A DNA stretch of 64,000 bases from Impatiens glandulifera (taxonomy: Eukaryota > Streptophyta > Magnoliopsida > Ericales > Balsaminaceae). Position numbers and translations under genes: made by a program. The stretch lies in assembly GCF_907164915.1 (NCBI RefSeq), contig NC_061863.1, positions 21,212,710 to 21,276,709 of the forward strand, written 5' to 3'. Under the pieces are notes generated by a model that saw only the letters and a program-made list of their open reading frames with translations, ran no database searches and was not told the DNA's origin. Positions 1-64,000 of the stretch are shown in pieces (the first letter of the stretch is position 1; each line of letters begins with the position of its first letter).

Positions 1-784
1 AGGACTAGTACAGGTGGCATTTAAACCTTTAACCCTAGAGGGTTTACCAGAGAGCTTTATGGCAGCCCTAAGAGATGGAAGAAACCTAAATTGGAAACAG
101 TCCTTAATGGGAATAATACAATCTAGTTTAGCTCAAGGACTAGTTTATTTTAACGTTTTTCCAAACTTACAATTATCTTTATCTGATGCAAATATAACTG
201 ACTCCCTAACATTAAATGTTAAAACACATGGATATAATTATGCTCCCGGATCGGAAGTAATGTGTGTTTGTTATAGAATATACTATAAACCATTATTCAC
301 TTTAAATCCACTATGTAGAATAATGGACAAACCCAATAATGAAACAATTTTGATACAAACAAATTGTGATAAATCAAACATAACTAGTAGGAGACCAATC
401 AAATGGGAAGAAATATCATTTCCAGATAACTGGAAAATAGAACAAGTTGTACCTGTAAAACCACAGGTCCAGAATCATAATAATATATTAGATATTTGTC
501 AAAGTGAGGAAGGAAGTGTCGAAATAAGATTTGACACAAACCTAAAGTTATGTCCAATATAAAGACATAGCTCTATCAAATCATATATCTCACCATTAGA
601 TTACAAGGTTGAATATCCTTCTAGGGCATCCACCTCTCAAATAAGGGAAACAACGTTTTCAGAAGATTCAACTCCAATTACAGAAAGATTATATATCAAC
701 ATACAAAACATTGTTAGGGAAAATAATACCCAAACCCTAAACGAACCCGAACCGACAATGTCGGAAATGAACTTTTCTATTTAA
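1..784 (+). pseudogene. ORF1 part 1: movement protein region (partial)
   Basis: The reading frame is open from base 2, so the true start lies left of the window and the GTG at 14 is not a start. The 182-residue stretch to 559 resembles the 30K-superfamily cell-to-cell movement protein of caulimovirids: a beta-rich core followed by a variable tail. TAA at 560-562 breaks the frame. It then stays open to a second TAA at 782-784, giving a Ser/Thr/Asn-rich linker of the kind found between the MP and CP domains. The family assignment rests on position and general resemblance, so it is less certain than the RT assignment. Confidence 0.65.
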
Positions 785-3120
785 ATGATTAGTACACCCA
801 AAATAGATTTCAATACTGGTTCTCCAGCCAGAAAAATAATTTCAAATGAATTCAAAAATCCGGGTTATACCCAATTCAGAAAATGGTTTTTTGAAAGTTT
901 TCACATTTCAGAAATAAAACAATTCAAAAAAGAATTTTATGAGTTCTGTACTGCTAAAAATGCTCTAATTCCTTTTACCTCTTGGTTCATAAGCACCTAT
1001 GTAAAAAATTATATTTCGGTAATTGAAAGAACTTTTAAATTAGAATCAGGGAAAACCTATCTAGGGACATATCCACCTCAACAACCTTTCCATATTGAAA
1101 AGGGAGAAAAAATACTAAATTTCGCGCCATACAAAAATTTAATTGAAAATGATACACTCCCAATAACATGCAAGCATATCAATAATATGTTTGAACAACA
1201 AAACTACACAAGTCTGTTCCTAAATATTCTAGGAGAACAGTTACAATACATGGAAAATAAAATTGAAAAATTAATAAATGAAATCAAACCAGGTACGTCA
1301 AAAATAACCCCAAAAGAAAAAGAAGCTTTACCGACTTTCCAACCACCTCCAATCATATCTGATTTCAAACTAAGGCCAATGCAAGAATTTGAGAAAATTC
1401 TTGAAGAAAAATTTAGCAAGCTAAGTATTAAGATTTTAGACAAGGAAAACAGAGATCATATTAATAAAATAGATAAATGGGCTGATAAACCTATACAAAG
1501 TAAATTTTACTACAATAGACCAACACCAATGGATGTCTTACATGAAGAATACACAGATACAATTGATATTAGTTATTCAGGAAACAAAATCTATGAATGG
1601 AATATTGATGGATATTCAAACAAACAAATTTATAATACAGTACATAGGATGTTAATGTACTCAACAGTTTGTAAAAATAGTAAAAATAGTGATAAAATAA
1701 TAACGACAATGATTGTTGCTGGATTCACCGGACAATTAAAGGGCTGGTGGGATAATTATTTTTCCCAAGAAAATAGAGATTCTATTCTTAACACTGTAAA
1801 ACAAGAAAACAATAGCCTAAATGAACATGCAGTTTATACATTAGCAATTAACATCATTGAACACTTCACGGGAAGGTTCAGTGATAATAGTGATACAATT
1901 AGAACATTATTACGGAATCTAAGGTGTAAGACACTTTCAGATTTTAGATGGTATAAAGATACCTTTCTAAGTAGAGTAATGGAACTACCATAATGCAATA
2001 ATGTGCATTGGAAATCCAAATTTATTGACGGCCTCCCTAGCCTATTTGCTGAAAGGGTTAGAAGAAACCTCAAAAAGAGTCCTTCAATGATACCATATGA
2101 AAACTATACATATGGTGTATTAATAGATACTTGTATACATGAAGGACTAGCCTTATGTAATGAAATAAGGTTAAGCCAACAAATTAAAAGACAGAGTCAA
2201 AATGAAAGACAACAATTAGGTCAATTTTGCCAACAATTTGGTATAGATAGCCCTACATCTAGAAAAGAGAAAATGGTGAAATATAATAAATTTCACAAAT
2301 ATAAAAAACCACCCCGAAAATACTCAGACATAAAACATGAGAGGAGGGAAGAAAAGGTTAAAAACAAGTTCAAAAATTTCAAAAATGGAAAGAAATGCTA
2401 CAACTGTGGAAAATTTGGACACACATCAAAATATTGTAGGGCAAAGAAAAAAATTAATAATCTTGAAATCCCAGAAGAAACGAAAAGATTAATAATCCAA
2501 ACTCTACAAAACTCAGAATCTGAAGAATCTAATTCAGATTCAATACCGAGTGATTGTGAAATAGATGACCTAGATAATGAAAACATTTCTGAATCAAGCT
2601 CGGAAGACTTTGAATGTGAGCCTTGCCGATCAGGATTAAGTTGTCCTAAAAAAGAAACAAATAACCTAGATCAAAATATTGACAAATCAAAATTATATAG
2701 AATCATATCTCAATTCTCAGATATGAAAGTTAATGCTCTATCATCAAATCATGCTTTTGAATTACTAAAATCCATCAAAGACCCAGAATTAAGAATGCAG
2801 ATCATAGATCAGTTTAATTCTGAAGAAGGAACTTCATCTTCTAAATATGAAGAGCCAGAAGAAAAGAGGTTCAATTATAATAATCATAATAAATCTTACA
2901 CTATGAGTGAAGTAATGAATCAACTTAGACACAAGATTCAAAACAAAGAAGAGAATACAACCCTCACAAATCTTTACAAAGAAATTAATAATTTAAAGGA
3001 AGAAATTAAGATATTAAAAAAGAAGAATATCATACAAAAGTCTAGAATAACTAAGCTTGAGGATAAACCTAGCGAAAATAATCAATATAATGACAACAAA
3101 GCAGAAATTGAAGAAAATAT
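785..3120 (+). pseudogene. ORF1 part 2: coat protein region with CCHC zinc knuckle and coiled coil
   Basis: This continues the ORF1 frame. Residues from 785 to 1990 form a Lys/Asn-rich capsid-type region. TAA at 1991-1993 interrupts it, and the frame reopens at 2003. A zinc knuckle with spacing C-X2-C-X4-H-X4-C lies at 2396-2437, preceded by a strongly basic stretch and followed by an acidic Ser/Glu-rich segment. This basic, knuckle, acidic arrangement is usual at the C terminus of caulimovirid coat proteins. About 2900-3080 encodes a Lys/Glu-rich heptad-like segment, probably a coiled coil. The two open halves are 402 codons and the first part of a 634-codon frame. Confidence 0.7.
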
Positions 3121-5094
3121 CTTCTCAGAAAATTTTTTATCCACAATAGAAATGGTTAAATCTCAAAAATGGCACATAAAAATATCTCTCCTAATAGATA
3201 ATTATTATACAAGGTCATTTACTGCTCTTGTTGATAGCGGAGCAGATTTAAATGTTATTCAGGAAGGAGTAATCCCTACTAGGTATTTTCATAAAACAAG
3301 TCATACCCTGTGGCATGCAGGGGAGGATAAACTCCAAATCCAATATAAGCTTCCAAAAGCCTATATATGTACTGATAATAAATGCATTCCTCAAAGTTTC
3401 ATACTTGCTAAAGATATATCAAATCAGGTCATACTTGGAACCCCATTCTTAAACACAATCTACCCTATTAAGATGATTAATAATAAATGTATTACAGGAA
3501 CCTTCCAGAAACATGATATTTTTCTAGAATTTATTGTGGAACCGTTTACTAAAATGTTACATAGTATATATGATAATATCAGAGCAAAACAAGATCAAAT
3601 ATTCTTCCTAAAGCAAGAAATAAGTCTAATAACAATAGATGAACAACTAGAAAATCCTAAATTACAAGAAAAAATAGCTCTACTAAAAGACCAACTTTCA
3701 ATAGATATTTGTAATGAACATCCTAATGCATTCTGGGATAGAAAGAAACATATAGTTTCACTACCATATGAGGAATCTTTTAATGAAAAGAATATTCCTA
3801 CAAAGGCAAGACCTTGCCAAATGAATTCAGAATATATGGAATTATGCAAAAAGGAGATAGATGCACTATTGCAGAAGTGGTTAATAAGTCCATCACAATC
3901 ACCCTAGTCATGTACGGCTTTCTATGTAAATAAACATTCAGAAGTCGAAAGAGGCGTGCCAAGGTTAGTAATAAACTATAAACCCCTAAACAAAGTATTA
4001 AAATGGATTAGGCACCCAATTCCTAATAAAAAGGATCTGTTAGATAGACTATATGATAGTTTAATATTTTCAAAATTTGATTTAAAATCAGGATATTGGC
4101 AAATTCAGATTGAAAAATCTGACAGGTATAAAACAGCATTCAATGTCCCTATAGGACATTATGAATGGAATGTAATGCCATTCGGATTAAAAAATGCTCC
4201 ATCCGAATTTCAAAAAATTATGAATAATATCTTTAATCCTTATAGCACATTTATAATTGTTTACATTGATGACATATTAGTTTATTAAAAAACAATTGAA
4301 ACTCATTTTAAACATTTAAATATGTTCAAAACAATAATAACTCAAAATGGACTAATAATTTCTAAACCAAAAATGGATCTTTTCAAAACAAGAATAAGGT
4401 TTTTAGGTCATATCATTGAAAAGGGAAATATTACTCCTATTAATAGAAACATAGAATTTGCGGAAAAATTCCCTAATATGATCACTGATAAAACACAGTT
4501 ACAAAGATTTTTAGGCAGCCTAAATTATGTGGCTCCATTACTATTAAAAATCTAACAGAAGATACATCAATCTTATATGAAAGACTGAAGAAGAATCCAA
4601 AACCATGGTCAAACCATCATACAGAGGCTATTAAAAGAATTAAAAATAAAGTAAAGGTACTTCCTTGTTTAATGATAAGTAACCCGAATTGGGAAAAGGT
4701 AATTGAGACTGATGCATCTGACATAGGATTTGGAGGAATACTAACTCAATTAGATCTAGAAACAAAACAGGTCTATCTTGTCAGGTTCCATTCAGGGAAA
4801 TGGAACAACTCTCAAAAGAATTATGCGACAGTCGCCAAAGAAATTCTGGCGATAGTCAAATGTGTTTTAAAATTCCAAGATGATTTATATAATCAAAAAT
4901 TTATTATACGAACAGATTGCAATGCAGCTAAATTCATGTTCCAGAAAGATTTTAAACATGATGTGTCAAAATAAATGTTCGCCAGATGGCAAGCTCATTT
5001 AGCCCCATTTGATTTTGAAATAACATACAAAAAAGGGATAGATAATAATCTTCCTGATTTCTTGACCCGTGAATTTTTAAATTTACAGGAATGA
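3121..5094 (+). pseudogene. ORF1 part 3: aspartic protease, reverse transcriptase, RNase H
   Basis: The protease motif DSGAD is at 3233-3247. The RT follows, interrupted by TAG at 3905-3907 and by TAA at 4286-4288, just after the YIDD catalytic box at 4262-4273. A frame change near 4545 moves RNase H into another frame; its first catalytic region (ETDAS) is near 4705. TAA at 4972-4974 cuts RNase H, and the frame then runs to the natural end, TGA at 5092-5094. In the family this part matures the polyprotein and reverse-transcribes pregenomic RNA. The catalytic motifs survive but the frame does not. Confidence 0.88.
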
Positions 5095-6230
5095 GCGGAA
5101 GGGGTTATGAATCTTTCTCTAATAGAGGAAGAGGATCCTCCTCTATCAGAGGAAGAGGTCGGGGCAGAGCACCAGAGATCATATCTCAGTATGGTAAACA
5201 AAAACTGATAGCAATGGATCTATCCCAAAGTACGGACAATCAAAAAGACAATCCAACGTACGCCAGAATACTAGGAGATGAAGAATCAGAATCTAATAAT
5301 ATTGGATTTATAAGAAATGAATATAAAGAAATTATATTTCTCCTAGAAGAAAAGGACCTCAAATGGAGGAGTGAGCCATGGACAATAATGCAAAGGTATT
5401 TGGATAATACATCCACACCATCAAGGACTTACAAGATCCGAATGTTTTACGAACAAATACTTATTCAAAGTGGGTCATGTGAAATATCACATTTCTCTGG
5501 GGCAAACAAAGAAATTTATAATTTCAGCAAAATAATAATAAAAAAGACAATTTCGTTGGAAGATTGGGGAATATCCCCAATGAAAGAAAGAGAATTATCG
5601 TTTAATAAAACGACAACAATCAAATTTAATTATTGGGATTATTGTGATGCCTTTACTAAGGCACTATATTATGAGAATAATAAATATAAACATTCCTGGT
5701 TGATCAAGGTATGTGCAAATGTCTATAGAGGAGATATTCCCCACTGGTTCATAGACTGGTTTTACTGTTTTGGTCCTTGCCCAAAGATTTTACTAGAAGA
5801 AATCAAGGTCCTATTTGATAAATGGAGCGATGTATCTCCCCAGCTTCTGAAAAAATAAGAAGATAATTTATATATTGAAGGAATAGCTTCATGTTTCTTT
5901 TTTACTGAATTTTCCATTCCATGGATTTGGAGATGGATTCCTGAATTTGGTTATACCAAAACAGGCATTCCCTGTCTGTTTAGGTCATCATTTTATAAAT
6001 TTTGGGATAAAATGATGAGAATAGATCAGGAAACAAATGAGCGATTCGGGAAGGAGACAATGGACCTCCTACACCAGCAAATAAGTATGTATGAAGAAAA
6101 ACGACAAGTAGCGGAAGCACCGTCCCCGTTTGATTATATCTCCAAAAAATTTCGAATGAGGTCAGAGAACTTATCAAATAGTCAGATGATATCTGCATAT
6201 ATTGAAGAAATGAAGAAAGACTTTATCTAA
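5091..6230 (+). pseudogene. ORF2 of the pararetrovirus, one in-frame stop
   Basis: The ATG at 5091 overlaps the ORF1 TGA at 5092 (ATGA). The product starts with an Arg/Gly/Ser-rich tract containing RGRGRGR, which suggests nucleic-acid binding. A globular Trp/Tyr/Phe-rich region without a known motif follows. TAA at 5856-5858 interrupts it, and the same frame continues to 6230, about 379 codons overall. The last part is charged and helical. Position and length fit the ORF2 of florendoviruses, whose function is unknown to me. The ATGA overlap could allow termination-reinitiation in the ancestral virus. Confidence 0.65.
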
Positions 6231-6411
6231 ATTTGAAGATGATAATAAATCAAACAAATCAGATTCAACTATGGCATCCGATTATCTCCAAGACGCTCAA
6301 AGTGATGTAGCCATTGAAGACCTTTTCGAAGCAATAAAAGACACCTTGGTTGAAAAAATTTCAAGAAAAGACGTTGGATCATCATCATCCAGCCAGTTCA
6401 AAATTTAAAGG

Positions 6412-6551
6412 GAAACAAGATCCGAAAGATGCGGAAAAAACTTATCCCGGGAATCCCGGGAGGTACTGTTTGCAGAAGAAGAAGACAAGATCCGTAATTT
6501 GCAGAAAAAACTTATCCCGGGAATCCCGGGAGTCACTGTTCAAGTTTTTAA
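6412..6551 (+). repeat. Two-copy ~70-bp tandem repeat upstream of the viral promoter
   Basis: Two units start near 6412 and 6482. Each contains acaagatccg, then gaaaaaacttatcccggg, aatcccgggag and an actgtt end. Inside each unit the 9-mer atcccggga is itself repeated in tandem. The array ends about 20-30 bases before the TATA box at 6572. Duplicated enhancer segments just upstream of the pregenomic promoter are known in pararetroviruses; an enhancer role here is inferred from position only. Confidence 0.7.
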
Positions 6552-6571
6552 CTTTTATTTAAATGTTTTAC

Positions 6572-6579
6572 TATAAATA
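6572..6579 (+). promoter_or_regulatory. TATA box of the pregenomic RNA promoter
   Basis: TATAAATA lies in ctataaatag, downstream of ORF2 and about 117 bases before a poly(A) signal. This is the normal caulimovirid layout, where the same region starts and ends the terminally redundant pregenomic RNA. Confidence 0.6.
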
Positions 6580-6688
6580 GTTGTTTATGTTGGGTTGGAA
6601 AAAAGAGGCGAAAACGACCCCTGAAGTCTGTATTGTACTCTCTCTCTCTATCACCATCACCCAGTTGTAATATATTTGAAGTATCATC

Positions 6689-6694
6689 AATAAA
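6689..6694 (+). terminator. Pararetroviral poly(A) signal
   Basis: AATAAA within catcaataaaag lies about 117 bases downstream of the TATA box and follows a CT-rich leader-like stretch (ctctctctctatcaccatcac). Together they would define a short terminal repeat on the pregenomic RNA. Confidence 0.55.
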
Positions 6695-6740
6695 AGTTTG
6701 GAGGACAGTGTGTTTATCCTTCAAGTCCGGGTTCGTTTCC

Positions 6741-7084
6741 AATCTTACTACGTATTTAATTATTTGCTTTAAATGTCAAGCCTAATAGGCTAATCAAATT
6801 AGGTGTTGATCATGACCGCTAACTACCCTACCTAAAAAAAATGGTACTTTAATGGACATCTTGCATGGATTTGAAGTGTCGATCCCTTTTATAAAATGGT
6901 ACTTTAATTTTGTGTTCTTGTTTAGTCCTATTTAGCTACTGTTTAGGCATGTTGGACATTATGGAACTTTAAATTGAAGTTAAGTATTATAATTGGTTGA
7001 TAGGCATTTCTTTTAATCCTAAACACATGAGTTGTCCCTCGTCAGACTTTCTTTGTAAGTTCTAATTTTTATATCCGATCATAA
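6741..7084. other. Unassigned spacer
   Basis: About 340 bases of moderately AT-rich DNA right of the viral copy. I see no ORF, repeat unit or recognisable element in it. Confidence 0.5.
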
Positions 7085-7225
7085 AAATATGGTATATATA
7101 TATATTTACATATAAATATATTTTTATATATATATATTTACATATATATATATATATATATATTTACATATAAATATATTTATATATATATATATTTACA
7201 TATATTTATATATATATATATTTAC

Positions 7226-7257
<32 letters not shown>

Positions 7258-7393
7258 ATATTTATATATTTATATATTTATATATTTATATATTTACATA
7301 TATGTATATATTTACATATATGTATATATTTATATATATATATATTTTTATATATATATATTTACATATAGGTATATATTTATATATATATAA

Positions 7394-7424
<31 letters not shown>

Positions 7425-7463
7425 AATATATATATATATAAATATATATATAAATATATAAAA
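7085..7463. repeat. TA-rich compound microsatellite
   Basis: Runs of (TA)n are punctuated by TTTACATA, TTTATATA and AAATATA. The apparent open frames here, Ile/Tyr-rich on both strands, are low-complexity artefacts. A shorter pure (TA) run lies at 7626-7646. Confidence 0.9.
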
Positions 7464-7727
7464 GGTGAGGAAAGAGAAAAAAAAGAGATTTTTTTTTTAT
7501 TTTTTTGTCTAATTAAATTGCACCATATCATCTTCTCCCTCAAATTCATTCTCTCAATTATTTCTCTCTCTATCTAAATAATTAATAATTTTAATACTAA
7601 AATGGAAAAAATGCTCTTGCACTCATATATATATATATATATATATAAATTTTCTTTCAATTATCATTTATTATCTCTAACAATTCTCAATTCCCACAAT
7701 ACTTAAACATTCGATGACGCTTTTTGA

Positions 7728-8122
7728 CATGATCTTTGGCTTTGACTCACCCTCTATGGAAGAACTGTATGGTCTTTAAGGATGCATTTTTAAACATTCA
7801 ATTACACCTTTCACATTATCTTAGGCCCGAAATCACCCTCTGTAGACAAACCTTAAGTTTTTCACCCATGTTTGTTTTACTCAAGCCGACATTCCCAACA
7901 TTCTACATCTTTCGATATGCACCATTCGTGGACGAACCTTTAGATTTTCTTACTAATATTTACGTTACTCAAGCCGACATTCTCGATTCCGCTTTAACCT
8001 ATCAATGTTCGCGCACCCACATATAATTACTTTTAGAGAGATTCGAACATTGATTTTAAGTATTAAATGTTAACACTTTAACCGTTAAACCACTTATGAT
8101 TATTTAAATAAATTTATAATTT
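7728..8122 (-). mobile_element. SINE-like repeat, copy 1 (tRNA-derived head on minus strand)
   Basis: Read on the minus strand, the head has box A TGGTTTAACGG, which fits TRGYNNARNNG. After 33 bases comes box B GTTCGAATC, which fits GWTCRANNC. A non-tRNA body follows, containing the complement of actcaagccgacattc and of gacgaaccttaggttttc-like units. The left end, around atctttggctttgactcacc, matches copy 2. No clear target-site duplication or poly(T) tail was found, so the SINE label rests on the two promoter boxes and on the repeat being present twice. Confidence 0.45.
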
Positions 8123-8524
8123 TGTGTATATATATATATTTTGTAAGTTACATTTTGAATAACTATATATATTATATTAAATTTGCATACACATCTCGAA
8201 AAAATATAATAAAAATAATTATATCTCTTATCCTAATTTTAAATAAAAATATTTATGTTAATAATGATATATATATATATATAATAAAAATAATTAAATT
8301 TCTTATTCTATTTTTTCTCAATATATTATATAAATATATAAATAAAATGAATTTTATTTTGTATCTCTTATATATATTATTTTAATTAAAAATTATTCAT
8401 TATTTATTAAGTATAGGACATATTGAATACATATTTTAAAATTATTGTAATTTTTTTTTATCTTTTGTGTGCATTCACACATGAATTTACCTAATATTTA
8501 TTAAGAATGCTTGATAGTTATGAA
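8123..8524. other. AT-rich spacer between the two SINE-like copies
   Basis: Strongly AT-rich DNA with short TA runs. Open frames here are low-complexity. No gene or defined element seen. Confidence 0.5.
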
Positions 8525-9077
8525 TATCTTTGTCTTTGACTCACCATTTGTGGAAGAATTTTGCAGTTTTCAAGGGTGTATTCTTAAACATTAGATTATA
8601 CATTTCGGCTTGATCTTAGGCCCTAAATCACTCTCCGTAGACGAACCTTTAGGTTTTCTCACCAATGTTTACATTATTGATGTCGACATTCGTAACATTC
8701 GATTACACATTTTTGCATGATCTTAGCCCTTAAATTACCCTCTGTGGACGAACCTTTAGGTTTTCTCATAAATGTTTGGTTTACTCAAGCTGACATTCCC
8801 TCCGTTGACGAACCCTTAGGTTTTCTCACTAGTGATTGCGTTACTCAAGCCAACATTCTCTCTTCTGCTTCACGTACCAATGTTTGCACACCCATATACA
8901 ATAATTATTTTTCTCACCAGTGATTGCTTTACTCAAGCCGACATTCTCTTTTCCGCTTCACGTACCAATGTTTGCACACCCACATAGAATAATTATTTTT
9001 AGAGGGATTCGAACTTTGGTTTTAAGTATGAATCACTTTAACTGCTATACCACTTATAATTGTTAAAATAATTTTAT
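8525..9077 (-). mobile_element. SINE-like repeat, copy 2, with internally repeated body
   Basis: On the minus strand, box A TGGTATAGCAG and box B GTTCGAATC are 27 bases apart, followed by the same body as copy 1. The body is expanded: variants of gacgaacctttaggttttct joined to a ttactcaagccgacattc unit occur several times between 8635 and 8950, including one extra body end without a tRNA head (8845-8912). The left edge (atctttgtctttgactcacc) matches copy 1. On the right it abuts the broken integrase of E0 at about 9078. Confidence 0.45.
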
Positions 9078-9482
9078 AATATCCTAGACGGAACATTTTT
9101 TTGGCTAAAGCCATTCCATTCATGTGTGGGCCACATGTCCCTACACGTACTTCTTCCATGATCCTCTTGGATTCAGTATTATCTATACAGAGTATGTTTT
9201 GATCGTCGAAAGATCGACAGTAAAGCCTATTGGCAATCCAAGCGTAATTTGTGGAATATTTTTGCAAAGTCCGTCTTTCCTTGGCTCGGAAATGAGAAGC
9301 GTATTATCCATACTCAATGTACTTTTAGAGAGTGTCGTACTAGGGTTTATTAGGATTCTCACAAGAAGTGACTGCTCCTGATTCAAAAGCAGGTCATTGT
9401 TTTTGTTGATTTTGAGAGATTTGACTTTGTTTCCATCAGGAATTTGAGTCATGGATGCTAAGGTATCCAAGGCATTCGCGAA
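9078..9482 (-). pseudogene. E0 integrase zinc-binding domain fragment
   Basis: The minus strand encodes a linker containing QIPDGNKVKSL, then an integrase N-terminal region with the gypsy signature GPHMNGMALAKKMFRLGYY. It ends abruptly at about 9078 against a SINE-like repeat. The integrase catalytic core is missing. Two frames are needed (about 9470-9183 and 9267-9078), so there is also a frameshift. Confidence 0.75.
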
Positions 9483-9770
9483 TCAATTTTGAAATCTTAG
9501 AGCGTGAACAAATGATACTTGATCAAATTTGCTCATGAGTTTAGTCAAGTGGGCGTGAAAGGGCTTCAAGTTTCCCCCTTTCACTTGCCACGTACCATTG
9601 GCTTGGGATATAACCAAATTAGAGTCCCCAATGACTTCTAGTTTGGTTGTCCATTTTTCATATGCCAACTTGAGACTTGAGAGGCATGCCTCGTAGTTGG
9701 CCTCGTTGTTGGTGATGGGATATTCTAGCTTTATGGATATTAGGTTGTACATCCCTTTTGAGTCAACTAA
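9483..9770 (-). pseudogene. E0 second (archaeal-type) RNase H
   Basis: The minus frame contains YPITNNEANYEACLSSLKLA and later VIGDSNLVISQANGTWQVK. These match the TNNEAEYEAL and GDSxLVxxQ blocks of the additional RNase H found between RNase H and integrase in Tat-lineage gypsy elements. It lies directly upstream, in element sense, of the integrase fragment. Confidence 0.78.
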
Positions 9771-10304
9771 TAAGATCCTAATTCCGTAATCCTGCTTTCT
9801 GGAAACCCATCAAACATCAGTTTCCATGGGTATGATGTTATGCTCATTATTCCCTCATAAGGGAATTAAAGTTTGTTTTCTAACTCAACAATGATGTGTT
9901 GGTCAACAAGGAAGTCCGCAACAATGCTTCCCTTGATGGACTTCTTTACCGCGTAGGCTATGTCGTATTTGGATAATATCATCATCCTAATTAGTCTAGG
10001 TTACAGAAGAGTTTGTTAGAATAAGAAATGGATCGAGTCCAGTCTTGATACTAACTTGATGGGGGTTGGCTTGCATGTAGTGCCTCAATCTTTTGGTGAC
10101 CCATGCATTTGCCCAATAGATTTTCTCAACTAGAGTGTAATTAAGTTCACACCTAGTCATCCTTTTAATGTTTTAGTACATAGTCGTTTCGAGTTCATCC
10201 TCATTTTCTTGAGCCAGAGGGGATTTTAGATAATCCTTGATTCTGTTAAAGGCTACTTGACAATTTTCATCCCATACAAATTTTTGGACTTTCTTTAACA
10301 ACTT
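9771..10304 (-). pseudogene. E0 connection and RNase H region (right of the split)
   Basis: Minus-strand translation starts KLLKKVQKFVWDENCQ at the E1 boundary. It continues through fragments such as NYTLVEKIYWANAWVTKRLRH and SIVADFLVDQ, which are typical of gypsy RNase H and its tether. Stops are present. Bases 10300-10304 (aactt) are the E1 target-site copy. Confidence 0.75.
10300..10304. repeat. Target-site duplication of E1, left copy (aactt)
   Basis: aactt directly precedes the TGTTGGGTCA end of E1 and is repeated at 38911-38915 after its ...CCTATCA end. Confidence 0.9.
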
Positions 10305-10459
10305 TGTTGGGTCAAATTATTTTGATTGTGTGTTGAAATAATTTAACCATTGAGATTTTAATATGAAATGACTTATGAGTTTTGATGCAGGTGTATTGAA
10401 ACAATATTTCATAAGACTTGACTCTAATGAGGATCATTAGACCGATTTTGGCAATTGAA

Positions 10460-11260
10460 TGCATAGAATTAGACATACAGTCTAACTCATCGGAGTTAGA
10501 CGTATAGTCTAATGAATGCATAGAATTAGACGTACAGTCTAACTCATCGGAGTTAGACGTGTAGTCTAATGAATACATATAATTAGACGTACAGTCTAAC
10601 TCATCGGAGTTAGACGTGTAGTCTAATGAATGCATAGAATTAGACGTACAGTCTAACTCATCGGAGTTAGACGTGTAGTCTAATATACACGGAATTAGAC
10701 GTAAGTCTAATATATTCGAAATTAGACGTACAGTCTAACTCATCGAGTTAGACGTGTAGTCTAATAGACTTGTAATTAGATGGATGGTCTAATAGATATT
10801 CAGAATTAGACGTACAGTCTAATTCAGTGGAGTTAGACGTGTAGTCTAATATATTTGCAATTAGATGGATAGTCTAATATGTGCGGAATTAGACGTGCAG
10901 TCTAACTTAGTGGAGTTAGACGTGTAGTCTAATAGAAAGTGAAAGTTAGACGTGAGTCTAACTCCTTCAGACAAGTCTGAGGTAGAACCGGAATTAGACG
11001 TGCAATCTAACTTAGTGGAGTTAGACGTGCAGTCTAATGGTTATTGGATAATTAGACATGTAGTCTAATTAGTGAAAGTTAGACGTAAGTCTAACTCCTT
11101 CAGACAAGTCTAAGGTAGAACCGGAATTAGACGTGCAGTCTAACTCAGTGAAGTTGGAGTTAGACGTGCAGTCTAATGGTTATTGTAATTAGACGTGAGT
11201 CTAATTCTATTAGACCAGGCGGTCTAATAGACGTTACTATTAAAATAAGATGTTTGATTT
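10460..11260. repeat. TTAGAC palindrome array in the E1 5' LTR
   Basis: Near-tandem units of 46-48 bp (attagacgtacagtctaac, tcatcggagttagacgtg, tagtctaatgaatgcatag) grade into looser copies. Each carries inverted TTAGAC/GTCTAA pairs. The repeated Ser/Asp/Leu peptide encoded on the minus strand is an artefact of the array. Confidence 0.9.
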
Positions 11261-11907
11261 CATTAGACTGATTTTACAAATCCGTCTAACTGAAATACGT
11301 TTAATGCTCAGTTTAAGTAGTATGCTTGAAGCTAGCATTTCACCTACCCACGTGCTGTAGCTGTACCCTACTCCTGCTCCACTTTCTAGTGAAGATTAGT
11401 ACAACAACTATATGTAACCAACCAAGGAATGCCACATAAGAGAATTTCCTCACATTACTTGTTTTGCAGGTACATCCCTGATGGAATATTCGTCGCACTA
11501 CTAGTGATGTACGACCACGATCCTTGTTCTCAGAACCTGCTGTGTACAATGGAGGCTTTCCAATGGAAGAGTGCCACGTATCATTCTAAAAGATTCGACT
11601 GTTAGCTCCTGCTCAGTATTTAATAAATCTAAAGGACAACGGACAATCTGCATCACGAACAAGCATCATACAATGAACAAGCAATCTGATTTTGTAGAGA
11701 GAGAAACTACTCAATCATCTTGCTTACTGAATTCATACTGTGAAGCTGCTTTCTGATTGTACTGTGTGTGAATCAAAAGAGAGCTAGAATCAAAACACCT
11801 TTAGCTGAGTGATATTCTTCATCTTGTAATTGAACAGAAAGTGTTCTGTTCAATAGTGAGCTAAGTGTGTGTAAACTGTATTTGATTCAAATCATATTAT
11901 AGTGAAT

Positions 11908-11966
11908 CCTTCCGGTGGTTGGAAGAAGGGGTGACGTAGGAGAGTTTCTCCGAACATCCATAAACA
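11908..11966 (+). promoter_or_regulatory. Conserved two-hairpin LTR block (E1 5' LTR)
   Basis: Stem 1 is CTTCC/GGAAG (11909-11913 with 11921-11925). Then comes AAGGGGTGACGTA, stem 2 GGAGA/TCTCC (11939-11943 with 11947-11951), and the tail GAACATCCATAAAC. It lies about 220-275 bases before the LTR end, probably in R/U5. Equivalent blocks occur near 14122, 19401, 30279, 37505, 38635, 52444, 60719, 62964 and 63787. Confidence 0.7.
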
Positions 11967-12186
11967 AACTGCTGTGTTCTTCATTTCGTTCATCTTTTCA
12001 TATTTCATCTTGTGCTTCAAACCCAAGTAAACAATTCTGCCTCGAATCTGTTTCAAGTGTTTACAAAAGTTTGCGTAGAATAGAAAGCGAATTAAATCCC
12101 TAACATGATTTCTTTCAAACCGGTTTTCATAAGCTTTCATCCTTAGCCAGACCCCCGTCTCTATCGATAAAGCCGATCCTATCAAT

Positions 12187-12198
12187 TGGTATCAGAGC
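12187..12198 (+). promoter_or_regulatory. E1 primer-binding site (initiator Met-tRNA)
   Basis: TGGTATCAGAGC, complementary to the 3' end of plant initiator tRNA-Met, begins two bases after the LTR end. Confidence 0.93.
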
Positions 12199-12199
12199 C

Positions 12200-13257
12200 T
12201 TGTTTCGTGATTAATGCGTATGTTTTTGATTTAGCAGACGATTTTCTGCTAGCCACTAATCCTTTAGCTTTTGAAGAAAACTTTCTTTTAAAACTCCTTG
12301 ACTTAGAGTCAGGTTTTAGATTGTCAGACTTATTAGCTGCTTCTAGCTGATTCTTAAGCCAGCTAACGGTCGGTGGAACATAAACTATTTCATTTTTGAA
12401 AGCAACTTCTTCATGAATAGGATCAGATTCAATGTCAGTCATACTTCTTTTGACAAAACTTATTGGCTTAAGTTTGTCAGATGAGTTGGACTTTTTACAT
12501 GACAGGTTAGGATCATTGCTATCAAATCCCAAACCGGATCTAGATCCAGCAGGTTTCAACATAGTTTAATCTCTTGTTTTGAGATAAGAGATTCTGAATC
12601 TGTTCCTTGAGCATCTCATTCTCAGATGAGATCTCTGTTAAGTTTTCATCAAAAACGTTTGATTCAGATTCTTTGTTGGAGGAAAGAACAGTTGATTCAT
12701 ATTTGACTTTCATTTCATAAAAAGAGTCAGTTAACTTATTGTACTCAATAGCCATTTCATTGAGTGCATCAGTTAACTCTTCATTTGTAAATTCTGGTGC
12801 AGAGATATCTTTTACCTTAAATTGATCATCTGCCATCAGACAAGTTACAACTTCGTTCTCTTTTTCAGTAGGAGACTCCTCTGTATCACTGTCAGCCCAT
12901 CTGGATTTGTTCTCACTGCATATGAATGCTTTCTGGTTCTTCTTAGCTTGAGTATTTGTACCGTAGATCTGATTGAGCTTGTCCCATATCTCTTTAGCAG
13001 AGGAATAAAATTTGATATCATAGAACACGTTCATGTTGATCGACTGGTATTATTATATTCCTTGCAACATTATCCAGGTTGTTAGTCATCTTGTCTTCAG
13101 TATTCCACTCACTTCTTGGCTTCGAAATCTTTATGGGACCATCAGTAATGACGCTCCACATATCACAGTCAAGAGCAGCCAAGTGAGCTTGCATCCTCAT
13201 CATCCAATACTCGTAGTTGTCCATTGACAGAATAGGGATTTCATTGATGATAGACAC
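12200..13257 (-). pseudogene. E1 gag, inverted relative to its element
   Basis: On the minus strand this encodes a Sirevirus gag. Its start region has NEIPILSMDNYEYWMMRMQA and SVITDGPIKISKPR; then come EIWDKLNQIYG, acidic and coiled-coil stretches, and a C-terminal SKTYALITKQ. E1 itself reads plus. The left breakpoint is just after the primer site (ccttg/tttcg) and the right one is at acaca/aaatggg. The missing gag continuation NGKSIRITQIWI is still in plus orientation at 13258-13297. So only the gag block was flipped. Frames at 13275-13018, 13034-12540 and 12562-12182 overlap, showing further frameshifts. Confidence 0.85.
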
Positions 13258-13297
13258 ACAAAATGGGAAATCCATCAGAATAACTCAAATATGGATT
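13258..13297 (+). pseudogene. E1 gag C-terminal remnant in original orientation
   Basis: The plus-strand codons read NGKSIRITQIWI and stop at the E2 insertion. They continue after E2 at 30662 as PKGVIDRGPN then a stop. The last five bases (ggatt) are the E2 target site. Confidence 0.85.
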
Positions 13298-14506
13298 TGT
13301 TAGATAAATTAGACCGGTTAAAATAAGAACTTAACAAAACAAATTTCCTATGCAGGATCGGTCAAAAATCTGACCGGTCAAGAATCTAACCGGTCAAGTA
13401 ATCAAACCAGTTAGAAGAAGAAGCAAAGGATGTATCCAAAACCGGAAAGTTATCCGGTTAACCTGAAGCTATGAACAACCGGTAGACATCCTAAACCGAA
13501 ATGTAGCATCCAACCGGAAAAACCGATGAAGAGACTACTTAGAGAAAGAAGTCAAGATTATCAAACTAAGTACAGTTTACAAATCGGTGTAAACAGACAC
13601 TTTGGGTATATGTAGAAGATAATATCAAAGGATCAGACTGTGACATTGCCATATCAATACAAGTCTGATGATACTCTGAAGGCTGCAGAAGATTGCCTGA
13701 AGAAACAGTTACCATTTTGGTACAAGTCAAAGGTGCAGACTTCCAGATACAGGCAACCGGCCAACCGACAGTTGCCATATTAAGTAAAAGACAAATGAAG
13801 CCGGTCTGCTTCATGCCTTGAAAGCTTAAACCGCAATTAATGCCTTTTCTCAACCAATCAGATTCAAGGATTACCCTGCAGGTATCCGTTGAAGAAATGT
13901 GACCGTTGGCACATTTCACCTATAAAAGAAGGAGTTGAAGAGGAGTAAATGCAGTTCTAAGAGTTCCAACAACCCAAGTTACAAGTTGTGTTTATCTATC
14001 TACAAAGTTTAAGTGTCCATTTGAAGTGTGATTACAATTTCTGTGAGAATTGTACGAGTGTTCATCGAGCAGTAAATAAGTCTCGATCGTGTATTGTGTT
14101 TGTGTATTCCTTAGTGAATATCCTTCTCGCGGTTTTGAGAAGAAGGGGTGACGTAGGTGTTTTATCTCCGATCATCCATAAAAACCTGTGTCTTGTTCTT
14201 TACTTTCTACCGATTCTACTCCCTAACCGACTTGTACTATTCTAACCGACTTACATCATTCTAACCGACCTCCTAAACTCCAAACCGATATTCTCCAAAA
14301 CCTATCTCTATTCATCATGTGTGCGTTGCTTCAGTCTGAAACAAACCACTTCCACACTTGAACTCGGTTCAAGGGTTTGTGACAGCCTGTGTAGTATCGA
14401 AACCCGGTGTTAATCTCTAACCGGATTAAACACCAACCATTAAGTGTTGTCAGAAGGTGTAAACCGGACGGACCCCGATCCCCCACCCGCGATCTAGATC
14501 CTAACA
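13298..14506 (+). repeat. E2 5' LTR
   Basis: It starts TGTTAGATAAATTAGACCGG and ends CCTAACA. It is rich in ACCGGT/AACCGG words near the start. The two-hairpin block is at about 14122-14180: stem 1 is CTTCTC/GAGAAG (14123-14128 with 14137-14142), while stem 2 is weakened here (GGTG against CTCC). Confidence 0.93.
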
Positions 14507-14508
14507 AT

Positions 14509-14520
14509 TGGTATCAGAGC
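14509..14520 (+). promoter_or_regulatory. E2 primer-binding site
   Basis: TGGTATCAGAGC follows the CTAACA end of the LTR after a two-base spacer (at); initiator Met-tRNA type. Confidence 0.93.
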
Positions 14521-16331
14521 AGTTTGTTTCAATACTCAAGCAACCCGAAGCAAGCAAGCATGACTTTCGAGAAGCCCCAATGCTAGAAGGTGATGATTTC
14601 GTAAACTGGAAGATATGCATGCACTTGCACCTAATCACTATTGATGATGAGATGTCGTTCATCTTGTCTGAAGGATCGATAAAGATTGATAAAGATAGAA
14701 AGGATTGGACAGCTGAGAATAAGAGGAGAAACAACCTGGATAATCACGCCAAAAACCATATCTTGAAAGGTTTGGACAGAAATACTTTCTATAAGGTCAG
14801 AGATTGCAAAACCTCAAAGGAAGTATGAGTAACGATGATTCAACTTCATGAGGGAAATGAAAGAACCAAGGAAAACAAGATAATGGTGGCTACCCAGAAG
14901 TTTGAAAACATCAAGACGAAGCCAGGAGAAACCATTAGGGAGTACAGTGACCGGTTTACAAATGTGATAAATGAGCTCTCAACTCTTGGAAAGAAGTATG
15001 ATAATAAGAAAACAATCATCAAAGCTTTAAGATCTCTTCCGAGTGCATGGGACATAAAGACGATGGTGATGAGAGAATCAAACTGCCTAAACAAGATGAA
15101 GCTACACGATGTATTCGAAGATCTGAAGGCATATGAGTTTGAAATGAGATCCAGGATCGAAGATGAGCATCAGCTTCAACCGCTACTAAGGCACTAGTCA
15201 CATCTATAGAACATGTAGCTGCTGCACCGATCAAAACCGCTGAACAATTCACTGAGGATGCAATGGCAATGCTTGCACAAAAGTTTGGCAGATTCATGAA
15301 GAAAAGCCAACCGACAAACAACAACTATAACTATGGTGATAAATCTAATGTTAGATGTTATAATTGCAATTGTTTGGGACATTTCATGTGAGAATGTAGA
15401 AAATCAAGACGGGATGACCGGAAACTGGATGATCAGAACCAAAGAAACAATTACTCACAAACTGGTGAAGGGAGGGAAATTCAGAAAGCACTGATAGCCG
15501 ATGATGGAGGAAGTTTATGGGCTCATAGTGACAACGATGATGAACTCACTTGGTTCATGGCAAACGAGGAACATGTATTTGATTTTTCTTGTGAAGAATT
15601 TACTAAAGATGAGTTAGTTAATGCACTAAATGACATGGTAGTAGAGTACAAGAATCTATTAACCTTAGTACCAACCCGACTCAACTTTAGAACCGAAACT
15701 ATAGCACCAACCCGGTCCGAACCTGAAACCGATAGTATTCAACCTGATGAAATCTTAGAAATCGAGGCAGCACCTGAACTATCCTCTAAGACTGAACAAC
15801 TCAAGGAGTCAGTTCAAGAGCTGACCGAAGAGGAAGATGCACGAACCAGATATCGAATAGCCGCATGGAAAAGATCTAGTGAAATGGTGAACCAGTTGTC
15901 CAAATATCAAAGACATCCCAAATGCAAATTTGGTCTTGGATACAAAAACAACAGATCCACTAACCGGAACCGTTCCAACGAGATGAAACTCACAAAAGAC
16001 AATCTTCCTTTTGTAAGATTTGTCAAGAGCTCTTCAACCGACGATGAGGAACAAAGTGACTCAAAACCGGAAGAATTAATATATGTAAGTCCAACAGACT
16101 CGGAAAAATGGCTTCATCCTGAGAGAAGGAAAGCCAACCGGCCAAAAGGTAAACAAACCGATCCACGACCACTTAGATTAGACCAAAAGCCAATACAAAA
16201 TAAGGCACTCTTAGGACATTAGAAAGATGTCAAACCAACCACAAGAAAAAGAATTAGAACCATAACCGGGAAAGCTATCCGATTTATTAAAGTCTGGATA
16301 CCGAAGGGACTAATCAACCGTGGACCCAAGT
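14520..16331 (+). pseudogene. E2 gag
   Basis: The N-terminal part has APMLEGDDFVNWKICMHLHL and SEGSIKIDKDRKDW, followed by a UBN2-like capsid segment (KPGETIREYSDRFTNVINEL) up to about 15180. TGA at 14826 and a frame change near 15180 interrupt it. The zinc knuckle CYNCNCLGHFM*EC lies at about 15358-15400 and contains a stop. A Glu-rich helical region and the conserved end KVWIPKGLINRGPK follow, before TAA near 16330. Gag would form the virus-like particle in the cytoplasm. Confidence 0.85.
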
Positions 16332-17876
16332 AAATATGGGTATCAAATAGTTGTAAATATGTGTATTTTTCAGGTTATGAAGAAATATCTAGGAAACTCT
16401 GAGTGGTACCTAGACAGCGGTTGCTCCAGACACATGACTAGAAACAACAACCTTTTGACCGACATCAAAATAGAAACCAGTGCAATGATAGTCTTTGGTG
16501 ACAACTCAAGAGGTAGAACTGTGGGCAAGGGTAAAATTGTCCATGGTAATTTAACAATTGACAATGTACTTCTAGTTGAAAATCTACATTTTAACCTTCT
16601 AAGTATTAGTCAGATGTGTGATGCTGGATATACTGTAGAATTTCTTAGGCATGCATGCTTAGTTAAAAACTCTCAGCGTAGCACACTACTAACTGGAAAT
16701 AGGTTAGGAAATATATACAAGGTAGACTGGAAAAATGAAGTGGAACATCCTGTTTGCATGGTAGCTAAAACCGATCAAACCTGGCTATGGAATAAAAGGT
16801 TAAACCATCTACACCTCAAAACCTTAAACTATATCCGCGGTAAAAAGCTAGTTGAAGGAATTCCTGATATAATATTTAATAAGGATAAGGTGTGTTCAGC
16901 ATGTCAAATGGGTAAACAAACTAAATCAACCTTTAAGAATAAAGGACACATTCAATCTAACCGATGTTTAGATCTTTTTCACATGGATTTATTTGGACCG
17001 ATTAAGGTCACCAGCCTAGGTGGTATGCTTTACACTATGGTTGTTATTGATGATTATTCTAGATATACATGGGTCACATTTTTGGAATCTAAACGTGAAA
17101 CCGCATCCAATTTAATTACACTACTTAAGCGTTTACAAAATGAAAAATCAACACGCATAAATAGCATTAGGAGTGATAGAAGAACCGAATTTACAAATAG
17201 TACTCTAAATGCATTTCTTGATGAATCCGGCATTAGACACGAGTTGTCCAGTGTTAGAACTCCTCAACAGAATGGCCTGGCTGAGAGAAGAAACCGAACT
17301 CTCAAGGAAGCCGCAAGGTCTATAATAGGCGACTTAGGTGTTGCTCAAAAATTTTGGGCTGAAGCTATGAGTACTGCATGTTATACACAAAACCGGTCTT
17401 TGATCAACAAATTTCACAATAAAACACCGTACGAAGTGTATTTTGATAGAATTCCTAACATTCGGTATCTTAAGATTTTCGGTTGTAAATGTTACATTCA
17501 CATTAATGGCAAAAACTACTTATCTGCTTTTGATGCAAAATCCGATATTGGGATAATGCTAGGATACTCAGTGGTTAGTAAAGCATATAAAGTATATAAT
17601 ACTAGAACTTTAACCGTGGAAGAATCTCTTCATGTTGTATTCGATGAATCGGTTGAATGTAACACCGCATCATCCTTTGATCTACACAACATATTGAAAA
17701 ATCATAATATCCATTCTGATAGTGAAGATGAGATTCCGGTTTAAAGACGGTTTGTCCATGACCAAATGGGTGTTGTTGAAACCCAGCCGGATCAAGCTGC
17801 CACACAGTAGGAAGCTGACACCTCAGTTCAAACTTAGGAAATCGGTCGGTCTGACACTATTGATCAGCCTACCGAT
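16332..17876 (+). pseudogene. E2 pol part 1: protease and integrase
   Basis: The protease motif is WYLDSGCSRHMT (about 16402). The integrase zinc domain has WLWNKRLNHLH...CSACQMGK. The catalytic D,D,E residues fall in HMDLFGPI, IRSDRRTEF and NGLAERRNRTL. The usual GKCY/VFDE end follows. The frame is open to TAA at 17742-17744, then passes a few stops (near 17808 and 17835) to reach the RT in the same frame. PR-IN-RT-RH order is diagnostic of Ty1/copia. Confidence 0.9.
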
Positions 17877-19020
17877 ATGTCTAGCCTTGATCAAACAAAC
17901 GGTAATTTGGTAGACACTCATGAACCGAATCTCAAAAGGAACACAAGTCATCCTCCTGAGCTTATTATAGGTGACCCTTCAAAACCCATCCAAACTAGGC
18001 GACAAAAACTGGAGGAATACTTTAATTCCGTTTTCATATCCCAAATTGAGCCGAAAAAGGTGGATGAAGCATTGGTGGATCCGGATTGGATCTTAGCAAT
18101 GCAAGAAGAGTTAAACCAGCTTGAGAGTAATAAAGTCTGGTATCTAGTCCCTAGACCGAAAGATCAACCGGTCATAGGAACAAGATGGGTATTCAGAAAT
18201 AAACTCAATGAAGACGGTTTGGTTACGAGGAACAAAGCTAGATTAGTGGCACAAGGATACAAACAGGAAGAAGGCATTGATTTTGAAGAATCATTTGCTC
18301 CTGTAGCTAGAATTGAAGCCATCATAATTTTTCTAGCCTTTGCTACTTTCAAAATTTTTAAAGTTTTCCAAATGGATGTTAAAAGTGCATTTTTAAATGG
18401 TGACCTACGTGAAGAGGTATACGTTGAACAACCACCCGGTTTAAAACATGCTGACCTGACTAATCATCTATATCGTATAAATAAAGCCCTCTACGGTTTA
18501 AAACAAGCTCCTAGAGCTTGGTATGATACACTAACTGCATTTCTGATACATCATGATTTCACCATAGGTTTAGTAGATAAAACCCTATTTAAATTTGAGA
18601 AAAAGGGACACATTCTACTTGTTCAAATATATGTGGATGATATCATTTTCGGATCAATCGATCCTAAGCTGTGTGATAAATTCTCAACCCTGATGACTAA
18701 CAAATTTAAAATGAGTATGATGAGAGAATTAAGTTTCTTCCTAGGTCTTCAGGTTAAACAACTCGAAGGAGGAACTTTCATTAGTCAGCCCAAATACACA
18801 AAGGAACTTCTAAAGAAATTCGGAATGGACACATGTTCCTCTGCCACCACTCCAATGAGATCATCAATCAAGTTGGATAAAGATGATGACGGTCAGGGAG
18901 TAGACCTGACAACCTATCGTGGAATCATCGGTTCACTTCTGTACCTGACAGCAAGTAGACCGGACATACTATTTGCGGTTGGAGTGTGTGGAAGATTTCA
19001 GGCTAATCCTAAACAGTCTC
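17877..19020 (+). pseudogene. E2 pol part 2: reverse transcriptase and start of RNase H
   Basis: The copia RT is well preserved: [54 protein letters not shown], and the catalytic box YVDDIIFGS near 18635. The connection and first RNase H block ([20 protein letters not shown]) run to 19020. There an inverted solo LTR inserted; the last five bases, gtctc, are its target site. Confidence 0.92.
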
Positions 19021-20268
19021 TGTTAGGATCTAGGTCGCGGCTGGGGAACCGGGGTCTGGCCGGTTAGCGACTTCACTCAACGGTTGGTGTTTAATCCGGT
19101 TAAAGATTAACACCGAGGTTTCAATACTACACAAACTGTCACAAACCCTTGAACCGAGTTCAAGTGCGGAAGTGGTTTGTTTCAGGTTGAAGCAACACAC
19201 ACACAAGATAAGTAGAACCGGATTTGGATAGAGTCGGTTTGGAGTTTGGTGGGTCGGTTTGGAGTTTGGTGGGTCGGTTTGGGATTTAGTAAATCGGTTT
19301 AAGTGATGTTGAATCGGTTAGGGCGGTATGAGTCGGTTAGGATATTGAGTCGGTTGGAAAATAGACCTGACAGAAAAGAAGAACACAAGAAAGGTTTTTA
19401 TGGATGTTCGGAGATAAAACTCCTACGTTACCCCTTCCTCTCGAAACTACGAGAAGGTTATTCGCTAAGGAATACACAAACACAATCCGATCGAGACTTA
19501 TTTGCTGTTCGATAACACTCGTACAATTCTCACAGAAATTGTAATCACGCTTCAAATAAACACTTAAGCTCTAAATCTTGTAGAGAGATAAACTTGCAAT
19601 CAATGATTCTTAGAGCCTGTAGTTGGTAGAACTGGTAACCGTTTTTGGCTTGGGTTGTTGAAAACTCTTAGAACTACTTTTACTCCTCTTCAGCTCCTTC
19701 TTTTATAGGTGAAATGTGCCAACGGTCACATTGCATCTCCTTAAATCTGATTGGTTGAGCAGAGGTTCAGTGATTCAGACCTGGCGGTCTAGGCTTCCAG
19801 TGTATAGGTCAAACCAGCTAGGTATGTCTTTTTCTTAATATGGCAACTGTCGGTTGGTCAGTTGCCTGCACTTGAAGGATTGCGCCTCTGATTTATCCCG
19901 GAGTGGAAAGATCTTGTCGGACGATCTTCTGCAGCCTGCAGATTGTCTTCAAACTTGTATGAATATGGCAGTACTAAAGTCTGTCCCTTCGGTATCATCC
20001 TCAACAGATACTCAAAGTATCTATTTGCACCGGTCGGTTGTTTATGTTAACCGGATGACTTCCGATTTTCATAACTTCAGATTTACCGAATGTCCAACGA
20101 TTTTGGCCTTCTGATTTGACCGGTCTTGTCTTCTTGATCGGTTAGGTTCTTGGCCGGTTGTATTGCTTGACCAGTTGAATTACTTAATGGGTTGCGTTCT
20201 TTAACCGTTCCTGCACATGAAATTTGTTTTTGTTAAGTTCTATTTAACCGATCTAATTTTATCTAACA
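19021..20268 (-). mobile_element. Solo LTR of the E2 family, inverted, inside E2 pol
   Basis: It begins TGTTAGGATCTAGG and ends ATTTTATCTAACA, the reverse complement of E2-type LTR ends. It is flanked by gtctc on both sides (19016-19020 and 20269-20273). No internal sequence or second LTR is present. The two-hairpin block is near 19401-19456 on the minus strand. It splits the E2 RNase H codons. Confidence 0.92.
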
Positions 20269-20625
20269 GTCTCACTATACAGCCGCTAAACGAATCCTGA
20301 AATATCTAAAGAGAAACCCTGAAGTCGGATTGTGGTATTCAAAGGACTCATCTTTTAACCTCACAAGCTATTCTGATACAGACTATGCAGGATGTAAAGT
20401 TGACAGAAAAGTACTAGCAGAACATGCCAATTCTTAGGTGATCCGCTTGTTTAATGGCACAACAAGAAACAAACGTCGGTTGCTATATCAACCGCAGAAG
20501 CTGAATATCTGGCAGTCGGAAGTTGTTGTTCACAACTCCTATGGATTCAACAGCAACTAAAGGATTTTGGCGTCATCGCCGAAGAGTCCCCAATTTTCTG
20601 TGACAACACAAGTGCTATAGCAATC
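20269..20625 (+). pseudogene. E2 pol part 3: RNase H middle
   Basis: It resumes [15 protein letters not shown] and has SFNLTSYSDTDYAGCKVDR. A one-base deletion near 20408 follows, then [18 protein letters not shown] and [15 protein letters not shown]. It stops at the insertion of E3; caatc at 20621-20625 is the E3 target site. Confidence 0.9.
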
Positions 20626-21111
20626 TGTTAAGCTTTAAACTATAACCGAGCTTTTTGAGTTCTTTAATTCAAGAAACGGGTTCTTGATGATCGGGGCCGA
20701 TGGTGGAATTCAACACTCAAGCGCAGCGGACATAGAATGAGAAGAGAATTCGAGGTTAAGGAGAGAAGAGCCGAAGGTGAGAAGATAAATACCACTAGAT
20801 TACACCTAGTAGTCCAAAAAGGGGGATGATGGCCGAGAGATAACTTAGAGCACCAAGTTCCAAAATATTCAATTCATAGCCCCAAAAAGTGGGGTGTGCA
20901 TCCGCATTTAAAGAGGCTGGTTTACCCAAAAGTATTCAATTACAACTACTTCTAACATAACAGAATTCAGTTTCAAGAGAAATAAGAGAGAAAGGAAACA
21001 AAACAGAATTATTCCATAAAAAATATAAACTGGCCCATATGTACACTTGGGCCGAGAGACGGGTGCATAAAATATTTTAGAACCGAGGTTTTTGATGAGC
21101 AGACCGTAACA
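20626..21111 (-). repeat. E3 3' LTR (left copy)
   Basis: On the plus strand it starts TGTTAAGCTTTAAACTATAA and ends GACCGTAACA. The adjacent taatctcccccttcgagg (21112-21129) is the complement of the polypurine tract, so this is the 3' LTR of a minus-strand element. Confidence 0.92.
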
Positions 21112-21418
21112 TAATCTCCCCCTTCGAGGTTCGTCGCCCTCGACGAAAAGAACGTGGACTGGTTAGCCTCTAATACGCATCTTCAACTTCAAAACTATTG
21201 CTTCGGTCGGGCTTCAGAATATTCAGCAAGCTTCGCCGCATAAGACCGGTCATCTTAAAAATCTTTCGGCAGAATTGTTTTAGTAGTGGAGCTGGTCGGG
21301 TCCTCTCCATTCCGCCCATGTCTGGAATTTCTGTGCACCCAAGGTCGAGTTTTTCATTGTTTAGAGGTGACCTTTGTTGCTGCAATGTCTCTAGCGCCCG
21401 GTGCAAAAATAATTTCTT

Positions 21419-21997
21419 TCAACTTCGATTACACTCCATACTTGGCTCGAAAATCCAGGCCAAGTCTTTTTCCCGAACCAGCATAACAACAACATCGAAG
21501 GAGCCATAGCTTCTAATTAGATCGTTAGGAATATCTTCCAAGGTCATTGCCGCGAGGGAAACAGTTTGGCCTCCGGGCTTACTCTTTATTTGCATTTTGG
21601 CAGCAACACTATATTCATCTAAGGTCTTATCCAGCTGGTTTCCATGCATCAAACTGGCCTGCGACCGAGAAATCCTCTTTAGGACCGTGGTTCTATCTTG
21701 CTTCTCATAGGATAGGGTCAGCTTTTTAAAGTCCCAAGAAGACGGGCCTAGAGTAATCAGCCATTCAATTCCTAACACAATATCATATCCGTCTATGGAA
21801 ATTACCTTCATTTCTGTTTGGTATTCATTGCCTTCCATCGACCACTTCAAGTCTTTGCAAACACTAGAGCATAACACATTAGACCCGTCGACCACTCTAA
21901 CCGATTTCACCCGGGTTGCTATGCTTTTGTGGTCTATTTTCTCCAAAATCCTGCTATTGATAAAATTGTGAGTGCTGCCTGTATCGATCAAGATCAC
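21419..21997 (-). CDS. E3 aspartic protease
   Basis: A 192-residue open frame starts MILIDTGSTHNFINSRILE, the gypsy retropepsin active site DTG. It continues with GYDIVLGIEWLITLG and WDFKKLTLSYE, the usual RVP_2-type blocks. The upstream frame is closed by TAG at 22028-22030, so gag and protease are separated by a stop that may be natural or decay. Downstream to 21130 the minus strand encodes a short tail (...TFFSSRATNLEGG) before the polypurine tract, and no RT motif. Confidence 0.8.
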   Translation of the reverse strand: MILIDTGSTHNFINSRILEKIDHKSIATRVKSVRVVDGSNVLCSSVCKDLKWSMEGNEYQTEMKVISIDGYDIVLGIEWLITLGPSSWDFKKLTLSYEKQDRTTVLKRISRSQASLMHGNQLDKTLDEYSVAAKMQIKSKPGGQTVSLAAMTLEDIPNDLIRSYGSFDVVVMLVREKDLAWIFEPSMECNRS

Positions 21998-22027
21998 TAC
22001 CGGTAGGTTCCCAATTTTGCCAAGAAT

Positions 22028-22912
22028 CTAGAGCGTTTGAAAAGCTTTAGACCCGGTCAAGGCATGTAAGGATATGGATGGTTCATCCCTTGGACCGAGC
22101 AATGAAGGTAGATCATCCAAAACAGGTTCTTGGTCGGGTTCTTGGTCTTCTTGATTGGCCGAGACCATGAATAACTTTGATTTACACCTATGATTTGGTT
22201 GCCATTTTTCATTCCAAGAGTAGCATAGGCCCTTCTTTCGCTTTTCATCCATTGAGGCTGGGTCTAATTGCTTAACATGGCCATGGTTTGCATTTGAAGA
22301 GGACCCATATGATGAATTCTTGAAGTCGGTATTGGTGCTCGGCCCGACTGTGTTGATATTAGATGGCGTGGGCAGCAACGGTGCTTCAGTGCTGTACAAG
22401 TTACCATTGCTCATTAAGGACCGATATGTTGCATCTTGGACTTTAGACATGGCCATGGCTTCGTTTAAAGAATCCGGGAATCGCAACCTAATGTAGTTTG
22501 CAATTTCCTCCCTTAGACTAGACAAGTAGCAATTTATGACGTAGTCCCTTGGCATATGTAATAACTTTTGAGAGATCGACATGTACCGAAGAATATATTC
22601 TTGGACCGACCCAACCTGTTTTAAATTCATCAACTGTCTCATTAGAGTGTCGTGTATAGAGGGCCCGAATTGAGTCATAAGGTCTCTCTTGAACACGTCC
22701 CAAGATAAGGCCTCCATATGATTTCGGTTTTGAAGATATGACCCGTACCACATTCTTGCTTCGCCAGAAAAGTGAATGGGGGCGATTTCTAATTTAGTGG
22801 CATCCTTAGTTTTGTCCACTCTGAAAAATTGCTCGGCAGCTGTTTATTGGGACAAGTTTTCAATAAGGGCCTTGAGCGCATCCATTTCTGATTGCTGGCG
22901 AGTTTCTACCAT
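22028..22912 (-). pseudogene. E3 gag
   Basis: The likely start ATG is at 22912 (MVETRQQ). A TAA follows, then the conserved retrotransposon gag: KLEIAPIHFSGEARMWYGSY, MTQFGPS, LMNLKQVGSVQEYILRYMSI, FPDSLNEAMAMSKVQDATYR. The knuckle CYSWNEKWQPNHRCK has lost its second Cys. The N-terminal part looks shortened between LIENLSQ and TAAEQFFRVDKT compared with full gypsy gags. The frame ends at 22028. Confidence 0.82.
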
Positions 22913-22927
22913 GTTGAGAATCGACCC

Positions 22928-22939
22928 GCTCTGATACCA
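22928..22939 (-). promoter_or_regulatory. E3 primer-binding site
   Basis: gctctgatacca on the plus strand is TGGTATCAGAGC on the minus strand, two bases from the 5' LTR of E3. Confidence 0.9.
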
Positions 22940-22941
22940 AT

Positions 22942-23427
22942 TGTTAAGCTCTAAACTATAACCGAGCCTTTCGAGTTCTTTACTTCAAGAAACAGATTCT
23001 TGATGATCGGGGCCGATGGTGGAATTCAACACTCAAGCGCAACGGACATAGAATGAGAAGAGAATTCGAGGTTAAGGAGAGAAGAGCCGAAGGTGAGAAG
23101 AGAAATACCACTAGATTACACCTAGTAGTCCAAGAAGGGGGATGAGGGCCGAGAGATAACTTAGAGCACCAAGTTCTAAAATATTCAATTCATAGCCCCA
23201 AAAAGTGGGGTGGGCATCAACATTTAAGGAGGCTGGTTTACCCAAAAGTATTCGGTTACAACTACTTCTAACATAACAGAATTCGGTTTCAAGAGAAATA
23301 AGAGAGAAAGGAAACAAAACAGAATTATTCCATAAAAAACATAAACTGACCCATATGCACACATGGGCCGAGAGACGGGTGCATAAAATATTTTAGGACC
23401 GAGGTTTTTGATGAGCAGACCGTAACA
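22942..23427 (-). repeat. E3 5' LTR (right copy)
   Basis: It is the same length as the left copy (486 bp), with plus-strand ends TGTTAAGCTC and CCGTAACA, followed by the TSD caatc. Confidence 0.92.
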
Positions 23428-23645
23428 CAATCACTTACAATCCGGTTTTACACTCTAGAACCAAACACATCGACATAAGGCATCATTTCATCCGGGAACA
23501 TGTCATGCAGAAGCATATCCGGTTGGAATATGTAGTAACAGATCAACAAGTAGCCGATATCTTCACAAAGCCCCTACAGAAAGCTAAGTTTTCTTTCTTC
23601 AGAAACATCCTCGGTTTAACCGATATTAATCAACTCATTTCTTAA
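23428..23645 (+). pseudogene. E2 pol part 4: RNase H C terminus
   Basis: After E3 the frame resumes (A)[20 protein letters not shown] and ends TDQQVADIFTKPLQKAKF...ILGLTDINQLIS before TAA. ADIFTKPL is the usual end of copia RNase H. Confidence 0.9.
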
Positions 23646-24183
23646 ACCTCTAACCTCTAAAAGGAAAAATCGGTTCGGACAAACAAAACCGGCAGTTCTT
23701 CCTAAAATGTCGGAAACCGAATTTACCGTCGTATTTATTGAAGAACCGCTTTGTCTATCAGTTACAGTAAACTGACTAGTTACTTAGTACATACACTAAT
23801 TAACTGCATCGAGACCAATGATTGAAATCCAACCGGTTAGAATATAATATATTTTGGAATATTTGGCTTCCCAACAAAAATGGAACAATTGTCTGTGTTT
23901 GGACGTATCTGTTCTAAAAAGATACCTTTTCAAAACAAAGCAGTCATGCCTCAAAAGACGTGAAGATATAATATCTCTCACTGTCCAGGCCTATGACTCA
24001 CATCCTTAGGCTGTAAACACACCTAATTAATGCAATATGTTTTATCCTATGGTTAATAAACTAAATTACCTGCTACCATCTGGATAATACTACTCACCTA
24101 TATCACCCTTCAACTAATATATAAGTTAGATGAATATCAAACAAATATTCACAAATTCAATCTCTCATCTCACTAAGGCAAAA
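23646..24183 (+). promoter_or_regulatory. E2 intergenic region and putative promoter of accessory ORF a
   Basis: About 540 non-coding bases after pol. A TATATAA box lies at 24118-24124, 60 bases before the ATG at 24184, and the leader is CT/A-rich (tctctcatctcactaaggc). Promoter activity is inferred from position only. Confidence 0.4.
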
Positions 24184-24927
24184 ATGTCTCAGTTCCAGAA
24201 CATTCTTCAAGTTGATTTTTCCTCAGCACAAGGGACGAATCACTACGAAATTTTAAAAATGATCAAGTCGTTGGAAAGTATCGGTCTTCGGTCTTTCCTA
24301 GATGACAAACATATAATATTTCCTGAAACCGTGATCAAATTCTTCCATAATGCTAAAGTTTTTCGTGGCACTCCATTCTTTGACACTCTTATCCAATCAA
24401 GGGTAAGAGGAACGGTTTTCGACTTCATCAAGCAAGATTTCGCTCGGTGCTTTGACCTTCCCAAGGAAGGTCTTACAGACTTATCCGTTTTGGCTGAACA
24501 GAAAGCCGAAATATCTCTGGGATTTTCTCGCTCCAACTCTCCGGTCGATGATCACGGTGCACGATCATCGTTGAGGGCCGAATATCAGCTCCTCAACGAC
24601 ATCATTGTTAAGGCCATCATGGGAAAGGATGTCACCAACACCTACTGTCCCACGATCTTCAATATCATGGCCGCCATAACAACCGATACTCCGGTAAACT
24701 GGTCTAGGTTGCTGTTTGACAACCTAATCTGGATGATCAATACCTGACACACTGACTTCATTCCTCAAATTAGCTCTCTACTCATCGAACTCGGGGTTCC
24801 GCTCTGTCCAGGCGAAGGGCTGAACCAATCCCAGGTTTTGACCAGGGATTCCGCGGATTCCTTCTATGAGCGGTTTGAGAAAGCATGTAAGAAAAAAAAG
24901 AGAAACTTCACCTCCTCCGGCCATTAA
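24184..24927 (+). pseudogene. E2 accessory ORF a (env-position ORF family)
   Basis: It starts MSQFQNILQVDFSSAQ. Shared family blocks follow: SLESIGLRSFL, FFHNAKVF, RCFDLPKEGL, EYQLLNDIIVKAI, and NIMAAITTDTPVNWSRLLF with a final N-x3-M. TGA at 24745 interrupts it; the frame continues to TAA at 24925 with a Lys-rich end (KACKKKKRN). Total about 247 codons. No signal peptide or membrane span is evident, so calling it an envelope is unsupported. The blocks recall the putative plant transposon protein domain (Pfam Transposase_32-like), which is a recollection, not a search. Confidence 0.65.
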
Positions 24928-25339
24928 AGAATCACTCCTTCGGACAACCGGTCATTTTGCTTCACGCACCGGTTGTATTTATATCTATCTTAATCGGTTA
25001 TGTCTCTTTTCGGTCTATTATACTTCACATTTTTACTTAATGAAATTCTAGTACTTTTGAATTCTAATTGCATGGGAAACTACACAAACTTAGTTGGTTC
25101 CCAACTAGATTCTGAACCTCGATCTCCGTAACCGGTCAAAAAGTATCACTTCCCAAGACGTTTTGAAAACATAAATATTCCAAAGCATTAATGAGACAAA
25201 ATAGAATCTAAATATTAAATGCTCTCACGCTATCTCTCATTTCAAATCTATTTAAGAAACCTCTCCCTCTCATTCCAATACACTTCAAGACAACATTCTA
25301 CATATCTTAACTCTCTATCTCTCTTAGCAAATCTAAAAA
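24928..25339 (+). promoter_or_regulatory. Spacer and putative promoter of accessory ORF b
   Basis: About 410 bases without an ORF. CTATTTAAG lies at 25248-25256, 84-92 bases before the ATG at 25340, followed by a CT-rich leader (ctctctatctctcttagc). The layout matches the regions before ORFs a and c. Confidence 0.35.
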
Positions 25340-26041
25340 ATGTCTCACCCCATCCTTCGAAACTATTTGTGCATTGACTTTGATTCAGTGCTATCCCTTG
25401 AGTACGTTGAAATGAGGTAAAAACTCTTTGAATCTCTGGTTGACACCGGCCTCCGTGATTTCCTAGAGGAATCTGGACCTATCCTTCTTCTAGAAGTATT
25501 GGAGTTCTTCTCCAATGCACATATCTTTAACGGTGCCATTGTCTCCACTGTGAGAACTAGTGTCATCGTTCACCCGGAAAACCGATTCGCCGGGATGTTC
25601 AACCTCCCAACCGAGGGGTTTTCAGACTTTCCACCACGGGTGGACAGTACATTTGATGATTATGCTGAACTATTCTCCGCCTCCGACATACTGGTTCAAA
25701 ATCACGGCCTTAAAGCCCAACTTGTTCCTCACATTCAACTCTTGCATGAGATCGTTAACCGGTCGATCATCTGCCAGTCTCCCAATCAAAATTACTCTAG
25801 GAAATCCTTTGACATGATGACCTACATCTACAGCTCAACCCCCATCAACTGGGCATCGGTCATCTATAACAACCTGAAGACCATGGTCGAAACGAAGAAA
25901 CGGTTCGGCTATGCTCCTCATTTGAGCTGGGTCATTCGAGCCTGCGTTCCAAACCTTGGACCGGGTATACCGGTGAATCCTTCAAATGTCCTCTCTAAAG
26001 AAGCGGTGGAAGACAAAATTTCTAGGATGATTACTATTTAA
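25340..26041 (+). pseudogene. E2 accessory ORF b (paralogue of a and c)
   Basis: It starts MSHPILRNYLCIDFDSV. After TAA at 25418 the frame continues with LVDTGLRDFL, FFSNAHIFNGAIV, MFNLPTEGFSDF, QLLHEIVNRSII, MMTYIYSSTPINWASVIYNN and a C-terminal GPGIPVNPSNVLSKEAVEDK. It is 233 codons long. The same block order as ORF a, with modest identity, indicates an old duplication. Confidence 0.65.
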
Positions 26042-26469
26042 TTCACTTTGTATGTGTATTTCAAACCGACTTTCATATCGGTTTTATCATTATCATATCT
26101 GTTTTATCCTTTAATCAAATATCAATTTAAATCTTCAAGTTCAAATATCGGTTTAAATTCTCCACCGATTAAATTGTTTACCGCTTCATTAATTATCGGT
26201 TAAAAGGTTTACCGATTTAATAACTTCCCGCCAAAATGCCTCCCGCCAAAAGGTTGCCGCCCAAAAGTCTACCGCCAACTCGTTTTGGAAGGAAAATTGG
26301 CGCCCTTTCTTGATGTGACGGCTCGCGTCGGTTCACATTCCAGACCGCTGCCTATAAATACCCTCACTTGTCTTCTTATTCTCCTCTTCCGCGAATTTGC
26401 TTTCTCTCTCTAGCAATCAACTAATCTTAAAGCTTTTGATCTTTCCAACTCCAAATCTTTCTAATCGAA
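26042..26469 (+). promoter_or_regulatory. Upstream region of accessory ORF c with E2F-like cluster and TATA box
   Basis: TTCCCGCCAAAA at 26225-26236 reads TTTTGGCGGGAA on the other strand. TCCCGCCAAAA is at 26241-26251 and CCGCCCAAAA at 26257-26266, with weaker copies to 26310. CTATAAATA is at 26352-26360. The ATG at 26470 is about 110 bases further on, after a CT-rich leader. The first site fits the plant E2F consensus TTTSSCGC/TTTGGCGGGAA; function is inferred. Confidence 0.5.
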
Positions 26470-29161
26470 ATGGATCGTGATTCTGCCCTCTTCAACTACA
26501 TTTTCCAAGTGGACTTCGAAGAAATTCGAACCAACGGTTCGACGGAGGCTAAATAAGTGCTGGAACTCATATCTGCCTCGGGTCTGGAACATTTTCTAAA
26601 TGGACCGTTCGTCATGTATCAAGACGCGGTCACGAAATTCTTCCAAACTACCGTACTCAATGAAGAAACCATATCCGCAACGGTCGGTGGAAAACCGTTT
26701 AAGGTTACAAAGGAATCAGTTGCTGAAGCTCTCCGCCTACCGACAGAGGGGAGTGACTTCACCGTGGACACGAACGAGGACGTACTCCTAGCGGTTCGCT
26801 GTGCTGTATCGGACACTATCCAACCGATAGTGGTGTCCGGTAAGAAAAAAGACCTAAAACCGGAATATAGGCAACTTTGCGAAATTCTCTCAAAGTCGGT
26901 CCAAGGAAGAGGAGGCAACTACGACAGCCTAACAAGTTCAAAGATTGAAATGTTGACCGGAATAGTTAAAGGTATTAAAATCGACCGGGCCAAGGTTGTC
27001 TTCTCCAATCTGTGTGAGATGGTGGATCCGACTTCAAAACGTTCGCGGGGATATGCCGTTCCGCTCGGAAAGCTGATGCGCCATTCAAATATCGAAACCG
27101 GCCCAGGTGTCCTTATCCCCAACAACAAAATAATAAACTCTACCCACTTTTTGGGCACAACGGCTCGACCGAGTAGAGCGAAGGCCTCAACCGGTAAACA
27201 ATCATCCGCTCGCCCCAGGAAATCGCAGCCTAAGAAGAAGGCTCTGGAGGCAGAACAATCCAGAAGCAAGGCGGTTCCCCACACATCCGGATCGGATAAT
27301 ATTCAAGCCGACATCCCTAATCCGGAGGACTCCGCAACTAGCTCCAGCCGCACCAACTCCAACGACACCGAGCAGAATCGGTCTAACAAAAGAAAGGGGA
27401 AGGTCGTCGATGAGGGCAATCCGGCCACAAATCTTAATATTGAATCCGGTCCAGCCAGACAACCGGAGATACACGAAACCGCGGACGACGACATTCAACA
27501 ATTGGGAGAAGGACTTGTCTCCCAAATAATAGAGCAACTTTTCGAGCATGCTCATGTTGTGAGCGATGTTTACTATCAGTGGGCTCTCCAACGAGAGGAA
27601 GTCGGTTATGCCGACATGTTACCGGAGTGTCCCGCTCATCAGAAATGGGAAAAACTAGTGGAAATAGAGAGGTCGGTGTTCGAACTAACGAAAACAAAGA
27701 GCGTTGTTACCGCTCTTAGAAGAGGAATGATGGTTGAAACGCATTCCCGGTTAAAAGAAATCACCGGCCACATCCTTCACCTTCAGGAACAGAATGTCCC
27801 TAAAGAGGACAAAAACCAGCTCGATGCAATTGTGCTGGAGATGTTAACGGCTAAGGAACAAGAGCTGACCGATGAGATGACGCGGTTGGAATCGGAAGCC
27901 GGTCATCAAGAAGCTTCACACTTTTCAAGATCTCATCCTGAAGATGATGAAAGATCCAAATCCAATGGCGGTCCTAATCCAGAAGAGGCCGAGAATGCCC
28001 CTCCTCCACCGGGATCCACGGTCAACATACTTGAAACCGAAACGGGTAATCCGCTCACCGATCGGCCCGGGTCGCCACAAACCGATAAATCACCAGCACC
28101 TGTATTGACCGAGGACCAATCAAGGGATATATCAAAGTATTTTGTCAAGATGCCATCATCCCGTGGCAGACTAGAATGAAAGAAAGGGCGAAGAAAACAA
28201 ACTAGTTGGTTGAGTCTACCAGTGAAACGCTCAACTCGACGATCCAACGGCTTACAGCTATTGAAGAGAATTACGGCCTAACCGACCAGCTAATCAGGTC
28301 CACGACACACAGAACTACAACTCTGGAGGACGGTCTTGCTCAAATCGACCCGCGGCTCGGTTCAACGGATCAAAGATTAGCGGCTCTTGAAGAGAGTCAC
28401 AATCAAAAGTTGGCGACTCTTGAAGAGGGTCTGTTTCAATCCGGTATCCAGGACGGTTCGATACTTGAAAGAATGGAAGCGCTTGAAGAAAAGCATGCCC
28501 TGACCGAAGCATCACTCCAAGCGGTTTCCGAACAGCTGACGGAAATGATTGCGGCCAAGCTAGCGGCCGACGAAGCGCTTGAGAAAGCGAATGAGATCGC
28601 GGCCCAAAAGATCCTAGAATGAAAACATGCGAATATAAAAGGAAAAGGGAACAGGCGGATGCAACCCTGGCCCAACATGTTCAGGTGGTTGAAAATGCCG
28701 CACCGGAACAAGCGGTACAAGCGAATGAAGACGCGACTTGGCTAATTCAACAACATTTGATAGAAGACGATATCGCTGCAACAAATAAACAATCAAATCC
28801 GGATGCTCCCTCAACCGGACTGATCACCAGAAAAAGAAAGGCAACCAAGAAAATAGCGGCTAAACGGACTCAATAGCTGTTGGCCGACATTGCTGATCCG
28901 ACCAATGATCCTCCAATCAACCCGGTTTCACCAGAAGTTGTAGAGGGTGATGAAGAGGTTGTACCGCTAATAAAGAGAGCGCGGTGTGTCGGTGTGCTTT
29001 CACTCAGATCGGTCCCTTCACAAGCTTCACCAACCACTGGTACCTCAGGCAGTCAAGCATCTTCCTCCGGACTTGGCATCGATCCTTGCAATCCGGGAAA
29101 GGGAGCGATATATGAATACCTCAATAGATATATGCCTAAGAACAACAAGAATAGAGATTAG
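26470..29161 (+). pseudogene. E2 accessory ORF c: long form with basic linker and coiled coils
   Basis: It starts MDRDSALFNYIFQVDFEEI, and TAA at 26554 follows. A 540-codon frame then runs to 28179: family blocks (SASGLEHFL, LRLPTEGSDF, EYRQLCEILSKSV, FSNLCEMV), a Ser/Pro/Lys linker with nuclear-signal-like RPRKSQPKKK and NKRKGK, and a helical region. A frame change near 28190 leads to a Leu/Glu heptad coiled coil (28206-28622). Another shift brings RKRKATKKIAAKR, a TAG at 28874 and a tail to 29161. The ancestral protein was about 890 residues. Basic and coiled-coil features suggest nuclear or nucleic-acid association, which is inference. Confidence 0.65.
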
Positions 29162-29471
29162 ACTTTTAATTATCTATTCTTTATGTCAAGTTTATAATAT
29201 TTCCTATATATATATATAAAGTATTTTTGAAAACCGGCCTACAATTTACTTTTTACATGGTTTTGAATATTTTAAATAAAATAATCAAAAAGGGAGAAAT
29301 TGATAAGATAAAATTTTTCTTTAAAGACGAAATTTTTCTCAAATTTTTCCAAAATTTTTCTAAATTTTTTTTCTCAAATCCGGCCAAACAAACTTTTAAA
29401 ACAACCGGCCTACTTCTTACTTCTTACATGATTTTGAATATTTTAAATAAAATAATCAAAAAGGGAGAAAT
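29162..29471 (+). repeat. E2 3' untranslated end with duplicated polypurine tract
   Basis: A unit of about 70 bases, ending ataatcaaaaagggagaaat, occurs at about 29231-29301 and again at about 29402-29471. Only the second copy abuts the 3' LTR. Between them lies a T-rich stretch (aatttttctcaaatttttcc). Confidence 0.85.
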
Positions 29472-30661
29472 TGTTAGATAAATTAGACCGGTTAAAATAA
29501 GAACTTAACAAAAAAAATTTCCTATGCAGGAACGGTCAAGAATCTAACCGGTCAAGTAATCAAACCGGTTAGAAGAAGAAGCAAAGGATGTATTTAAAAC
29601 CGGAAAGTTATCCGGTTAACCTGAAGCTATGAACAACCGATAGACATTCTAAACCGAAATGCAGCATCCAACCGGAAAAACCGATGAAGAGACTACTTAG
29701 AGAAAGAAGTCAAAATTATCAAACTAAGTATAGTTTACAAATCGGTGTAAACAGACACTTTGGGTATATGCAGAAGATGATATCAAAGGATCAGACTGTG
29801 ACATTGCCATATCAATACAAGTCTGATGATACTCTGAAGGCTGCAGAAGATTGCCTGAAGAAATAGTTACCATTTTGGTACAAGTCAAAGGTGTAGTCTT
29901 CCAGATACAGGCAACCGGCCAACCGACAGTTGCCATATTAAGTAAAAGACAAATGAAGCCGGTCTGCTTCATGCCTTGAAAGCTTAAACCGTAATTAATG
30001 CCTCTGCTCAACCAATCAGATTCAAGGATTACCCTGAAGGTATCTGTTGAAGAAATGTGACCGTTGACACATTTCACCTATAAAAGAAGGAGCTGAAGAG
30101 GAGTAAATGCAGTTCTAAGAGTTCCAACAACCCAAGTTACAAGTTGTGTTTATCTCTACAAAGTTTAAGTGTGCATTTGAAGTGTGATTACAATTTCTGT
30201 GAGAATTGTACGAGTGTTCATCGAGCAGTAAATAAGTCTCGATCGTGTATTGTGTTTGTGTATTCCTTAGTGAATATCCTTCTTGCGGTTTCGAGAAGAA
30301 GGAGTGACGTAGGAGTTTTATCTCCGAACATCCATAAAAACCTGTGTCTTGTTCTTTACTTTCTGTCGGTTCTACTCCCTAACTGACTTGTACTATTCTA
30401 ACCACTTACATAATTCTAACCGACCTCCTAAACTCCAAACCGATATTCTCCAAAACCTATCTCTATTCATCCTATGTGTGTTGCTTTAGTCTAAAACAAA
30501 CCACTTCCGCACTTGAACTCAGTTCAAGGGTTTGTGACAGCCTGTGTAGTATCGAAACCCGGTGTTAATGTTTAACCGGATTAAACACCAACCGTTAAGT
30601 GTTGTTAGAAGGTGTAAACCGGCCGGACCTCGGTCCCCCACCCGCGATCTAGATCCTAACA
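29472..30661 (+). repeat. E2 3' LTR
   Basis: It starts TGTTAGATAAATTAGACCGG and ends GATCCTAACA; the target-site copy agatt follows. The two-hairpin block at about 30279-30335 has stem 1 CTTCTTG/CGAGAAG and an intact stem 2 GGAG/CTCC. Apparent ORFs inside are LTR artefacts. Confidence 0.93.
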
Positions 30662-32105
30662 AGATTCCTAAGGGAGTGATTGACCGGGGACCCAATTGAA
30701 GGTGGGTACCAAAAGATTGTAAATATTTATTTATGTAGGTACAAATAAACGAAGGACAGGAGGAATCTGTATGGTATCTTGATAGCAGATGTTCCAGGCA
30801 CATGATAGGAAACAAACGGCTTCTCACTGATATTTCAGATTGCTCTGGACCTAAGATCACATTTGGTGACAGCAAGAAGGGTAAGACCATGGGTAAAGGT
30901 AAGATTATCCATGGTAACCTAACTATTAACGACGTGCTGCTTGTTGATAATCTGTGTTATAATTTAATCAGCATTAGTCAACTATGTGATAATGGTTTGT
31001 CAGTAGATTTTCAAACTCATGCATGTCTAGTTAAAGATCAAGATGGAAACATTTTATTGACTAGAAATAGAGTAGGAAACTCATATAAAATGAATTGGCA
31101 AAAAGAGTCTTCTGATCCTATGTGCATGATTGCCAAGAATGACCAGAAATGGTTATGGCATAAACATTTGAACCATTTGAATTTTAAAACCATCAACAAC
31201 ATTTGTTCAAATAATTTAGTTATTGGTTTGCCCAAACTTCAGTTTTCAAAGGACAAGATATGCACTGCTTGCCAGTTAAGTAAACAGGGCAGATCATCGT
31301 TCAAAAGCAAAGGGAAATCACAATCCAGCCGTATCCTAGAACTTTTACATATGGATCTATTTGGTCCAATTCCTGTAAAGAGTATAGGAGAAATGAGATT
31401 TGCCTTAATTGTTATTGATGATTTCTTTCGTTTTACATGGATTGCATTTTTACCATCAAAAGATAAAACTATTGAAAATTTGATTAGGATATTTAAAGGA
31501 ATTCAGAATCAGAAATCTTTGAATATCACGTGCATTAGAAGTGATCAGAGAACTGAGTTCACTAAAAGATACCTATCATCTTATCTCGAGGAGACTGGAA
31601 TTAGGCACGAGTTGTCTAGCGCCAAAACTCCACAGCAAAACGACATTGATGAGAGAAGAGTGAGAACTCTAAAGGAAGCAGCGAGATCTATGCTTGCTGA
31701 ATCAAATGTACCTCAGAAGTTCTGGGCGAAAACTATTAGTACTGCCTGCTATACACAAAACCGGTCAATAATTAACAAACGTTTTGATAAAACTCCCTAT
31801 GAGCTGTAATATGGGAGAATTCCTACAGTGTCTTACTTTAAGATATTCGGGTGTAAATGTTTTGTCCATAACAATGGAAATGTTTATTTGACCACTTTTG
31901 ATGCTAAAGCAGATGAGGGATTCATGTTGGGATACTCATCAGTAAGCAAGGCTTACAGAGTATACAACAAAAGAACACAAACTGTTGAAGAATCCCTCCA
32001 TGTAGTTTTTGATGAGCCTGTTGAGAGCAAAACTAATGAACCCATTGATCTTGCTGACTGACTAAAAGCGACTAGTCTTGAGTCTATAAGTGAAGAAGAA
32101 GAAAC
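30662..32105 (+). pseudogene. E1 gag end, protease and integrase
   Basis: The gag tail PKGVIDRGPN and TGA lead into pol. The protease site reads SVWYLDSRCSRHM: the expected DSG is DSR. The integrase has the HHCC region (WLWHKHLNHLNF...CTACQLSK) and the D,D,E positions in HMDLFGPI, IRSDQRTEF and DIDERRVRTL. TAA at 31807 falls in the conserved TPYEL region, and another stop (TGA) occurs near 32059. Confidence 0.88.
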
Positions 32106-33971
32106 TTTGGATAAGCGGATGGCTCTATCTGATCAAGTGGCTGATCCGGTTGAAGTTCAACCAGATATTCAAACTCCTGTTCAACAAGAAGTTGAGAGTT
32201 TGGATGTCGCGGTGTCACCAGTTCAGATGACCAACCCCCTTGGATCCAACTTCAGATGGAACAGAAATCATCCACTAGAACTGATAATCGGAAATCCTTT
32301 TCTTCTCGAAGGACAAGACGTCAACTGATGGATGAAATGGCCAACTCTGCATTTATTTCTCAAATTGAACCCAAGAAAATTGGTGAAACTATAGTTGATC
32401 CAGATTGGATCAATGCTATGCAGGAGGAGTTAAACCAATTTGCGAGAAATAAAGTGTGGTATCTTACTCCTAGACCAACTGACAAGTCAATCATAGGAAC
32501 AAGATGGGTCTTTAGGAACAATCTTAGTGAAGATGGCTTAGTCATTAGAAACAAAACTCGTTTAGTTACTCAAGGATACAGACAAGAGGAAGATATTGAT
32601 TTTGATGAGTCTTATACACCAGTTGCAAGACTAGAGGCAATCAGAATCTTCCTAGCATATGCATCATTTAAGAATTTTAAAGTCTTTCAAATGGATGTGA
32701 AAAGTGCATTTTTAAATGGAAAATTAAGTGAAGAAGTATATGTTGAGCAACCCCCTGGTTTTATAGATCATGTTTCGCCAAATCATGTTTATAGGCTTGA
32801 CAAAGCATTGTATGGTCTGAAACAAGCTCCTAGAGCTTGGTACGACACATTAACCAATTTTTTGTTTGATCATGACTTTGTTGTTGGAACTGTGGATAAA
32901 ACTTTGTTTAAATTTACTAAAGATTATCACATTCTACTTGTTCAAATATATGTTGATAACATTATTTTTGGTTCAACTAACCCTAAATTGTGTGAGATGT
33001 TTGCTAAGCTGATGCATGACAGATTTGAAATGAGCATGATGGGGGAATTGAAATTCTTCCTTGGGCTTCAAGTCCGTCAGCTAGAAAACGGAACTCTTAT
33101 ATATCAGGCCAAATACACCAAAGAATTGCTAAAGAAGTTTGGCTTGGAGAACTGTTTTGCAGCAGCTACCCCAATGAGCTCTTCAACTAAATTGGATAAA
33201 GATGAAGGTGGCCAAAGTGTCGATGTAACAACATACAGATGACTCATTGGATCTCTGTTGTATGTAATTGCTAGCAGACCAGACATTCAATTTGCTGTTG
33301 GTGTTTGTGGAAGATTTCAGGATGATCTTAAACTCTCTCATTTCACTGCTGCTAAACGTATTCTTAAATACTTAAAGGGAACTCAAAATGTGGGACTATG
33401 GTATCTGAAGGATTCCAGTTTCAATTTAACTTGTTTCTCAGATACAGATTATGCAGGGTGCAAAATCGATAGAAAAAGCACAAGTGGAACTTGCCAGTTC
33501 CTTGGAGATCGCCTAATCACATGGTTCAACAACAAGCAGACGTCGGTCGCCACGTCTATAGCTGAAGCAGAGTATCTTGCAGCTGGAAGTTGTTGTTCTC
33601 AAGTTCTGTGGATTCAACAATAGTTCAGAGACTATGGGATTGAGGCTGATGAATCTCCAATTTTCTACGACAACACAAGTGCTATCGCAATCACCTACAA
33701 TCCAGTTTTGCATTCTCTGACAAAGCATATTGAAATCAGGCATCATTTCATCCGAGAACACGTAAATCATAAGCAGATTCGTCTTGAACATGTTTCTACA
33801 GATCAACAAATTATAGATATCTTCACGAAACCCCTACCGGAAGCTAAGTTTTCTCACTTTAGAAACATGTTAGGTCTTGTTGATCTTGATTCAAGTGATT
33901 ACGTGCAGAAATTAAGGGGGAATGTATTGTACAAAATGCAACCGAACAGACATGAAAGACATAGGTCTTAA
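32106..33971 (+). pseudogene. E1 reverse transcriptase and RNase H
   Basis: After a frame change near 32300 the RT reads [27 protein letters not shown] and [12 protein letters not shown]. The catalytic box is YVDNIIFGS near 32950, so the second catalytic Asp is replaced by Asn. TGA at 33240 (Arg codon position) and TAG near 33621 (Gln position) interrupt RNase H, which ends QIIDIFTKPLPEAKFSHF. It would be inactive even if translated. Confidence 0.9.
33912..33926 (+). promoter_or_regulatory. Central polypurine-like tract just after E1 pol
   Basis: aattaagggggaatg lies at the end of pol, 1.75 kb before the true 3' polypurine tract. E5 has an equivalent, aattgaggggaac on the minus strand, at the same place (about 55684). 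Either an extra plus-strand primer or a relic of the ancestral 3' end before the accessory ORF was gained. Confidence 0.4.
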
Positions 33972-34667
33972 TTTGTCATAAGGATTTAGAGTTTGAGAAA
34001 CACAGCTACTTAGACGCACGTCTACTTTAGAAGTTTCATCTTCATCTGAAATTATCATCTTGGTTATTCTAACCTGCATGGTTAGACGGATGCGTCTAAT
34101 AGACGGACACGTCTAATAGACGTTAGACGTTTTTACGTCATGAGCAAGAGGATGCTCACGTCTAACCAAACACGCGTGTTTCACGTGATGTTTTTGCATA
34201 ATTAGACGTATACGTCTAATAAACTGATTCTCAAAAGGAAGTTGAAAATGTGAAAAGGAGAATAAACGTCTAATTACTGTTGTAATTAGACTCTTCATCT
34301 TCTGGCTAGTTGAACAACTGTCATTTGCTAGTTTCTGCTCAAGTCAATTTTCCCGCCGAAAATCAAATCAGTCATTCCTCAAAATAATTGAATACACGTG
34401 TCTCTCAATATACAAAGAATGACTAATATTTCTGACAACTTTTGCTTGTATACATAGTATTAAATGTTCAGTTTCATGCTAACATTAAATGATACGTTTA
34501 TTGGGAACATACTTTTGAAGTTCTTGACGGTAGGAGTAATCATTAATTATTTCTTACATGATTAAACATTGATATCTATAGGGTTATTCATTCTAAAGAT
34601 TAGAGCTCTTCGAAATCCCTCTCTCTCTAGAATTCAAATCGTCTAAACCCTTGTTCATCAAATCGAA
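33972..34667 (+). other. E1 region between pol and accessory ORF: TTAGACG palindromes and an E2F-like site
   Basis: About 34080-34270 is dense in TTAGACG/CGTCTAA inverted pairs, including the perfect 20-bp palindrome ATTAGACGTATACGTCTAAT (34201-34220) and a TTTCACGTGA G-box-like site. TTTTCCCGCC at 34348-34357 fits the E2F consensus TTTSSCGC. The rest is AT-rich and shows no ORF. Confidence 0.6.
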
Positions 34668-35392
34668 ATGTCGTCCTACCGTCCAAAATCGATTTAGGTG
34701 GATTTCAGATCCGTATCCATTTACAATCCCTAGGAATGCATAGGATGTTTGAATCTCTAAAAGCTTCTGGGCTGAGAAAATTCATCACCCCCCATGAAAT
34801 CTATCATGAACAGTTGGTTCATGAATTTTTCGCAACCGCTGGGTTCTATCATGATAAAGTTATCACAGAAGAATCTTTTGGTGCGTTTTTCCAACTTTCA
34901 AAAGTAGGTATTGATGATTTCTCAACCACTCATCCTGATCTAATGATTACTATGATAAGAGTCTTTTCTGATTCTCCTCACGTAGACATTCATGGAAAGA
35001 AAAACCTCTTGAAGGTTGAATTTACCTTGTTAAGCGATATCATTTCGAAATCTCTTCTCTCCAAAGAGTCTTCTTACAAGTATTGTACGAAGGTCTTTCA
35101 GATAATGGTGGCTATCACTAGGGGTGTTCTTGTCAACTGGATAAACTTCCTCTTCAGAAATCTTGTCAGGATGGTTGTTGCTTGGAAGATTTTTTTTGGC
35201 TTTGACGGTCCTCTTAGTTCTCTTCTGTGCTTCCTACTGAATGAACCTGGTAAGAGTTTTCCCCTTCCTTCTAAAATCCTGAACTTCCAAAAGGTTGTAG
35301 ATTACATTCAAAGGGTGGAGACGCTCAAGTCTAAGAAAAGGAAAAGAGAAGACTCCAACTCCCCTCTAATCACAGTCTTAGAGATCTCCTAA
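34668..35392 (+). pseudogene. E1 accessory ORF (single copy, same family as E2 a-c)
   Basis: The ATG at 34668 starts MSSYRPKSI, then a TAG at the Gln-equivalent position before VDF, then a frame change near 34735. The main frame (34736-35392) has SLKASGLRKFI, FFATAGFYHDKV, FFQLSKVGIDDF, EFTLLSDIISKSLL, IMVAITRGVLVNWINFLF and a Lys-rich end KSKKRKRED. The length, about 240 codons, and the block order match E2 ORF a. Confidence 0.68.
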
Positions 35393-35683
35393 GTTGAAGT
35401 CTATCCTTTCCAGAGTAAAGTCTAGGAAGAAGAAGAAGAATAGATTCTACATTTCTTTATGAAATTTATTTTGAATATTTAGATGATGTTTTTGTGATAA
35501 ACTTATTTTGGTTACTTTGAACAATGTTTTGTGTGTTTCTTCTGAAAACACTCACGTTTGGTTATTTATCAATATGATATCTTTATGCTGAATGTGCATG
35601 TGAAGTTTTAGTTTATTTATATGATGAATGCATGTGTTGATATATATGCAGGTTTGCAATTTCTTCATAAAAAAGGTGGAAAT
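35393..35683 (+). other. E1 3' untranslated region and polypurine tract
   Basis: About 290 non-coding bases ending aaaaaaggtggaaat (35669-35683), directly before the TGTTGGGTCA end of the 3' LTR; this is the plus-strand primer tract. Confidence 0.8.
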
Positions 35684-38600
35684 TGTTGGGTCAACTTATT
35701 TTGACTGTGTGTTGAAATAATTTAACCATTGAGATTTTGATGATGAAATGACTTATGAGTTTTGATGTAGGTGTATTGAAACAATATTTCATAAGACTTG
35801 GCTCTAATGAGAATCATTACACCGATTTTGGCAATTGAATGCATAGAATTAGACGTACAGTCTAACTCATCGGAGTTAGACGTGTAGTCTAATGAATGCA
35901 TAGAATTAGACGTACAGTCTAACTCATCGGAGTTAGACGTGTAGTCTAATGAATGCATAGAATTAGACGTACAGTCTAACTCATCTGAGTTAGACGTGTA
36001 GTCTAATGAATGCATAGAATTAGATGTACAGTCTAACTCATCAGAGTTAGACGTGTAGTCTAATGTACACGGAATTAGACGTAAGTCTAATATATTCGAA
36101 ATTAGACATACAGTCTAGCTCATCGGAGTTAGACGTGTAGTCTAATAGACATGTAATTAGACGGATGGTCTAATAGATATTCGGAATTAGACGTACAGTC
36201 TAACTCAGTGGAGTTAGAAGTGTAGTCTAATATATTTGCAATTAGATGGATAGTCTAATATGTGCGGAATTAGATGTGCAGTCTAACTCAGTGGAGTTAG
36301 ACGTGCAGTCTAATAGAAAGTGAAAGTTAGACGTGAGTCTAACTCCTTCAGACAAGTTTGAGGTAGAACCGGAATTAGACGTGCAGTCTAACTCAGTGGA
36401 GTTAGACGTGCAGTCTAATGGTTATTGGATAATTAGACGTGTAGTCTAATTAGTGAAAGTTAGACGTAAGTCTAACTCCTTCAGACAAGTCTGAGGTAGA
36501 ACCGGAATTAGACGTGTAGTCTAACTTAGTGGAGTTAGACGTGTAGTCTAATGGTTATTGTAATTAGACGTGAGTCTAATTCTATTAGACCAGACGGTCT
36601 AATAGACGTTACTATTAAAAGAAGATGTTTGATTTCATTAGACTGATTCTACAAATCCGTCTAACTGAAATACGTCTAATGCTCAGTTTAAGCAGTATGC
36701 TTGAAGCTAGTATTTCACCAACCCACGTACTATAGCTGTACCCTACTCCTGCTCCACTTTCTAGTGAAGATTAGTACAACAGCTATATGCAACCAACCAA
36801 GGAATGCCACGTAAGAGAATTTTCCTCACATTACTTGTTTTGCAGGTACATCCCTGATGGAATATTCGGCGCACTACCAGTGATGTATGACCACGATTCT
36901 TGTGCTCAGAACCTGCTGTGTACAATGGAGGCTTTCCAATGGGAGAGTGCCACATATAATTCTAAAAGATTCGACCGTTAGCTCCTGCTCAGTATTTAAC
37001 AAATCTAAAGGACAACGGACAATCTGCCTCACGAACAAGCATCATACAATGAACAAGCAATCTGATTTTGCAGAGAGAGAAACTACTCAATCATCTTGCT
37101 TACTGAATTCATACTGTGAAGTTGCTTTCTGATTGTACTGTGTGTGAATCAAGAGAGAGCTATGTTAGGATCGGGGACGCCCTTGAAGGACCGGGGTGTA
37201 TTTCCGGTTTCGGGTAAGGGGAGGCCGCTTACAACAACACACACAACTTGGTGATAGTCCGGTTAGAGACTAAAACCGTTCTCAGCACTGCACAACCTGT
37301 CACAGACTCTTGAACCGGTGTTTAAGGGCGGAAGTGTCTGTTTCAGGTTGAAGCAACGTTTGCGACTTTAGATGATGTTTAAGAAGGAGGCTGTTTAACG
37401 AAGGTGAGTGATCGGTTTTAGAAGAGCGATTAGTTTGCGGTTTACGTTTAGAAGAAGCGGGAAATGAAAGCGAATGAAAGAACACGAGACAAGGAAATTT
37501 GTTTATGGATGTTCGGAGCAAACCCTCCTACGTCACCCCTTCTTCTCAGGTTATGAGAAGGATCTCCACTAACTCTTTAGAGTTACAATTACACTTCCGG
37601 TCGAGCCCAACTTCGCTACTCGCCGGTTACACCAAACTCACACTTTGATGTAATACAACAACTCAACACAATATCACACGAATGACTTCCGGTTTTAGGC
37701 AAACCGGTTTTTAGAATATAAAACTTTATCTCTCTAGAATTTAATGCTTTGATACTTTGTTTTCGTAATCCGTCACTTGCAGAACTGGCATTTAATGAAG
37801 ACGATCCGTCTTCCTTTTATAGCTGAAAGTAGCTAACGGCTACTTTCTTCTCTCTCTTCTGGATTGGTTGATCGTCATCACGCCTGTTTGTAGAAAGGTT
37901 GCTTGCACGCTTCAACTTCCTCAACACCTGGCATTCATGCAGGTGACTCTGAACAGATGATGACATAGCCGGTTTTTAGATTGATACACGTGTTGAACAT
38001 CCGCTTCCGGTCGTCAGCATCGGATCACCAGGGCATCATTGCTTTCCTCCCATGCTTCTGATCGGATCCGATCTTCTTTTATTCTTTCGAGACACGTTTC
38101 TTCCGTCATGGTACGTCACTCTTGAGATTTGAGTCTTCTGACTTTTGATCTGTACTTTCCGGTTTCTGTGTCTTGTGCATTATGGTCCGGTTGGAGTGTA
38201 ATCTTTTGTCCTTCATTGACCGGTTGCTTGAGAGAGTGAAGCCGGTTCCTGTGATCCTTTATCTTGATCACTTGAAGGCCGGTTTCTTTGAAGTAGTAGC
38301 AACCGGTTATTGATGCAAGGTTTCCGGTTCCGGTTTGTTAAGTACCTGCACATGAAATTCAGCTTCTGTTTAGTTTGTCTGGCCGGTTCCAAAATTAATC
38401 TACTTAATTTTTCTATCAATTTCTCCCTTTTTGATTATTTAGAATAAATATTCAAAAATTGTAATGTGTGGCCGGTTTTAAGAAAATTAACTTACTTAAT
38501 TTTTCTATCAAGCTAGAATCAAACCTTTAGCTGAGTGATATTCTTCATCTTGTAATTAAACAGAAAATGTTCTGTTCAATAGTGAGCCAAGTGTGTGTAA

Positions 38601-38910
38601 ACTGTATTTGATTCGAATCATATTATAGTGAATCCTTCCGATGGTTGGAAGAAGGGGTGACGTAGGAGAGTTTCTCCGAACATCCATAAACAAACTACTG
38701 TGTTCTTCATTTCTGTCATCTTTTCATATTTCATCTTGTGCTTCAAACCCAAGTAAATAATTCCGGCTCAAATCCGTTTCAAGTGTTTACAAAAGTTTGC
38801 GTAGAATAGAAAGCGAATTAAATCCCTAACAGGATTCCTTTCAAACAGTTTTTCATAAGCCTTCATCCTTAGCCAGACCCCCGTCTCTATCGATAAAGCT
38901 GATCCTATCA
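35684..38910 (+). repeat. E1 3' LTR with a later insertion
   Basis: It starts TGTTGGGTCAACTTATT and ends GATCCTATCA, followed by the TSD aactt (38911-38915). The TTAGAC array occupies 35840-36610. An LTR element at 37163-38510 interrupts it; without this it is about 1874 bp, close to the 1880-bp 5' LTR. The two-hairpin block is at 38635-38692. Confidence 0.93.
37163..38510 (-). mobile_element. Recombined LTR element in the E1 3' LTR
   Basis: TSD agcta at 37158-37162 and 38511-38515. On the minus strand it starts TGATAGAAAAATTAAGTAAG (38510 downwards) with about 40 bases of LTR start. That jumps to an internal 3' end with polypurine tract (aatcaaaaagggagaaat, around 38419-38440). A 1256-bp LTR (38418-37163, ending GATCCTAACA) follows. 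So it is not a plain solo LTR: the 5' LTR body and nearly all internal sequence are gone. Its LTR is related to that of E2. Confidence 0.85.
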
Positions 38911-39480
38911 AACTTAAATAGAGGATCGCATGTCATAGTAAGCTTGATAATCTATCGGATAATGTATTGGAGTTTTCCCAAAATCCTCGGACCTTTCTTT
39001 CATTTTGAGGGACCGGCATGGCCGTGATTGCTTCAATCTTAGAGGGATCGACCTTGATGCCCCTCTGTGTGATTAATAAGTCTACCATTTTACCAGCTTT
39101 GACCCCAAAGGTAAATTTCTTTGGATTGAGTCGTAGCTGATATTTCCTAAATCGTTGTAGGAATTTTTTTAGAGGCTTAGGACATGCCTTTCGCTATCAT
39201 TTGATTTGACGATCATGTCGTCGACATATACTTCCACTACTTTGTGGATCATGTCATGAAGGATCATGATGTCTTCCTTTTGATCGATGGCTCTCGCGTT
39301 CTTAAGACTGAAAAGTATGACCATATAACAGAAAGTACCAACTTCTATTATGAATGTAGTCTTTTCATTGTCTTGCGGGGCCATCAGGATTTGATTGTAT
39401 CCTAAGAATCCATTCATGAATGATAACAGTTCATGGCCGGCGATGTGATCGACCAATATCTTAATGTAATATAGTGGGAA
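38911..39480 (-). pseudogene. E0 reverse transcriptase, C-terminal half
   Basis: On the minus strand: GHELLSFMNGFLGYNQILMA, FSLKNARAIDQ, the catalytic box EVYVDDMIVKS near 39215, and a thumb ending TMTCDPLFK at the E1 boundary. The motifs are gypsy/Tat type. A frame change and a stop occur near 38970-39170. Confidence 0.82.
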
Positions 39481-40289
39481 ATGGTCTTTATGATTGGCCT
39501 AGTTTAGATCCCAATAGTCTACACATACACACATAGTCTCTCGTCTTTCTTCAGGATAGGAACCACACTGGCTATCTAGGTAGGATATTCCACTACATTG
39601 AGGAATCTGGCATCGAGTTGCTTTCGAAATTTCTCTGAATTTTGTTCACGATTTCCTCTTTCATCCGTCTGAGCTTTTGCTTCAAAGACTTAGCGCCAGA
39701 ATATAGAGGAATATGATATCGTGTGATCCTTGGATCAATGCCTGACATGTTATTATATGACTAGGCGGAAACGTCTTTGTTGGCTTTTAGTAGCTTAAAA
39801 ACTTCCAAACGCCTATAGGGTTTAAACTCTAGCCTATTAATAAAATTTGATGATCATCGACCATGTTTAGATTTATTTTGATTGTCTCTTCTACTGCGGA
39901 GACAATCTCATCCTTAGTTTCTAAGAAGTGTTTGGTTTCGAAATTTAAGTTAGAGTAAAAGTAAATATCGTTTTTACTCATAGATTCGAAGTCTACTTCT
40001 TTTATTACATCGAAAGATTTACATGTAAGCGAAGATGATCCAACAAGATCATCATTTATGGGTTTCTTACAATGTACAATATTTAACATTTCTCTATACA
40101 ATAGAGGATAAATAGTTATACTTTCATTGATCACAGTATCGATGGATGAAAGGGAGTTAGTTTCTTGATAACTCAGATAACTAGATTCTTGAGCTAGAGA
40201 GCATCTATCTTGGGAATCTGAGCCAAGTTTTGGAGTGAGTCGCACCAATAGTTCATTCTTTTCCTAATCATGCAAATAAAAGAGTTAGG
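39481..40289 (-). pseudogene. E0 RT N-terminal part and protease-RT spacer
   Basis: 39481-39830 encodes degenerate RT start motifs with several stops. 39829-40248 is an open frame of 139 codons, Ser/Asp/Asn-rich, in the long spacer that Tat/Ogre elements carry between protease and RT; it matches no domain I know. The last five bases (ttagg, 40285-40289) are the E4 target site. Confidence 0.6.
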
Positions 40290-40651
40290 TGTTGAGTTAT
40301 GGATCCTACACTTATAATAAATTCTACATTGTTAATTAGAGTTTATTGGGTTTTCTTTTTAGTTTTGGGTTTGGGCCTGACCAAAGTTATTTAGGTTTAT
40401 TTTCTGAATGTTTATCTTATAAAATATGTGATTATTAAGAGTTTACATTAATAAGACATAATTCTAGAGAGATAAAGTGTGAGGCAAAAACTCTGTATTC
40501 CTTTTTCTTCATAGTGAAATCTGGTGGTGGATGAAGTAGACGTAGCTCAATTTGAGTGAACCACTATAAATTCGTGTCTTCTTGTGTTCTTTTTTCTTGC
40601 ATTTTTACAAATTGTTTCAAGCTGGTCGGATTTGGGAGATAAAACCTAACA
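40290..40651 (+). repeat. E4 5' LTR
   Basis: It runs from TGTTGAGTTA to AAACCTAACA; a TATAAAATATG box lies near 40427, suggesting the promoter. Confidence 0.92.
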
Positions 40652-40653
40652 AC

Positions 40654-40665
40654 TGGTATCAGAGC
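40654..40665 (+). promoter_or_regulatory. E4 primer-binding site
   Basis: TGGTATCAGAGC, two bases after the 5' LTR; initiator Met-tRNA type. Confidence 0.93.
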
Positions 40666-40693
40666 AGCTAGGCTAGATCTGAGCATTGGAAAC

Positions 40694-41540
40694 AATGACA
40701 AGTGAGAACAGTATAGGACATGGGATTGGAAGATTTGATGGGACAAATTATGCCTTCTAGAGAATGCAGATTGAAGATTATCTCTATGGAAAGAAGCTTC
40801 ATGTTCCTTTGAGTGAGAAACCAGAGAAGATGAATGAAGCTGAATGGAAACTCTTTGATAGACAGGTTTTGGGAGTTGTCCGATTGATGCTAGCCAAGAC
40901 GGTTGCTCACAATGTAGCAAATAAGAAGACCACCATAGATCTGATGAAAGCTCTCTCTCATATGTATGAGAAACCATCTACTAACAACAAGGTACACTTA
41001 ATGTAAAGACTCTTTTACTTAAGAATGGTTGATGGTACTTCTGTCACTACTCATTTGCATGAATTCAATACAATTGTGAATAAATTGCTATCTATTGAGA
41101 TTGATTTTGGGGATAAAGTTAGTGCTCTGATTTTGTTAGCATCTCTACCAAATAGCTGGGAACCTATGAGGGCAATAATTAGTAATTTAGTTGGAAATGC
41201 TAAACTGAAATTTGTTGAAGTTAGAGATCGTATTCTTGCTGAAGAGGTTCGTAAAATTGATTCTGGTGAAACGTTCAAAGGTTCTACTGTGAATGTGGAA
41301 AACAGGGACAGAGGTAAAGATAGAAATTTCAATTGAGGTAAGAGCAGATCTATGTCGAGGAGCAAGAGGAGTCAGTCCAAGTCTGGGCGGACATTTGAGT
41401 GCTGAAATTGTGGTAAACAGGGTCATTTGAAGAGGAACTGCAAAGCACCGAAGAGAAACAATGATGATAAAAATGATGCAGCCAACGTTGTTACAGAAAC
41501 TGTCACTGATGCGTTACTTCTTTCTGTTGATAACTAGATA
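40694..41540 (+). pseudogene. E4 gag
   Basis: It begins near the ATG at 40694 (MTSENSIGHG). TAG at 40758 sits where FW is expected. Then come QIEDYLYGKKLHVPL, MLAKTVAHNVANKKT, and the UBN2 region HEFNTIVNKLLSIEIDFGDK. TAA at 41004, TGA at 41334, and a TGA inside the zinc knuckle (EC*NCGKQGHLKRNC, about 41397-41440) break it. TAG at 41535 separates it from the protease. Nucleocapsid role inferred from family. Confidence 0.85.
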
Positions 41541-43000
41541 AATTCACGAGTTTTGGACTCGGGAGCGTCTTTCCACATCATTACCCACAAAGAATTAATG
41601 GAGAATTATGTGGCTGGAAACTATGGGAAAGTTTATCTCGCAGATGGTGAGCCACTAGATATTGTTGGCATGGGGGACATCAAATTGAAGATGGCAAATG
41701 GTTCTGTTTGGAAGATTGATAAGGTAAGACACATTCCAGGTTTAATGCGCAATTTGATTTATGTTACACAACTTGATAAAGAAGGTCACAATTTCAGTTG
41801 TGGAAATGGTGCGTGGAAGGTGACTAAAGGAGCAATTGTTGTTGCTCGAGGTCACAAAACTAGAACGTTATACTCGACTTCAACTTGCAGAGAAACAGTT
41901 GCTGCTATAGTTGATGACTCGAAGAACAGTGAGCTATGACATTGTAGGTTAGGCCATATGAGCGAAAAAGGGATGAAAATTCTTTTGAAGAATGGACCGA
42001 TTCCAGAACTGAAGTCTGTTGAATATCAGTTATGTGAAAAATGCATTCTTGGAAAATAGAAACGGGTGAGTTTCTTAAAGATTGTGAAGAATCTCAAGAA
42101 AGAAAGGCTAGAGTTGGTATACACTGATGTGTGGGGACCTGCACCTGTTTTTTCTATTGGCGGATCACAATACTACGTGACATTTATAGATGATTCGACA
42201 AGAAAGGTATGGGTATATTTTATGAAGCACAAGTCTGAAGTATTTGCTATTTTCAAAAATTGGAAGGCTTTGGTTGAAAATGAAACAAATCAGAAAGTTA
42301 AGTGCTTGAGATCCGACAATGGAGGTGAATATATCAATTTAGATTTCAAAAAGTATTGTGATGTGAATGTGATCAGTATGGTGAAAACTATTCCCCGAAC
42401 GCCTCAAGAGAATGGAGTAACTAAACGAATGAATCGAACATTGAACGAACGTGCTAGAAGCATGAGATTGCTTGTAGGGCTGCGTAAAACCTTCTAGGAA
42501 AAAGCTATCAATACTGCTGCCTATTTGATAAATAGGGGACCCTCTGTTCCTCTTGAATTCAGAAATCCTGAAGAAGCCTGGAGCAATAAAAAGGTAAACC
42601 TTTCTTATTTGAAAGTGTTTGGTTGTTTATCATATGTTCATATTAATGAATGTGATAGGAGCAAGCTTGATCCAAAGTCTAATAAATATTTTTTCATTGG
42701 TTATGGTGATATTGAGTTTGGTTATCGTTTATGGGATAATCAAAATTGGAAGATCATTCGTAGCAGAAATGTTATCTTCAATGAACAGGTTCTCTACAAA
42801 GATTGTGTTAGGAAGACATCAGATGGTGATTCCAAATTGGAAGAGACTGGTACAGTCGATTTGAGAGAATTTTCAACTGAATATATACCGACTGTCAAAG
42901 AAGACCAATGTGTTGTTGAAGATGAAATCGTTGAGAACGTGGCCCTAAAGGTAAATCAATAAACGCCGGTTATACAGTTGAGAGGTGGTCTCCATCTCTG
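41541..43000 (+). pseudogene. E4 protease and integrase
   Basis: The protease reads RVLDSGASFHIITHKELM. The integrase zinc region HCRLGHMSEKGMK...CEKCILGK is cut by TGA at 41937 (Trp position) and TAG at 42057 (Gln position). The catalytic region has ELVYTDVWGPAP, KCLRSDNGGEY and PQENGVTKRMNRTL, with TAG at 42495 after KTF (Trp position). A C-terminal region NLSYLKVFGCLSYVHI follows. In-frame pseudogene otherwise. Confidence 0.88.
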
Positions 43001-44573
43001 AACTATATCTTATTGACAGATAGAGGTGAACCTGAATGCTATGAGGAAGCAATACAATCTGATGAATCAGTTAAGTGGGAGTCAACGATGAAAGATGAGA
43101 TGGACTCTTTGATGTTGAATCAGACTTGGGAGCTCACTGAGTTGTCAAAGGGAAAGAAATCACTTCACAATAAATGGATCTTCAAGATTAAAGAAGAACA
43201 TGATAAAACCATGAGGTACAAGGCAAGGTTGGTTGTGAAAGGATTTAAATAGAAAGAAGGTATTGACTATAATGAGATCTTCTCTCCAGTAGTTAAATTG
43301 ACGACAATTAGAACTATTTTGAGTTTGGTTGTGAAAGAAGACCTTCATATTCAACAAATGGATGTCAAAACTTCTTTTCTTCATGGTGATTTAGATGAAG
43401 AGATTTACATGCGACAACCAGAAGGATTTGAAATCCAAGGAAAAGATGAGCTTGTGTGTAAGCTTCAGAAAAGTCTGTATGGTTTGAAACAGGCTCCAAG
43501 GCAAATGGTACAAGAAGTTCGATAGTTTCATGAAAAGTAACAATTTTCTGAGGTGTGAAACTGATCATTGCTGCTATATCAAGAGGTTTTATAAATCGTA
43601 TATTATTCTACTATTCTACGTTGATGACATGTTGATTGCTGGAACACACTTGTATGAGATTAACAAGCTCAATAAAGAGTTGTCTGAATAGTTTGCAATG
43701 AAGGATTTGGGTACTGTAAAACAAATCTTTGGGATGAGAATTTTCAGGGATGAAGAAGTTCTCAAACTTTCACAAGAAGAATATGTGAAGAAAGTTCTTA
43801 GCAGGTTCAACTTGTATGATGAAAAACCAGTTACTAACCCCTTGGCTAGTCACTTCAGACTATTTAAAGACCAGTCACTTTCAACAGAGGAGGAGAAAAA
43901 TTACATGGTCACTGTTCCGTATGCCTCTGCCATTGGTTGTATTATGTATGCGATAGTTTGCACCAGACCATACGTAGCACATGTAGTGGAAGTTGTTAGC
44001 AGATTCATGAGCAACCTGGGTAGACAACATTGGGAAGCAGTAAAGTGGATACTACGATAATTAAGAGAAAGTACGAGTCTCACTTTGTGTTTTTGAAAGT
44101 CTAATATGGGTTTTGAAGGATATTTTGATGCTGACAATGATGGTGATGTTGATAGTAGGAAGAGTACAACAAGGTACATTTATACTCTAGGAGGTACTGC
44201 AATCAGTTGGGTTTCAAAATTGTAGAAGATTATTTCTCTTTCTAGTTGTGAGGTAGAGTTTGTTTCTGTGACAGAGGCTACTAAGGAGATGATGTGGTTA
44301 CAACCCTTTTTGCGAGAATTGGGTCAAGACTACGAGGGAAGTGTGTTGCGATGCGACAGTCAGAGTGCCATTCATTTGGTAAAGAATTCTGTTTATCATG
44401 GCAGGACGAAGCATATATATGTTCATTATTATTTCATCCGGTCAGCTTTAGAAGATGGAGTATTAGCTCATGAGAAGATTCCCGGGAGTGAGAATCCAGC
44501 TGATATGTTGACGAAAATTGTGACAAATGAGAAACTGAAGTTGTGTGCAACTTTAGTTGGTCTTCTTCGTTAA
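43001..44573 (+). pseudogene. E4 reverse transcriptase and RNase H
   Basis: RT blocks: KWIFKIKEEHDKT, RLVVKGFK then [26 protein letters not shown] one-base insertion near 43505 shifts the frame. The catalytic box YVDDMLIAG is near 43620. RNase H: TSLTLCF-like connection, STTRYIYTLGGTAISW, TEATKEMMWLQPFL, RCDSQSAIHL and NPADMLTKIV before TAA at 44571. Confidence 0.88.
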
Positions 44574-44635
44574 GACACCGAATGGAAAGTCACTACCGAT
44601 CGAGAGATGATGAAGTTAGTCTCCAAGTGGAAGAT

Positions 44636-45000
44636 TGTTGAGTTATGGAGCCTACACTTATAATAAACTCTACATTGTTAATTAGAGTTTATTGGGTTTT
44701 CTTTTGGATTTTGGGCTTGGGCTTGACCAAAGTTATTTATGTTTATTACCTGAATGTTTACCCTATAAAATATGTGATTATTAAGGGTTTACATTGATAA
44801 GACAAAATTGTAGAGAGATAAAGTGTGAGGAAAAAACTCTATATACCTTCTTCTTCATAGTGAAATTTGGTGGTGACTGAAGTGAACGTAACTCAATTTG
44901 AGTGAACCACTATAAATATGTGTCTTCTTGTGTTCTTCTTTCTTGCATTTTTACAGATTGTTTCAAGGGTGGTGGGATTTGGGAGATACAAAACCTAACA
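44636..45000 (+). repeat. E4 3' LTR
   Basis: It starts TGTTGAGTTATGGAGCC after the purine-rich ccaagtggaagat, ends AAACCTAACA, and is followed by the TSD ttagg. Confidence 0.92.
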
Positions 45001-46262
45001 TTAGGATCATGAGGACAATCTGAAAAAATTTCGAGACTTGTAAAACGTCTTTATAAATCTGGATTGGTAAAGGGTTCGGGTAAGTCAAAGCATATGGTAC
45101 TTTGTCCCTCTCGGATGAACTGTTCATTAACAGTTGATGGAATAACTATGTGTCGTTTAGATATATTTTTTGTGCAAATTTCTTCGAATCTTGTAGGGAT
45201 GTATCCTAGACCATGTACATCTATGTTACAACATGGCTGTGGGAATGTCGTCTTGCCATTGGCGTTCGGTCTTATGCCCATGCCTGGGAAATATCCCATT
45301 TGGTGCATCCATCTAAAGGAGGGGAAGCTGAATGTACTAAAGTCAGGGTGTTTGGATGAGAGGATTTGACATATCTCATACCCGCTTAGTTCAACTTCCG
45401 GAGCATCGATGTGGGTAGACCCAATCATTGTTGTGGTGTCAGTTGTGTCGTTGACCGTGATGACTTGGTCATTGATGATGAACCCAAGCTTTTGATGTAG
45501 GGCAGAGGCTAGAGCCTTGGCCTTTCTAAGATAAAGTTATAGGAAGTTTGTATATTGATGACACAAAAGTCAATTTAGAAGGGGATGCCGACAACTTGAA
45601 CAGTGCACTTGAAGCAATCCATTATCTCACGACGAGAGCTGTTAAAACCTCTGACACATAGATTGGATGGTATGATCTTATCTCGGTCTACACCTAACCT
45701 CTCAAGAGTCCTCGAAGGACATATGTTGAGGGAGGATCTAGTGTCTCTTAAGACCATTATAATGGTCATCCCCTCCATTTGCACAAAAATGTAGAGGACT
45801 TTGTCATGATTTGATTCGGCTGATGGAAGATCCTTGTCTTCAAAGTCTATCATGTTTTATTGCGAACTAGCGGATATGATCCCTACTAGTTCTTCAGGAG
45901 TGGTGTTGGCAGGGATATTGACATGGCTTAATTCATTGGGGACTACTTTCCTATGCACGATAGAGCACATTAAGATTTTCTAGATATACATGTTAGCATT
46001 TGTCCTTTTTAGTTGATTGAGGAGATTGTGTCCTACGTTGAGAGTTTTGGGCTCATTTTACATTCTAGTTCCTACAGGAAGCTGAGAATGAGATGGCACA
46101 TTCGTCGGTGTGATTTTCATGAAACTGAGTTGAAAATTCATTTCACCACGTGTTACTACGATATCTATTGGAGCATAGATGTGGGCGATGGTTTTTGATG
46201 TCCACCATTTAGAAGTCACGACGGAGTGGGCTTTGGACTTCTCTTTGGGCTAGGGATCGATC
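45001..46262 (-). pseudogene. E0 protease region with G-patch-like segment
   Basis: On the minus strand, about 46200-45860 encodes a pre-protease linker (AHIYAPIDIVVTRGEMNF). 45853-45575 has a gypsy protease-like fold with VLRDTRSSLNICPSRTLERL, where the active-site DNGSS/DTG is changed to DTRSS. 45428-45051 has QMGYFPGMGIRPNANGK, matching the G-patch-like segment between protease and RT in Tat/Ogre elements. Stops separate the pieces. Confidence 0.75.
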
Positions 46263-47676
46263 ATGACTTCGAAGAGGATAATGACCCAATTACACGTGCA
46301 CAATGTGAGGAAGTAATTAACCCCTTGGATTCACAAGGAAAAAAGTTCCAGCGGCTGAATAATCGCTGCTAACGGAATATGAACGCCATATGGCTCAAGT
46401 CCAAGCTATGTACGCAGAAATGCAAACCCAGCTAAACAAGTTAGATAAGGGTTAAAGCATTGAAGAACATCTTGATTGGAAAGACGTTATGAAAGCTGTC
46501 GAACGAGCAATTATTCTAGTAGGCATCAAACTTCCAGCGTTGTCTAAGTACATAGGAAAATTGTATGCATCCGCAAAGACCCCATTGTGAGTCGGAGAAC
46601 CAATTGTTCTCCACTTATTTTCTCAATACCTCGATGACACTACTTTGTGCTAGTATCACCAGAAAAAGATAGTATATCTATAGAGTATAGAGTAATTGGC
46701 TGTTGCATTCATAGAACACTTTTCAATGTATCTCAACCTCAAACGACTAGAAAAGAGGTTAAAGAAAAACAAATAAGGAAAAAATGAGAAATTCTTCGTG
46801 TTTATCGAACGATGGAAAACCGTCGCTAAGGAACTTGATTCTCTCTCGAGCGAACAGTGGCAAATCGACATGATTTTGGAAAATGTTAACGACTGATATT
46901 TTGTTGGACTCGCTGTCAAAACCTTCTAAAATATGAAGAAATTCCTAAAATCGGCATTAACCTAGATGACGCTATCGAGAAGGAAAGAAAAGAGTGAAAA
47001 GCAGTCAAAACTACCCCACCTTCAAGTCGTTTTCCAAGAAAAGAAAGGACTCAAGTGCACTAGGTGACCGCTGCCTGGCAGAGCAACCACCTCAAAAGGC
47101 GAGTCCAAGTAAGTCTCCACAGCCAAAAGTAAAGGCAACTACACCTACCAAGGGGATAACTCCAAATGTACTTAGACCCCCTAGAGTCTTTGACGACCTA
47201 GAGATGCCTTGAAGTCAAGTGATGAAGATTCTTCAGGAAAAGGATCTCGTAAAACCAATTTCCTTAAGAGAAGACACACATTTCTTGGGAAAGTATGAGA
47301 ACACTTGGTGTGACCAAGAAAAGGGCCAAGCTACTGAGAGTTGTAGTGCCCACAAACACCTGTTATAGGACTTGATCGATCAGAACGTGATCGCCAAACT
47401 GGAGATATCAAAGAATCTATTACCGGATTATAAAGTCAATATGCTCACCACTGATAAAGTCAATCAAGATGTTCTTCAATGCTTTAACCCTTATCTAACT
47501 TGTTTAGCTGGGTTTTCATTTCTGCGTACATAGCTTGGACTTGAGCCATATGGAATTCATATTCCATTAGCAGCGATTATTCAGCTACTGGAACTTTTTT
47601 CCTTGTGAATCCAAGGGGTTAATTACTTCCTCACATTGTGCACGTGTAATTGGGTCATTATCCTCTTCGAAGTCAT
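46263..47676 (+). pseudogene. E0 gag middle, inverted between 216-bp inverted repeats
   Basis: The arms 46263-46478 and 47461-47676 pair base for base without gaps (about six mismatches by eye). The 982-bp loop between them reads in plus sense as gag: SIEEHLDWKDVMKAVERAII, IERWKTVAKELDSL, and a knuckle-like C...H region with ATESCSAHKHLL and DLIDQNVIAKLE. The rest of E0 reads minus, so the gag middle is flipped. Many stops. Confidence 0.82.
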
Positions 47677-47940
47677 CATAGAGAGTCTTCTTGTTATGCT
47701 TTCTAAACAGTAGGACATGGTGGATGGGAGTGAACATAACCGGGATTGCTTGGTTAAGAAAACGAGGAGAATGAGGGATGTCCTGGGATGTAGACGAAAT
47801 TTAGTGATTAGCTAAAGAAGTTGTGATCAACGCGAGTTGCTCCGTTACATGTTGTAGAGCTTCCTTCATTTCTTTAAATTCGGTCGTAGAGAGCAATTCA
47901 GGTACGGAGGGTTTGTCGACCATCTAATGACGTATAAAAC
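47677..47940 (-). pseudogene. E0 gag N terminus
   Basis: The minus strand starts MVDKPSVPELLSTTEFKEMK at about 47925, then ALQHVTEQLALITT and SPRFLNQAIPVMFTPIHHVL. It has a stop after SLANH, and leads into the right arm of the inverted repeat. Confidence 0.65.
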
Positions 47941-48242
47941 GTTTGGTTTTTTTTGTCTCTCTTTCTTGGGTCCATGTTGGCTTTTCACAGTCATGGACTG
48001 TTGCAAAGAGAAAGAGGAGAGGGTTTGCATATGTAACAAAGTACAAATGCAAATGCATATAAAGTGAATCTTAGAGAGTGAGTATCACTTTTTGTGATTC
48101 AATTTAAACAAACGTAGAGTTGTATATAAATATACTCACAAATTTTGTTAGACATGACTCTCTTGTTGATATTTTACAGAGAAAGTCTAAAAGGGAAAAT
48201 TGTTTGACGGAGGTAGAAGGCTTTATGTCCAACTATAGCCCG
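47941..48242 (-). other. E0 spacer between ORF1-like region and gag
   Basis: About 300 bases with no ORF, in the position of the ORF1-gag spacer of Ogre-like elements. Confidence 0.4.
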
Positions 48243-49160
48243 TTACGACGCTAGCATCTTCTTCCGCTTCATTTTCCAACCTCGTCGAAACTGTTTAAAA
48301 AGTTCGTTGATGTAGTAGGAAATGACCCACTCAAGACCCATAAGTACAATTACGGGTTGATCGCCCATTAAATAGGTCATTTTCTTAATGCCATACCATG
48401 GTAGGAGTTCGCGTATGGAATCGTTGTCATGGATTGGTTCTTCTAGCGTGACACTCCTAATGTGTCGACATTGAATAGCGACACACATCTCATTACTGGG
48501 GGAGGTATGCACTCAAGCTTTTCTAAGAGCCATACATAGAAAATGATGGGAGCCCCTCTCTTTCTTAAATAGTAGGTGAAGTAGGATTCATTCAGACCTA
48601 GCAAAGTTGCAGCTAGGATAATTCCAGTGGGATCCTTGTTTTCCTAAGGTGGTAAGCCACTTACATTATCTTGGAGTATGGTGGGTGGTTACTTGATGGT
48701 GCGAGGAGAAAGTGGGCCATCAAGATCTTAATGGTGAGTAGGGAGGTACATAAATTAAGTGGAATCTCTCTGCCCTAAGTATTGAGCTTTATTCAGCGTG
48801 GAAGGTCTAGTATGTCCTTGCCAGGATTTTGTCCGTCGTGGTCTTTGTGTACCCGAATTCCTCATAAATAGGGTGAGTAAGAGACATAGACTCCATAAAA
48901 GGATTGAGCGTTAGGATGTTCTTGTTATTGTTCATCATGATTGCTCTGAATTCCTTAATAGTCAGGTAGATATGATGATCTTCTATGATGAAGGCCATGT
49001 GTATTTGATCTCATTTTCGCTGCATTTCCATCACAATATTATGGCGGATTCGAAAGTGAGTGTACTTGAGGGCTACATTTAGACCGTAGCCTCGATAGTA
49101 CCATTTCGTCTTGTGGAAATAGTGGCTTCAAAGGAACATATCTTCATTCTCTATTAGGGT
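48243..49160 (-). pseudogene. E0 ORF1-like remnant (extra ORF upstream of gag)
   Basis: Minus frames at 48998-48807 (IYLTIKEFRAIMM, NPIYEEF-like text) and 48512-48243 (SIRELLPWYGIKKMTYLMG) with linking fragments. Ogre-like elements carry an additional ORF upstream of gag with plant-mobile-domain-like sequence. Position supports this; similarity is faint and stops are frequent. Confidence 0.5.
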
Positions 49161-49718
49161 CATTATGTGATTATATAATCATTTGACAAACATGTTGTTT
49201 GATTTTGATAAAGCAAACATGCTTAAAGATGTTCATTATATCTATTATAGATGTATGTATAATAAATAAGCATGTACATGTTGACTTTTCGAGGTTCTAT
49301 TATTTGGGGACGTCAAACAACGATTGGGTAAAGTAATTGGGTTTTGTGTTCTAAGGTGTGGTCGAGGTTTGGTTTGGAATTTCTCTCCACCGTCGCTAAG
49401 GTCACATCATGACAGATGTATCAAAGTCGAAGGGGGATCGATTCCAGATTCCTAGGTTTTCCTCACACAACATCACTTGGTCATAGATCGGTATGACCAG
49501 TCTTCATGTAATTCGTAGAAGTATAGGGTTCTGATCTGGTACTTCTTCACGTAATCTTGGGTGATGTACCCATTTGGTCCTTGGCAATTATTAGGATAAA
49601 GCATAGGTACCCTTTGGGGTGATGAACCCTTTAAAGTGGACTATTATGAAAGTTTGAAATGTTATAAATAAAAATTTATATAGCTAGTATTTTATTTACA
49701 AATCAAACGTATCTCTAG
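49161..49718 (-). other. E0 5' untranslated region
   Basis: About 560 bases between the ORF1-like remnant and the primer site; no ORF of note. Long 5' leaders are usual in Ogre-like elements. Confidence 0.4.
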
Positions 49719-49735
49719 TAGAGTCGCCAAAATAT
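49717..49735 (-). promoter_or_regulatory. E0 primer-binding site candidate
   Basis: The minus strand reads TTGGCGACTCTACTAGAGA, which resembles the TGGCGACTCT primer site I recall from Ogre/Tat elements (reported as tRNA-Arg type); exact tRNA matching was not checked. Confidence 0.45.
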
Positions 49736-50061
49736 TTTACGCGCCCTCCCGTGTTCTGGCCCCTACGTCCGGTTCCTCGAGTTTTTAGGTCCCGGTTTAA
49801 AAATTAGACCGGACTGAGCTGGTCAAAGGTATAAAAATATAACCTTGGTTTACACGTTAAAAATCTCTTTTAAATAAAGCATTATTTAAGAAAAAGATTT
49901 GTACAAAGATGTAGCTTTGGTGCTTGGTTTAAAGATTTGGACAAAAATCTTTTGGTGTACGTATAAAAACATAATAACATCAGAGTTTCCATAAGGAGTT
50001 CGTTGTTTAGTTACGCCCAGGAAAGGTCTTTCACACTATGTCTTTCGCGCATGTTGAAAAT
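49736..50061 (-). repeat. E0 5' LTR remnant
   Basis: This is the sequence right of the primer site, ending where homology to the E6 LTR begins (agaagatttggttaaatac). No partner LTR remains in the window, because the 3' end of E0 is missing, so the call rests on position. Confidence 0.4.
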
Positions 50062-51307
50062 TCACTAGAAGATTTGGTTAAATACATCACACTTGTACAC
50101 AACCAGTCTAACTGTCAACACTTAGTTGCTGTCTGTTTTCGAACTCCTAGCACACACAACACTTGTTGATAGACACTTTATCAACTTACAAAGAACTTGA
50201 TACAATAATTTTCGGTATGAAGACACTCACACACACAAAAAAATGTTGAAACAAAAGCTTGAATATGTTTGTAGAGAGAGTATTTGATTAGTAATGGAGC
50301 CCAGATCTTCACGTCTCTTGTTCTGTTATTCCTTTAATCTTCTTATATATTCAAAGCATAGAGCATCGATCATATTTTTTCTTCACCAACAAACATGTTG
50401 ACTTCAAATGACACTAGTCCTCCTTTTATTGGTTGAGCTTCAGAATGGTACAATAGATAAGATCTTCTTTGATATTGTCTGTTCTTGATGAGAGAAAGCT
50501 AAAATTCATTTAATGGAGCCTGTTGTACTAAGAACGTTCATTTCAGAAGATTTGAATAATTTTGGTATATGACAATCTGCTTTTGGACTGTCTCTGTTGT
50601 TGCGTCAGACTGCCTATCCCAAATTTGTGATATACAACTTTCCAGACTACGCTGCTGCGAAAGATTAATTTGGAGCTGAGATTAATTAGGTAATGGAAAA
50701 CATTTATTTAGATGTCACATTTGATCAATAATCGGTCCTAATTTAAAAATCGATGTATAAAATATCGATCACATTTAATACTGGAACCATTTAATACCGA
50801 AGTATTAAATTCTGGAACCATTTAATACCAAAGTATTAAATAATGGAATCATTTAATACTGAAGTATTAAATACCGATCTCATTTAATACCGAAGTATTA
50901 AATACTGGAACCATTTAATACCGAAATATTAAATACCAATCTCATTTAATAATGGAACCATTTAATACCGAAGAATTAAATATTAGAATCCATTTAATAC
51001 TGAAGTATTAAATACTGGAACCATTTAATACCGATCTCCTTTAATACCAAATGCATTTAAATAACTCTGGTCACCAGTGTGATAGGCGAGAGTAGTTACT
51101 AATGTACTACAACACCTTGTTGTTATATTTTAAAAAGTTAATATACTTGATATGACTTAGCAGTTATATATATATATATATAATTTAACTTATATATTTA
51201 ATTTAACTTAGTTTTATCCATTAATTATTAAAACCTTTTCAAAAATTATATTTTAACAATTTCTCGTTGGCTACTTATATTAAGTTAATTTTTATTTAAT
51301 TCTAACA
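50062..51307 (-). repeat. E6 3' LTR (truncated)
   Basis: Homologous to 63052-63562, starting at gatttggttaaatac. It contains the tandem array at 50757-51060 and AT-rich DNA. The end is set at ctaaca (51307) beside a purine-tract complement; 51258 is an alternative. Confidence 0.75.
50757..51060. repeat. Tandem array of TTTAATACCGAAGTATTAAA-type units
   Basis: About ten diverged units of 25-35 bp, each pairing catttaatac with gtattaaat around cga/ggaac, so each unit is itself near-palindromic. It lies inside the E6 3' LTR. Confidence 0.85.
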
Positions 51308-51434
51308 ATTTCTCCCTCTTTAATTATTTAAAATAAATTATCAAATCATGCTATCCATTTCTTAACAATTTCTCCCTTTTTTATTATTTTATCCTAAAAT
51401 TATCAAAACCAACAAAGTTTATAATTAAATCAGT
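51308..51434 (-). repeat. E6 polypurine-tract duplications
   Basis: ttaacaatttctccc occurs at 51302 and 51363, with a degenerate copy (ttaacaatttctcg) at 51253. On the minus strand each is a GGGAGAAAT purine tract, spaced by about 50-60 bases of similar sequence. Confidence 0.75.
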
Positions 51435-51639
51435 TTAGACATTATTGTAATCTAACAATCCTAAAATATTTCTATGGTAAGAAAACTTAGACTCGAGAAG
51501 TGGCTTCGTGAGAATGTTAGCCACTTCATGTTTGTTTCCTTCATATGTTTTGTCCGTTAGTAGCCGACTGTTCAGATGCAATGCTGATTCTTCTAAGATT
51601 CTGTCTTGATTTACCTGCATTCATAGACAATATCAGATT
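51435..51639 (-). pseudogene. E6 pol remnant: protease start fused to RNase H tail
   Basis: The minus strand reads QVNQDRILEESALHLNSRLL, aligning with the protease start of E1 (...EESVWYLDSRCSRHM). It jumps directly to HEVANILTKPLLESKFSYHR, the RNase H end. About 3 kb of pol is absent. Confidence 0.75.
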
Positions 51640-52221
51640 TGGTACCCATTTTTTAGGTCCGTGGCTTATTAGTCCATTGGGAATCCATACTTTGATTATT
51701 TTTATGGATTTCCCGATGTGTGTGAATATACTGTATTTGACAGATTGCTCTCTACCTACTGATGATTCTTTAGCTTCAAAGGATGATTTTTGGTAAATAT
51801 TTTTTTACTTCCTGTCAAGTTTTTTCTTGACATACCAACTGGTTGTCCTTCTCTCAGGTTTCAGGTAGCTTAAAATTGGCTTTACATAAATCATCTCATC
51901 CTTTGAAGTTAAATCATTGCAGCTTAAATCAGTTTCTTTATTAGTTAAACTACCCCTGACAAAACTCATTGTCTTAAGTTTGTCTTTTGTCGGGTTTAAC
52001 TTTTCACAAGACTTGTCTGGGATAGCATTGTCAAATCCTAAACCGAATTTGCATTTGGCAGGACTCATCATACTTATTTGCTGTCTAACTGCATCTCCAG
52101 ACTTCGTCCAGGAACTGACCACATATGTCAAACATTGGTTTTTAGAAAACAGAGTTTGAACCTTTTCATTGAGTTTCTCATTCTCATATAAGAACTCAAC
52201 CATTTTGTTTTCAAAAACTTT
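51640..52221 (-). pseudogene. E6 gag C-terminal half
   Basis: Minus frame with FLYENEKLNEKVQTLF, LTYVVSSWTKSGDAV, MMSPAKCKFGLGFDNAIPDK, and the serine-rich linker MSFVRGSLTNKETDLS. It ends near 51640 with the gag/pol junction text. The right end, acttt (52217-52221), is the E5 target site; gag continues at 62080. Confidence 0.8.
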
Positions 52222-53897
52222 TGATAGGATCGGCGTAATCAATAGAGACGAAGATCTGGCGATTGATAACGGCTTAGGAAAACGATTTGATAGAAATCCT
52301 GTTAAGGATTTAGATCACTTTCTATTCTGCACAAACCTTGCAAACTCTTGAACGATTCAAGTGCGGAAATGTTTGCTTGGATTTGAAGCTAAGAACCAAA
52401 AATGAAAAGATGACAGAATGAAAAGACACAATAGTTTGTTTATGGATGTTCAGAGCTAACTCTCCTACGTCACCCTTTCTTCCAACCACCGGAAGGATTC
52501 ACTATTCTTTCGAATCAAATACAGTTGCACGAATAGCTCACTATTGAACAGAACAGACTCTATTCAACTTACAATATGAAGAATATCACTCAGCTAAAAC
52601 AATGCTTTTATTCTAATTCTCTCTTGATTGAACACTTAATAGAAAACAAGAAAGCAGCTCGCTCAATATGACAGTTTGTATGCTAATATTGAATACTCTG
52701 TAATTACAGCAATGTTCAACAAATTCTCTTGTTTTCCCGTACATTCTTTCGTTGTCATTCAGAATCTTTAAATAAGGAGCAAGTACCAACGGTCGAATCT
52801 TTCATAATGATGTGTGGCGAACTTCCATTGAAACACCTCCATAGTGCACAACAGACTCTGAGCACTAGGATCGTGGCTGTACCAAACTAGTAGTGTGCAA
52901 AATATTCTTCAAGGATATTCTTACAAAAACAAGTAATGGGAAGAATATTTATTTACGTGGAATTAATCAATTGGTTGCAACTGACTGTCGTACTGATCTT
53001 CACAGAAAAGTGGAGCTGGAGTAGCGTGTACAACTAGTTGATCGTGGGTAGATGGGTGCTAGCTTCAAGCAACTGCTTAAGCCTAACATTAGACGTATTT
53101 CACTTAGATGACCTCGTCTATTGAAATTAGACGCTCCAGTCTAATAGCAGGATCCATTAGACCACCTGGTCTAATAGAATTAGACAACACGTCCCTTCAG
53201 ACTAATCTGAAGGAGTTAGACCGCACGTCTAACTCTCATTAGTTAGACCGCATGTATAACTCTCATTAGTTATACTGCATGTTTAACTACGTTTGTTAGA
53301 CTGCACGTCTAACTACATCTGTTAGACTACACGTCTAACTACGTGTGTTAGATTGCACATCTAACTCCGTGTGTTAGACTGCACGTCTAACTACGTCTAT
53401 TAGACTGCACGTATAACTACATGTGTTAGATTGCACGTCTAACTCCGTGTGTTAGACTACACGTCTAACTCCGTCTGTTAGACTGCACGTCTAACTTCGT
53501 CTGTTAAACTGCATGTCTAACTCCGTCTGTTATACTGCAAGTCTAACTCCGTGTGTTAGACTACACGTCTAACTATGTCTGTTAGACTGCACGTCTAACT
53601 ATGTCTGTTAGACTGCACGTCTAACTACGTCTGTTAGACTGCACGTATAACTCCGTCTGTTAGACTACACGTCTAACTCCGTGTGTTAGACTGCACGTCT
53701 AACTCCGTCTAACTCAATGCATCTAATGCCAAATCAGTCTAATGAACCTCATTAAGACTAAGTCTAATATAACCTATTTTCGATATACCTGCACCAAAAA
53801 CAATTAGACGACATAGATTGAGTTTTATATACATTCATCATCAAAATTCCAATAGTCAAACTATTTTGACACTTAATCAAAATAATTTGAACCAACA
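52222..53897 (-). repeat. E5 3' LTR (left copy)
   Basis: It starts TGATAGGATCGGCG and ends TTTGAACCAACA. The TTAGAC array is at 53085-53720, with units like gttagactgcacgtctaact. The adjacent atttccccctt (53898-53908) is the complement of the polypurine tract. Confidence 0.93.
53085..53720. repeat. TTAGAC/GTCTAA array in the E5 3' LTR
   Basis: More than twenty tandem copies of about 26 bp (gttagactgcacgtctaact plus acgtct or ccgtct). The 5' LTR of E5 has a matching array at 61365-61880 with fewer copies, which largely explains the length difference between the two LTRs. Confidence 0.9.
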
Positions 53898-53910
53898 ATT
53901 TCCCCCTTTA

Positions 53911-54214
53911 TGATGATGATGTTAAAACTTTGCATAAGAAACAAATTAAACATCCATTATATAAAATGCAGAGTTAAACTTGTTCATCCATCTTACACAA
54001 ACATTTTCAAAAAGTTAATATTCAGAAACAAGTTCATGAATAATACCATTATCAGATAAACATGTTAGATAAAAACAGAATCATGAATGTTTTTCAAGAG
54101 GAATATAAAACATCTTTTGAAAAATACCAAAAACAAAAATAATTCCTATCCTCCTCCTTTCTCTCTTTCTCTCTTCCCCCTTTTTAACATCATTAATAAA
54201 GAAGAATCTACAAC
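53911..54214 (-). other. E5 3' untranslated region
   Basis: About 300 bases between the accessory ORF and the polypurine tract, with CT-rich runs; no ORF. Confidence 0.5.
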
Positions 54215-54975
54215 CTAAGAAGTCTCTAACACTACGGTTAGAGCGGAGTTGTAGACACCTCTGTCTATTTTCTTTGATTTAAGCCTTTTCACCCTAAGGA
54301 CATAATTAACAACCTTCTGGCTATTCAAAGTTTTGGAGGATGAATGATACCCATGACCAGATTCATTGAGAAGACAACAAAGAAATGCACCAAGAGGAGC
54401 ATCAAAACCAAAGATCGTATTCCTGGTACAGAGCATTCTAACTAGATTCCCGAAGAGGACCTTCTTCCAGTTGATGGAAACTCCCCTTGTGATGGCCACC
54501 ATTATCTCAAAGACTTTTGAACAGTACGTGTAGGAGGAATCCTTTGTAAGGAGGAATTTGGAGATGATGTCACTAAGTAAGGCATACTCAACTTTCAAGA
54601 AGCTACTCTTCCCGTGATTCTTTACTGGAAGGGTCGCGTCTGAGAAGACATTCATCATCACTGACCGGATTTCAGGAGAGGAGGGAGGAAACTCATGGAT
54701 TCCTACGGTTGGGAGAAGGAAGAACATGCCAAATGTATCTTCATAAAACAAATCATTCTACTGAGAACAATCCCGCAGATATATTTGTCGTTGTAAAACT
54801 TGGCAGTTTCAAAGAACTCACGAATGATTTGTTCGTGATAGATGTAGTGGGGGCGAAGAAACTTCTTCAACCCAGAGGCTTCTAATGATTTAAACATTTG
54901 AACCATTCCACGGATTGGAGTAGAATACACAGACTGGAAATCTACTTGCAGAGATTTTGGAGAGAAGGAAGTCAT
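54215..54975 (-). pseudogene. E5 accessory ORF (same family as E1 and E2 a-c)
   Basis: The minus-strand ATG at 54975 starts MTSFSPKSLQVDFQSVYST. Next come SLEASGLKKFL and FFETAKFYNDK, with a frame change near 54755. Then FFLLPTVGIHEF, EYALLSDIISKFLL, IMVAITRGVSINWKKVLF and LKSKKID. About 250 codons. It is clearly closer to the E1 ORF than to E2 a-c. Confidence 0.7.
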
Positions 54976-55710
54976 TTTGACGATTCGAATTCTAGAAAGA
55001 ATTCGAATCGTCAAAATATCAAAGAGTCAACCATTTGAGTAATACCCTTCATTAAATATCAAGAACCTAACGTGTAGTTAATATCTAATGATTATATCAA
55101 CCGTCAAAGAGTCATAGACCTATTCCCTAGGAACACAACTGTTAATGTTAATCATGAAAGCATGCGGTTAATATTAGACGTATAAATGGAAGTAATATAA
55201 AAAATGTCAGTCACTCTTGACAATTTGAGAGACACCTGTCTTCAATTTATTTGAGAAGTGACTGGCTCATTTTAGGCGGGAAAAAAATTCATGGACAGAT
55301 TCATATGCAGATGACAACTGTCCAAATAGTCAGAGAATTAAAAGTCTAAGTATACAAGTAGTTAGAAGTTTATTCTAATTTTCACATTTTTCACTTCTAC
55401 TTGAAAAATCTGTCTATTAGACGACGCGTCTAATTGTGCATGCTTCACGTGTGTCTGGTTAGACGTGAGCTTCCACTATCTCCAGACATAAAAACTTCTA
55501 ACGTCTTATTAGACGTGTACGTCTAACCGAGCCAGTTATAAACCAAGCCAAAATTTCCCAAGAGAAGATAAAAACTGTTAGAGTAGACGTACGTCTAAGT
55601 AATTATGCTTCTTAAGCTTCTAGTGCATTGGAAGTATTAAGACCTCTGTCTTCTTGTCTGTTCACTTACACTTTTAACAACATGTTCCCCTCAATTTATG
55701 CACATAACAA
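54976..55710 (-). promoter_or_regulatory. E5 region upstream of the accessory ORF
   Basis: It holds a perfect short inverted repeat next to the start codon (attcgaattctagaaagaattcgaat, 54981-55006). An E2F-like GGCGGGAAAA is at 55275-55284 (TTTTCCCGCC on the coding strand). TTAGACG palindromes lie at 55410-55590, and a central purine tract follows pol at about 55684. It matches the E1 layout. Confidence 0.5.
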
Positions 55711-57715
55711 CATCAATTAAGATTAACAATACCTAAAATGTTTCTAAAATGAGAAAACTTAGCTTCGGGTAGAGGCTTCGTGAAGATATCTTCCGTTTGT
55801 TGATCTATAGGAATATATTCAAGACGAATCAGCTTCTGATTGACGTTCTCTTAGATAAAATGATGCCTGATTTCGATATGCTTTGTCCGAGAATGCAGAA
55901 ATTGATTATAGGTGATTGAAATGGCATTGTGTTATCACAGAAAATTGGAGATTCTTCAGCTTCAATCCCATAGTCCCTAAGCTGTTGTTGAACCCACAAA
56001 AGTTGAGAGCAGCAACTACCAGCGGCGAGGCACTCTGCTTCAGCTGTAGACGTGGCAACCAACGTCTGCTTCTTGCTGAACCATGAGATAAGACGATCTC
56101 CAAGGAACTGACAAATTCCACTTGTGCTCTTTCTATCAATTTTGCACCCTACATAATCTGCATATGAGAATCTGGTCAAGTTGAAACTAGAATCCTTCGG
56201 ATACCATAGTCCCACATTTTGAGTTTCCTTTAAATATTTAAGAATGCGTTTAGCAGTAGTAAAGTGAGAGAGTTTAGGATTAGCCTGAAATCTTCCACAG
56301 ACACCAACAACAAATTGGATATCTGGTCTACTAGCAGTCACATAGAACAAAGATCCGATAAGCCCTCTATAGGTTGTGACATCCACACTTTGGCCACCTT
56401 CATCTTTATCCAATTTACTAGAGGAGCTCATTGGAGTGGCTACGGTAGAGCAGCTTTCCATTCCAAACTTCTTTAGCAGTTCTTTGCTATACTTGGCCTG
56501 ATTGATGAAGGTTCTTTTCTCCAGCTGACGAACTTGAAGCCCAAGTAAGAAAGTTAATTTTCCCATCATGCTCATTTCAAATCTTTCCTGCATCAGCTTA
56601 GAAAATTTCTCACACAATTTGGTATTAGTTGAGCCAAATATAATATCATCAACATATATTTGAACAAGCAGGATGTGAGAATCTTTAGTGAATCTAAACA
56701 AGGTTTTATCCATAATTCCAATAACAAAATCATGATTAAATAGAAATTCAGTTAAAGTGTCATACCAAGCTCTAGGAGCTTGTTTCAGACCATACATGGC
56801 TTTGTCAAGTTTATAAACATGATTTGGTGACGTATGATCCACAAAACCAGGGGGTTGCTCAACATAGACATCTTCATTTAATTTACCATTTAAAAATGCA
56901 CTTTTTACATCCATTTGAAAAACTTTAAAGTTCTTAAATGATGCATATTCCAAGAAGATTCTAATTGCCTCAAGTCCTGCTACAGGTGCAAAAGACTCAT
57001 CAAAATCGATACCTTCCTCCTGTCTGTATCCTTGAGCAACTAAACAGGCTTTATTTATAATAACTAAGACATCTTCACTAAGCTTATTTCTAAAGACCCA
57101 TCTTGTTCCTATGATTGACTGGTCGGTCGGTCTAAGAGTTAGATGCCAAAATTTATTTATCACAAATTGGTTTAACTTCTCTTGTATAGCGTTTATCCAA
57201 TCAGGATCATCTACTACTTCACCAATTTTCTTGGGTTCAATCTGAGAAATAAAGGCAGAATTGACCATTTCATCCATCAATTGACGTCTTGTCTTTCGAG
57301 GAGAGAAAGGATTTCCGATGATCAATTCAGGTGGATGATTCCTGTTCCATCTAAAGTTGGATCCAAAGGGATTGGTCATCTGAACGGGTGACTCCGCAAC
57401 GTTTGAACTCTCAACAGTTTGTTGAACAGGGGTTTGTACGTGTGGTTGAACCTCAACTGGATCATCCACAGGGTCAGACAACGAAATCTGTTTATCCAGA
57501 ACTTCTTCCTCACTTACAGACTCAAGACTTGTCGCTTCTAATCTGTCAGCAAGGTCAATGGGAACAATGAATTTACTCTCAACAAGTTCATCAAAGACAA
57601 CATGGAGGGATTCCTCAACGGTTTTTGTTTTGTTGTTGTATACTCTGTAAGCCTTGTTTACTGAGGAATTTCCCAACATGAATCCCTCATCTGCTTTAAC
57701 ATAAAAAACGGTCAA
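55711..57715 (-). pseudogene. E5 reverse transcriptase and RNase H
   Basis: A 628-codon open frame: [59 protein letters not shown], an intact catalytic box YVDDIIFGS near 56645, [20 protein letters not shown] and [18 protein letters not shown]. It breaks by frameshift near 55920 after IFCDNT; the RNase H end (DIFTKPLPEAKF) lies in another frame to about 55711. The best preserved polymerase in the window. Confidence 0.92.
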
Positions 57716-58905
57716 ATAAACCTTTCCATTGTTATGAATAAAACATTTACACCCGAATACTTTAAAGTAAGAAACTGTGAGAATTCTTCCGTAATACAGT
57801 TCATAAGGAGTTTTATCAAAACGTTTGTTAATTATTGACCGATTTTATGTGTAACAAGTAGTGTTTATGGCTTCTGCCCAGAACCTCTGAGGTACGGTTT
57901 GGTTCAGCCAACATAGATCTGGCTGCTTCCTTCAGAGTTCTCACTCTTCTCTCAGCAATACTATTATGCTGTGGAGTTATGGCACTAGACAACTCGTGCC
58001 TAATCCCGGACTCCTCAAGATAAGATGATAGGTATCTGTTAATGAACTCGATTCCTTAGTCACTTCTAATGCATGTAATATTCAAAGATTTCTTATTCTG
58101 AATTCATTTAAATATTCTAATCAAATTTTCAGCAGTTTTATCCTTTGATGGCAAAAATACTACCCATGTAAATCGAGAAAAATCATCAATAACAATTAGG
58201 GAAAATCTCATTCCTCCTAGGCTCTTTACAGGAATTGGAGCAAACAAATCCATATGTAACAATTCTAAGCAACGGTTGGATTGAGATTTCTCTTTACTTT
58301 TGAACGATGATCTGCCCTGTTTGCCTAACTGGCAAGCAGAGCATACCTTGTCCTTTAAAAACTAAAGTTTAGGTAAACCAATAAGTAAATTGTTTGAACA
58401 AATGTTGTTGATGGTTTTGAAGTTTAAATGGTTCAACCTTTTATGCCATAACCATTTCTGGTCGTTCTTGGCAATTATGCACATAGGATCAGAAGATTCT
58501 TTTTGCCAGTTCATTTTATATGAATTTCCTACTCTACTACCAGTTAGTAAAGTATTACCATGTTGATCCTTAATTAAGCATGCATGAGTTTGAAAATCAA
58601 TTGACAAACCATTATCACATAGTTGACTAATACTGATTAGGTTATAGCACAAGTTGTCCACAAGTAATACATCATTAATGGTTAGATTACCATGGATAAT
58701 CTTACCCTTACCCATGGTCTTACACTTCTTGTTATTACCAAAAGTGATCTTAGGTCCAGAACAATCTGCTATATCGGTGAGAAGCCGTCTATTTCCTGTC
58801 ATATGCTTGGAACAACCTCTATCTAGATACCACACAGATTCCTCGAGACCATCATTCACTTTTAACTACACAAAACAATATTTACAATCTTTTGGTACCC
58901 ACATT
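57716..58905 (-). pseudogene. E5 protease and integrase
   Basis: 58859-58362 encodes SVWYLDRGCSKHMTGNRRLL, where the catalytic DSG is DRG, then the GKGKIIHGNLTINDVLL block and the zinc region WLWHKRLNHLNF. The integrase core, 58360-57720, is in pieces with stops (for example within KFLKDKVCSACQ and the TACYT*NRS region). Confidence 0.85.
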
Positions 58906-60445
58906 CAATTGGGTCCTCGGTCAATTAGTCCCTTAGGAATCCATATTTGGGTTATTCTAATGGATTTCCCGTTTTGTTTAGTAATTAGTGCGTAAGATTT
59001 TGACATAGCATATGCCTTTCTGCTAGCCACTGATACCTTAGCTTTTGAAGAAGATTTTCTTTTAAAACTCATTGACTTTGAGTCAGGTTTTAGGTTGCCA
59101 GACCTGCTGCCTGCTTCTAACTTATTTTTCAGCTAGCTGACAGTCGGCGGAACATAAGTTATTTCATTTATAAAAACTACTCATTCATGAATAGGATCAG
59201 ATTCAATATTAGTTAAACCCCCTTTAACAAAGCTTATTGGCTTAAACTTGTTATTCGATGAGTTTGACTTTTTGCAAGACTTGTTTGGGTCATCGCCATT
59301 AAATCCTAAACCCAATCTAGATCCAACAGGTTTTAACATGCTGATCTAATATTGGACAGTATCTCCAGACCTTGTCCATGCACTAACTACATAGTTTAGC
59401 CTTTTGTTTTCAGCAGATAGAGTTTGAATCTGTTCTTTGAGCATCTCATTCTCAGATGAAATCTCTACTTCTTTCTTTTCAAAACCGTTTGTTTCAGAAG
59501 TTTTATGAGAGGAAGAAATGTTGGCTTCATATTTCACTTTCATCTCATAAAACGAGTCTGATAACTTCTTGTACTCAATAGTCATTTCATTGAGTGCAGT
59601 AGTTAACTCTTCATTGGTAAATTCTGGTTTAGAAACATCATTTACCTTGGATTGGTCGCCTGCCATCAAGCATGTTACATATTCAGTCTCTTTTTCTACA
59701 GGAGACTCCTCTGAATCACTGTCTGCCCATTTCGATTTGTTTTCAACACACATGAAAACTTTCTGGTCTTTCTGACTCTTCTTTTCTTGAGAATTTCTAC
59801 CATAAATATGAGTCAGCTTCTCCCATATTTCTTTAGCAGAGGAGCAGGACATGATTTCGTAGAATATGTTCATGTTGATCGATTAATACATAATATTTCT
59901 AGCCACATTATCCATGTTGTTGGTCATCTTATCTTCCATAGTCCACTCACCTCTTGGCTTCGAAATCTTTATGGGGCCATCAGTAATGACGCTCCACATG
60001 CTTGGTCGCCTGCCATCAAGCATGTTACATATTCAGTCTCTTTTTTTACAAGAGACTCCTCTGAATCACTGTCTGCCCATTTTGATTTGTTTTCAACACA
60101 CATGAAAACTTTCTGGTCTTTCTGATTCTTCTTTTCTTGAGAATTTCTACCATAAATATGAGTCAGCTTCTCCCATATTTCTTTAGCAGAGGAGCAGGAC
60201 ATGATTTCGTAGAATATGTTCATGTTGATCGATTAATACATAATATTTCTAGCCACATTATCCATGTTGTTGGTCATCTTATCTTCCATAGTCCACTCAC
60301 CTCTTGGCTTCGAAATCTTTATGGGGCCATCAGTAATGACGCTCCACATATCGCAATCAAGAGCAGCCAAGTGAGATTGCATTCTCATCATCCAATAGTC
60401 ACAGTTGTGTCTTGACAGAATAGGGATCTCGTTGTTGATAGACAT
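58906..60445 (-). pseudogene. E5 gag with a 350-bp internal tandem duplication
   Basis: It starts MSINNEIPILSRHNCDYWMM at 60445, then SVITDGPIKISKPRGEW, KEIWEKLTHIYGRNSQ and an acidic Ser/Glu stretch. Bases 59652-60001 are repeated at 60002-60351 with few differences; 350 is not a multiple of 3, so the frame is broken. The second half ends with the YALITKQNGKSIRITQIWIP segment near 58950. Confidence 0.87.
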
Positions 60446-60481
60446 GATTCAGGTTCTTTAAGCTTGAGAATAGGAAACAGA

Positions 60482-60493
60482 GCTCTGATACCA
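60482..60493 (-). promoter_or_regulatory. E5 primer-binding site
   Basis: gctctgatacca on plus is TGGTATCAGAGC on minus, two bases from the 5' LTR. Confidence 0.92.
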
Positions 60494-60495
60494 AT

Positions 60496-62074
60496 TGATA
60501 GGATCAACGTAATCAATAGAGACAGAGGTCTGGCGATTGATAACGACTTAGGAAAAACGATTTGATAGAAATCCTGTGAAGGATTTAGATCACTTTCTAT
60601 TCTGCACAAACCTTGCAAACTCTTGAACGATTCAAGTGCGGAAATGTTTGCTTGGATTTGAAGTTAAGAACCAAGAATGAAAAGATGACAGAATGAAAAG
60701 ACACAATAGTTTGTTTATGGATGTTCGGAACTAACTCTCCTACGTCACCCCTTCTTCCAACCACCGGAAGGATTCACTATTCTTTCGAATCAAATACAGT
60801 TGCATGAATAGCTCACTATTGAACAGAACAGACTCTTTTCAACTTACAATATGAAGAATATCACTCAGCTAAAACAATACTTTGATTCTAATTCTCTCTT
60901 GATTGAACACTTAGTAGAAAAAAAGAAAGCAACATGCTCAATATGACAGTTTGTATGCTAAGATTGAATACTCTGTAATTACAGCAGTGTTCAGCAAATT
61001 CTCTTGTTTTCCCGGCCGTTCTTCCGTTGTCCTTCAGAATCTTTAAGTAAGAAGCAGGTACCAACGGTCGAATCTTTTATAATGACGCGTGGCGAGCGTC
61101 CATTGGAATGCCTCCATAGTACACAATAGACTTTGAGCACTAGGATCGTAGCCGTACCAAACTAGTATTGCGCCAAATACTCTTCAAGGATATTCCTGTA
61201 AAAACAAGCATTGGGAAGCATATTTGCTTACGTGGCATTAATCAATTGGTTGCAACTAGTTGTCGTACCGATCTTCATAGGAAAGTGGAGCAGGAGTAGC
61301 GTACAACTAGTTGATCGTGGGTAGACGAGTGCTAGCTTCAAGCAACTGCTTAAGCCTAGCATTAGACGTATTTCACTTAGACGACCTCGTCTAATGAAAT
61401 TAGACGCCCCGTCTAATAGCAGAATCCATTAGACCACCTAGTCTAATGAAATTAAATAGCACGTCTAATACCATATCCCTTCAGACTAATCTGAAGGAGT
61501 TAGACCGCACTTCTAACTCTCATTAGTTAGACTGCACGTCTAACTTCCATTAGTTAGACTACACGTCTAACTATACATCCCTTCAAACTAATCTGAAGGA
61601 GTTAGACCGCACGTCTAACTCTCATTAGTTAGACTACACGTCTAACTAAGTCTGTTAGACTGCACGTCTAACTACGTGTATTAGACTGCACGTCTAACTC
61701 CGTGTGTTAGACTTCACGCCTAACTCCGTGTGTTAGACTACACGTCTAACTCTGTGTGTTAGACTGCACGTCTAACTATGTTTGTTAGACTGCACGTCTA
61801 ACTCCGTGTGTTAGACTGCACATCTAACTCCGTCTGTTAGACTGCACGTCTAACTCTGTCTGTTAGACTACACGTTTAAATCCGTCTAACTCAATGCATA
61901 TAATGCCAAATTAGTCTCATGAACCTCATTAAGACTAAGTCTAATATAACCTGTTTTCGATACACCTGCACCAAAAACAATTAGACGGCATATATTGAGT
62001 TTTATATACATTCATTATCAAAATTCCAATAGTCAAACTACTTTGACACTTAGTCAAAATAATTTGACCCAACA
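60496..62074 (-). repeat. E5 5' LTR (right copy)
   Basis: It starts TGATAGGATCAACG and ends TTTGACCCAACA, followed by the TSD acttt. It contains the two-hairpin block near 60719-60775 and the TTAGAC array at 61365-61880. Confidence 0.93.
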
Positions 62075-62079
62075 ACTTT

Positions 62080-62690
62080 TAGTTCAAGGATTTAAGATGA
62101 AGAAGAGTTAACAGTTTCATATTTTAATTTCATCTCATTAAAAGAGTTTGACAACTTCATGTACTAAATGACCATGTCATTTAGTGCAGCAGTTAAGTCA
62201 TCTCTTGTAAATTCTTCAGAGAAAAAATCAAATACCTCAGATTCTTTCTCAGTCGTAAAGCAGGTATCAACTTTATGATGACTATCGCTGGATGATGAGT
62301 CATCTGAATCGCTATCGACCCATTTTCCTTTGCTTTTAGCAATCATCAGAGCCTTCTGCTCTTTCTAGTTCTCCTTTATTTGGTCGTTTCCCTCACACAG
62401 TTGGATTAACTTCTCCCAATATTTTTTAGTAGAGGAGCATAGCTTGATCTTGCTGAACATATTCTTGTCCAACGACTTATATAGAATATTTTTGGCAAAT
62501 TATTTAGGTTATTCATCTTCTTATCTTCATTCGTTCATTTGCATCTTGGCTTATCAATCTTTATCGGACCATCAGAAATAACATACATCATGTCATCGTC
62601 TTGTGAAGCCAGATGCACCTCCATGCGAATCTTCCAATCAACATATTCTTCAATGCAGAACATGGGGGCTCGTTGATGAAAGACATGATG
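62080..62690 (-). pseudogene. E6 gag N-terminal half
   Basis: The minus strand reads MSFINE-like start, then CIEEYVDWKIRMEVHLASQD and MMYVISDGPIKIDKPR, several stops, then an acidic stretch KWVDSDSDDSSSSDSHH and FSEEFTRDDLTAALNDMVI. It continues at 52221 on the other side of E5. Confidence 0.8.
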
Positions 62691-62723
62691 ATATTCGAAT
62701 GTTTGAGAATATAAACAACTTTT

Positions 62724-62733
62724 TCTGATACCA
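62724..62733 (-). promoter_or_regulatory. E6 primer-binding site (partly degenerate)
   Basis: The minus strand has TGGTATCAGA followed by AA instead of GC, two bases from the LTR. Confidence 0.7.
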
Positions 62734-62735
62734 CT

Positions 62736-63562
62736 TGTTAGGATCGGGGTTGCCAAAGGAGACTGGAGTCTCACAAAAGTGAACGCTTACACATACGCCG
62801 ATTGATAATAACCCTGTTAGAGGTTGATTATCTCGTTTCTATTCTTCGCAAGACTTCACAAACTCGTGACCCGAGTTCAAGTGCAGAAGTATTTGTTTCG
62901 ACTTGAAGAAATACGAAGGGATTAGGATAATGCGAAAAGAACACAAGACACAAGAGATGTTTATGGATGTTCGGAGTAAACTCTCCTACATCACCCCTTC
63001 TTCTCGACCTCGAGAATGATACTTTTCTCAACCTTGAGAAGAGTATTCATTGAAAGATTTGGTTAAATACAACACACTTGTACACAACCCAGTCTAACAG
63101 CCATGACTTAGTTGCTACCTGCTTTCAAACTCCTAACACACACAACACTTGTTGATAAATACTCTATCAACTTACAAAGAACTCGCTACAATGATTTTTG
63201 GTATGAAGACACTCTCACACAAAAAAAAAATGCTGAAACAAAAGCTTGAATATGTTTGTAGAGAGTGTATTTTATTAACAAGGGAGTCCAGATCTTCACG
63301 TCTCTTGTTCTGTTCTTCCTTTAATCTTCTTATATATGCAAAACACACAACAACGGCCATATTTTATTCACCAACAGACATGTTGACTTCAAATGACACT
63401 AGTCCTCCTTTTATTGACTGAGCTTCAGAATGGTACAACAGATAAGATCTTCATTGATCTTGTCTGTTCTTGATGAGAGAAAGCCAAAATTCATTTAATG
63501 GAGCCTATTGTACTAAGAACGTTCATTTTAGAAGATTTGAATAATTTTGGTATATGAAAATC
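62736..63562 (-). repeat. E6 5' LTR, interrupted by E7
   Basis: It starts TGTTAGGATCGGGG. The two-hairpin block near 62964-63016 has stem 1 TTCTCG/CGAGAA and stem 2 GGAG/CTCC. It stops at atatgaaaatc (63562), where the E6 3' LTR continues as tatatgacaatctgcttttg at 50567. Confidence 0.85.
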
Positions 63563-64000
63563 TGATAGGATTGGCTTTATCATTAGAGACAGGGGTCTGC
63601 CTAAGGATGAAGACTTATGAAAAACGGTTTGAAAGAAATCCTGTTAAGGATTTAATTCGTTTTCTATTCTACGCAAACTTGTGTAAACACTTGAAACAGA
63701 TTTAAGGCGAAATTGTTTACTTGGGTTTGAAGCACAAGACGAAATATGAAAAGATGACAGAAAATGAAGAACACAGCGGTTTGTTTATGGATGTTCGGAG
63801 AAACTCTCCTACGTCACCCATTCTTCCAACCACCGGAAGGATTCACTATATGATGAGAATCAAATACAGTTTACACACACTTAGCTCACTATTGAACAAA
63901 ACACTTTCTGTTCAATTAGAAGAAGATAAAGAATATCACTCAGCTAATAGTGTTTTGATTCTAGCTCTCTCTTTCGATTTACACACAGTACAATCAGAAA
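63563..64000 (-). mobile_element. E7: LTR of an E1-family Sirevirus, cut by the window end
   Basis: It starts TGATAGGATTGGCT and matches the reverse complement of the last 440 bases or so of the E1 LTR, including ccttagccagacccccgtct-type text and the two-hairpin block near 63787-63838. It is inserted in the E6 5' LTR. Whether it is a solo LTR or a full element cannot be told here. Confidence 0.88.

Follow-up and report, generated by a model that had tools for sequence, protein, structure and literature searches.

A candidate U5-leader RNA hairpin shared by Sireviruses and other Copia-type LTR retrotransposons of Impatiens glandulifera

Results

LTR retrotransposons in the window

The stretch of DNA analysed here (the window; 64,000 nucleotides) comes from the 654-Mb genome of Impatiens glandulifera and is located in DNA rich in LTR retrotransposons. 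Comparison of the window sequence with itself revealed LTR pairs at 10304-12185 and 35683-38911, the latter interrupted by another insertion; at 13297-14507 and 29471-30662; and, on the minus strand, at about 52220-53901 and 60474-62079. A shorter pair, at 40290-40651 and 44636-45000, is of a type that we call F2. Open reading frames at 16314 and 17838 had domain matches to integrase (rve) and to the RVT_2 reverse transcriptase. A C-rich stretch, gacccccgtc (12150-12159), and a primer binding site, TGGTATCAGAGC, after 12184 are consistent with a Sirevirus. Sireviruses are plant-specific according to PMC2829016, where their polyC signal is described.

Other features were seen in the same DNA. 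Two neighbouring long frames (785-3907) contain Pfam domains DUF7746 and DUF7588 and a retroviral protease domain; they differ from the Copia frames in the same domain scan and perhaps belong to another integrated retroelement. The region 7081-7463 is a self-complementary repeat region that matched itself in both orientations in the self-comparison. Numerous tandem or palindromic units around TTAGACGTGCAGTCTAA occupy 10456-11206 and 35836-36581, within the LTR and upstream of its TATA-like box. This is also where the published Sirevirus repeat boxes lie, but the TTAGACGTGCAGTCTAA units are without the CGG-CCG core.

A hairpin with an internal loop in Sirevirus LTRs

We found that the LTR at 10304-12185 contains two neighbouring predicted hairpins on the plus strand. 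The first, stem 1 (CTTCC-GGTGGTT-GGAAG; 11909-11925), was seen only in Sirevirus-type LTRs. The second, an extended form of stem 2 (11929-11959, with its GGTG at 11930), is larger than had been described. An earlier reading of the sequence alone (the sequence-only reading) had given stem 2 as GGAG-loop-CTCC. This inner pairing was recovered, but the predicted stem is longer: in the RNAfold structure, GGGUG (11929-11933) pairs with CAUCC (11955-11959) outside GGAGA/UCUCC (11939-11951), and ACGUA (11934-11938) is left opposite GAA (11952-11954) as an asymmetric internal loop. Because of this pairing, GGGGTGACGTA is not the mere sequence between stems for which it had been taken; it is the 5' half of the outer stem plus one side of the internal loop. 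The inner stem and apical loop read GGAGA-GTT-TCTCC here. The letters of the inner stem vary by family with pairing kept, and ACGTA is the same in the Sireviruses and in the types F2 to F5 described below. Overall, the hairpin consists of 4-5 bp of outer stem, the ACGUA/GAA loop, 4-6 bp of inner stem and an apical loop of 3-6 nt.

All ten copies of the block that had been reported in Sirevirus-type LTRs are present in the window, at the correct coordinates. We name each copy by the position of its GGTG. Besides copy 11930, those on the plus strand lie at 14146-14177 (copy 14147, in the LTR at 13297-14507), with GAT replacing GAA; at 30302-30333 (copy 30303, in the LTR at 29471-30662), with one outer-stem substitution; and at 38655-38685 (copy 38656), in the second LTR of the 10304-12185 type. 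Those on the minus strand lie at 63789-63819 (copy 63818), in an LTR that extends past the window end; at 62965-62996 (copy 62995), with ATGTA replacing ACGTA; at 60719-60750 (copy 60749); at 52444-52475 (copy 52474); at 37507-37538 (copy 37537), with GGAG/CTCC and a stem 1 of CTTCTCA/TGAGAAG; and at 19402-19433 (copy 19432), with one outer-stem substitution.

The block is real, but the wording proposed for its three shared parts is letter-exact in only 3/10 copies (11930, 38656 and 37537). AAGGGGTGACGTA was exact in 5/10 window copies and had one mismatch in the other five, and GAACATCCATAAAC was exact in 7/10, the exceptions being 14147, 30303 and 19432. The inner arms of stem 2 deviate in 14147 (GGTG/CTCC), 60749 (GGAG/TTCC) and 52474 (GGAG/CTCT). 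When folded in a 75-nt context, the hairpin was the minimum-energy form in 6/10 of these Sirevirus copies. The remaining four comprise one copy with GAT in place of GAA and three in which a substitution affects the outer stem or the 5' strand of the loop. Some decay of pairing is expected, since most genomic copies are presumably old insertions.

The hairpin is abundant. The 15-mer GGGGTGACGTAGGAG had 12,564 exact matches genome-wide, compared with 0 for a reversed control, and a perfect structural match was found in 6/20 evenly spaced 10-kb stretches of one contig (C1). In these 20 stretches plus the window (264 kb), ACGTA/GAA between two perfect 4-bp stems occurred 12 times, whereas the other 179 permuted word pairs reached 3 occurrences at most. 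With a looser outer stem, the counts in the same 264 kb were 16 for ACGTA/GAA and 9 for the best permuted pair. The 12 matches are related Sirevirus copies, so they show the abundance of the module and not independent events.

The hairpin occurs outside Sireviruses

The sequence-only reading had treated the element as one of Sirevirus LTRs. We found that it is not confined to them: three other LTR families (F2, F3 and F4) and one further locus (F5) carry the same hairpin. A search with the loop words located it on the plus strand in the non-Sirevirus Copia LTR at 40290-40651, at 40535-40565 (AGTAG-ACGTA-GCTCA-ATT-TGAGT-GAA-CCACT), and in the second LTR of the same F2 element (44636-45000), at 44881-44911. 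Each copy has one outer-stem mismatch, and the hairpin was the minimum in neither (0/2) of the 75-nt folds. The integrase and reverse transcriptase of this element (40.3-45.0 kb) are 28% and 38% identical, respectively, to those of the Sireviruses in the window. Within 40511-40567, CACTAT, which includes part of the outer stem, could instead pair with a complementary ATAGTG upstream.

More copies were found with the pattern GTGGACGTA-N{8,34}-GAACCAC, which had 1,085 matches genome-wide compared with 1 for the reversed control. With TAGTGAA upstream and TAAA downstream added as anchors, there were 480 matches compared with 3 in the control. Twenty short loci, chosen for diversity among 100 listed of the 1,085 matches, were fetched. 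In these stretches the LTR flanks of types F2 to F5 look unrelated. Their inner stems differ by type: RCUCA/UGAGY in F2, GGUC/GACC in F3, RCCAAG/CUUGGY in F4 and GGCC/GGUC in F5. Folded in a context of 70-76 nt, the hairpin was the minimum in 6/20 of the fetched non-Sirevirus copies. Folded in isolation, six cores that represent all five types (Sirevirus and F2 to F5) had the same predicted architecture, with folding energies only moderately better than those of shuffled sequences (z -1.5 to -3.0).

Pairs of listed matches in the same orientation were spaced by about 4.3 kb in F2, 4.7 kb in F3 and 2.47 kb in F4, as would be the case for the two LTRs of one element. F3 encodes a Copia reverse transcriptase (39% and 29% identity in two stretches), and the reverse transcriptases mark F2 and F3 as Copia elements. 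F4 is different in content. Its LTR matches are 2,467 bases apart at two loci, and in the one 1.8-kb interior that was checked (locus L076) there was no match to Copia pol (best E 0.36). Tandem repeats with lengths of 28, 30, 60, 90, 95 and 114 bases make up 1,277/1,801 bases of this interior, and its largest open frame (213 aa) lies partly within them. The F4 element nevertheless keeps the hairpin, a TATA-like box and a primer binding site, and appears to be non-autonomous. F5 is represented by one locus only, in which a primer binding site was not found. We infer that F4 and F5 also belong to Copia elements.

A TAGTGAA box lies shortly upstream of the hairpin in 19/25 Sirevirus rows. In the fetched copies, judged by eye, it was present in 6/8 of F2 and 5/5 of F3, and absent in F4 and F5. 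All positive sequences were drawn from one genome; similar words are presumably present in LTRs of other plants.

The inner stems differ between families and stay paired

Because MAFFT placed the 3' strand of the inner stem wrongly, base pairs were counted by script. In the first 100 of the 1,085 matches, the first four inner pairs could all form in 74, and three or more of them in 95. These 100 matches contain 46 distinct inner strings, 26 of which had four contiguous pairs; shuffled sets had a mean of 1.8 and a maximum of 7. With one representative of each of the five types, 20/20 inner cells paired, and the true assignment was the only one of 120 permutations to reach 20.

The outer stem was less informative. 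It differs as a unit between the two forms compared, GGGUG/CAUCC in Sireviruses and GUGG/CCAC in the others, and 24/25 cells paired in the five representatives, a value reached by 12/120 permutations. This test is a weak one, as the search pattern itself prescribed GTGG/CCAC. F3 to F5 and most of F2 were found with a pattern fixing GTGG/CCAC, ACGTA and GAA, so in these copies the outer pairing and the identity of the loop are given by construction. The free part of the test is the contrast between Sirevirus and non-Sirevirus forms and the fifth pair, which is G-C, A-U or C-G, with a G-G mismatch in F4.

Control sequences gave mixed results. A similar pattern had 14 matches in viral contigs, with 0-2 contiguous inner pairs each; two other pattern searches there gave 0 and 0 matches, and a reverse transcriptase search of these contigs found no relatives. 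In bacterial (GTDB) contigs, the 20-base pattern GTGGACGTAGG-N-CCGAACCAC, which fixes the first two inner pairs, had 12 matches, compared with about 12.6 calculated by chance. Eight of these had 2-3 contiguous inner pairs, one had 6, and three near-identical ones had 7. With 6-7 contiguous pairs in 4/12 matches, inner complementarity can evidently arise without the element in GC-rich DNA. This control lowers the weight of the chance-match comparison; the evidence from differences between families is independent of it. In three bacterial metagenome contigs (L014, L016 and L020), a near-identical 40-base stretch fits the whole hairpin, with 7 inner pairs; it is probably a conserved coding stretch.

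On these counts the predicted pairing of the hairpin is well supported. The results might also indicate a DNA element whose dyad symmetry is incidental: an ACGT-core site for a transcription factor, located downstream of the start site. ACGTA is common to the types found (in part through the construction of the search), and TGACGTA resembles bZIP sites, which we counted in favour of a DNA element. However, TGACGTA was seen in the Sirevirus form alone, and a DNA site leaves unexplained why the two arms of the inner stem change together from family to family, why GAA stands on the opposite side and why the hairpin loops are short. We regard a DNA element as very improbable.

Stem 1 is a smaller hairpin added by Sireviruses

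Stem 1 had been proposed to stay paired across Sirevirus subtypes, and this was confirmed: in the register of the sequence-only reading, 88/98 cells were standard pairs. The test used 14 distinct arm pairs from 25 copies. Shuffled arms gave a mean of 80.2 of 98 cells and reached 88 in 44/20,000 trials; the shuffles ignore relatedness. Two rows with one arm pair (L026 and L040) were anchored one base off, which lowered the observed count. The varying pairs are positions 5-7 (U-A/C-G, C-G/G-U and G-C/A-U). In a separate test on 10 hand-picked subtypes, 64/70 pairs formed (p 0.005). An overlapping register, CCTTC/GAAGG, had no covariation signal (5,632/20,000 shuffles) and was rejected. Covariation of stem 1 is therefore borne out as a modest signal within Sireviruses (44/20,000 shuffles reach 88), but the stronger and wider signal is that of stem 2.

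Stem 1 formed in the same register in 7/10 window copies in the 75-nt folds. Genome-wide, CTTCTC-N-GAGAAG-AAGGGGTGACGTA had 3,822 matches, compared with 0 for the control. Among 100 listed of these, inspected by eye, the seventh pair was A-T, G-C or G-T, with two exceptions of A facing C. Stem 1 was not seen by eye in the 20 fetched non-Sirevirus copies (F2 to F5). It is a smaller second hairpin that Sireviruses have added just upstream of the shared one. The inner stems that differ between families yet stay paired, with the modest covariation of stem 1, support the earlier suggestion of selection on RNA structure.

The hairpin lies between a TATA-like box and the primer binding site

A TATA-like box (TATAWA, TATTTAA or TATATT) precedes the hairpin by 122 to 341 nt in 10/12 window copies, with additional nearer boxes in three, and a primer binding site was found 114 to 362 nt downstream for 5/12 copies. 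These distances were 248 nt and 170 nt, respectively, in one F3 element, and 79 nt and 94 nt in one F4 element. Overall, the TATA-like box is 79-341 nt upstream and the primer binding site, where found, 94-362 nt downstream. The hairpin is between the two in the four families with both landmarks (Sirevirus, F2, F3 and F4), the position expected for the leader of the genomic RNA; we call this region a putative leader on the basis of these landmarks. A block outside transcribed R/U5 would have spoken against an RNA function, and as far as is visible, this is not the case.

The same position bears on several possible roles. One is in reverse transcription: the hairpin might arrange the leader for the primer tRNA and the start of reverse transcriptase, or might pause or help the first strand transfer. 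The hairpin is upstream of the primer binding site wherever the latter was found and is kept in the apparently non-autonomous F4, but the spacing of hairpin and primer binding site is variable (94 to 362 nt). Pairing of the GAAC strand of the hairpin with the T arm of the primer tRNA was considered and rejected: complementarity to the T arm of plant initiator tRNA appears poor, which we counted against this role. A role in reverse transcription appears unlikely, though still a contender.

Alternatively, the hairpin might control translation of Gag from the leader, for example by ribosome stalling or shunting. This role would suit its position in the expected 5' leader, with the TATA-like box on one side and the primer binding site on the other. 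In contrast, the one F4 interior, with neither a Copia pol match nor a frame above 213 aa, belongs to an element that keeps the hairpin. This single carrier, apparently non-autonomous, speaks against a role in translation alone, and we consider translational control the least probable of the alternatives.

It is also conceivable that the hairpin acts at the other end of the transcript, in formation of the RNA 3' end or in stabilising the RNA where the 3' LTR transcript ends. Both ends carry LTR sequence, and the ENE of Evade is a structured element that confers stability on plant Copia RNA by way of the poly(A) tail (PMC12501189). However, R was inferred to be very short in plant Copia LTRs, with the TATA box and the poly(A) signal close together (Benachenhou 2013, PMC3601003). 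With such a short R, the hairpin would be beyond the 3' end and would fall in U5 rather than in R. The distance to the TATA-like box (79-341 nt) is also variable for a processing signal. A 3'-end or stability role seems improbable to us.

Discussion

We think it about evenly balanced whether the structure described here is a conserved, cis-acting RNA hairpin of the U5 leader of Copia-type LTR retrotransposons that serves, most likely, as a Gag/nucleocapsid site for packaging or dimerisation. In cells, the genomic RNA would form the hairpin within its 5' leader, in U5, and the hairpin would act in cis on that RNA. The element's own Gag/nucleocapsid would recognise it for packaging or dimerisation, and the ACGUA/GAA internal loop may be the shape recognised. 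A cis-acting role is most likely because several families retain the hairpin, as does an element in which no Copia pol is recognisable. Gag-mediated packaging or dimerisation is the simplest role that fits, with initiation of reverse transcription second.

A broader proposal is that the ACGUA/GAA loop between two freely exchangeable stems defines one RNA family, an ancestral Gag-recognition signal of plant Copia elements that is used in Sireviruses and non-Sireviruses and borrowed by non-autonomous passengers. We put this forward tentatively, as a possibility on the doubtful side. A small RNA element of defined shape that is shared by distant Copia lineages is nonetheless a concrete and testable candidate, and it suggests how relatives without Gag could be carried along. 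The structure could also serve to find LTRs that are otherwise unalignable by sequence.

The hairpin matches no Rfam family, and we found no prior description of it in the open-access literature. Rfam gave 0 matches in the window and, in four fetched short loci, two matches far below the gathering score, neither over the hairpin. A description was not found in the open-access text available on Sirevirus motifs or RNA structure and on Copia stem-loops, leaders and packaging, nor in that on sarcin-ricin motifs together with retrotransposons. No such hairpin appeared in the portions available of one enod40 paper, one paper on grapevine Copia and one 2025 review. Among the matches listed for the word GGACGTAGG in open-access literature, none was a retrotransposon paper by its title or the start of its abstract.

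Conserved palindromes in Sirevirus LTRs, mentioned in the sequence-only reading, are indeed in print, but they are a different feature. Bousios et al. 2010 (PMC2829016) describe repeated palindromic motifs (RM) with a CGG-CCG core that precede the TATA box in multiple copies in each LTR. Like these, the hairpin is a conserved non-coding LTR signal with dyad symmetry. It is not one of them: it occurs once per LTR, downstream of the TATA-like box (10/12 copies), without a CGG-CCG core, and, unlike the motifs of PMC2829016, was also found outside Sireviruses. In the text available from that paper, 'hairpin', 'stem-loop' and 'TGACGT' each had 0 occurrences, and a stem loop is mentioned only at the PPT/3'LTR junction. 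The hidden Markov models of plant Copia LTRs (Sire and Retrofit) of Benachenhou et al. 2013 (PMC3601003) report TATATA, CAACAAA and integrase motifs. Those motifs and the hairpin are alike as conserved LTR features across plant Copia clades, but the account available in PMC3601003 is without a plant Copia U5 hairpin.

The internal loop resembles the bulged-G (sarcin-ricin) motif, with GUA facing GAA. The motif is described as having a bulged G, a U-A tWH pair and an A-G tHS pair (GUA facing GA; PMC8450098), and at the level of sequence alone the hairpin fits GUA/GAA. The tHH pair beside the bulged G is listed there as A-A, A-C or G-A, but here C faces A, with ACGTA/GAA fixed in the genome-wide pattern. 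Thus C takes the place of the A that precedes the bulged G in the sarcin-ricin prototype, and a C-A pair is not among the combinations given in the text available from PMC8450098. In addition, where the prototype has its lower non-Watson-Crick pair, the hairpin has a G-C pair and an additional A.

Structured or cis-acting RNA elements are known from other Copia elements. The ENE of Evade/Copia93 (PMC12501189) resembles the hairpin in being a structured part of the RNA of a plant Copia element. The two are not the same: the ENE has U-rich internal loops, lies in the 3' UTR and pairs with the poly(A) tail, whereas the hairpin has an ACGUA/GAA loop and lies in the putative leader. The dimerisation and packaging signals of BARE, for which the text available from PMC3735527 gives neither sequence nor structure, are cis signals in a Copia RNA that are retained by a relative without Gag; likewise, the hairpin is retained by the apparently non-autonomous F4.
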